A stretch of 36,689 nt of DNA from Desulfocapsaceae bacterium (GTDB lineage Bacteria > Desulfobacterota > Desulfobulbia > Desulfobulbales > Desulfocapsaceae), in NCBI GenBank assembly GCA_031292275.1, contig JARLHL010000065.1, forward strand, positions 1 through 36,689. Reading direction: 5' to 3'. Under the pieces are notes generated by a model. That model saw nothing but the letters and a program-made list of their open reading frames with translations. It did not search any database and had not been told where the DNA came from. Of this stretch, positions 1 through 36,689 are shown in pieces. The position numbers and the translations under genes are program-made. Every line of letters starts with the position of its first letter. The stretch's first letter is position 1.

Positions 1-116
1 ATATATTTTATCAACGCTTCAATTTGAGCTTCCTACTATCAATATCAAGAATCACTTTTTGGAACCAAATACAATTGGTATTGATATTATAAATACCCGT
101 TTTTATTATATTAATA
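1..116. other. AT-rich non-coding left edge
   Basis: About 25% GC (30 of the first 120 bases), far below the rest of the window, and starting exactly beyond the CCA end of the tRNA-Pro gene. No gene-like ORF is seen. An imperfect dyad (ACCAA at 64-68, TTGGT at 75-79) is present but has no clear role. Low GC abutting a tRNA 3' end is a common signature of an integrated element boundary, but only 116 bases are visible. Confidence 0.5.
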
Positions 117-194
117 TGGTCGGGGCGGTAGGATTCGAACCTACGACCTCCTGCTCCCAAGGCAGGCGCGCTAACCAGGCTGCGCTACGCCCCG
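117..194 (-). tRNA. tRNA-Pro (anticodon UGG)
   Basis: The minus strand folds as a cloverleaf. The acceptor arm is CGGGGCG paired with CGCCCCG, the discriminator is A, and the 3' CCA is encoded (117-119). The anticodon stem is CCTGC/GCAGG around loop CTTGGGA, giving anticodon TGG. The T arm is GTAGG/CCTAC with a TTCGAAT loop. It lies about 50 bp downstream of tRNA-Asn on the same strand, with a terminator-like hairpin in between. Confidence 0.96.
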
Positions 195-204
195 ACATTA
201 GACA

Positions 205-234
205 AGAAAAAAGCCCGATTAGAAAATCGGGCTT
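205..234 (-). terminator. Rho-independent terminator between two tRNA genes
   Basis: On the minus strand, AAGCCCGATT and AATCGGGCTT (211-234) form a long perfect stem with a small loop, followed by a run of T residues. It would end the tRNA-Asn transcript. Only about 10 bases separate the T run from the 5' end of tRNA-Pro, so tRNA-Pro needs readthrough, processing before termination, or a promoter overlapping the hairpin. Confidence 0.8.
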
Positions 235-242
235 GGATTTGA

Positions 243-318
243 TGGCTCCCCGGGACGGGCTCGAACCGCCGACAAGGTGGTTAACAGCCACCTGCTCTAC
301 CTACTGAGCTACCGAGGA
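243..318 (-). tRNA. tRNA-Asn (anticodon GUU)
   Basis: The minus strand reads as a 76-nt tRNA. The acceptor arm is TCCTCGG paired with CCGGGGA (one T-G pair), the discriminator is G and CCA is encoded at 243-245. The anticodon stem GGTGG/CCACC encloses CTGTTAA, giving anticodon GTT. A T loop TTCGAGC is present. It is followed at once by a strong terminator hairpin. Confidence 0.96.
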
Positions 319-354
319 TGATAAAGAATCTGACATACATGTATTTTTGTGCAT

Positions 355-371
355 ACCCCGCTGGACGGGGT
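355..371 (-). terminator. Possible weak terminator after ydfG
   Basis: ACCCCG and CGGGGT form a 6-bp GC-rich stem with a 5-nt loop, downstream of the minus-strand dehydrogenase gene. It lacks a T run on the minus strand, so termination is uncertain. The rest of 319-484 shows nothing recognisable. Confidence 0.3.
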
Positions 372-484
372 GATGGTTGCCAGGCTCTTGTAGCGCGTGA
401 ATATAAACAGGTGCGGTTGTGGTGTCAATATTTTTTTTCCTCCGCCGCTGCATTGGATGCCTGCTGCTTTTTCAGGTCCGCCGG

Positions 485-1240
485 TTATTTTTCTTCCTCC
501 CTGTAGATCGGGAAGGGTCCCCAGCTTTGGCTCACAGGCATGACCTCGATGGAATTGATATTGACATGGGCTGGCCTGTTCGCTGCCCAATAGATGGTTT
601 CGGCAATGTCGGCGGCGCACAACGGCGTCATCCCGGCATAGACCAAACCGGCCTGGGTCTTGTCTCCATGAAAACGGACCACGGAAAACTCGGTCTCAGC
701 CAGCCCCGGCTCAATATTGGTTACCCGGACCCCGGTCCCGTGGAGATCGGCGCGCAGGTTCCTGGAAAACTGTTTGACAAAGGCCTTGGTCCCGCCGTAG
801 GCGTTGCCGCCGGGATAGGGCCAGTTTCCAGCCACTGAGCCCAGGTTGATTATATGCCCTGATTTTTGCCGGGCCATGTCGGGCAGGATCATCCGGGTCA
901 TATACATAAGGCCTTTGATGTTGGTGTCGACCATGGCCTCCCAGTCGGCCAGGTCCGCGCTCTGTGCCGGCAGCATTCCCAGGGCCAGGCCGGCGTTATT
1001 GAGCAGGACGTCGATTGTCCGGAAGTCCGCCGGAATCGCTGCAAACATCTTCTGCACCTGCTCATTGTCCCGGACATCAAAGACCGCGATGTGGACAGGC
1101 ACCGCCAGCCCTGCCGCCAGTTCCGTCAGCCGTTCTTCCCTTCTGCCGCAGAGAATCAGCCGCCAGCCATTCGAGGCAAACAGCTCAGCGCAGGCCTTGC
1201 CAAAACCGGAGGTGGCCCCTGTTATCAAAATGGTCTTCAT
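485..1240 (-). CDS. ydfG: NADP-dependent short-chain dehydrogenase, YdfG type
   Basis: Classical short-chain dehydrogenase/reductase of 251 residues. The cofactor motif TGATSGFG is at 7-14, the GRR basic pair typical of NADP(H) preference at 32-34, NNAG at 81-84, and the catalytic Asn107, Ser135, Tyr148 and Lys152 are all present. The stretches GLALGM, AFVKQFSRNLRADLHGT and PAHVNIN closely match E. coli YdfG. That enzyme oxidises 3-hydroxy acids such as L-allo-threonine and serine and reduces malonic semialdehyde. Substrate preference here is inferred from family. The start has a good ribosome site (AAAGGAGA). It is downstream of the acyltransferase/hydrolase gene on the same strand, separated by 158 bp, so it may be a separate unit. 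The length is normal for the family. Confidence 0.93.
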   Translation of the reverse strand: MKTILITGATSGFGKACAELFASNGWRLILCGRREERLTELAAGLAVPVHIAVFDVRDNEQVQKMFAAIPADFRTIDVLLNNAGLALGMLPAQSADLADWEAMVDTNIKGLMYMTRMILPDMARQKSGHIINLGSVAGNWPYPGGNAYGGTKAFVKQFSRNLRADLHGTGVRVTNIEPGLAETEFSVVRFHGDKTQAGLVYAGMTPLCAADIAETIYWAANRPAHVNINSIEVMPVSQSWGPFPIYREEEK

Positions 1241-1398
1241 CGATTTCTCCTTTCTCTTTGGTTTCTATGCAGGGCATCACGGAAGCAGCGGACTCTCCTT
1301 GCCGCATAATGATGCGCTTTCATGTGGTCAGTCTGGTTCAGCCATGCTGGTAAAATTGGACATAATGTATAGTCCGATGCCCTTCGGGGAAGCAGGCG

Positions 1399-3552
1399 CT
1401 AAAGATCCCTGATAAAATTTACCACCATCCGGTGGACCCTGCCGGCCTTTTCGCAATGGATGATAATATGCTCCGGGCTCTCGACTTGACAGTAGTATTT
1501 CTTTTTTGAACCCAGCTTGTCAAAGAACTGCCGTGAACCCTGCCGATCGACGACGGGGTTGTCGCTGGCCTGCAGGATCAGCGCCGGCTGGTGAATGCGC
1601 CCAAGCTTTCCCCGCAGAGTGTGTAACAGCCTGTTGACCTCGGTCACCCCGAAGACCGGATTGCGGGTATAGTACATGCCGGAGGTGTCGGGCGCGAGAT
1701 CGAGAAAACGATCCTCCGGGGTATTGCCTTTGATCTTGGTCAGGATACGATTCCATACATCGACATTGGGCATGATTTTTATCGAAAAATCCCGCAGGGA
1801 GTAGGGCGGACAGATTGCAAACACTCCGCTGAGTTTCGGGATCCGGGACGCGAGTTCAAAGGCCAGCAATCCGCCCACGGACAAGCCGCCCAGAACCACC
1901 TTTTCGCAGATATTGCTGATAATTGCGTAACCGGCTTCCACCGATTGCAGCCACTCCTCGTAGGTCCGATCAGCCAGATCTTCAGGACTGGTGCCGTGTC
2001 CGGCCAAACGGGGAACATAAACCCAGATTCCTCGTCTGGCCAGAGATGCAGCGAGCTGCCGCATCTGATCCGGGCTGGCCAGATAACTGTGCACCAGGAC
2101 CACGCCGAACTTTCGCGTCGAACCATGGAGCAGAAAGGGCTGGCTGGTTTTCAAGGCTGATTTGTCCTGAACTGCATGGGCTGCAAAATCCTGCTGGAAA
2201 CGCTGTGTCTCCCGGCGCAGCAGGGAATGGACCACGAAGGCCTTGATGAGGAAATCAGGCTGCCAGGCCAGGGAGAAGATCAGCCTCTGCAGCCTTCTGA
2301 GCGGTTCGACCTCGTTGGCTATGACTTCAACGGGATTATCGATTCTGCCCCGATGAAAGCTGATTAGAGCCGACAGGTTCCCGTGTTCTTTTACCAGCCG
2401 GTTCCTCTCCTGCCTGATAATCCCGGTTTCCATCGCAAGGTCGAGAAAGTTTCGATACTTGCCGAAGCGGTCATCAATCAGAAGGTTGACCTGGTCGTTC
2501 CGCAGGGATTTGTGCAGGTTGATTCCCGACTCCTGACGGTTGCTGAGGCGGGTCGCGGCCAGGAAGACCCGGCGCTTCAAGTCGCTCTCCCGCATCCTCT
2601 TGCGCGGGTAGAGCCTCAGAAATGAGGCAAAGAGGTGTTCGTGGTTAACGGTGGTCATGTTGTAAATGTCTTCCATATACCGTTCCATGATCACCCTGGC
2701 CTGGCCTCGCAGGAGGTCTTCAAGCCCCGCAGGCGTCTCCAGGCCTTGAGACAGGGGTGCCGTCAGCTCCCTTTGTATCTCCGCTTCCTGCAGATAGCTG
2801 TCCACTCGGATGGATTTTCCAAACCGGATATCCAGGTCAACTCCTGAAAGGAGCATCGTCCCTTCGGTCATGATCTCTTCCACTGCCCTTTCAGACAGGT
2901 CCCTGACCAGCTTGGCCGCCAGGGTCGAGGCAATGTTTTCCCGTGCCCGGATGGGATAATAGGTCAGATTGACCGGCACGATAAAGGCGGATTTCCCTTG
3001 CAGGGCCTCGATTGAGTCGATGGAGAGTTCGGCAAGGATTTTCAGCACCTCGGTTGGAGAGGTCTGCATCTGCATCAGCAGACGTCTGCGGAGCAGTTCG
3101 GCACGCAGGGCCAGTGAAGCCGCTCCCGTATGCGGTCTGTGCTCTCCATGGGTTGAGGAGACCATGAACTCCCCTTTGGTTATGGTCTTCTTGGTCTTGA
3201 CCATATTTCCTTCAGGATAGATGATCCAATCCGTCTCTCCGGTGAGCAGGCCGTGCAGGATAAGCTGGTCGCGCTGCGGGTCCCTGGTGGAGATCGCCCC
3301 GACCATATCGAAGATTTTTTGCAGGCCGCCTTTGAACAGACCCGCATCGGCGAGCGAGCCCACGGGTTTTGCCGTCAGATTGTACACAAAGCAGGGAAGC
3401 AGCAGCGTCTCTATTCTGGTGAAGTGGTTGACAACGAAGATGATCGGCCCCTTGGGGATATTTTCCTGGCCGTAGACGACAATGTCAGCCTTGGAAAGGC
3501 TGGAGAGGGTCTTGATGGCGAGGCCTGCAGTGAAATATGCCGATCGATTCAT
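1399..3552 (-). CDS. PlsC-like acyltransferase fused to alpha/beta hydrolase
   Basis: A 717-residue two-enzyme protein. The N-terminal third resembles 1-acylglycerol-3-phosphate acyltransferases. It has a block I variant NHFTRIE, with His43 and Glu48 where Asp is usual, and block III PEG at 113-115. About 200 helical, charged residues of unknown role follow. From about residue 481 an alpha/beta hydrolase of the carboxylesterase/monoacylglycerol-lipase kind begins: nucleophile Ser558 in GLSVG, probable acid Asp664 and His695. One chain could therefore both attach and release acyl groups, for example in lipid remodelling; this is inference. No clear Shine-Dalgarno precedes the start, so the exact start is less certain. 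It is divergent from the arginine-catabolic operon. Confidence 0.85.
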   Translation of the reverse strand: MNRSAYFTAGLAIKTLSSLSKADIVVYGQENIPKGPIIFVVNHFTRIETLLLPCFVYNLTAKPVGSLADAGLFKGGLQKIFDMVGAISTRDPQRDQLILHGLLTGETDWIIYPEGNMVKTKKTITKGEFMVSSTHGEHRPHTGAASLALRAELLRRRLLMQMQTSPTEVLKILAELSIDSIEALQGKSAFIVPVNLTYYPIRARENIASTLAAKLVRDLSERAVEEIMTEGTMLLSGVDLDIRFGKSIRVDSYLQEAEIQRELTAPLSQGLETPAGLEDLLRGQARVIMERYMEDIYNMTTVNHEHLFASFLRLYPRKRMRESDLKRRVFLAATRLSNRQESGINLHKSLRNDQVNLLIDDRFGKYRNFLDLAMETGIIRQERNRLVKEHGNLSALISFHRGRIDNPVEVIANEVEPLRRLQRLIFSLAWQPDFLIKAFVVHSLLRRETQRFQQDFAAHAVQDKSALKTSQPFLLHGSTRKFGVVLVHSYLASPDQMRQLAASLARRGIWVYVPRLAGHGTSPEDLADRTYEEWLQSVEAGYAIISNICEKVVLGGLSVGGLLAFELASRIPKLSGVFAICPPYSLRDFSIKIMPNVDVWNRILTKIKGNTPEDRFLDLAPDTSGMYYTRNPVFGVTEVNRLLHTLRGKLGRIHQPALILQASDNPVVDRQGSRQFFDKLGSKKKYYCQVESPEHIIIHCEKAGRVHRMVVNFIRDL

Positions 3553-3893
3553 GAATGTTGTGGTGGGGGATGAGAAAATCTAGTCAACTCCGTTGAGTAT
3601 ATGGGGACTTCAGGCAGAGGTCAAGGGCTCTTCTTTCTGATTTCACGGTATTGGCCGGTGCAGAGCCGGTGTGAGGGCCGGACGGTAATACGCCAGTCAA
3701 ACCGGCTGATTATTAATAATTTGAAATTCTCTCCAAATTCCACTACCCTGACAGAAAGAAACACAGAGGATACCTTGAGTCGGGGGGGATCACAGCCAGG
3801 GACAGTCCGCGGACGGGGCCTCGGATCTGATCCCGGTCAGAGGGATATCCTGCGATGCGTCACATTCCCCTGAATCGTGATACGGAGGATAGC
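3553..3893. other. Divergent intergenic region
   Basis: A 341-bp region between the minus-strand acyltransferase/hydrolase gene and the plus-strand ornithine cyclodeaminase gene. It contains an AT-rich patch near 3709-3735 with a weak TTGAAA -35-like element, and GC-rich direct repeats of GCCGGTG near 3656-3680. I see no convincing promoter, riboswitch or ArgR-type box. It must hold both promoters. Confidence 0.4.
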
Positions 3894-4988
3894 ATGGGCC
3901 TGAATCTCACCTATATGCCACCTGATTTCAACCGCCCTGAGTACGCCGGCAGTCCTCATGCGCGCCTGCTGCCGGCACCTGCCGACGGTATCGCCCCCTC
4001 CCGTTTTCATGCCACCTCGAATTTTCCGGAGTATATCAACCTTCCCGGCCAGGGCTGGACCCTTGCCCCGCAGAGCCGCATGGATGCGGTCCTGCTGGTG
4101 AACGGTGAAGAGGTGGAGGTGCGGGAGGCCCGCCGCCTGAAAAAAGGCGACATGGTCGTGGTCGGCCGGACGGAGAATGGTGAAGAGGGGATCCTGGTCC
4201 ATGCCGACGGGTTCAGCCGTCCTGAGGCCAGCGCCGACAAGTTCGCCTTTCGTTCCAGAGGTACGCGGGAAACTCCCTTTTCCCGGTCCTATGACGAGTT
4301 GTACGCCACTCTCAAGCACGATCGCGATCACGGGTATATCGTCTGGGTGCTGGGCCCTGCCGTGGCCTTTGACAAGGACAGCCGGGATGCCATGCAGGGA
4401 CTGATCGAAAATGGATACTGTCATGCGCTGATGGCCGGAAACGCCCTGGCCACCCATGATATCGAGGCCGGCTATTTCGGTACCGGTCTGGGCCAGGATA
4501 TCTATACCCAGGAACTGCAGGCCATGGGGCACTACAACCATCTGGACATCCTCAACGAGGTCAGAAGGGCCGGTTCGATCAGTGCCGGCCTGCAGGTGCT
4601 GGGGGTCGGCAACGGCATCATCCGGGCCTGTGAGAAGACAGGCGTGCCCTATGTGCTGGCCGGCTCGATCCGCGATGACGGACCATTGCCCGAGACCATT
4701 GCCGACGTCTACCTGTCCCAGGACCGCATGCGGGACCATGCCCGTCTGGCGACAACGGTGATCACCATGGCGACCCAGCTTCACTCCATCGCCTTCGGCA
4801 ATATGACTCCGAGTTACCGGATCCTGGCCGACGGCACGGTCAGGCCGGTCTTTTTTTATGTTGTCGACATGTCTGAATTCAGCGCCGACAAGCTGGCCAA
4901 CCGCGGTTCGGCCCAGGCCCAGGCCATCCTCACCAACGCCCAGGACTTTATCGTCAACCTATGGAACAACCTCAGAGAACATCAATGA
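3894..4988 (+). CDS. Archaeal-type ornithine cyclodeaminase (TIGR00300/COG1915)
   Basis: A 364-residue protein of the family with an N-terminal LOR/SDH-like domain and a C-terminal nucleotide-binding domain. Characterised archaeal members convert L-ornithine to L-proline and ammonia, and related domains occur in cyanobacterial ArgZ/AgrE. Diagnostic stretches are GPAVAFD, ALMAGNALATHDIEAGYFGT and GVPYVLAGSIRDDGPLP. The start at 3894 is chosen over an upstream in-frame ATG at 3855 because GGAGG sits 5 nt before it. Its stop overlaps the arginase start (ATGA), so the two are translationally coupled. The pairing with arginase makes ornithine the likely substrate. It is unrelated to the common bacterial mu-crystallin-type cyclodeaminase. 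Confidence 0.85.
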   Translation: MGLNLTYMPPDFNRPEYAGSPHARLLPAPADGIAPSRFHATSNFPEYINLPGQGWTLAPQSRMDAVLLVNGEEVEVREARRLKKGDMVVVGRTENGEEGILVHADGFSRPEASADKFAFRSRGTRETPFSRSYDELYATLKHDRDHGYIVWVLGPAVAFDKDSRDAMQGLIENGYCHALMAGNALATHDIEAGYFGTGLGQDIYTQELQAMGHYNHLDILNEVRRAGSISAGLQVLGVGNGIIRACEKTGVPYVLAGSIRDDGPLPETIADVYLSQDRMRDHARLATTVITMATQLHSIAFGNMTPSYRILADGTVRPVFFYVVDMSEFSADKLANRGSAQAQAILTNAQDFIVNLWNNLREHQ

Positions 4989-5875
4989 AGGGACTTATTC
5001 GCATTATCGGCATTCCCATGGATCTGGGGCAGAGGCACCGCGGCGTGGACATGGGCCCCGTCGCGATACGGTATGCGGGACTGGCTCAGAGCCTCCAGGG
5101 CCTGGGCTATCAGACCTGGGATGCCGGGAATATCAATATTCCCGGCCATTACACACTTCCCGATACCCGGTTGAGCGAGAGGATCATTCTGATCCGCCGG
5201 GCCTGCTGCAGGGCCTATGCGCTGGGGCGGGATGCCAGGGAAAAAGGCGAGATCCCTGTTTTTCTCGGCGGAGATCATTCGGCTTCCATCGGCACGGTGG
5301 GCGGGGTCACCCATGCCGGGCCCTGCGGTCTGATCTGGGTGGATGCCCATGGCGACTCCAATACCCCCGAGACCTCGAATACCGGGAACATTCACGGCAT
5401 GTCCCTGTCCATCCTGCTGGGGAAGGGGCAGCAGGAGCTTGTAAATGTGGGGCGGAGGGGTCCCAAGGTCTTGCCTGAAAATGTGGTTCTGCTCGGTGTC
5501 CGTGATCTGGATCGCGAGGAAAAGATCCTGTTGAAGGATTCCGGCTGCTCGGTTTATACCATGCGGGATATTGATGAGCTGGGAATGCACAGAGTCCTGC
5601 GGGAGGCCTTAGGCGCCATCGGCCACCTGCCGTCCATTCACCTGAGTCTGGATATGGATGCGATCGATCCCCGTGAGGCCCCCGGGGTCGGCACTCCTTC
5701 GCCCGGCGGTCTGACGTACAGGGAGGCACAGCTGATCATGGAGACCCTTGCCGAAACCGAAAAACTCCAGTCGGTGGATGTGATGGAGATCAATCCGATC
5801 CTCGACCACTGCAACCAGACTGCCCAGACGGCGGTCTCTCTGATGGCCTCTCTTTTCGGCAAGACGATACTTTGA
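4985..5875 (+). CDS. rocF: Arginase
   Basis: A 296-residue ureohydrolase that hydrolyses L-arginine to ornithine and urea with two Mn ions. Metal ligands are visible in GGDHS (His98), DAHGD (Asp120, His122, Asp124) and SLDMDAIDP (Asp223, Asp225). The N-terminal MDLGQRHRGVDMGPVAIRYA and the GVGTPSPGGLTYREA loop favour arginase over agmatinase or formimidoylglutamase. The start at 4985 overlaps the preceding stop codon as ATGA; an ATG at 4961 lies inside the upstream gene and is less likely. With the cyclodeaminase it gives arginine to proline plus urea and ammonia. No urease or transporter is seen nearby. Confidence 0.9.
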   Translation: MKGLIRIIGIPMDLGQRHRGVDMGPVAIRYAGLAQSLQGLGYQTWDAGNINIPGHYTLPDTRLSERIILIRRACCRAYALGRDAREKGEIPVFLGGDHSASIGTVGGVTHAGPCGLIWVDAHGDSNTPETSNTGNIHGMSLSILLGKGQQELVNVGRRGPKVLPENVVLLGVRDLDREEKILLKDSGCSVYTMRDIDELGMHRVLREALGAIGHLPSIHLSLDMDAIDPREAPGVGTPSPGGLTYREAQLIMETLAETEKLQSVDVMEINPILDHCNQTAQTAVSLMASLFGKTIL

Positions 5876-5909
5876 CGGCGCGGGGAGCATCCGGCAGGAA
5901 AACGGCCCG

Positions 5910-6611
5910 TTAGCGGTTTCTAAAATAATTCTGTACGAAATTGATGTGATGGCGCATCGCCATGCCTGCTTCAACGGACTTCCTGTCCTTTATGCACTCA
6001 AAGATGGTGTTGTGCTGCTTCATGACATCCTGCAGTAAATTCTGGTCTTCATACATGTGCGCCAGATTCTTCCTGATGCTGATAAAGAGAAAATCGTAAA
6101 AATTCCGCATCAGATGAACGATGACCGGGTTTTTGGTCGCGAAGGCGATGCCCATATGGAAGGCGGCATCGGCCTCGGTGCTGATCCGGTCCGTGGCGCT
6201 GAGGTCCTCCTCCATCTCTTTCAAGGTCTTGCCCATGGAAAGGAGATCCTGTTCCGTTGCCCGCAGGGCGGCAAGTTCAGCGGCGTTGCATTCGTAACCC
6301 AGGCGGACTTCCAGGAGATCATCCAGGGTCGCATCTTCAGTATCCATGGCCACGGCCAGGGGATTCCCGCGCCGGCTGTCCGGCGAAGCGACAAAGGTGC
6401 CCTGGCCCTGTTTGTGTTCAAGCAGTCCAATGGTCACCAGTCTGTTGATTGCGCTGCGAACGGAAGTCCTGCTGACCTGCATGGTGGTGGCGAGATCACG
6501 TTCGGGGAGGATCTGCTTGCCCGGTTTGAATTCTCCTTTAAAAATAAGCTCACGGATTTGTTCGAAAACTTGGTCTGATATTTTTTTTGGTTTTATCGGT
6601 TTCAGATTCAT
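5910..6611 (-). CDS. GntR-family regulator, FadR/FCD subfamily (LldR/PdhR-like)
   Basis: A 233-residue regulator. Residues 10-78 form a GntR winged helix with the typical QVFEQIRELI, GKQILPERDLA and VSRTSVRSAINRL stretches. The remainder is a helical FCD effector domain with the expected Asp/His metal- or acid-binding positions (for example FHMGIAFAT, MKQHNTIFE and MRHHINF). FCD members next to lactate genes usually sense lactate, pyruvate or related acids, so control of the lactate genes downstream is plausible but inferred. AAGGAAA supports the start. It is convergent with arginase (34-bp gap) and divergent from the sensor kinase. A long-arm inverted repeat lies in the divergent region. Confidence 0.9.
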   Translation of the reverse strand: MNLKPIKPKKISDQVFEQIRELIFKGEFKPGKQILPERDLATTMQVSRTSVRSAINRLVTIGLLEHKQGQGTFVASPDSRRGNPLAVAMDTEDATLDDLLEVRLGYECNAAELAALRATEQDLLSMGKTLKEMEEDLSATDRISTEADAAFHMGIAFATKNPVIVHLMRNFYDFLFISIRKNLAHMYEDQNLLQDVMKQHNTIFECIKDRKSVEAGMAMRHHINFVQNYFRNR

Positions 6612-6673
6612 AGTTTCCTTTTTTCTTTATCCAGCCTCCAGCGACGTCATATTGTGAATTCCACCCCTTCATG

Positions 6674-6714
6674 GTAGAAAACAGTGAGTAAGGGGAGGAA
6701 CGAACGTTTTCTAC
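6674..6714. promoter_or_regulatory. Inverted repeat, candidate operator
   Basis: GTAGAAAAC (6674-6682) and GTTTTCTAC (6706-6714) are perfect 9-bp inverted arms. Their centres are 32 bp apart, close to three helical turns, so two bound proteins would sit on the same DNA face. It lies 63-103 bp before the GntR start. Autoregulation by the GntR protein or control of the kinase gene is possible. Confidence 0.45.
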
Positions 6715-6945
6715 ATGATCACATCATATTAAATAATGATTTTACGTGATAGATCGCTCTATTGCAATTTAAAATGTGTGTCTTCGGGTGCCATTGCCCG
6801 GAGACACCTTGACTTGAGGGGCGGATCTTTCGGAGGAGGAGAGAGCATCCTTTATACGCAGGCTGCTTGTATTTTTTCAGATAAGGCGCTGTCCCTGATC
6901 CAGCCATCCTTCCGGATGGTTTGCCGCAGGCGTCAGTTCCCTGGA

Positions 6946-6961
6946 TGGTTCGTAAATTGCA
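6946..6961 (+). promoter_or_regulatory. Sigma-54-like site abutting the kinase start (weak)
   Basis: TGGTTCG-TAAA-TTGCA has the invariant GG (6947-6948) and GC (6959-6960) at correct spacing. It would place transcription start near 6972, one base before the chosen ATG. Either the mRNA is leaderless, the true start is a later ATG (6979 or 6988), or the match is chance. Confidence 0.3.
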
Positions 6962-6972
6962 GGATTATAGGT

Positions 6973-9657
6973 ATGAATATGAAATGCATGCCCGGCAGAA
7001 GGCCCCATCTCCTCCTTCTCGTCCTGCTCATCCTGCTTGTACCCGGATGGGGAAAGGGCGAGGGGGTGAAAAAAAACGTACTCTTCATCAACTCCTATCA
7101 TAATGGCTACAGGTGGTCGGATCAGGAATTCGAGGGCATCTCCTCCATGCTGCACAGCGGTCCCTACGAGATCGATCTGCAGGTCGAATATCTTGATGCC
7201 AAGAAGTACAATGTTGAGCCTGTTATCCAGGGGCTTTTTCAGGTTTTTAAGAAAAAATTCGCCGACGAGGACTTTGATGTGGTCATCGTCTCGGACGACG
7301 ATGCCTTGATCTTTGCCCTGCGCTTCCGCTCCGCGCTCTTTCCCGGAGTCCCCATCGTCTTCTGCGGGGTCAACGATCTGCGGGATGATCAGATGGCCCA
7401 GGGAAATCTGACCGGCGTCGTGGAGAACTTCGATCTGGGCGGAACGATCGATGTGGCCCTCAGGCTGCATCCGGAGAAGCGGCGGATGGTTGTCATCGGC
7501 GATGAATCGACCACCGGACGGGCCATAAAAAAACAGATAGAAGCCGTTATTCCCCGCTATAAAGATTTCTTGCAGGTGGACTATTGGACCCATATCTCCC
7601 TCCCCGAGGCGCAAAGGCGGGTTCAGACCCTGCCCGACGACACCTTCCTCTTCTTTTTCCCCTATTATCAGGTTTTGGGCAATCGTACGTATACTGCCGA
7701 GGAGGTGATGGCCGCACTCTATGAGCATTCTCGGGTTCCGATCTACACCTCCTGGGAATTTCTGCTGGGGCACGGCGCCATCGGAGGCAGCATGCTCTCC
7801 GGTCAGAAGCACGGGCAGGAGGCGGCCGCCATGGCCTTGAAGATTCTTGATGGCACCCCCGCCGACTCCATCCCGGTGGTCAGGGATCCTGCCGGAACGT
7901 ATATGTTTGATTACAAGGTGATGCGCCATCTTGGCATTCGGGAGAATCTGCTCCCTGCCGGCAGTATTATCATCAATTCTCCCAAGGCCTTCTATGAACT
8001 GCCCAAGGAACTCTTCTGGACCATCATTACCAGCCTACTGCTTCTGCTGGTCACCCTGGTCTTTCTGGTGCTGACCATGCTCGGCAGAAGGCAGGTCGAA
8101 CGCAGGATCAAAGATCAGCTTACTTTTCTGGAGACCCTGATGGACACCAATCCGCAGCTGGTCTCCTGGAAGAATCTGGAATATAAATATCTTGGAGCCA
8201 ACCGTGCCTTTGCCGGATTTTTCGGTCTGAATGATCCCGGCGAGGTGATCTCAAAGACCATCGGTGATGTGGTCCATGATCCTGACTACGTGCTTTGGGA
8301 TAAAGGCGCCGATGTTGCCGTGGTCAATAACCGGATGGCCTTTCGCAAGGTGAGAAAGAAGGTCACCGATTTCAAGAGTCAGGTGGCCTGGCTGGAGGTC
8401 AACAAGGTGCCGCTCAGGGATCAGACCGGAAAGATTGTCGGCATCCTCAGCACCGCAGAGAACATCACTCGGGAACTCGACCTCGAAAAGCAGCTGCTGC
8501 AGTCCCAGAAAATGGAGGCCATCGGCACTCTCGCCGGAGGTATTGCCCATGACTTCAATAATATATTGACATCGATCATCAACTCGACGGAACTTGCCAT
8601 CGGGGATGTGGATCAGGGATCCCAGACTGCCAAGGATCTGGAGCGGGTGCTCAAGGCCGCCCGACGCGGCGGTCGGGTCGTCAAACAGATATTGACCTTC
8701 AGCAAACCCTCTCAGGAGGGATTTCGTCCCACTGATATAAGTACCGTGCTGACTGAGGTCGTCGGCCTGCTGGAGGTATCCCTGCCCGGGAACATCGAGA
8801 TGCGTTCCTCTATCGCACCCGGTATCGGCAGCATCCTGGCTGACCCGACTCAGATCTACCAGGCGATCATGAATCTCTGCACCAATGCCTTCCAGGCCCT
8901 GCGGCCTGCTGGAGGCCTGCTGGAGGTCGGACTTGAGGAAAAGAACCTGACCGGGGAGGAGGCAGGTGCTTATAATCTTGAGGGAGGAACCTATATCATC
9001 CTGACGGTGGCCGACGATGGGCCGGGGATCCCGTCTGCGATTATCGACAAGATCTTCGATCCCTTTTTCTCCACCAAGGACAAGACGGAGGGGACCGGGC
9101 TCGGCCTGTCGGTGGTGCACGGCATCGTCAAGGCCCACCAGGGCGGACTACGGGTGGACAGTGAAGAGGGGCGGGGGACCACCTTCAGGCTTTTATTCCC
9201 GCGGATCCAGGCTGAAGACGATCTGCCCCGGCTACCGGAGAAGGCTGTCTCCGGCAGTCGGGGCGGCACCATCCTCTTCATCGAAGACGATGAGGATCAG
9301 CTCCTGACTACCCCGCGGATTTTGAGAAATGTCGGATACTCCGTCACTGCCACGGGGCTGCCGCAGGAAGCCCTTGCTCTGGTGGTGGCCGAACCGGGGC
9401 GATTCGAGCTGCTGATCACCGACTATGATATGCCGCTGATCAACGGCATCGAGTTGATCCAGCGGATTCATGCGGTCAACCCGAAAATTCCATCCATCCT
9501 TATTTCCGGCCGGGAGGATGCAATCAGGGCCGCCCAGGCCATTCCCACGATCCGCCGGGTCTTCATCAAGCCCTACAACACCATTGACCTGACCGCTACC
9601 ATCAATACCATTCTGGAGAAGGACGAGCTCTATGGCAAATATCTTGATAATCGATGA
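6973..9657 (+). CDS. Hybrid sensor histidine kinase with ABC_sub_bind sensor domain
   Basis: About 894 residues. After a signal peptide (hydrophobic HLLLLVLLILLVPGW), residues 35-330 resemble the periplasmic ABC_sub_bind family (NVLFINSYHNGYRW, DVVIVSDDDAL, GVPIVFCGVND, IGGSMLSG), so it probably binds a small ligand outside the membrane. One TM segment is at about 346-369, then a PAS domain, HisKA with phospho-acceptor His526 (GIAHDFNN), HATPase (NLCTNAFQAL, DDGPGIP, GTGLGLS) and a C-terminal receiver with Asp817. The start at 6973 was chosen for the signal peptide; the ribosome site is weak. It overlaps the next gene by 26 nt. It probably senses a substrate for the lactate operon; the ligand is unknown. 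Confidence 0.88.
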   Translation: MNMKCMPGRRPHLLLLVLLILLVPGWGKGEGVKKNVLFINSYHNGYRWSDQEFEGISSMLHSGPYEIDLQVEYLDAKKYNVEPVIQGLFQVFKKKFADEDFDVVIVSDDDALIFALRFRSALFPGVPIVFCGVNDLRDDQMAQGNLTGVVENFDLGGTIDVALRLHPEKRRMVVIGDESTTGRAIKKQIEAVIPRYKDFLQVDYWTHISLPEAQRRVQTLPDDTFLFFFPYYQVLGNRTYTAEEVMAALYEHSRVPIYTSWEFLLGHGAIGGSMLSGQKHGQEAAAMALKILDGTPADSIPVVRDPAGTYMFDYKVMRHLGIRENLLPAGSIIINSPKAFYELPKELFWTIITSLLLLLVTLVFLVLTMLGRRQVERRIKDQLTFLETLMDTNPQLVSWKNLEYKYLGANRAFAGFFGLNDPGEVISKTIGDVVHDPDYVLWDKGADVAVVNNRMAFRKVRKKVTDFKSQVAWLEVNKVPLRDQTGKIVGILSTAENITRELDLEKQLLQSQKMEAIGTLAGGIAHDFNNILTSIINSTELAIGDVDQGSQTAKDLERVLKAARRGGRVVKQILTFSKPSQEGFRPTDISTVLTEVVGLLEVSLPGNIEMRSSIAPGIGSILADPTQIYQAIMNLCTNAFQALRPAGGLLEVGLEEKNLTGEEAGAYNLEGGTYIILTVADDGPGIPSAIIDKIFDPFFSTKDKTEGTGLGLSVVHGIVKAHQGGLRVDSEEGRGTTFRLLFPRIQAEDDLPRLPEKAVSGSRGGTILFIEDDEDQLLTTPRILRNVGYSVTATGLPQEALALVVAEPGRFELLITDYDMPLINGIELIQRIHAVNPKIPSILISGREDAIRAAQAIPTIRRVFIKPYNTIDLTATINTILEKDELYGKYLDNR

Positions 9658-11083
9658 TGATCAGGAGATCTGTGCGACCCTGAGCAGCCTGGGGACACGG
9701 CTTTTTCACGACTGCCGTTCAGCCTATTCTCTTACTGATGGCCGTCTGGCCGTGCGGAAGACCTCCTTTGACGTCCTCTTTCTGGACGTCCGCCTCCCCG
9801 ACGGCAACGGCCTGGATCTTTTGCAGGAGCTGATGGAAATGGTCGATCCGCCGGAAGTCATCATCCTTACCGGCAAGGGAGATCCGGATGGCGCTGAACT
9901 GGCCATTCAGGGCGGGGCCTGGGGTTATATCCTCAAGCCCTCAAGCATCCGGGAAATAAGCCTGACCTTGAACCGCGCCTTGAAATATCGGGAGGAAAAA
10001 AAGGGACAGGCAGAGAAGGATATCCTGAATATCAGCAAGGTCGTGGGTTCAAGTCCGCAGATGAAGACCTGCTTCAAGCTCATGGCCCAGGCAACCCGTT
10101 CCGACTCCAATGTGCTGATCGTCGGCGAGACCGGCACCGGCAAGGAACTGGTGGCCCGGACCATCCACGAAAACAGCAGTCGTGCCGCCGGCAAATTCGT
10201 CTTCGTCGATTGCGCCTCCCTGACTGAATCTCTGGTCGAGTCAACCCTTTTCGGATATCGGAAAGGGGCTTTTACCGGGGCCCAGGACAGCCGCATCGGG
10301 CTCATCAAGCTTGCCGACAAGGGCACACTTTTCCTCGATGAGGTCGGAGAGATGCCGCTTTCGATCCAGAAGTCCTTCCTGCGGGTCCTGCAGGAGCGTT
10401 CCTTCAGGGCCGTGGGAGACACCCAGGAGCAGACCAGCGACTTCCGGCTCCTGGCCGCCACCAACCGCGACCTTGACGACATGGTGGTCAGACAGGCCTT
10501 CCGGAGCGATCTCCTGTTCCGGATCACCACCATGCGCCTGCCCTTGCCTTCTCTTCGGCAACGTCCTGAGGATATTAAAGATCTGGCCCTCTTCAAGCTT
10601 TCGCAGCTCTGCACCCGGTATGGCATGCCCGAGAAGACCGTGGATGAGGATTTCCTTGAGATTCTGGAAAGCTATGACTGGCCGGGCAACGTCAGAGAAC
10701 TCTTCAATATCATTGAACGATCTCTTGTCGCCGCCGGTGCGGAAAAAAATCTTTTCGCCATGCATCTGCCCAGGCATCTGCGTATCCAGGTTGCCAAGGA
10801 GCAGATCCGGAAAATCACCGGTTCCTCGATCCTCTCGGAGGACGGGAGCGAGGTGGTTAATGAGGAAGTCCGAAAAATCGGACAAGAGATCTTCCAGGAT
10901 ATCTTTGATCGTCCCCTCCCGTCCCTGAAGGCTTTCAAGGGCACTTCGGAGAAAATCTATCTCGGTGAACTTATAAGACAATGTGATGGCGATATCACAC
11001 GCATTCTCTCTACGTCGGGCCTGTCCCGCTCTCACCTCTACGCCCTCCTGAAGAAATACGGTCTCTCCATCCAGATCGAATGA
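9632..11083 (+). CDS. Sigma-54-dependent response regulator, NtrC family
   Basis: A 483-residue activator. The receiver domain has IDDD near the N-terminus and phospho-acceptor Asp52 (LFLDVRLPDG). The AAA+ domain has Walker A GETGTGKE at 165-172, the sigma-54 contact loop GAFTGA at 212-217 and Walker B LFLDEVGE. A Fis-type helix-turn-helix closes the protein (GDITRILSTSGLSRSHLYALL). It is translationally coupled to the sensor kinase, so they form a two-component pair. Sigma-54 promoters directly downstream before lldP and before the acyl-CoA synthetase are the natural targets. A comparable kinase/sigma-54 activator pair adjoins the lactate-oxidation genes of Desulfovibrio vulgaris, as I recall. 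Confidence 0.95.
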   Translation: MANILIIDDDQEICATLSSLGTRLFHDCRSAYSLTDGRLAVRKTSFDVLFLDVRLPDGNGLDLLQELMEMVDPPEVIILTGKGDPDGAELAIQGGAWGYILKPSSIREISLTLNRALKYREEKKGQAEKDILNISKVVGSSPQMKTCFKLMAQATRSDSNVLIVGETGTGKELVARTIHENSSRAAGKFVFVDCASLTESLVESTLFGYRKGAFTGAQDSRIGLIKLADKGTLFLDEVGEMPLSIQKSFLRVLQERSFRAVGDTQEQTSDFRLLAATNRDLDDMVVRQAFRSDLLFRITTMRLPLPSLRQRPEDIKDLALFKLSQLCTRYGMPEKTVDEDFLEILESYDWPGNVRELFNIIERSLVAAGAEKNLFAMHLPRHLRIQVAKEQIRKITGSSILSEDGSEVVNEEVRKIGQEIFQDIFDRPLPSLKAFKGTSEKIYLGELIRQCDGDITRILSTSGLSRSHLYALLKKYGLSIQIE

Positions 11084-11138
11084 TCAAAAAGGACCCCGCC
11101 TGGCCTGCGGCCCTGCCGTCTGATTTTTCAGACAAGAA

Positions 11139-11154
11139 ATATCGTGTGTGATAT
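11139..11154. promoter_or_regulatory. Candidate enhancer (activator site) for lldP
   Basis: ATATCGTGTGTGATAT has perfect 5-bp arms around GTGTGT and overlaps a second dyad GATAT-N7-ATATC (11150-11166). It lies about 180 bp upstream of the -24 element, a usual distance for NtrC-type activator sites. The binding protein is inferred to be the adjacent regulator. Confidence 0.4.
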
Positions 11155-11327
11155 AAGGATCATATCAAAAAAATCCCGTTCTTTTCGGCTTCAGTCTTTT
11201 TTTTCCTCACCTTTGTATTCCTCTGTCCTGTCCTTTTTTTCGTACTGACTTCCCGTTGCATCACGAGGTTCGTGTGTCGTCCTGTATAATATGATGTAAT
11301 TATTAATATAAATATGTTTTTTCTCCT

Positions 11328-11343
11328 TGGCATACCGGTTGCA
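11328..11343 (+). promoter_or_regulatory. Sigma-54 promoter of lldP operon
   Basis: TGGCATACCGGTTGCA matches the -24/-12 consensus TGGCAC-N5-TTGCW except for one base, with GG (11329-11330) and GC (11341-11342) correctly spaced. The predicted start is near 11354. A sigma-54 activator gene lies immediately upstream. Confidence 0.85.
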
Positions 11344-11563
11344 GATACCTCTCGCAGAGGGCAGGGTCGCAGATGTTTCCCAGGAAAAAGTGACGCATTC
11401 TTCACCTGATAGGGCCCGTACGACTGATATGGCGTATGTCCCCTGCCTGATCGGCAATCGAATCGTCCGTCTCTGGGGCAGTCTCCGCTCCTGACCGGGC
11501 GGCACGAAGAGAAGCATCAGTTAAAAGTGGTGCATAACAATCAGCATTGCGGAGGAAGACAAC

Positions 11564-13354
11564 ATGTGGACACAGGTGGTTGACCCGTTAGGAAACATAG
11601 GGCTCTCTGCCCTTGTGGCAGGAATTCCGGTGATCTTTCTCTTCTGGGCGCTGGCCTGGATGAGAATGAAAGGACACTGGGCCGCTCTGGGGGCCGTTGT
11701 GCTGGCTATCGGGGTGGCGGTCCTCGTGTATGGAATGCCTGCGAAACTGGCCCTCCTTGCCACATTGAACGGGGGGCTCTTCGGTATTTTCCCCGTATGC
11801 TGGATTATTGTCACGGCGCTGTTCATCTATAATCTGTCCGTCAAAACCGGGCAGTTCGAGATCATCAAAAATTCTCTGGCCTCCATCACCGATGACCGGC
11901 GCATGCAGGCCCTGCTCATCGCTTTTTCCTTCGGCGCATTTCTTGAGGGTGCCGCAGGCTTTGGAACGCCTGTTGCGATTACCGCCGCCATGTTGACCGG
12001 ACTCGGCTTCAATCCCCTCTATGCGGCAGGCGTCTGCCTGATTGCCAATACCGCGCCTGTCGCCTTTGGCGCCATTGGCATACCCATTGTCGTTGCCGGA
12101 CAGGTCTCCGGAATTCCCGATTTTGCCATCAGCCAGATGGTCGGGCGGACCCTGCCGTTTCTGAGTGTGGTGATTCCGCTCTATCTGACCATCCTGATGT
12201 CGGGTTGGAAGAAGGGTCTTGAGGTCTGGCCGGCCTGTCTGGTCTGCGGTGTCTCCTTTGCCCTGGTCCAGTTCTTGAGTGCAAATTATCTTGGCCCTTT
12301 GCTTCCGGATATCCTTGCCTCCATCGCCTCTATCATTTCCGTCGTACTCTTTCTGAAGGTGTGGCATCCAAAAGAAAGCTGGCATTTTTCTGAAGAAAAG
12401 GTAAGTATTGGCCGGGAGCAACTGAGGTATACTGGTGGTCAGGTTTTCAGGGCATGGGCCCCGTTCATCATTCTGTCCATCTTTGTCGCTGCGTGGGGGG
12501 TCCCTTGTATTAAAGTTGCCCTTGATAAACTCTTCCTGGTCAAATTCCAGATTGATGGACTTCATAATATGGTTCTCAAAGGCACCTCGCCCCTGCCGGC
12601 CGTCTACGCCCTGAACCTGCTTTCCGCAGCGGGGACTGCCATTCTCTTTGCCGGGGTTTTCTCGATTCCGGTCATGGGTGCAAGCCTGGGGACCGCGCTG
12701 TGGGTGGCAGGTGATACGGTCAATAAGCTGAAATGGCCCATAGTAACCATCGCCCTGATCCTGGGATTCGCCTATATCTTCAACTTTTCCGGTATGGTCG
12801 TCACCCTGGGGAATGCCTTTGCCGCCACGGGAGTGTTCTTCCCCTTCTTTGCGCCCTTCCTGGGCTGGCTGGGCGTCTTTATGACCGGATCGGACACCTC
12901 GTCCAATGCCTTCTTTTCCAAGCTGCATGTGGTTACTGCTCAGCAGATCGGGGTGGACCCGGTGGTTTTGGTTGCCGCTAATTCATCGGGCGGCGTCTGC
13001 GGCAAGATGATCTCCCCGCAATCCATCGCCGTTGCCACATCCGCCACAGGCCTGGTCGGCAAGGAGAGCGATATATTCCGCTTTACGCTGAAACATTCAA
13101 TTATTCTGACGGCTGTTGTCGGCGTCATGGTCGCCTTGCAGGCCTATGCAGTCAAATGGATTATTCCTGTCTATCAAAAGGTAGCTGCTGCCGCACCGGC
13201 TGTTGTCAAGGCAGCTGCACAGTCGCCGGCAGCCAACGGGACCGACTATCTTGTCGGCACCTTCGTTATCGCCCTGGCAATAACCCTTCTGTCGATGGCA
13301 ATGGGCAAGATGATTGAGGTACAGGAGGGCAGCGACTCAATTCATTTCCACTGA
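11564..13354 (+). CDS. lldP: L-lactate permease
   Basis: A 596-residue inner-membrane protein of the LctP family with 13-14 hydrophobic segments. Family hallmarks are visible: FGAFLEGAAGFGTPVAITAAML, NTAPVAFGAIGIPI, the FMTGSDTSSNAFFSKLH stretch and SSGGVCGKMISPQSIAVA. It imports lactate (and possibly glycolate) with protons. The start has a strong ribosome site, GGAGGAAG. It is first in an operon with lutC and the fused lutB/lutA, so the imported lactate feeds the oxidase encoded next. Expression is probably driven by the sigma-54 promoter 220 bp upstream. The Ala-rich region near 540-560 precedes a last TM segment. Confidence 0.95.
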   Translation: MWTQVVDPLGNIGLSALVAGIPVIFLFWALAWMRMKGHWAALGAVVLAIGVAVLVYGMPAKLALLATLNGGLFGIFPVCWIIVTALFIYNLSVKTGQFEIIKNSLASITDDRRMQALLIAFSFGAFLEGAAGFGTPVAITAAMLTGLGFNPLYAAGVCLIANTAPVAFGAIGIPIVVAGQVSGIPDFAISQMVGRTLPFLSVVIPLYLTILMSGWKKGLEVWPACLVCGVSFALVQFLSANYLGPLLPDILASIASIISVVLFLKVWHPKESWHFSEEKVSIGREQLRYTGGQVFRAWAPFIILSIFVAAWGVPCIKVALDKLFLVKFQIDGLHNMVLKGTSPLPAVYALNLLSAAGTAILFAGVFSIPVMGASLGTALWVAGDTVNKLKWPIVTIALILGFAYIFNFSGMVVTLGNAFAATGVFFPFFAPFLGWLGVFMTGSDTSSNAFFSKLHVVTAQQIGVDPVVLVAANSSGGVCGKMISPQSIAVATSATGLVGKESDIFRFTLKHSIILTAVVGVMVALQAYAVKWIIPVYQKVAAAAPAVVKAAAQSPAANGTDYLVGTFVIALAITLLSMAMGKMIEVQEGSDSIHFH

Positions 13355-13372
13355 TTGCATCGCACCCAGCCG

Positions 13373-13397
13373 TCGGGGTCAGGCACTCCGGCCCCGA
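13373..13397 (+). other. Intercistronic hairpin between lldP and lutC
   Basis: TCGGGG and CCCCGA form a 6-bp stem around a 13-nt loop with no following T run. It may be an mRNA processing or stability element between the permease and oxidase genes rather than a terminator. Confidence 0.3.
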
Positions 13398-13471
13398 TGG
13401 CGACATATCCTTATGGATGCCAGCACAGTACAATCAAGCCGTACATCAACCTGATCACCGCAGGGGAAAAC

Positions 13472-14053
13472 ATGACTACAGATATCGATACTGCTCGAAT
13501 TTTTACAGAAAAGGCCCGGATAGCCTCCGCCACCGTCGAACGGGTGAGGACCATGCAGCAGGCCCTGGATTACGCCGCGGACTTGTGCTGGAGGAACGGA
13601 AAGAAAGAAGGCCTGGCCCCGCCACCGGCCATGGCGGCCCCGGCCCTGTCGCCAGCGGATTTTGCACAATTGAAAAATATTTGCGATGTCAGGGGGATAA
13701 ATCTTTTCAGAGAGAATCTGCGCAGCAACCTCCAGGGTATCGACGTGGGAGTCACCTATGCCGATCTGGGGATAGCCGAGACCGGCAGTCTGGTGATCAA
13801 CTCCACCAGCGAAAACCTGCGCCTGGCCACCATGATCAGCGATATCCATCTGGCCATCCTGCCGGTGTCGGGTCTGCGGGCCGACGATCGGGACATCATC
13901 GCGGATCTGCGCGGATACCTGGCCGGCCCTGAAAACTATACCACCTTCATTACCGGCCCGAGCCGCACAGCCGATATTGAGCGGGTGCTGGCCATCGGCG
14001 TCCACGGACCGCTGGAACTGCATATTCTTCTTTTGGAGGAGACGCAATGTTGA
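13472..14053 (+). CDS. lutC: LutC-like lactate utilisation protein (LUD domain)
   Basis: A 193-residue LUD-domain protein. The C-terminal half has the LutC signature: DVGVTYADLGIAETGSLV, then SGLRADDRDII, GPSRTADIE and GVHGPLELHI. LutC is one of three parts of the LutABC L-lactate dehydrogenase, an iron-sulfur lactate oxidase. The start at 13472 is preferred to an in-frame ATG at 13355 because AGGGGA lies just before it and the upstream residues look non-coding. It overlaps the next gene by 7 nt. It is slightly shorter than typical LutC, with a short N-terminal region. Confidence 0.88.
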   Translation: MTTDIDTARIFTEKARIASATVERVRTMQQALDYAADLCWRNGKKEGLAPPPAMAAPALSPADFAQLKNICDVRGINLFRENLRSNLQGIDVGVTYADLGIAETGSLVINSTSENLRLATMISDIHLAILPVSGLRADDRDIIADLRGYLAGPENYTTFITGPSRTADIERVLAIGVHGPLELHILLLEETQC

Positions 14054-16191
14054 ACACCCAGGATATGAAATCCTATCAGAAGAATATCAAAGAGTCCCTC
14101 GATAACGTCTTTCTTCGGAAGGCCATGGATAATTTTGCCGTTGCCTATCGGGACGGCCGGAAAAAGACCTTCGCCGAGATCGATTTCGACGAGCTGGCCG
14201 GAGAGATTGCCGCCTTCAAGGATTCGGCTTCGGTCCGCCTGATGGCCCTCTATGAGGAATTCAAGAGGAATGCCGAGGCAAAGGGGATCAGGGTCCATCT
14301 GGCCGGAACAGCCGAGGAGGCCAACCAGATCATCGCCGAGATCGGCCGTGCCAACAAGGTGAAACGGGTCATCAAGTCGAAATCCATGACCGCCGAGGAG
14401 ACCCATCTCAACAGCCATCTGGAAAAAAATGGGTTTGAGGTCACCGAGACCGATCTCGGCGAATGGATCATCCAGCTGCGTCATGAGAAACCCTCCCATA
14501 TGGTCATGCCGGCCATCCATCTTTCCCGGAATCAGGTGGCGGAGCTTTTTACCGGTGTGACAAGGAAACAGCAGGATAATGAGATCGAAAAGCTGGTGAA
14601 GGTGGCCAGAAAGGAACTGAGGACCAAATTCATCGAGGCCGATATGGGGATAAGCGGGGCCAATTTCGCCATTGCCCAGAGCGGAACCATGGGGCTGGTC
14701 ACCAACGAGGGCAATGCCCGCCTGGTCACGACCGTGCCGCCCGTGCATGTCGCCCTGGTCGGTCTCGAAAAACTGGTGCCGACTCTGGAAGATGCCCTTA
14801 AAATTGTCCGAATCCTGCCCCGAAACGCCACTGGCCAGGCCATCACCTCCTACGTCACCTGGATTACAGGAGCCAACCCCTGTGAATCGGCGCCGGGGAA
14901 GAGGAAGGTCATGCATATCGTCTTTCTTGATAACGGCAGGATGAAAATGGCCGCGGATCCCGATTTCGCCCAGGTGCTCCGCTGTGTCCGCTGCGGCGCC
15001 TGTGCCAATGTCTGCCCGGTCTACCGCATGGTCGGCGGCCATGCCTTCGGCCATATCTATATCGGGGCCATCGGCCTGATACTGACCTACTTTTTCCATG
15101 GCGGCGACGATGCCAAAAACCTGGTTCAGAACTGCATCAACTGCGGCGCCTGCAAATCCGTCTGCGCCGCGGGCATCGATCTGCCGCGTCTGATCAAGGT
15201 GGTCTTCACCCGCATCCAGGACAACACCGGCCATCCGCTGCAGGCGATCATGCTGGGCAAGATCCTGAAAAACAGAAGCCTCTTCCATAAGATGCTCCGC
15301 ATCGGCAGGTTTGCCCAGAGGCCGGTCACCGGCGGGACGCCCTATCTGCGGCATCTGCCCATGGTCTTTTTCCCGGAACATAATTTCCGGCAGCTGCCGG
15401 CCATCGCCGCCAGGCCCTTCCGCGATCTCTGGCAGGAAATCAAACCGGTGGTGCACAATCCCGTCTGCCGGATTGCCCTTTTCTCAGGTTGCGTGCAGGA
15501 TTTTGTCTACCCCGAACAGCTGGCGGCGGCGGTAAAGCTGCTGGCCGGAAAATCCATCGCCGTCGAGTTTCCGATGGATCAGGGCTGCTGCGGCCTGCCG
15601 GCGGAGATGATGGGGGAAACCGCGGCCGCCAGGGAGGTGGCCCTGCAGAATGTCAAGGCTATGCATGCAGACTTCGATTACGTCATCTCCCTCTGCGCCT
15701 CCTGCGTCTCTCACCTGAAGCACGCCTATCCGCGGATTCTGGCGGATACCAACGTGGCTCAGGAGGCGAAGGCGCTTGCAGCCAAAGCCATGTCCTTTTC
15801 TCAATTCCTCCATGATGTGGCCGGGATGACCGCAGATGATTTTCAGGGGGAGCCGACGCCTGCAACCTACCATTCACCCTGTCATCTCTGCCGTGGCCTG
15901 GGGGTCAGAGAGCAGCCGCACGCCCTGATCCGGGCAGCGGGTTTCGATTTCCGTCCCGCGGCCGAGGAGGAGACCTGCTGCGGTTTCGGCGGGACCTATA
16001 CCGGAAAGTTCCCGACAGTCTCTTCGCAGATACTGGAGAAGAAGCTTGAAGATGCAGTCAGCACCGGGGCCGGCCTTCTTGTCACCGAATGCCCGGGCTG
16101 CATCATGCAACTCCGGGGCGGGGCACTGATGCAGGGCAGGGATCTTGCCGTCAGACACCTTTCCGAGGTCCTGGCCGAGCGGCTGAAGTAA
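14047..16191 (+). CDS. Fused LutB-LutA iron-sulfur lactate oxidase subunit
   Basis: A 714-residue fusion. Residues 1-300 are a LutB/LldF-type LUD domain (GISGANFAIAQSGTMGLVTN). Two 4Fe-4S motifs follow: Cys313/316/319/323 and Cys363/366/369/373. The C-terminal 240 residues hold two CCG domains as in LutA/LldE, with GCCGLPAE (Cys514-515), CASCVSHLK, and CCGFGGTY (Cys644-645), CPGCIMQL. It therefore carries both Fe-S subunits of the LutABC complex in one chain and should oxidise L-lactate to pyruvate together with LutC, passing electrons onward to an unidentified acceptor. Similar ~715-residue fusions occur in Desulfovibrio lactate regions, as I recall. It overlaps lutC by 7 nt. Confidence 0.92.
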   Translation: MLNTQDMKSYQKNIKESLDNVFLRKAMDNFAVAYRDGRKKTFAEIDFDELAGEIAAFKDSASVRLMALYEEFKRNAEAKGIRVHLAGTAEEANQIIAEIGRANKVKRVIKSKSMTAEETHLNSHLEKNGFEVTETDLGEWIIQLRHEKPSHMVMPAIHLSRNQVAELFTGVTRKQQDNEIEKLVKVARKELRTKFIEADMGISGANFAIAQSGTMGLVTNEGNARLVTTVPPVHVALVGLEKLVPTLEDALKIVRILPRNATGQAITSYVTWITGANPCESAPGKRKVMHIVFLDNGRMKMAADPDFAQVLRCVRCGACANVCPVYRMVGGHAFGHIYIGAIGLILTYFFHGGDDAKNLVQNCINCGACKSVCAAGIDLPRLIKVVFTRIQDNTGHPLQAIMLGKILKNRSLFHKMLRIGRFAQRPVTGGTPYLRHLPMVFFPEHNFRQLPAIAARPFRDLWQEIKPVVHNPVCRIALFSGCVQDFVYPEQLAAAVKLLAGKSIAVEFPMDQGCCGLPAEMMGETAAAREVALQNVKAMHADFDYVISLCASCVSHLKHAYPRILADTNVAQEAKALAAKAMSFSQFLHDVAGMTADDFQGEPTPATYHSPCHLCRGLGVREQPHALIRAAGFDFRPAAEEETCCGFGGTYTGKFPTVSSQILEKKLEDAVSTGAGLLVTECPGCIMQLRGGALMQGRDLAVRHLSEVLAERLK

Positions 16192-16235
16192 GCCCTGGGG
16201 CTGATTTCCCGGCTGCGCTTGTTCTTATCCGCCGT

Positions 16236-16251
16236 CGGCATGGATTTTGCT
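16236..16251 (+). promoter_or_regulatory. Sigma-54 promoter of the acyl-CoA synthetase operon
   Basis: CGGCATGGATTTTGCT fits TGGCACG-N4-TTGCW at 10 of 12 defined positions, with the invariant GG (16237-16238) and GC (16249-16250) at proper spacing. The predicted start is near 16262, giving a leader of about 210 nt, almost the same as lldP. Confidence 0.75.
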
Positions 16252-16272
16252 TAAAACCATCGGAGGAGAATG

Positions 16273-16288
16273 CTCCCCATATGGGGAG
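16273..16288. promoter_or_regulatory. 16-bp perfect palindrome in acyl-CoA synthetase leader
   Basis: CTCCCCATATGGGGAG is a perfect palindrome about 12 bp after the predicted sigma-54 start. It could be an operator (roadblock) or, in RNA, a hairpin competing with the structure just downstream. Confidence 0.45.
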
Positions 16289-16300
16289 GCGTGTCAGTGG

Positions 16301-16332
16301 AGATACCTGCGGGGGCGACCCTGCAGGTATCT
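16301..16332 (+). other. Strong leader hairpin with GNRA tetraloop
   Basis: AGATACCTGC (16301-16310) pairs perfectly with GCAGGTATCT (16323-16332). The stem continues through GGGG/CCCT to 14 bp closed by a GCGA tetraloop. It is followed by T-rich CTCCTTTTC about 8 nt later. It is either a terminator or attenuator of upstream transcription, or a leader element of the acyl-CoA synthetase gene. Confidence 0.6.
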
Positions 16333-16473
16333 GATCCGCTCTCCTTTTCTTGGATAGGCGATGCCTCGGGATACGGATCGCTACTTGATTTTCCACATCA
16401 AATATATACAATGAAAGAAATATCTTGATTTTCACTCCCCTTACACCCGTATTACAAAAGGACTCATGCACAC

Positions 16474-18585
16474 ATGTTAGAACATCTTTTTTCTCCGGAA
16501 AGTGTCGCCATTGTCGGCGCTTCGCACAAACCCGGCAAGGTAGGCCATGATATTCTCGCAAACCTGGTAAAGGGAGGATTTACAGGAAAGATAATTCCGG
16601 TAAATCCTGCGGGAGGGACCTTGCTGGGGCTTCCCGTCTACGCCAACCTCTCAAGCTATGACGGCACAATAGACCAGGTGATCCTGGCTGTCCCCAAGAG
16701 CGCCATTATTGCCAACGTCAAGGACGCCATTGCCAAAAAGGCAAAGAACATCATTATGATCACCGCAGGCTTCAAGGAGTCCGGCGCCGAAGGCCTGGCT
16801 CTGGAGAACGAGGTCATCGGCCTGTGCAAACGCGGCGGCATCCGCCTCCTCGGACCGAACTGCCTTGGCCTGCTGAACACCAAAAATGGCCTGAACAGTT
16901 CCTTTGCCGGCGATCTTCCTCAGGCCGGCAATATAGCTGTCATGTCGCAATCGGGGGCCCTGTGCACATCGATCCTCGATCTGGCCGCCGGCCGTCATCT
17001 CGGCCTGTCCAAGCTTGTCAGCATCGGCAACAAGGCCGATATCAACGAGAATGATCTGCTGTCCTATTTTGCCAAGGACGAGGAGACCAAGGTGATCGTA
17101 GGCTATCTGGAGAACATCGTCACCGGCGATAAATTCATCAAGGTTGCCGATGCCGCCTGTTCGAAGAAACCTGTGGTCATCCTCAAGTCGGGAACCAGCA
17201 AGGCCGGGCAGAAGGCCGCGGCCAGCCATACCGGTGTGCTTGCCGGGGCGGATACCGCCTACGGCGCCGCCTTTAAGCGATCCGGCGTGATCCGGGCCGA
17301 TACCTTCGAGGCCCTGTTTGATTATGCCTCGGCCCTTTCCATGCAGCCGCTGCCCAATGGCGACCGGGTCCTGATCATTACCAACGCCGGCGGCCCCGGC
17401 ACCATGGCCGCCGATGCGGTGGAGCACTCGGGCATGACAGTGGCCGAACTGGATACCAACACCGCCGCGGCCCTCAGGGACAAGCTGCCCGAGGCCGCCA
17501 GCGTCGGCAATCCGGTGGATGTCCTGGGAGACGCCCCTCCGGAACGCTATGCCGAGGCGTTGAAGGCCGCCCAGGACGATGCGTCGGTGGATGCCATCAT
17601 CGTCATCCTGACCCCGCAGGCCATGACCAATCCCACGGAGGCCGCCCGGGCCATCGCCCAGGCGCTCAACGGCAGCAAGCCTGTGCTTGCCTCCTTCATG
17701 GGCGGCAAGGAAGTCCTCCCCGGCCGCCAGGAACTAACCTCCGCGGGGCTTCCCGATTATGAATCTCCCGAACGGGCGGTGGCGGCCCTCAAGGTCATGT
17801 ACGAGTATGCGACCTGGCTTAGGCGACCGCCCCGGATCGTCACCCGCTTCCGGGTCAACCGCAGGCGGGCCTGCCGGATCATCGCCCGCAGCCAGCGCAA
17901 CAATATCCTGCAGCTCAACGAGGTCAAAGCCAAGAAGATCCTTGACGCCTATGGGTTCAATGTCCTGCCGGGCCGTCTGGTGACCTTTGCCGATGAGGCT
18001 GTGGAACTGTCACGGCGGATCGGCTATCCCGTGGCGATCAAGATCGTCTCCCCCGATATCATTCATAAATCCGATATGGGCGGGGTAAAGCTCAACCTTT
18101 CCAGCGCCCAGCAGGTCAGGGATGCATTCGACCTGATGATGATGCGGATCCGGCAGCGGGTCCCCAATGCCCGTATTGAAGGCATCTATATGGAGAAGAT
18201 GGGTGACCCCGGCCTCGAGGTCATCCTCGGCATGACCAGGGATCCGCAGTTCGGTCCGATGCTGATGTTCGGCCTGGGCGGAATCTTCGTCGAGGTCATG
18301 AAGGACGTGACCTTCCATCTGGCCCCCATCACCCACGACGAGGCCGTCCAAATGCTCAAATCGACCCGCTCCTACGGGATGCTTGAAGGACGAAGGGGGC
18401 GGCAGGGAGTGGATATCGCGGCCATCGCCAGCGGCCTGCAGCGCATCAGCCAGTTGACCACGGATTTCCCGCAGATCACCGAACTGGATATCAACCCCTT
18501 TATTGTCGGAGAATTCGGCTCTGAGCCGGTTGTGGCCGATGCCAGGATCACCCTTGCCCCTGCCGACGAGAAATTTATTGTATGA
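16474..18585 (+). CDS. ADP-forming acetyl/acyl-CoA synthetase, alpha-beta fusion
   Basis: A 703-residue NDP-forming acyl-CoA synthetase (COG1042 type). The N-terminal CoA-binding domain (SVAIVGASHKPGKVG) is followed by succinyl-CoA-synthetase-like domains with phospho-His252 in ASHTGVLAG, and a C-terminal ATP-grasp domain with His531 in IIHKSDMGGVKL. It converts acetyl-CoA (or another acyl-CoA), ADP and phosphate to the acid, CoA and ATP. In this setting it would conserve energy from lactate-derived acetyl-CoA, replacing phosphotransacetylase/acetate kinase; this is inferred. Unlike protein acetyltransferase Pat of enterobacteria, it has no GNAT domain, but the next gene does. AAAGGA lies about 12 nt before the start. 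Sigma-54 promoter upstream. Confidence 0.92.
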   Translation: MLEHLFSPESVAIVGASHKPGKVGHDILANLVKGGFTGKIIPVNPAGGTLLGLPVYANLSSYDGTIDQVILAVPKSAIIANVKDAIAKKAKNIIMITAGFKESGAEGLALENEVIGLCKRGGIRLLGPNCLGLLNTKNGLNSSFAGDLPQAGNIAVMSQSGALCTSILDLAAGRHLGLSKLVSIGNKADINENDLLSYFAKDEETKVIVGYLENIVTGDKFIKVADAACSKKPVVILKSGTSKAGQKAAASHTGVLAGADTAYGAAFKRSGVIRADTFEALFDYASALSMQPLPNGDRVLIITNAGGPGTMAADAVEHSGMTVAELDTNTAAALRDKLPEAASVGNPVDVLGDAPPERYAEALKAAQDDASVDAIIVILTPQAMTNPTEAARAIAQALNGSKPVLASFMGGKEVLPGRQELTSAGLPDYESPERAVAALKVMYEYATWLRRPPRIVTRFRVNRRRACRIIARSQRNNILQLNEVKAKKILDAYGFNVLPGRLVTFADEAVELSRRIGYPVAIKIVSPDIIHKSDMGGVKLNLSSAQQVRDAFDLMMMRIRQRVPNARIEGIYMEKMGDPGLEVILGMTRDPQFGPMLMFGLGGIFVEVMKDVTFHLAPITHDEAVQMLKSTRSYGMLEGRRGRQGVDIAAIASGLQRISQLTTDFPQITELDINPFIVGEFGSEPVVADARITLAPADEKFIV

Positions 18586-18632
18586 TTTTGCTGTTCTATA
18601 ATTAATCACCTGTAATAGAGAAGGATAGAGAT

Positions 18633-20513
18633 ATGGAGTTCGACAGTAACTGGCAGGAAAAGTATAAAGATATGGTGACCACGCCGAAGAAGGCGGCCAG
18701 GCATATCCGTTCAGGGCAGCGGGTCTTTATCGGCACAGGCTGCGCCGAACCGACGGAGCTTATCAACGCGATGACCGCCAGGGCCGGGGAGCTGGCCGAT
18801 GTGGAGATCGTCCAGCTCTTCACCAAGGGCGATGCGCTGTATGCCCAGAAAAAATTTGCCGACAGCTTCATGGTCAATTCGTTTTTCATCGGCCAGAACG
18901 TCAGGGGAATGATTCAGGAGGGGCTTGGCAGCTATACCCCCACCCTGCTTTCCAACATCCCGCATCTGTTCAATACCGGACGTATTCCTCTGGATGTGGC
19001 GCTGATTCAGGTGACCCCTCCCGATATAAACGGCAAGGTCAGTCTCGGCATCTCCGTGGATATCGTCAAGAGCGCCATTGAAAACGCCTCGCTGATCATC
19101 GCCCAGGTGAATCCGCAGATGCCGTGGACCTTCTGTGACAGCTGTATCGATATCTTCGATATCGACATCCTGGTGCCGGCCGATGCGCCGCTGCTGGAGA
19201 GGGAAACGGAGCTGCTGAACGATGTGGGCCGCGCCATCGGCCGGAATGTGGCCACCCTGGTGCCCGACGGCTCCACCGTTCAATTCGGTCTGGGCCGGAT
19301 GCCCGGATTCGGACGCCTCCCCCATGCCGCCATCGAGTTTCTGAAGGACAAGAAGGACCTGGGCATCCACAGCGAGATGGTCACCGATTCCATCATCGAT
19401 CTGGTCGAGTCGGGGGTGGTCAACGGCGCCCGCAAGAGTTTTGACCGCGGCAGGGTTGTGATCAGCTTCTGCATGGGTACGAAGAGGTTGTACGACTATG
19501 TCGATAACAATCCGCTGTTCTGCTTCCGCCCGACGGAGTATGTCAACGATTCGAATGTGATCCGCCAGCAGACCAAGATGGTGGCCATCAATATGGGCAT
19601 GGAGATTGATCTCACCGGCCAGGTCAGCACCGACTCCATGGACGGCAAGTTCTATTCCGGCATCGGCGGCATGGTGGATTTCAACCGGGGGGCGTCCAAA
19701 TGCCGGGATGGCAGGACTATTGTTGTCATCCCCTCTACCGATGCGGATGAACAGAAGAGCCTGATCGTCCCCCAGCTGACCGTGGGTGCCGGGGTCACCA
19801 TTACCCGCGGAGCGATCCATTTCGTGGTCACCGAATACGGTGTCGCTTACCTGTACGGGAAGTCCATCCAGGAACGGGTCATGGCGCTCATCTCAATCGC
19901 CCACCCCAAATTCCGGGAGCAGCTCTGCAGGGAGGCCGTCGAGGCCCACTTCATCAGGCCGGAGATGGCTGAAGTCAGCACCAAATTCCTGCTGTCCAGC
20001 GACGAGTCGATGAAGAGCATGCTGCTGCTCGATGACGGCAGCCAGATCAATTTCCGTTCGGTCCGGCCGACGGATGAGCCGAGTATGCGGGGGCTGGTCT
20101 ATGAGCTCTCCCGGGAGACGATTTACTACCGGTTCATGAGCCAGCAGAGCAAGTTCACTCACCAGCAGATCCAGAATTTCGTCTATATCGACCACCGGAA
20201 GGACGTGGCCATCGTCGGAACGGTGCCGGAGTCTTACGGCGAGTCCATCATCTGTGTGGGCCGCTATTATCTCGACGCGAAGACCAACAAGGCCGAGGTT
20301 GCCTTTGTCATCCGGGATGAGTGGCAGGATCGCGGCATCGGCACCCATGTCTTCAAGCTGCTTGTCGATATCGCCAAACGGAACGGAATCGCCGGATTTA
20401 CCGCCGAGGTCCTCCGCGACAACAAGCGCATGCGCGCCATCTTTATGAACTCGGGGCTTAAGGTGACCCACAGAGTCGAGGAGGGGGTCTACAGTTTCGT
20501 GATTGACTTTTGA
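18633..20513 (+). CDS. Acetyl-CoA hydrolase/CoA-transferase fused to GNAT domain
   Basis: A 626-residue fusion. Residues 1 to about 450 are a CoA-transferase of the acetyl-CoA hydrolase / 4-hydroxybutyrate CoA-transferase family. The probable catalytic Glu248 is in GIHSEMVTDSIIDLVESG, and the later stretches GIGGMVDFNRGA and VTEYGVAYLYGKS are typical. Residues ~465-626 are a GNAT acetyltransferase with the CoA-binding loop QDRGIG (565-570). The first part would move CoA between acetyl-CoA and another acid. The GNAT part may modify a protein, perhaps the acyl-CoA synthetase encoded 47 bp upstream. Both are last in the operon, ended by a terminator. Substrates are not deducible from sequence. 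Confidence 0.9.
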   Translation: MEFDSNWQEKYKDMVTTPKKAARHIRSGQRVFIGTGCAEPTELINAMTARAGELADVEIVQLFTKGDALYAQKKFADSFMVNSFFIGQNVRGMIQEGLGSYTPTLLSNIPHLFNTGRIPLDVALIQVTPPDINGKVSLGISVDIVKSAIENASLIIAQVNPQMPWTFCDSCIDIFDIDILVPADAPLLERETELLNDVGRAIGRNVATLVPDGSTVQFGLGRMPGFGRLPHAAIEFLKDKKDLGIHSEMVTDSIIDLVESGVVNGARKSFDRGRVVISFCMGTKRLYDYVDNNPLFCFRPTEYVNDSNVIRQQTKMVAINMGMEIDLTGQVSTDSMDGKFYSGIGGMVDFNRGASKCRDGRTIVVIPSTDADEQKSLIVPQLTVGAGVTITRGAIHFVVTEYGVAYLYGKSIQERVMALISIAHPKFREQLCREAVEAHFIRPEMAEVSTKFLLSSDESMKSMLLLDDGSQINFRSVRPTDEPSMRGLVYELSRETIYYRFMSQQSKFTHQQIQNFVYIDHRKDVAIVGTVPESYGESIICVGRYYLDAKTNKAEVAFVIRDEWQDRGIGTHVFKLLVDIAKRNGIAGFTAEVLRDNKRMRAIFMNSGLKVTHRVEEGVYSFVIDF

Positions 20514-20912
20514 TTTTGCCCTTCAGGCCTTTTTACCATGAGCCTGCCGCCCTGTCTAATGTGGGACGGCAGGCGCCAACATGAAGCCCCGGCCCCGTCA
20601 GGAACCGGGGCTTTTGTGTTACGACTTCCCCCCCTCCTCCAAGGGGGGCTCTGCTTCAAACGATCAACTTGATCTTCCTGTTCGTCTTATTCCTGCCGTT
20701 TCGTGTCAGTATCCGGGTCTGTTTTGCCTGTGGTAAATCAGAAATGACGAGCTGATTGAGCAGGCTCTCCGGCTCTGGGGCGCTGTAGAGGACCGTCCGG
20801 GCAGAGTCTCTTTTTTCTTTGCACTTTTACTGGAATTGTGGGATGCTCTTGCCTTGAGAAGGACCTTGTAATAGCAACCATTTACCACCAACCTTATTGA
20901 GGTTGACAGACC
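20514..20912. other. Intergenic region with tandem hairpins
   Basis: A 399-bp region. It begins with hairpin GCCTGCCG/CGGCAGGC (20542-20549, 20567-20574), then the terminator at 20585-20615, then a C6/G6 inverted repeat near 20626-20646. The remaining ~260 bp have no recognised element; a 61-codon minus-strand frame at 20706-20891 shows no family features. Confidence 0.5.
20585..20615 (+). terminator. Rho-independent terminator of the acyl-CoA synthetase operon
   Basis: AGCCCCGG (20585-20592) and CCGGGGCT (20605-20612) form a perfect 8-bp GC-rich stem with a 12-nt loop and a short T run. Confidence 0.85.
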
Positions 20913-21773
20913 ATGATTCCCGTTTACCCTGCCTCCGCTGAAATCACTTTAGCGCTGCGTCCGCTTCTGCATCCCCGGTTTCAAATGCTGGCGGATGGGA
21001 TTTCGGAGTTTACCTTTGCCAATATGTTCCTCTTCCGGCAGGCTCACGGCTATAAGATCTCCATGCTTGCCGAGGATCTGCCGGTGATTCACGGCAAAGA
21101 CGCCGGCGCCTCCTTTTTTATGCTACCCTTTGGCCTGCCCGATGCCGCCGTTCTGAATCGGCTGTTTTGTGACCACGGTCAGATGAAATGTGTGTCGGCA
21201 GAGCAGAAGAGCGTCTTTGAGAATCTCGGTTATCGCGTTGTCGAAGACCGCGATAATTTTGATTATCTCTATCTCAGGAAGGATTTGGCCGAGTTGAGCG
21301 GCAGAAAATTTCACAAGAAGAGGAATCTGGTCAAGGCCTTTGCCGAGAGCCATAATTATGAGGGACGGCCTTTGCTCGAGGAATATCTGGGTGACGCCCT
21401 GCAGATCCTCGAGGACTGGAGGCAGGCGCACGACACCCCGGGGGATTACGCTGCGGCCCGCGAGGCCCTGGAAAAGTCCTGGGACCTGCAGCTCTGTGGG
21501 GGGATCTACTATGTGGAAAATCGTCCCGTCGCCTATACCCTTGGAGAGGAGCTTGCGAAAGGGACCAGCTTTGTGATTCACTTCGAAAAGGCCGTATCGG
21601 GTTATAAGGGCTTATTTCAGTTCATCAACCAGGCCTTTGCCTCCATCCTGCCTGACATGTATGTCACCATAAACAGGGAGCAGGATCTTGGAGACGATGG
21701 CCTGAGGCGGGCCAAGCATAGCTATAAGCCATCGGGATATGTCGAGAAATATCGAGTTTTTCCTCAAATATAA
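20913..21773 (+). CDS. DUF2156 / GNAT-fold protein
   Basis: A 286-residue protein of the DUF2156 family (COG4866), related to the C-terminal catalytic domain of phosphatidylglycerol lysyltransferases. Recognisable stretches are SEFTFANMFLFR near the N-terminus, DYLYLRKDLAELSGRKFHKKRNLV in the middle, and FINQAFASILPDMYVTINREQDLGDDGLRRAK near the end. It consists of two GNAT-like folds and probably transfers an aminoacyl or acyl group, but members of this branch have no agreed function. It is soluble, with no membrane segment. GAGG lies 12 nt before the start. It stands alone after a terminator and is followed by a gene with its own promoter. Confidence 0.85.
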   Translation: MIPVYPASAEITLALRPLLHPRFQMLADGISEFTFANMFLFRQAHGYKISMLAEDLPVIHGKDAGASFFMLPFGLPDAAVLNRLFCDHGQMKCVSAEQKSVFENLGYRVVEDRDNFDYLYLRKDLAELSGRKFHKKRNLVKAFAESHNYEGRPLLEEYLGDALQILEDWRQAHDTPGDYAAAREALEKSWDLQLCGGIYYVENRPVAYTLGEELAKGTSFVIHFEKAVSGYKGLFQFINQAFASILPDMYVTINREQDLGDDGLRRAKHSYKPSGYVEKYRVFPQI

Positions 21774-21808
21774 GCAAATTTCCCTGACTTGTTTTCATGA
21801 AATAAATT

Positions 21809-21838
21809 TTGATTTATCACTGATAGTATGTCTAAAAT
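21809..21838 (+). promoter_or_regulatory. Sigma-70-type promoter for hemerythrin-PilZ gene
   Basis: TTGATT (21809-21814) and TAAAAT (21833-21838) are separated by 18 bp in an AT-rich stretch, about 50 bp before the start codon. The predicted transcription start is near 21845. Confidence 0.55.
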
Positions 21839-21891
21839 ACGACAAGAAAGGAGAAAACGCGCAATGGATTTGGTGATTTAGGGGGGAGGCT

Positions 21892-22683
21892 ATGGATGCC
21901 AATATTCAATGGAGCCCGCGAATGCAGGTGGGTTCCAGCAGGGTCGATAACCAGCACAAGGTGATATTTGACCTGATAAAGGACATCAACCGCTCGATCG
22001 GTGCAGGAGCAAACATGCAGGTCCTGGATACTCTGCTGAGTGTGGTGCGTAATTATGCCTTTAAGCACTTTGAAACCGAAGAGGAGTATTTTAAGAACCA
22101 TCCCGATTATCCCCGGCATTGTCTGGAACACTACAAGCTGATTAAGGAACTGAATACGTTCATTATTAATTTCAGAAATAACAGAAAGGACGGAGAAAAA
22201 GAACCCTCGGCCTTTCTTGAAAACTGGCTGACCCGGCATATTGAAGAGTATGATAAGCCTTTTTTCTTCCATGAGACGGCCAATCTTTCCCTGATGAACG
22301 AATCCGACCGGGTCGATGAATACGAGCCGAAGATCAAAGAAAGGCGCCTGTCCCGGCGGATACACCATAAGGATGTCGTTGACGGGGATATCCGTGTCCA
22401 TTGCTATAATGCCAGCCGTCTGAAAAGCGGGACGGCAACTATCGTGGATATGAGTACGGGCGGATTACTGCTGCACTCCCGGGATGTATATGAAATTGAT
22501 GATCTTCTCGTTGTTACGTGCAGCATTGGCGCAAACTTTAAAATGAAAGAAAAGGTAAGGGTGAAGAGATCGGATAAGAAAATATACGGTGTCGAGTTTA
22601 TTTCCCCCTCCTCTGTAACCATAGAGTTTTTAACTAAACTCTATGGAGCCGTCCACTTGCACCGCAACACCCGTTTGCCTTGA
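21892..22683 (+). CDS. Bacteriohemerythrin-PilZ fusion protein
   Basis: A 263-residue fusion. Residues 1-135 form a bacteriohemerythrin with a full set of diiron ligands: His22 (VDNQHK), His59 and Glu63 (HFETE), His76 and His80 (HCLEH), His116 and Asp121 (HIEEYD). Residues 148-255 form a PilZ domain with the cyclic-di-GMP-binding RRLSRR (151-156) and DMSTGG (Asp186, Ser188, Gly191). The protein probably joins oxygen (or NO) binding to cyclic-di-GMP signalling in the cytoplasm. There is no output domain, so it likely acts by contact, for instance on motility. A strong GGGGGAGG site precedes the start. It is a single-gene unit with a promoter and a terminator. Confidence 0.93.
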   Translation: MDANIQWSPRMQVGSSRVDNQHKVIFDLIKDINRSIGAGANMQVLDTLLSVVRNYAFKHFETEEEYFKNHPDYPRHCLEHYKLIKELNTFIINFRNNRKDGEKEPSAFLENWLTRHIEEYDKPFFFHETANLSLMNESDRVDEYEPKIKERRLSRRIHHKDVVDGDIRVHCYNASRLKSGTATIVDMSTGGLLLHSRDVYEIDDLLVVTCSIGANFKMKEKVRVKRSDKKIYGVEFISPSSVTIEFLTKLYGAVHLHRNTRLP

Positions 22684-22686
22684 TCC

Positions 22687-22713
22687 GGCAGGCTGCCCTC
22701 AGGGGCGCCTGCC
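22687..22713 (+). terminator. Terminator after hemerythrin-PilZ gene
   Basis: GGCAGGC and GCCTGCC enclose GCCC/GGGC, an 11-bp stem with one bulged T, followed by a T-rich tract about 15 nt later. It starts 4 nt after the stop codon. Confidence 0.65.
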
Positions 22714-22828
22714 ACTCGCCTGCCTCTTTTCGGCTTTCAGGTCGAGAGCAAAGCCTGTCAGCCTCCATATTTGTTTCTGTTTGTTCTAAAAGTGTTTCAT
22801 TTTATAAAATGTGTTTCACCTCGTTTTC

Positions 22829-22858
22829 CAGGAAAGGCTAGAAAAGCCCGTTTTCCTG
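22829..22858 (+). other. RNA-like hairpin in long intergenic region
   Basis: CAGGAAA-GGCT-AGAAA-AGCC-CGT-TTTCCTG can fold into a 7-bp plus 4-bp stem with a 3-nt bulge. There is no T run, so a terminator is less likely than a structured leader or small RNA. Confidence 0.35.
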
Positions 22859-23122
22859 TCTTGCGTGCAGCTCATAATTCATGCCAGGCTGGGGCGTGAC
22901 GGCCATGGAGGCCCCATCTTCGCGGCCTTGCATGAAGGAAAGACGGACGTTGTCTAAGCAGTCCTTTGCCAGTCCAAAGGTGCTGCCGTAATCGGTTCTT
23001 CCTGCATGCCTGGCGCTGCATTTTTGTTTCAGATTTCTCCCTCACATGACCGTTGCATTTCATAATGTTCCTTTCTGTTCCGTTGTGTTTCTGAATGTCT
23101 AATTCCCGGAAACAGTGAAAGC

Positions 23123-23138
23123 TGGTTCAAAAGTTGCA
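23123..23138 (+). promoter_or_regulatory. Candidate sigma-54 promoter of the Cache kinase operon
   Basis: TGGTTCAAAAGTTGCA has GG (23124-23125) and GC (23136-23137) at correct spacing and a full TTGCA -12 box, but a poor -24 box. The predicted start is near 23149, giving a 160-nt leader. It resembles the site before the other kinase (TGGTTC-N5-TTGCA). Confidence 0.4.
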
Positions 23139-23308
23139 GAAGCTAGTGGTGACTAGTCGCAAAAAGGTCTTTCCCGGGTTGGACAGGCATGCGGCATCTT
23201 TGTGAGGCAGAAGTTGGAGGAGCAAAGGAAGGCATGAGCGGTTGGGGAGGGCAGAAGGGGCAGGGCGATTTCATTTCACAATGCTGCGCGATTCTCAAGG
23301 GAACAGGC

Positions 23309-24970
23309 ATGAATGCAAAAGCCAATTATTTTATAAGACTCCAGAAGATTCTGACTTCCGCCTTCTTTGTCCTGATCATTATCCCCACCTTGATTATTGT
23401 GTGGGTGACTTCCACGAGTTCAAGAAAGGAGGCCATCGACAAGATCGAATTCTCCGAAATTCAGTTGGTCGAACACCGGAAGGATGTCATTGAACTCTTC
23501 CTGAGGCAGCAGGAGGATCTGCTCGCTATTATGATACGTCTCTATCCTGCCGATGTTCTCAAAGATCAGAAAAATCTCAGCGCCATCTTCGCGGCAATGA
23601 GTAAAACCGGGGATCTGGTCGATCTGCAGGTCCTTGACGCATCGGGGACGCAGCTTGCCTATGTAGGGCCGTATAGAGTCAATGTCGCCGGCAAAAATTA
23701 TAAGGATGCCCCCTGGTTCAAAGAGGTACTGGTCGACGGCAGACACATAAGCGATGTTTTCCAGGGGTACAGGGATATTCCCCATCTGGTTGTGGCAGTA
23801 ACGGATCCGTCACGGAGCATTATTCTGAGGAGTACCTTGAATTCGGAAATTTTCAATGGTTTCCTCTATAACGCCCGGATCGGTTCCAACGGAGATGCCT
23901 TTATTCTGAACGCCGCTGCCGAATTTCAGACGCCCAGCCTGAAGGGTGGCGGGAATAAACTGGACCCCTGGGAGAAGGAACTGGTGAGGCGACACCAGGG
24001 TACTTCGATTTCCAGGATCGGTTCGTATCTTTATGCAACAGCCTGGATGAAGGATGATCAGTGGATCCTTGTCGTCAAGTCCAAAGTGGAGGATTCCCTG
24101 GGGCACTATGACGAGCGCCGGAACAACAACCTGATCATCATTGCCGTTACCTCGGTTGTCGCCCTGTCCGTGGCTGTTTTTGTCAGCCATTTTATGGTGG
24201 TCAGAATGGAGCGGGCCGAGCGGGAGAGGTCTAATTTTAACCAGCAGATGGTGCAGATGGAGAAGATGGCCACGGTTGGCCGGCTGGCGGCAGGCATTGC
24301 CCATGAGATAAACAATCCTCTCCAGATGATCACGACCCAGGCGGGCTGGATCAAAGAACTGCTTGAGGAGGAAGATCCCGGGCAGTCGAAAAACCGGGAG
24401 GAGTATCTGGAGTCCGTCACCAAGATCAAATATCACGTGCAGCGGGCCGGCACTGTCACCCACCGGCTCCTCGGATTTTCAAAGAAAATGGCCAGCCAGC
24501 GGAATACCGTCAACGTTAATGAGATCGTTGAGGAGACCATCTCCTTTGTGGAGAATGAGGCAAAAAATAACAGCATCGAGATTATAAGAGATCTGGGTGA
24601 GGATGTTCCCCTGACCATGACCGATGGCGCCCAATTGCAGCAGGTGGTGCTGAACATCCTGAACAACGGCATGGATGCCCTGATTCAGAACGGCAGGATT
24701 GAGATCAGCACAAAATCGGATACCAGCAATATCGTAATAGAATTTTCCGACAACGGACCGGGGATGACGGAGGAGGTCATGAAGCATATCTTCGACCCCT
24801 TTTTTACCACTAAACCGGTGGGTAAAGGGACTGGTCTCGGTATGTCGATCTGCTACAACATCATGCAGAAGCTGGGGGGCCATCTTCAGGTGAAGAACCG
24901 GAAGGAAGGTGGCGCCGTTTTTACCCTGGTCCTGCCCATTGTGGCTGTTATTGAAGATAACATTGTATAA
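23309..24970 (+). CDS. Sensor histidine kinase with extracytoplasmic Cache-like domain
   Basis: About 553 residues. TM1 is at about 13-33, a periplasmic Cache-type sensing domain fills roughly 34-270 ([37 protein letters not shown]), and TM2 is at about 273-297. A coiled linker leads to HisKA with phospho-acceptor His332 ([16 protein letters not shown]) and a HATPase domain ([26 protein letters not shown]). No HAMP domain is obvious. The start at 23309 is preferred to 23189 because AAGGGA lies just upstream and the added residues are low in hydrophobicity and family likeness. It is followed 34 bp later by a stand-alone receiver, its likely partner. The ligand is unknown. Confidence 0.9.
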
Positions 24971-25004
24971 TTACAGGAAGATTACTGAGAAAGGAGTGGT
25001 CGCA

Positions 25005-25427
25005 ATGGAACCATTTAACGTTCTTATTGTCGATGATGAACAGGAGTTCAGGGAGATGACCATCAAGCGCCTGAACAAGAGGGGCCTGAGGTGCTTCGGG
25101 GCGGAGAATGGCATGGAGGCGTTGGAACAGGTGGAAAAACGAGAGATTGACGTGGTGCTGCTCGATGTCAAGATGCCGGGAATGGATGGGATCATGACTT
25201 TGCGGGAGATTAAACGGATACAGCCCGAAATCGAGGTCGTCATGCTTACCGGACATGCCTCGGTGGAGTCGGGGATTGAAGGAATGAGATTGGGTGCCTT
25301 CGATTATCTGATGAAACCAATCGAGCTCGAACCGCTGATCGAGAAACTGCTGGAGGCCAATGAAAAGAAGGTCTTGCGCCGGCAGAGCATGGATTCAATC
25401 CGGAATGACAATTCCGGCGCCCTGTAA
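25005..25427 (+). CDS. Stand-alone response regulator (receiver only)
   Basis: A 140-residue receiver domain with acidic pocket VDDEQE near residue 10, phospho-acceptor Asp54 (VVLLDVKMPGMDG), switch Thr in LTGHAS and Lys104 in LMKPIE. There is no DNA-binding or enzymatic output domain, so it must act through a partner protein. It is 34 bp downstream of the Cache kinase gene with a clear AAGGAG site and is its probable phosphate acceptor. It shares LTGHASV, GAFDY and KPI features with the second receiver at 30219, suggesting the two are paralogues serving one pathway. Confidence 0.92.
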   Translation: MEPFNVLIVDDEQEFREMTIKRLNKRGLRCFGAENGMEALEQVEKREIDVVLLDVKMPGMDGIMTLREIKRIQPEIEVVMLTGHASVESGIEGMRLGAFDYLMKPIELEPLIEKLLEANEKKVLRRQSMDSIRNDNSGAL

Positions 25428-25572
25428 GGCCCGAGCACATGACGGCTGGGTTATGCGGGGGGGAAAGGGTATCAGTCTTTTCTTCCTTAGATGGCCTGAC
25501 GGAAAAAAATAGAAAATAAGGTGGATTAACGAAAACATGTAGGAATAATTTTGAGAATTTTAGGAGGAGAAT

Positions 25573-26850
25573 ATGAGGTTTTTACGTGATTTACACTGTT
25601 TACTCATGAAAGGGTCGCAGGCCCATGCCAGGTGGGAGTTGGAAATGTCCGACAATATCCTGCGCAGCCGCGGCAGGATGTTTATCCTTGGTCTGCTGCT
25701 GATCCCGGTTTTTCTCGGCGGTATCGCCATTGCCGGCGGCGATGGCTCCAATCTTCCCCAGCTTATCGGAGGCAAGTCGGCGTATATGCCATCATTTTAT
25801 ACCCCGGTTATTTTCTTTGCGTCAATCTTTGTCGGACTGTGCGCGGGGCTTATCACCGGTTGTATCGGCGCCGGCGGCGGTTTCATTATCGCCCCTGCCC
25901 TGATGAGTGCCGGCGTCAAGGGTATCCTGGCGGTGGGGACTGACCTTTTTCATATCTTTGCCAAGGCAATCATGGGCAGTGTCCTTCATAAAAAACTGGG
26001 TAATATCTCTGTATCGCTGGCCGTGACCTTTCTTATCGGCTCCATAGTGGGTGCGACCCTCGGCGGTATGCTGAACAGGTACCTCTATGACCTGAACCCG
26101 GTGCTGAGTGACCTCTTTATCACGGTAGTCTATGTTATCATCTTGGGTTTCCTCGCATTTTATGCCCTTATTGATTACTACAAGGCGAGAAAGGGGGAGG
26201 CTGCCGAATCTGCACCCGGCGCCGGGGCGGCCGAAGCGATCCCGCCCATGGGGAAGAAAATTCAATCTGTCAATATCCCTCCGATGCTGACCTTTGATGA
26301 AGGCATTACCCCGGGCGGCCGGAAGATCTCAGCGATTTTTCTGATCCTGAGCGGCTTCATTGTCGGTATGGCTGCTGCGATCATGGGTGTCGGCGGCGGC
26401 TTCCTGACCTTCCCGATCTTTGTTTACGGGCTGGGCGTTTCATCCATGACCACAGTGGGCACGGATATATTCCAAATCGTTTTTACAGCAGGTTACGGTG
26501 CTCTCAGCCAGTATGCCATCTTCGGTTTTGTTTTCTATACCCTGGCAATGGGGATGTTGCTGGGCTCGCTGATAGGTGTGCAGATCGGCTCATTGGTGAC
26601 CAGGATCGTGCCGGGGATCATGATCCGCGGCTTTTTCGCCCTGGCGGTCACGGCTGGTTTCATCAACCGATTTTTCGCCTTGCCTGAAAAACTGCAGAGT
26701 TTGAAGATGATTGCGATTTCAAAGGATATAGGGGCCCTTTTAAATACCGTTGGCAACAGCCTGTTCTTTGTGATCATAGGGGCTTTCACGGTATGGGTAT
26801 TGTATTCATTTTTCAGTAATATAAAAGAACTGAAAACGGAGGGGCATTGA
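25573..26850 (+). CDS. TauE/SafE-family anion permease
   Basis: A 425-residue membrane protein of the TauE/SafE family. About 35 soluble N-terminal residues (with SQAHARWELEMSDNILRSR) precede 8-10 TM segments. The two family repeats are seen at ITGCIGAGGGFIIAPALMSAGVKG and AAAIMGVGGGFLTFPIFVYGLG, each followed by a VGTD motif. A ~60-residue cytoplasmic loop rich in Ala and Pro lies between the halves. The family exports or imports sulfite, sulfoacetate and other small anions; which one here is unknown. A strong AGGAGGAG site precedes the start. It is followed after one base by a two-TM protein, so the pair is co-translated. Confidence 0.9.
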   Translation: MRFLRDLHCLLMKGSQAHARWELEMSDNILRSRGRMFILGLLLIPVFLGGIAIAGGDGSNLPQLIGGKSAYMPSFYTPVIFFASIFVGLCAGLITGCIGAGGGFIIAPALMSAGVKGILAVGTDLFHIFAKAIMGSVLHKKLGNISVSLAVTFLIGSIVGATLGGMLNRYLYDLNPVLSDLFITVVYVIILGFLAFYALIDYYKARKGEAAESAPGAGAAEAIPPMGKKIQSVNIPPMLTFDEGITPGGRKISAIFLILSGFIVGMAAAIMGVGGGFLTFPIFVYGLGVSSMTTVGTDIFQIVFTAGYGALSQYAIFGFVFYTLAMGMLLGSLIGVQIGSLVTRIVPGIMIRGFFALAVTAGFINRFFALPEKLQSLKMIAISKDIGALLNTVGNSLFFVIIGAFTVWVLYSFFSNIKELKTEGH

Positions 26851-26851
26851 T

Positions 26852-27541
26852 ATGAGCGTGCAGAAAAAAATGAAAATCAGAGGAATTCTGATGCTGATCA
26901 GTTTCTTTGGAATCCTGGCGGTGATCTTTTCTCCAATCTTTCCTGGAAAAAACAATGGCTTGGATTATATGGATAATCTTTTTAACACCATCTCCAAAGG
27001 ATCATCCTATTTTATTCCCAAGGCTATGACGGACAGTGAGAAATTTGTCGGAAAGAATATTGACCTCAAAATCAAAATGGAAAATGAACAGCAGGCGACA
27101 GACACGGCAAAGCTTCTGCAGGAGGCAGGTGCTCAGGTTCAGGTGACCGGTAAAGAGCTGGCTGTCAAGGGAGATGCCGGCCATATTCTGAAGAGCTGTC
27201 TCACCGATGCCGACTTCATGTTCAAGAACGATGGAAAGCCGATTGCCGATAAGTACGGATTCTCAGAGCGGAAGGCCTTGTATGACTGGTGGGTGGCATT
27301 TAAGGCCATCGGCAATGAGCTGACCGTCCAGAGTAATTTTGAACTGGTCAAGTCCTTTTCCAATGTCCAGAAAAAGGCCCTTGAACCTGCCTATAACTAT
27401 TACAACATAGAGGCCAAAAGCTGGGAGAAGAATATCTTCCTGATTGTCTGTGCACTTGGCTTTTATGTCTTCTATACCCTTTGGTATGGTTTTGGTCTTT
27501 TGTATCTCTTTGAGGGAATCGGTCTCAAGATCGGACATTAA
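26852..27541 (+). CDS. Unknown two-TM protein, partner of TauE permease
   Basis: A 229-residue protein that I do not recognise. TM1 is at about 9-27 (GILMLISFFGILAVIFSPIF) and TM2 at about 193-216 (IFLIVCALGFYVFYTLWYGFGLLYLF). The ~160 residues in between are soluble and probably extracytoplasmic, with a small alpha/beta unit (IDLKIKMENEQQATDTAKLL, then AGAQVQVTGKELAVKG). A GGAGGGG ribosome site lies in the end of the upstream gene, and only one base separates the two genes, pointing to a subunit or regulator of the TauE-family permease. A strong terminator follows its stop codon. Confidence 0.75.
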   Translation: MSVQKKMKIRGILMLISFFGILAVIFSPIFPGKNNGLDYMDNLFNTISKGSSYFIPKAMTDSEKFVGKNIDLKIKMENEQQATDTAKLLQEAGAQVQVTGKELAVKGDAGHILKSCLTDADFMFKNDGKPIADKYGFSERKALYDWWVAFKAIGNELTVQSNFELVKSFSNVQKKALEPAYNYYNIEAKSWEKNIFLIVCALGFYVFYTLWYGFGLLYLFEGIGLKIGH

Positions 27542-27564
27542 ATCCTTATGCGGTAACACGAATG

Positions 27565-27614
27565 GCGGACTGCGGAGGGGATGGTTTTTCCAGTTGCAGT
27601 CCGCTTTTTATTTT
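27565..27614 (+). terminator. Strong terminator or attenuator just before the PEP-synthase-like gene
   Basis: GCGGACTGC (27565-27573) and GCAGTCCGC (27596-27604) form a perfect 9-bp stem with a 22-nt loop, followed by TTTTTATTTT. The next start codon is only 12 bases after the T run, so downstream transcription must pass through or start within this element. Confidence 0.85.
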
Positions 27615-27625
27615 AAAGGGCCCTT

Positions 27626-30187
27626 ATGCAGAGAATGCTCACCTTTATTAAAGAACTGTTTTCACCCCCTCCCTCCGCGCCTCCCATGACTCCGGCTGAA
27701 CTGAAGGATGCCTTCAGAAAACGATACCGGAATTTCAGGGCCTTACTGACGGCCAATAACAATGCCCTTCAGGCCATGGCCGAGCTTGAGAAAATCTACT
27801 ATAGCGGTGAGTCCTACCGGATGGCAGTCATTCGTTCAAAGACCACCACTATCCTTGTCAATGTCTATAAGATGATCAGCAGCCTCCTGGAAATGTCGGG
27901 GGGAAGGTACAAAGATCTTGAAGTCATTTTTGAGAAAATCAGTCATGAAATTGAAAAAATAATTGAAAAGAAGCCCAGCTTTTCCCAGGGGCCATTTATT
28001 CTGCCCTTAGCGGAGGTGGGAGAAAAGGACAGGGCCCAGGTTGGCGAAAAAATGGCAAATCTGGGAGAGATTGTCCGGGTTCCCGGTTGTGTGGTTCCGC
28101 AGGGCTTCGTGATCACGGCGTCAGCCACCCGGCATTTTCTGACCGCTGATCATATCGCCGAGATCAACCGGCGACTGCAGCTGCTGGATCCCGATGACCT
28201 CGACGGACTCCTCAGGACCTGTGCAGAGATCAGGAAAGATATCCTCGATATTCCTATGCCTCCGGATCTGGAGGAGTTGCTCCATGTCCATTATGCCCGG
28301 CTGGAGATGGTCAGTCGACCCGGCTGCTGGCTGGCCGTTCGTTCAAGTGCGCTGGGAGAGGATGCCGCCGGCGTCTCCTTTGCCGGTCTCTACCGTACCA
28401 TCCTGAATGTGGACGGGGACGGTCTGGTTGCCGCGTACAAGGAGATAATTGCCAGCAAATACGGGGCCAGGGCCATTGCATACCGGCGGAAGAGGGGATA
28501 TCGGCATGAAGATATTGAGATGTGTGTCGGATGTCTGGTGATGGTCGATGCCCTTACCAGCGGTGTGACCTATTCCAGGGATCCGAGCGAGGAAGAGAGC
28601 GAGGTGGTCCGCATCAACGCCCTTTCGGGTATAGCGAAGGGGGTGGTTGATGGCACCCGGACCACGGATCTTTATCTGGTCAGCCGGGAAACACCCCATG
28701 CCGTCGTGTATCGGGAAATCCGCCAGGGGCAGGGCAAAGCTTCGGACCAGTGTGCCGACTCCTCCCTGACCTATGGCCAGATTCGGAAGCTTGCCGAAAT
28801 GGCGCTTCGTCTCGAAGGGCATTTCGGCAAGCCCCAGGATATGGAATGGTCGTTCGATCACCAGGGCGCGCTGACAATCCTGCAGAGCAGGCCGATGCTG
28901 ATCAGTCAGCCGCAGAATGCGCAGGAGGAGGCTGCTCCGTCCTCCCGGGCAGAGAACGGGGAACAGCCGATTCTTTTCGGCGGGATATGCGCCAGTACAG
29001 GTATTGCCTGTGGGACGGTTTTTCGGGTCAATGCCGCGTCAGAGATGCCTGATGTCCCGATGGGCGCTGTCCTGGTGCTTGAGCATCCCCTGCCTGAATG
29101 GGCGCCCCTGCTCAGCAGGGCAGCGGCGGTGATCGCCGAAAGCGGCAGCGAGGCCGGGCATCTGGCCACGGTATCGCGGGAATTTGCCATTCCGGCCCTC
29201 TTCAGTCTGGCGGGGGCGATGGATCTCCTTGCCGATGGCGAGACGATCACCGTCAATGCCTCGGCCCGAAGCGTGTATCTGGGGTGCCGGCAGGATCTGC
29301 TCACCCAGCGGGCAGTCAGGAAGGACATCATGGCGGGCAGTCCGGTGCAGAGGATTTTGACCGAGGCCCTGCAGTATATTACGCCGCTTAATCTCAATGA
29401 CCCCAATGCCCCGCAATTCAAATCCTCCTGGTGCGAGACCCTGCATGATATCACCCGCTTCTGCCATGAGAAATCGGTCTATGAGATGTTTAATTTCGGC
29501 CGGGAGTACAAGTTTGATCAGGGGGCTGCCAAAAGGCTGGTTGGTGAGGTGCCTCTGGAGTGGTGGGTCGTCGATCTGGCGGACGGTTTCAGGGCGGGTG
29601 CCGATGCCCAGGGTCAGACCATCCGCATTGAGGATATTGTTTCGGTGCCGATGCTGGCCATATGGCAGGGGATATCTGCCTTTCCCTGGGAGGGCCCGCC
29701 GCGGGTCAGCGTCAGGGGCTTCGGCTCCATCATCTTTCAATCGACCATGCGACCGGAGTTGGATCCGGCGGTCGCTTCTGCACTGACGACGAGAAATTAC
29801 TTTCTGGTTTCGAAAAATTTCTGTAATCTCAGCGTACGTCTTGGGTATCATTACGCAATGATTGAGGCCTATATCAGTGATCTGTTGACCGAGAGCTATG
29901 TGACCTTTCGTTTTAAAGGCGGGGCGGCAGACATGAAGCGCAAGGCTGTTCGGGCCAGACTCCTGGCCGAAATCCTGCAGACCTTTGAGTTCCGCGTCGA
30001 GCTGCGTTCAGATTCGCTGCTGGCCAGGGTCAAGAAGCGTCCGACGGAATTTCTGGAGCGGCGTTTGAAGATTCTCGGCTATCTGATCCTGCATGCCCGT
30101 CAGCTTGATATGGTCATGAATATGCCGAATGCGGTTGAGCGATATAAAGAAAAATTTCTGACGGATATCGAAAAAATGCTCTCCTGA
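27626..30187 (+). CDS. PEP-synthase-like phosphotransferase, paralogue 1
   Basis: An 853-residue dikinase-like protein. Residues 1-130 are a helical domain (TANNNALQAMAELEKI). The PPDK_N ATP-grasp domain covers about 135-435 (GEKMANLGEI, AVRSSALGEDAAGVSFAG, SGVTYSRDP, QDMEWSF, ILQSRPM). The swivelling phospho-histidine domain covers 465-560 with His512 in ESGSEAGHLATVSREFAIPA. The final ~290 residues (SSWCETLHDITRFCHEK, EWWVVDLADGF) do not resemble the PEP/pyruvate TIM barrel, which is missing. It should therefore form a phospho-histidine from ATP, but its acceptor is unknown, as with rifampin phosphotransferase-type enzymes. The start is supported by alignment with paralogue 2. Confidence 0.85.
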   Translation: MQRMLTFIKELFSPPPSAPPMTPAELKDAFRKRYRNFRALLTANNNALQAMAELEKIYYSGESYRMAVIRSKTTTILVNVYKMISSLLEMSGGRYKDLEVIFEKISHEIEKIIEKKPSFSQGPFILPLAEVGEKDRAQVGEKMANLGEIVRVPGCVVPQGFVITASATRHFLTADHIAEINRRLQLLDPDDLDGLLRTCAEIRKDILDIPMPPDLEELLHVHYARLEMVSRPGCWLAVRSSALGEDAAGVSFAGLYRTILNVDGDGLVAAYKEIIASKYGARAIAYRRKRGYRHEDIEMCVGCLVMVDALTSGVTYSRDPSEEESEVVRINALSGIAKGVVDGTRTTDLYLVSRETPHAVVYREIRQGQGKASDQCADSSLTYGQIRKLAEMALRLEGHFGKPQDMEWSFDHQGALTILQSRPMLISQPQNAQEEAAPSSRAENGEQPILFGGICASTGIACGTVFRVNAASEMPDVPMGAVLVLEHPLPEWAPLLSRAAAVIAESGSEAGHLATVSREFAIPALFSLAGAMDLLADGETITVNASARSVYLGCRQDLLTQRAVRKDIMAGSPVQRILTEALQYITPLNLNDPNAPQFKSSWCETLHDITRFCHEKSVYEMFNFGREYKFDQGAAKRLVGEVPLEWWVVDLADGFRAGADAQGQTIRIEDIVSVPMLAIWQGISAFPWEGPPRVSVRGFGSIIFQSTMRPELDPAVASALTTRNYFLVSKNFCNLSVRLGYHYAMIEAYISDLLTESYVTFRFKGGAADMKRKAVRARLLAEILQTFEFRVELRSDSLLARVKKRPTEFLERRLKILGYLILHARQLDMVMNMPNAVERYKEKFLTDIEKMLS

Positions 30188-30218
30188 TGTCCGCCGTCAA
30201 CTCTCTGGAGGTCCAGCT

Positions 30219-30602
30219 ATGCCGAATAAACTGCTGATGGTCGATGATGAGGCGGATTTTCGTGAAATCATGGGAAAATTTTTTAAACGACGTAAGATTG
30301 AGTTCGAAATGGCGGCTGGTTGCAGGGAGGCCATGGACCTGATCGGCCAGGACAGCTTTGATGTGGTGATCATGGATGTCAGCATGCCGGGGCTCGACGG
30401 AATAGAGTGCATGGCGGAAATAAAGAAGATCAGGCCCGACATGGAGGTCATAATTCTCACCGGGCATGCTTCCGTTAATACAGGTTTGGTCGGCATGAAG
30501 AAAGGGGCCTTTGATTACTGTCTTAAGCCCATCGATTTTGACGAGTTGCTGGAAAAGGTACTCCTGGCCCGGGAGAGGGCTGCCGGAAAGGCCGGAGGAT
30601 GA
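30219..30602 (+). CDS. Stand-alone response regulator between the two paralogues
   Basis: A 127-residue receiver-only protein: acidic pocket VDDEAD, phospho-acceptor Asp53 (VVIMDVSMPGLDG), LTGHAS switch and Lys103 (CLKPID). No output domain. It is 31 bp after PEP-synthase-like paralogue 1 and 33 bp before paralogue 2, with a GGAGG site, so the three genes form one operon. It resembles the receiver at 25005. The arrangement suggests it controls, or is controlled by, the flanking phosphotransferases, possibly by protein contact; this is inference. Confidence 0.92.
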   Translation: MPNKLLMVDDEADFREIMGKFFKRRKIEFEMAAGCREAMDLIGQDSFDVVIMDVSMPGLDGIECMAEIKKIRPDMEVIILTGHASVNTGLVGMKKGAFDYCLKPIDFDELLEKVLLARERAAGKAGG

Positions 30603-30635
30603 TCGCCATCAACCTATTTTTTAGTCCTTCTGATC

Positions 30636-33227
30636 ATGCATCCCATTCTGCGCCGTATTAAGGAACTTCTTTTTCCGAGCCTGAAGACCTCTCTTTCTTC
30701 GGAGGAGTTGGAGTCGCTCTTCCGGGTCCGGTACCAACACTTCCGCACCCTTCTCACCGCCAATAATAATGCCCTGGGCGCTATGGCCGAGCTTGAACAG
30801 GCCTTGATTTCCGGGCAGACCTACAGCCTGGCGCTGGTCCGGGCCAGGACTACCGTTGTCCTGGTCAGCGTTTACAAAATGGTGCAGAGCATGATTGCCC
30901 TGGCCGACGGCCGGTACCGCGATCTGGAGAAGATCTTCGAGCGGATCAGCAAGGAGGTGGACGCCATCATCGAGCGGACTCCAGCGGAGAGGGAAGGCCC
31001 ATGGATCCTGCCCCTGGCCGACATCACCAGGGATATGGCGGATCAGGTCGGGGAGAAAATGGCCAATCTGGGAGAGGCGGCAAGGCTGCCGGGCATTCGG
31101 ACGCCAGGAGGGTTCGTCCTGACCGCCAGTGCCGGCCGCTATCTGATGGCGGCTGGCGATCTGGGCCGGGAGATCAATCGCCTTGAGCAACAGCTGGACC
31201 CTGGGGATCTGGAAAAACTCTACAGCAGCAGCGCAGCCATACAGGGGCTGATCAGCGGCAGCAGCATGCCCGGAGATCTGGAGGAGCTGATGCTGTCGGC
31301 CTATGCGAGGCTTGAAGGAGAGACCCAGCCGGGCATCCTGGTGGCCATGCGGTCCAGCGCCACCGGGGAGGATCTGGCCGGAGCCTCCTTCGCCGGGCAG
31401 TATCATACCGAGCTGAACGTGGACCGGGAGTTCCTGGGCTATACGTACAAGGAGGTGGTTGCCTCAAAATTTACCAGCCGGGCCATTCTCTACCGCCTGA
31501 AAAAGGGGTATCGTCACGCTGATATCGAGATGTGCGTCGGTTGTCTGGCCATGATTGAGGCCTCGGTCAGCGGGGTGACCTATACGCGGGAACCGACCGA
31601 TCCCGGCAGTGGCTGGCTGGTGATCAATGTGGTTGCCGGGGCGGCCCGCAAGGTCGTCGATGGGACGGTCATGACCAGGCGTCTCCTGGTTTCCCGGCAG
31701 GATCCTCGGAGGATTGTCCTGCATCACGGGACCGAGAAAGGCGAACAGGAAGCTCTGTCGGGACCGCTGCTGGCAGGTCTTTTGTCGCCTGCCCTGATTG
31801 AAGAACTGGCCCGGGTTGCCATTACCCTCGAAGGGCACTTCGGCGCCCCGCAGGATATTGAGTGGTCCATTGACAAGCAGGGGCAGATCTATGTCCTGCA
31901 GACCAGGCCCATGATGGTTGCTGCCGGCAGCAGGACCCCCGAGACTGCTCCGGAGACTGCGGATCCCGATATCCTCTTTCGTGGAGAAGTGACTGCCAGT
32001 CCAGGAATCGCCTGCGGCCCGGTTTTTGTCGTCTCCTCCATGGTTGATATCCTGAGGTTTCCTCAAGACGCGGTCCTGGTGGTCGAGCATCCCCTGCCCG
32101 ACTGGGCGCCGCTTCTCAGCCGGGCCGTAGCCCTGGTGGCGACCACGGGCAGTGAGGCCGGCCATCTGGCAACGGTGGCCCGGGAGTTCGGCATTCCCGC
32201 CCTCTTCGGCCTGCCTGATTCTGTCCGGGGACTGGCGGAAGGGACGCTGGTGACTGTAGACAGCAAGGGGCGAAGAATCTATCGCGGGCGCCGTGAGGAT
32301 CTTCTCCGCCTGAATGTGAACCCGCCGCCGGATCTGATGGCGGGCAGTCCGGTGCAGGCTGTCCTGAAACAGGTCCTGGAGCGCCTGACCCCGCTGAATC
32401 TGACCGACCCCCGTTCTCCCACTTTTAAGTCGTCCTGGTGTGAAACACTGCATGACATAACGCGATTCTGTCATGAGAAGGCCGTGACCGAGATGTTTGA
32501 CTTTGGCGGCCGGTATCATTTCAGCGAAAGGGCTGCAAGACGGCTGATGGGGGATGTGCCGCTGGACTGGTGGGTCATTAATCTGGCCGACGGGTTCCGC
32601 GATGATGCCGGTGTCGATAAGAATTTTGTTCATATTAACGCCATCGCGTCGCGGCCAATGCTGGCGATCTGGGAGGGGATTTCCGCCTTTCCCTGGGGCG
32701 GGCCGCCGGTCGTGGATATGAAGGGCATGGGATCCATCCTCTTTCAATCTATCATGCAGCCCGGGCTGGACCCTGCGGTGGCCTCGCCCATGACCGCAAA
32801 GAATTATTTCCTGATCTCCCGGAATTTTTGCAATCTCAGTGTCCGTCTCGGCTATCATTTTGCAATGATCGAGGCCTATCTCAGCGATCTGCTGACGGAG
32901 AGTTATGTCACTTTCACCTTTAAGGGTGGGGCAGCCGACGGCCAGCGCAAGGCCTCCCGGATCGTGTTTCTTGCCGAGATTCTTGAAAAATACGGTTTCA
33001 GGATTGAATTAAGGGGGGATGCCCTGACCGCCAGGGTTGAAAAGAGGCCCATGGATCTTCTGCTGCAGTACCTGAAAATCCTGGGATATCTCGTCCTCCA
33101 TGCCCGGCAGTTGGATATGATTATGAATAATCCTGAAAGGGTAAACGGATACAGGGAGAAATTCCGTACAGAAATAGACAGCCTGCTCAGGTTGCAACCT
33201 TCCAGGCCTGTTGCGGAGAACGGGTAG
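30636..33227 (+). CDS. PEP-synthase-like phosphotransferase, paralogue 2
   Basis: An 863-residue paralogue of the gene at 27626, with the same order: N-terminal helical domain (LLTANNNALGAMAELEQ), ATP-grasp (AMRSSATGEDLAGASFAGQY, SGVTYTREP, QDIEWSI, LQTRPMM), phospho-histidine domain with His510 (TTGSEAGHLATVAREFGIPALFG), then the same novel C-terminal domain (SSWCETLHDITRFCHEK, DWWVINLADGF). The PEP/pyruvate barrel is absent here too. The C-terminal domain is the most alike part of the two proteins. No Shine-Dalgarno is evident in the 30 bases before the start, yet the N-terminus aligns with paralogue 1. It has a short extra C-terminal tail. Acceptor unknown. Confidence 0.86.
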   Translation: MHPILRRIKELLFPSLKTSLSSEELESLFRVRYQHFRTLLTANNNALGAMAELEQALISGQTYSLALVRARTTVVLVSVYKMVQSMIALADGRYRDLEKIFERISKEVDAIIERTPAEREGPWILPLADITRDMADQVGEKMANLGEAARLPGIRTPGGFVLTASAGRYLMAAGDLGREINRLEQQLDPGDLEKLYSSSAAIQGLISGSSMPGDLEELMLSAYARLEGETQPGILVAMRSSATGEDLAGASFAGQYHTELNVDREFLGYTYKEVVASKFTSRAILYRLKKGYRHADIEMCVGCLAMIEASVSGVTYTREPTDPGSGWLVINVVAGAARKVVDGTVMTRRLLVSRQDPRRIVLHHGTEKGEQEALSGPLLAGLLSPALIEELARVAITLEGHFGAPQDIEWSIDKQGQIYVLQTRPMMVAAGSRTPETAPETADPDILFRGEVTASPGIACGPVFVVSSMVDILRFPQDAVLVVEHPLPDWAPLLSRAVALVATTGSEAGHLATVAREFGIPALFGLPDSVRGLAEGTLVTVDSKGRRIYRGRREDLLRLNVNPPPDLMAGSPVQAVLKQVLERLTPLNLTDPRSPTFKSSWCETLHDITRFCHEKAVTEMFDFGGRYHFSERAARRLMGDVPLDWWVINLADGFRDDAGVDKNFVHINAIASRPMLAIWEGISAFPWGGPPVVDMKGMGSILFQSIMQPGLDPAVASPMTAKNYFLISRNFCNLSVRLGYHFAMIEAYLSDLLTESYVTFTFKGGAADGQRKASRIVFLAEILEKYGFRIELRGDALTARVEKRPMDLLLQYLKILGYLVLHARQLDMIMNNPERVNGYREKFRTEIDSLLRLQPSRPVAENG

Positions 33228-33228
33228 A

Positions 33229-33264
33229 TCGGGGGAGGGCCGTCTGCCCCGGCGATTCCCCCGA
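33229..33264. terminator. Hairpin between convergent operons
   Basis: TCGGGGGA (33229-33236) and TCCCCCGA (33257-33264) form a perfect 8-bp stem with an inner GGGC/GCCC stem. It starts 2 bases after the stop of paralogue 2 and lies before the end of the convergent gene. There is no T run, so termination efficiency is uncertain. Confidence 0.5.
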
Positions 33265-33281
33265 CCTGTGCTCCGGGTCTC

Positions 33282-34703
33282 TCAGGGCTCGATGATGATG
33301 GTCGGGAAGAGGCCCTTCTTCATGCCCTCCGGATAGGGTTGGATCGTATTGAAGGAGATATACTGATTCTTCTGGGCATGGCCCTTCTGGTCGCTGCCGT
33401 TGAAGAAGGCGCCGTTGGCCTGGAGGATATGTTCGATCCTGTCTCTGAAGGTCAAGATAAATTCCGCTCCGCTTCCCTCAAAGAAGAGGCCGCCGATGGC
33501 GGTGTGCGAATTGATCGCTTCGAATTTTTCGATGGAAAGACTGTTGGTGTCCAGGTCTTTGGGGGTCTTGATCATGCCCCAGACCAAATGGCCGGCGGGG
33601 ATGGTCAGCGGTTCCCTGGAATCAATAATGGTATGGGGCATGATGATGCTGTCTGCACCGATTTGCAGTCTGGCATCGGGTCTGCCGCGGAGAAAGCTGT
33701 TGAAGCCTACAAACACATGCCTGCCAAGATCTGCTTCGCAGATTTTAGTCCCATGGGCGGTGACGTTGCAGCCTTCGAGCCGTGAATTTATGATAAAACA
33801 GTTTTCCTGGGCATTGGATCCCTTGCCCAGCCAGGAATTCTGGATGAAGGCCCGCTGCGCGACCAGAACGTTTTCACCGATATGGGTCTGCCCTTTGGTT
33901 ACCGCGAAGCGGTCCAGAGAGGCATTGTTGGGTACCGGAATGGCGTGCTCCATATTGACCATGTCAAAGATGCGCTGGAAGGCCTCCTTCCGGTCCTCAA
34001 TGAAGTCCATGAAGAGTCCCTGAGGCGGGGATCCTGCAGTAAAATATATGTAATCCTGCATCTTTTCCTTCTGGTGCTGATAGAAGAAATTGAACTTGCC
34101 GGGATTTCTGACCCAGATGGTCCCCGGTTCAATGTTGAGGTGGCTGATTTCTCCCGCCTGAACGTAGCTGAAGTTCCCGATCACGCAGTCGCGGATGGTG
34201 GTCAGATCAACGGTCGCAAATGCCCCGAGAAAACAGCCATTGGATGGTGAACCGTGTATATTGGCATAGTTCATCGAGATGGTATCGGTGATGAAAAATT
34301 TTTCCAGTGTTTCGGGATCATGAGAATAGTTGTGAACCAGAGTCTTGATGAGGAGGCTGTCCTGGATGTCGATTTCCTCGTCTTCGCTGACAGGAATTGC
34401 ATAGTCCTGATAGAGGAAAAGGCTGCCCTGCTTTTTCAGCTCGTCGCCCCTGATGTCGCTCTTGTAGAGCAGCGAATTGACTACCTTGCATCTGCCGAGG
34501 AAATAGCTGCCTGCCAGGTTCGAGTTTCTAAACTGAAAATTCAGGGGATGATGGGGGGAAATTCCGTAAAACGCATAGAACTTGACCATCTGCACAAAGG
34601 GGATGATTTTCTGGGCATAGGGGTTCACGTCGAATTCGAGTTCGCGCAGGTTGATATTGACCCGCTGAATGATCCGGTCATACAATTTCTCTATTTCTCT
34701 CAT
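33282..34703 (-). CDS. Left-handed beta-helix (hexapeptide repeat) protein
   Basis: A 473-residue protein of unknown role. Two stretches have the loose hexapeptide periodicity of left-handed beta-helices: about 155-205 (CFLGAFATVDLTTIRDCVIG) and about 280-380 (HIGENVLVAQRAFIQNSWLG, then ADLGRHVFVGFNSFLRGRPD). Such folds occur in acyl- and sugar-nucleotide transferases, but I see no specific catalytic signature; it may be a scaffold or an unusual transferase. No signal peptide or TM segment. GGAGAAGG precedes the start, and the start overlaps the CBS-protein stop as ATGA, so the pair is coupled. Its product may therefore respond to whatever the CBS domains bind. Confidence 0.7.
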   Translation of the reverse strand: MREIEKLYDRIIQRVNINLRELEFDVNPYAQKIIPFVQMVKFYAFYGISPHHPLNFQFRNSNLAGSYFLGRCKVVNSLLYKSDIRGDELKKQGSLFLYQDYAIPVSEDEEIDIQDSLLIKTLVHNYSHDPETLEKFFITDTISMNYANIHGSPSNGCFLGAFATVDLTTIRDCVIGNFSYVQAGEISHLNIEPGTIWVRNPGKFNFFYQHQKEKMQDYIYFTAGSPPQGLFMDFIEDRKEAFQRIFDMVNMEHAIPVPNNASLDRFAVTKGQTHIGENVLVAQRAFIQNSWLGKGSNAQENCFIINSRLEGCNVTAHGTKICEADLGRHVFVGFNSFLRGRPDARLQIGADSIIMPHTIIDSREPLTIPAGHLVWGMIKTPKDLDTNSLSIEKFEAINSHTAIGGLFFEGSGAEFILTFRDRIEHILQANGAFFNGSDQKGHAQKNQYISFNTIQPYPEGMKKGLFPTIIIEP

Positions 34704-35344
34704 ATTGCCTTCTCCTCGGAAACTGCTTCTTTCATGGTGTTGAGAACGGCGGAAAATACGTCGGATAAGCGCAGAACCCCTATAAATCGGTCTTCCCGTG
34801 TCACCAGCAGAGAGAGTCTGTTTTTCATGAACATCATATGTGCTGCCGTATCCAGGGACGTATTTTCATCGACGAATTCATTTTCGGCAATGGTCTTCAT
34901 GAAGTCTTCCACCTTCATGTTCAAGGTTCCCGGCTGGGCGTAAAATTCCTCAAGTGACGACTTGTGGGTCTGGTATTCTTCAGGATACAGGTGGATCAAT
35001 GCCGACAGCATCAATCCGCTTTCAAGCGAAGTCTTCTGCATCCGGTACTGTTCCCGCATCGTGGATATAAAATTGGAACTGAAGCCGAATTTACCCATTT
35101 CATCAAGCTTGTCTGTGAATTTATCTCTGGGAGCCAGCGCCCTGAGAATATCAAGTTGACTGAGTTTGCCCAGTACCTTTCCATCCTTTCCCATGACCAG
35201 AACCATCCAGTGCGAGTAGAAGGCGCCACCATGCTCGATTTTGGTGTTTTCCAGCGCCAAAACAGCTTCAAAAAGCGTGGAGCCCTCGGGGATTGTCGCG
35301 TATTCCGAGAAGGGCATCATGAGATCCTTGGCAGTATAATTCAT
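34700..35344 (-). CDS. Two-CBS-domain protein
   Basis: A 214-residue cytoplasmic protein with two CBS motifs: residues 4-70 (TAKDLMMPFSEYATIPEGST, then VLVMGKDGKVLGKLSQLDIL) and 145-205 (KVEDFMKTIAENEFVDENTS, then LLVTREDRFIGVLRLSDVF). A helical insert lies between. CBS pairs usually bind adenine nucleotides and gauge energy state. The start at 35344 is chosen over the ATG at 35395 because the CBS domain begins right there and GAGG lies 10 nt upstream. It overlaps the beta-helix gene by 4 nt. A sigma-54-like promoter lies about 80 bp upstream. Confidence 0.82.
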   Translation of the reverse strand: MNYTAKDLMMPFSEYATIPEGSTLFEAVLALENTKIEHGGAFYSHWMVLVMGKDGKVLGKLSQLDILRALAPRDKFTDKLDEMGKFGFSSNFISTMREQYRMQKTSLESGLMLSALIHLYPEEYQTHKSSLEEFYAQPGTLNMKVEDFMKTIAENEFVDENTSLDTAAHMMFMKNRLSLLVTREDRFIGVLRLSDVFSAVLNTMKEAVSEEKAI

Positions 35345-35423
35345 AACAGAGCCTCTGGGGGAATATGGGTATTTTTCGGCTGTCGCCGCAAACATATCTT
35401 GTGGTTAGTCCATCAAAAGCGTA

Positions 35424-35439
35424 TGCAATATTGATGCCT
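35424..35439 (-). promoter_or_regulatory. Sigma-54-like promoter of the CBS/beta-helix operon
   Basis: On the minus strand AGGCATCAATATTGCA has GG and GC at the exact -24/-12 spacing, with GGCA and TTGCA boxes, as in the lldP promoter. The predicted start is near 35413, giving a leader of about 69 nt. Confidence 0.65.
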
Positions 35440-35694
35440 AAATGTGGAGCTTGAGCTTGCCTGAGGGATGATTACACTTTGGAAAAACGCGCCAGTCCGG
35501 CTTCGGGACTCCCGTTCCCCTTTTTCTTCTGCATGAGGGTCTTTTCTTGAAATATCCAGGTTGCAGCCCGGGTACTTTCCCCCAGGAGAATGTCCGGTCC
35601 AGAAAGCCTCCTGAACCGGAATTGCAGATCTTTGATGCCTGACTGAATGGTATAGCTCCAGAATTTCCGATTTACTGTATGAAGAGGAAAGGCG

Positions 35695-35720
35695 CAACCA
35701 GAATAATTCAACCAGAATAA
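35695..35720. repeat. Tandem 14-bp direct repeat after merR
   Basis: CAACCAGAATAA occurs twice (35695-35706 and 35709-35720), separated by TT, directly after the MerR-gene stop codon. Possible slippage duplication or protein-binding site. Confidence 0.6.
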
Positions 35721-36110
35721 CTATTTTTTGTTCAGGATATCCATGATCCGAAGCCGGTAATCGACGATTTCGTGGCGCAGGGACGACAGATTGGCAATTT
35801 TTTCGTCGACTTTGGAAATGTGCAGATCTAGAATCTCGATGAGCTTCGGGGTGATGGTGTCGAAGTCCTGTTTGTGGATGTCGAAATGTTCAGCGAGTTC
35901 CTGCATTTCATTAAGGGATATTCCGAGCTCTTTAAGCTTGAGAATAAACTTCAGACGCAGGATGTCATCCTTGTTGAAGGTCCGGGTGCCGCCGCCGAGC
36001 CGTTCCGGAGGCCCCATGAGACCGATTTCTTCGTAGTAGCGGATGGTTCGCGTTGTGATTCCGAGTCGTTTTGCCAGTTCACCTATCTGTACATTTTTTT
36101 TGTCGTTCAT
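35721..36110 (-). CDS. MerR-family transcriptional regulator
   Basis: A 129-residue regulator. Residues 7-75 are the MerR winged helix (IGELAKRLGITTRTIRYYEEIGL, then TRTFNKDDILRLKFILKLKELGISL), followed by a dimerising coiled coil. There are no conserved cysteines for metal sensing. It resembles MerR regulators of fatty-acid and branched-chain amino-acid degradation genes (LiuR-like), consistent with a divergent etfB gene. The likely binding sites are the two TTTACGTAA-containing copies in the intergenic region. The ribosome site is weak (GGGCGA). Confidence 0.85.
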   Translation of the reverse strand: MNDKKNVQIGELAKRLGITTRTIRYYEEIGLMGPPERLGGGTRTFNKDDILRLKFILKLKELGISLNEMQELAEHFDIHKQDFDTITPKLIEILDLHISKVDEKIANLSSLRHEIVDYRLRIMDILNKK

Positions 36111-36255
36111 GTTTCGCCCATATTTATGATGTCAGGAGTTAGGCCCGAGGGGGGGCGGTGCCGATGCCCCGCCTGCTGCGGCATCAGGGGTGTTGCAACC
36201 TGTCGCCTTCAGCCAGGATAGGGCTGATGGGCCGCCTCCCGAAGTTCGTTCATTT

Positions 36256-36267
36256 ACCTTTACGTAA
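36256..36267. promoter_or_regulatory. Candidate MerR operator, copy 1
   Basis: ACCTTTACGTAA, containing the perfect palindrome TTACGTAA, about 150 bp upstream of the MerR start and identical to a second copy 132 bp away. Confidence 0.55.
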
Positions 36268-36387
36268 TATACTGTGAATGATAGCATTGCTGTCTCCGGC
36301 CGTCAATGTAAAAACATTAATGTCGTAAAAACAACAACATTTGCTGGTCATGTCTGGTTCTTTCCTCCCTGGGGTATATTTTACTTG

Positions 36388-36399
36388 ACCTTTACGTAA
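36388..36399. promoter_or_regulatory. Candidate MerR operator, copy 2
   Basis: ACCTTTACGTAA again, here beginning inside a TTGACC -35-like hexamer (36385-36390) and followed by AT-rich sequence that could hold a -10 element with the long spacer usual for MerR-activated promoters. About 200 bp upstream of etfB. Confidence 0.55.
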
Positions 36400-36455
36400 G
36401 AGATATGATTTTATGTCACCGGGCTTTTTACCCTCGTGCACTTGGGGAGCAGACC

Positions 36456-36471
36456 TGGAGGGGAGATTGCG
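36456..36471 (+). promoter_or_regulatory. Weak sigma-54-like site before etfB
   Basis: TGGAGGGGAGATTGCG has GG (36457-36458) and GC (36469-36470) correctly spaced with a TTGC box but a poor -24 box. It may be chance in this G-rich leader. Confidence 0.25.
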
Positions 36472-36596
36472 AGCGCGTGATAGAGCGGAGGTTCTGGCGG
36501 AGCGTCTGGAGGTCTGAGCAGTCCGAGCCCCTGAGTGCGGGTTGTCTCAAGGGGGATGAATGATAAAGATCTAACCACCAATTAAGGAGGAAGATA

Positions 36597-36689
36597 ATGA
36601 ATATACTGGTGTGTATCAAGCAGGTTCCGGATATGGAATCGAAATTCAAGGTTGACGGCGCGGGCCGCTGGTATGACGGCGCGGACCTG
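36597..36689 (+). CDS. etfB: Electron transfer flavoprotein beta subunit (partial, 3' end missing)
   Basis: Only the first 31 codons are in the window. MNILVCIKQVPDMESKF is the characteristic N-terminus of EtfB/FixA, which binds AMP or FAD and carries electrons between acyl-CoA or lactate-type dehydrogenases and the respiratory chain. A strong site AAGGAGGAAG precedes the ATG. It is divergent from the MerR regulator, and the alpha subunit and a dehydrogenase probably follow outside the window. Confidence 0.88.
   Translation, partial: MNILVCIKQVPDMESKFKVDGAGRWYDGADL

Follow-up and report, generated by a model that had tools for sequence, protein, structure and literature searches.

What do two dikinase-like proteins do when both are predicted to lack the PEP/pyruvate barrel and a stand-alone receiver gene sits between them? 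We examined this question in a 36,689-nucleotide stretch of a Desulfocapsaceae genome (contig JARLHL010000065.1; here called the window), in which all features given below lie on the forward strand. D1, a receiver-linked dikinase of 853 amino acids (aa) (positions 27626 to 30187), was called from its open reading frame and Pfam matches and modelled by AlphaFold2 with a mean pLDDT of 86.9. It is followed by a 127-aa stand-alone receiver (30219 to 30602) and by D2, a second dikinase of the same family (863 aa; 30636 to 33227). A first-pass annotation had placed the receiver exactly between the two large reading frames, and these coordinates were confirmed. The same-strand gene block, whose upstream genes the first-pass annotation did not mention, starts upstream of D1, at 23189, with a 593-aa sensor histidine kinase (23189 to 24970; HisKA and HATPase_c, with dCache_1 below its own cut-off). 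There follow another stand-alone receiver (25005 to 25427; PF00072, E = 1.4e-31), whose mechanically called frame runs from 24909 and whose start at 25005 was inferred via the reading frame; a 425-aa TauE/SafE-family permease (25573 to 26850; PF01925, E = 7.3e-36); and a 229-aa small membrane protein (26852 to 27541), which matched no family over cut-off and whose membrane nature was read off its sequence. Rfam gave no match within 20000 to 36689. Promoter and terminator scans returned counts not above those in shuffles, so the operon limits are set by gene spacing only.

Both large proteins carry a PPDK_N match (PF01326) followed by a PEP-utilizers match (PF00391) at a Pfam threshold of E ≤ 1 (D1, E = 4.1e-72 and 4e-14; D2, E = 1.1e-68 and 2.7e-15); D2 also gave two weak matches below their cut-offs. 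In D1, an N-terminal helical domain without a Pfam match (residues 1 to 118; 27626 to 27979) precedes the ATP-grasp domain (residues 120 to 440; 27983 to 28945; K142, R239, E245, D405, E407, Q420, and R422 conserved) and the phosphohistidine swivel domain (residues 445 to 560; 28958 to 29305), delimited by Pfam and structure alignment. When the helical domain was searched in 19 relatives, 38 of 39 matches fell in frames of 822 to 1061 aa and one in a 343-aa frame. The motif GSEAGHLATV puts the phosphohistidine at His512 in D1 (codon 29159 to 29161) and His510 in D2 (codon 32163 to 32165). Across an alignment of 191 rows (186 distinct), K142, R239, D405, E407, Q420, and H512 were retained in 176 to 184 rows, with H512 itself in 181, and the catalytic residues of D2 were likewise intact. 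Judged from this alignment, the catalytic ATP-grasp residues and the phosphorylatable histidine of the dikinase superfamily are present in both proteins, in agreement with the two domains read by the first-pass annotation.

That annotation had also proposed that a shared C-terminal domain of ~270 to 290 residues replaces the catalytic barrel, and structure prediction and profile searches of the region upheld this. The domain spans about 285 residues in each protein (D1, residues 566 to 853, 29321 to 30184; D2, 32328 to 33224). SSWCETLHDITRFCHEK begins at residue 600 in D1 and 599 in D2, and the region contains the signature C603-x3-H607-D608-x2-R611-x2-H614-E615 (29432 to 29470), corresponding to C602 through E614 in D2 (32439 to 32477). 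No PEP/pyruvate barrel family was detected in D1 or D2 with Pfam at E ≤ 1, nor among the 14 families listed at that threshold for 76 C-terminal domains, each of which occurred in at most four members (best E = 0.023). Profiles of 4 and 76 rows, searched against PDB sequences, found nothing under E = 0.03. Fold comparisons were similarly weak (Foldseek against the PDB, best E = 0.059; VIA-align, best Z = 7.0 with an rmsd of 1.9 over 62 residues and a number of ferredoxin-like designs ranking high; viral library, best E = 0.0093 and TM = 0.20); no barrel was among the matches listed, and the novelty of a fold cannot be concluded from weak or absent matches. The D1 model places neighboring strands in hairpins with no eightfold β-α repeat, and thus the predicted structure is not a (β/α)8 barrel; modelled alone, the domain had a mean pLDDT of 76.2, below that of the same region in the full-length model. 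The domain matched no known family and is unnamed in every library searched, and PLSDB plasmids gave no match to the D1 domain at E ≤ 1e-3. Four apparent cases of the domain lacking a kinase module in the scanned loci were discarded, each lying at a cut stretch end or beside a split-frame partner. D1 and D2 therefore appear, from Pfam, the D1 model, and the 76 domains, to be dikinase-type phosphotransfer proteins without the barrel, as first proposed.

We favor, at a probability of about 45%, the reading that a TauE-type transport system for sulfur oxyanions is governed by D1 and D2, acting as dikinases under receiver control. The ATP-grasp domain would bind ATP and phosphorylate the swivel His512 or His510, as its counterparts do in PEP synthase, PPDK, and rifampin phosphotransferase (RPH). 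The phosphorylated swivel would then dock on the C-terminal domain, where the near-invariant C/H/D/R/H/E patch may hold or sense an acceptor. The stand-alone receiver, phosphorylated by the histidine kinase of the operon or by another, would provide the signal input and switch the dikinase. The dikinase would in turn control whether the TauE/SafE permease, together with its small membrane partner, is active or assembled; the anion carried would probably be thiosulfate, sulfite, or a related sulfur anion, in organisms that possess dissimilatory sulfite reductase. Members may work in pairs in some genomes, with one of the two possibly kinase-dead. The retention of the catalytic residues favors this reading.

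Gene neighborhoods across relatives also favor it and support the earlier proposal of a link to two-component signaling. The conserved unit is TauE-membrane protein-dikinase-receiver: among 79 close family genes, the membrane protein lies directly upstream in 65, TauE two genes upstream in 62, and the receiver directly downstream in 62, with a histidine kinase within the same-strand run of 53. A same-strand stand-alone receiver adjoins 63 of the 79 close and 40 of 105 second-group genes (39/100 without four repeated records), versus 3/295 and 6/391 unlabelled genes in runs lacking any family member. The window receiver gave a full PF00072 match (E = 3.2e-28) and has the DD pair, phospho-Asp, T/S, and K of a two-component receiver (D9, D10, D53, T81, and K103). 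Phospho-Asp was kept in all 78 aligned downstream receivers, the window's among them; in the 79-row alignment, which includes the window's receiver again as the reference, D9, D10, and D53 were invariant, position 81 was T in 77 rows and S in 2, and K103 was present in 78 with one gap. Of the 170 same-strand runs that include a family gene, 30 combine a histidine kinase with a single stand-alone receiver (e.g., HK-TauE-TM-DIK-REC and HK-REC-DIK), which speaks for the favored reading; in 9 of these 30, the kinase might instead pair with an NtrC-type gene, which weighs against it. Also weighing against the favored reading, a receiver and a histidine kinase are both lacking in 38 of the 170 runs, some of them truncated by locus ends, and among 82 wider family genes 38 have no TauE in their runs. 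No receiver/dikinase fusion was found among the open reading frames of the loci scanned. The neighborhood survey thus upheld dikinase-receiver adjacency, but not the paralogue-receiver-paralogue order as a general rule: beyond the window, this order occurred in 0/80 close, 4/60 wider, and 0/20 further loci (4/160).

The two window paralogues are not recent copies of one another. In a FastTree tree, in which some long branches meet according to a tool warning, D1 grouped with the relative at locus L007 (95) and D2 with those at L021, L022, L025, L026, and L034 (six rows, 99). D1 and D2 share 50 to 67% identity by domain, versus 78% between D1 and L007; recent tandem duplication was ruled out on these two grounds. 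Up to nine family matches occur in one genome, so not all copies there can serve one transporter, a point against the favored reading, and some paralogues have their own kinase/receiver genes. In five genomes, a live member has beside it a kinase-dead one whose C-terminal signature is retained, a pairing of family members that is new here.

The family is widespread, with at least 530 confirmed relatives in one scan and conservation far beyond chance, and it follows dissimilatory sulfite reductase. Of the genomes sampled from the window's phylum, roughly a third carried the family (107/297); dsrA was over cut-off in 102 of the 107 carriers versus 41 of 190 noncarriers, counts that ignore shared ancestry and that support the favored reading. 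The five carriers without dsrA are genomes that are 62 to 80% complete. A second phylum gave 22/27 carriers versus 17/73 noncarriers with dsrA, again ignoring shared ancestry. The Pseudomonadota sample points the other way, with dsrA in 51 of 299 genomes and the family in only one. The association of the family with dsrA is new here. We recognized no paper naming the family in the titles and abstract openings of the open-licence literature, besides those on a Desulfovibrio nitrate cluster, and found no biochemistry on it in the literature.

That cluster (DVU0251-DVU0245/Dde_0597-0605) is described as comprising TauE, a small protein, a histidine kinase, a 360-bp receiver gene, and a PPDK_N/mobile-domain protein without an annotated barrel (PMC4001038), a set shared with the window. 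As described there, it differs from the window in a phosphonate-type binding protein and a phosphatase and in having one receiver and one dikinase, DVU0246, given as 2235 bp and hence shorter than D1. The cluster's gene order recurs in relatives' loci L177 and L182, which supports the favored reading; L177 runs PF12974 (PtxB-like), histidine kinase, 119-aa receiver, family member with the C-terminal domain, and DSPc phosphatase. Pfam found no PtxB or phosphatase genes next to D1 or D2. Matched by gene order and gene sizes, DVU0246 probably belongs to the family, a link made here. Nitrate resistance is reported as the phenotype shared by mutants of four genes, those for the dikinase, the receiver, the small protein, and TauE; isolated transposon mutants in DVU0246, DVU0247, DVU0250, and DVU0251 are reported to grow equally with and without 100 mM nitrate (PMC4001038), which supports the favored reading. 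Against this, the same source reports negative pooled fitness for DVU0250 mutants (−5.82), unlike the isolated mutant. The kinase step is weakened, and our confidence slightly lowered, by the cluster's histidine kinase gene, DVU0248: D. vulgaris carries it as an annotated pseudogene, and an isolated mutant of it gained little or no benefit in nitrate, although pooled mutants showed positive fitness in both strains (PMC4001038). Thiosulfate as the transported anion is a hypothesis of those authors, from unpublished data (PMC4001038).

A somewhat unlikely alternative is that the receiver only regulates a small-molecule dikinase, whose C-terminal domain would bind a metabolite imported by TauE and whose swivel histidine would phosphorylate it and thereby trap or activate it. 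RPH and HpeHI, described as acting on rifampin and hydroxyphenylethanones with the same two catalytic modules (PMC4844700, PMC12167813), offer the analogy; the transporter gene is next door, and the near-invariant polar patch resembles an active site. However, the multiplicity of paralogues, some with dedicated kinase/receiver genes, and the kinase-dead members retaining the signature would be unusual for one metabolic enzyme.

Less probable still is a route from ATP through the swivel histidine to receiver Asp53, which would give two-component receivers a second type of kinase, the dikinase. Such a route would fit the adjacency of receivers with their phosphorylation residues kept, the 32 of 170 runs with a receiver and without a histidine kinase, and the D. 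vulgaris case, in which receiver and dikinase still matter beside a kinase pseudogene (PMC4001038). Yet in the 30 one-receiver runs the receiver is also near a histidine kinase, the ordinary donor, and orphan receivers could take phosphate from a kinase encoded elsewhere in the genome. We know of no example of transfer from a swivel histidine to a receiver aspartate. The idea that D1 and D2 are PEP synthases that diverged and whose pyruvate domain was altered is scarcely credible: PEP synthase models are the best NCBIfam matches to D1 (residues 124 to 558) and a phmmer alignment with PEPS 2ols continues weakly to residue 698, but curated PEP synthase and PPDK scores are not reached (D1, 295.6 versus 598 and 276.5 versus 739.75; D2, 283 and 280.6), and neither the Pfam search nor the predicted fold gives a barrel.

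A bolder proposal, which we consider unlikely, is that these proteins form a distinct phospho-signaling class of dsr organisms, in which an ATP-grasp/swivel protein with a new effector domain and a stand-alone receiver would exchange signal or phosphate, and pairs of live and kinase-dead paralogues would gate sulfur-oxyanion transport. The family joins two normally separate phosphohistidine worlds, those of dikinases and two-component receivers. It would also offer a molecular entry point to the unexplained nitrate cluster, which is relevant to whether sulfide production in oil fields can be halted by dosing with nitrate.

Among known dikinases, RPH and the two-component small-molecule dikinases HpeHI, CreHI, and PpsAB share with D1 and D2 an ATP-grasp domain, a swivel phosphohistidine domain, and an acceptor domain other than the PEP barrel, as described for RPH and HpeHI (PMC4844700, PMC12167813). 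The D1 model aligned to RPH-Lm 5hv3 over residues 120 to 553 (Z = 38.6, rmsd 3.3, 409 residues) and to PEPS 2ols over residues 123 to 554 (Z = 35.2, rmsd 5.6, 363 residues). D1 did not reach RPH equivalog scores (194.8 versus a cut-off of 999; 128.4 versus 1700), and no rifampin-binding domain separates its ATP-grasp and swivel matches, which are 42 residues apart (436 to 478). The histidine domain is last in RPH, whereas the C-terminal domain is last in D1 and D2, which differ from all four in their extra N-terminal helical domain, their receiver/TauE operon, and a C-terminal domain with no detected relation. PEP synthase and PPDK share the ATP-grasp-then-swivel order but end in a C-terminal barrel, which was not detected in D1 or D2. 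Two residues before the histidine, D1 and D2 have Ala where PEP synthase has Thr, in a motif for which a regulatory role is described (PMC12167813).

On the forward strand of the window, a histidine kinase gene (23189 to 24970) is followed by a receiver gene (about 25005 to 25427), a TauE/SafE permease (25573 to 26850), a small membrane protein (26852 to 27541), the dikinase D1 (27626 to 30187), a second receiver (30219 to 30602), and the paralogous dikinase D2 (30636 to 33227); the next gene, starting at 33282, lies on the opposite strand. Because intergenic gaps are short (1 base between TauE and the membrane protein, 84 before D1, and 31 and 33 on either side of the second receiver), the block from histidine kinase to D2 is suggested to form one operon. 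Promoter and terminator scans of this region returned matches no commoner than in shuffled sequence. Upstream of the operon lies a gene (21892 to 22683) for a 263-amino-acid protein with Hemerythrin and PilZ domains, and a similar gene is found in L007, another locus of the family. The window also encodes a 973-amino-acid histidine-kinase-like protein followed by a 483-amino-acid NtrC-like regulator (6736 to 11083), labeled by likeness to proteins of the family loci only. The source genome comprises 4.14 Mb in 114 contigs (completeness, 99.98%).

Four domains make up D1: an N-terminal helical domain (residues 1 to 118), then the ATP-grasp and swivel domains, and finally a C-terminal domain (residues 566 to 853). 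An AlphaFold2 model of the full-length protein, built on a 76-sequence alignment (D1, D2, and 74 others), had a mean pLDDT of 86.9. The first-pass annotation held that both paralogues lack the PEP/pyruvate barrel, and this was borne out: for the C-terminal domain, Pfam gave only scattered weak matches, PDB sequence searches gave no match under E 0.03, fold searches with the predicted domain gave matches that were weak or local at best, and the modeled strands include hairpins and lack an eightfold beta-alpha repeat. The sole pointer to a barrel that we noticed was a phmmer alignment of D1 with PEP synthase 2ols, which extends weakly to residue 698. Catalytic residues are intact in both D1 and D2, and from its sequence a protein of this type is predicted to work like a dikinase. 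Across an alignment of 191 rows (D1 and D2 plus 189 further sequences, fragments among them; 186 are distinct when compared over the last 500 residues), the swivel histidine H512 is kept in 181, as are the C-terminal signature residues C603 (181 rows), H607 (186), D608 (190), R611 (186), H614 (187), and E615 (186). C603 is not essential, since it is replaced in members from two loci resembling a Desulfovibrio nitrate cluster (L180 and L182).

A scan of genome contigs confirmed at least 530 relatives. The C-terminal domain was detected in 107 of 297 sampled genomes of the window's phylum, its own genome included, in 27 of 100 genomes of a sample centered on a Nitrospirae-labeled carrier, and in 1 of 299 genomes, the center itself, of a sample centered on a Rhodocyclaceae-labeled carrier; we label the latter two samples Nitrospirota and Pseudomonadota after their center records. 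The window's genome has four matches and another genome has nine. Three contigs (G297:C83, G298:C211, and G313:C1) each carry three matches on a single strand at intervals of about 3 kb, which are probably tandem arrays of family genes.

Neighborhood counts are approximate because genes were called mechanically and labeled with purpose-built profiles. In 80 close loci, the best 80 of the at least 530 relatives, a membrane protein lies directly upstream of 65 of 79 family genes, TauE two genes upstream of 62, and a receiver directly downstream of 62. In 60 wider loci hand-chosen from carriers in the 297-genome sample, a receiver is present in the same-strand run of 63 of 82 family genes, with 51 for a histidine kinase and 44 for TauE (59, 51, and 40 of 77 without four loci duplicating close-set records). 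Linkage is weaker in 20 further loci, picked from the Nitrospirota sample and the search that gave the nine-match genome (7, 6, and 5 of 23 family genes, respectively). A same-strand receiver adjoins 63 of 79 family genes in the close loci and 40 of 105 in a second group; the corresponding figures for unlabeled genes in runs without a family gene are 3 of 295 and 6 of 391. The paralogue-receiver-paralogue order emphasized by the first-pass annotation recurs at L097, L112, L115, and L130 but is uncommon among the close and wider loci. D1 and D2 fall in different clades of the tree; the pair in the window thus brings together two lineages. In a second cluster of the window's genome (L006), the TauE-adjacent membrane protein (11068 to 11835 of that locus) is an Alph_Pro_TM protein (PF09608, E 7.5e-40), different from the accessory membrane protein of the window. 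Family members at L184, L185, and L186 are directly preceded by a gene for an NtrC-like protein of roughly 900 amino acids; the L185 protein combines a sigma-54 activator domain with a weak match to a cache domain.

Family carriage tracks dissimilatory sulfite reductase. dsrA, scored as TIGR02064 over cut-off, occurs in 102 of 107 carriers versus 41 of 190 noncarriers in the window's phylum, and the five negative carriers (G042, G078, G094, G113, and G164) have genomes 62 to 80% complete. The Nitrospirota sample gave 22 of 27 carriers versus 17 of 73 noncarriers; carriers without dsrA over cut-off were G328, G356, G378, G402, and G410, with dsrA in pieces in G378. Among 12 extra carriers hand-picked by label (nine beta-proteobacterial, one "Proteobacteria," and two "Thermoleophilia" bins), dsrA was over cut-off in 10 and in pieces in 2. 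Fisher statistics on this co-occurrence ignore shared ancestry. Sulfite reductase also occurs without the family, since 51 of 299 Pseudomonadota genomes have dsrA over cut-off and one has the family.

The swivel histidine is missing in 8 of 187 near-complete rows. In five of these (L100, L101, L103, L187, and L188, each from a different genome of the genome family f43), K142, D405, E407, and Q420 are replaced along with the histidine, and C603, H607, D608, R611, H614, and E615 are all retained. The cluster around each such dead member also contains a live one, along with a histidine kinase. Dead proteins decay no faster than live ones, as judged by identity by domain across L100, L101, and L103 (90 to 97% versus 86 to 95%). 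These kinase-dead members suggest that the C-terminal domain plays a role apart from the phosphohistidine of its own chain. Against this pattern, the C-terminal signature is also partly gone from the other three histidine-less rows (L163, L174, and L112, the last truncated by the end of the sequence stretch used). In one L097 member, the ATP-site residues are gone, the swivel histidine remains, and R611 is changed to histidine.

As described previously (PMC4001038), the Desulfovibrio nitrate cluster comprises TauE (DVU0251), a hypothetical protein (0250), PtxB (0249), a histidine kinase (0248, an annotated pseudogene in D. vulgaris), a 360-bp receiver gene (0247), a 2,235-bp gene for a PPDK/mobile-domain protein (DVU0246), and a phosphatase (0245). 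We infer that DVU0246 belongs to the family because two loci match this gene order: L177 (PF12974 protein, histidine kinase, 119-amino-acid receiver, family member, and DSP phosphatase) and L182 (TauE, 257-amino-acid ORF, PF12974 protein, histidine kinase, 120-amino-acid receiver, and family member). In that study, adding 100 mM nitrate made no difference to the growth of isolated transposon mutants in 0246, 0247, 0250, and 0251, inhibition was seen for the 0245 mutant, and the 0248 mutant had little or no advantage in nitrate (preliminary data); on nitrite, no cluster mutant outgrew the control (PMC4001038). In a second strain, pooled fitness was positive for all listed cluster genes, including kinase and phosphatase (PMC4001038). 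On the strength of unpublished data, the authors of that study proposed a leaky thiosulfate transporter (PMC4001038), and another source implicates loss of putative thiosulfate transporters in nitrate resistance (PMC9723548).

Since four nitrate-cluster genes share one phenotype, transport may be the output of the system. The receiver would act as a switch of the dikinase, given that in 30 of 170 runs a histidine kinase is accompanied by a single stand-alone receiver (9 of these 30 also hold an NtrC-type gene). Counting against the mechanism as a whole, kinase and receiver are both absent from 38 of 170 runs, and in 32 a receiver occurs without a kinase. The pseudogene annotation of DVU0248 implies that the cluster's own kinase is dispensable in one strain. 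For this reason, a receiver-controlled dikinase governing TauE-type transport of sulfur oxyanions was lowered from a probability of 0.50 to 0.45, and its main rivals, a small-molecule dikinase and a dikinase acting as phosphodonor to the receiver, gained slightly.

In relatives, phosphate passes from ATP to the swivel histidine and on to a separate acceptor domain (PMC4844700). The D1 model matches rifampin phosphotransferase 5hv3 over residues 120 to 553 (Z 38.6, rmsd 3.3, 409 residues) and PEP synthase 2ols over residues 123 to 554 (Z 35.2, rmsd 5.6, 363 residues). By the features tested, the family is neither PEP synthase/PPDK nor RPH; what is new here is the joining of known catalytic modules to an unnamed output domain and to two-component linkage.
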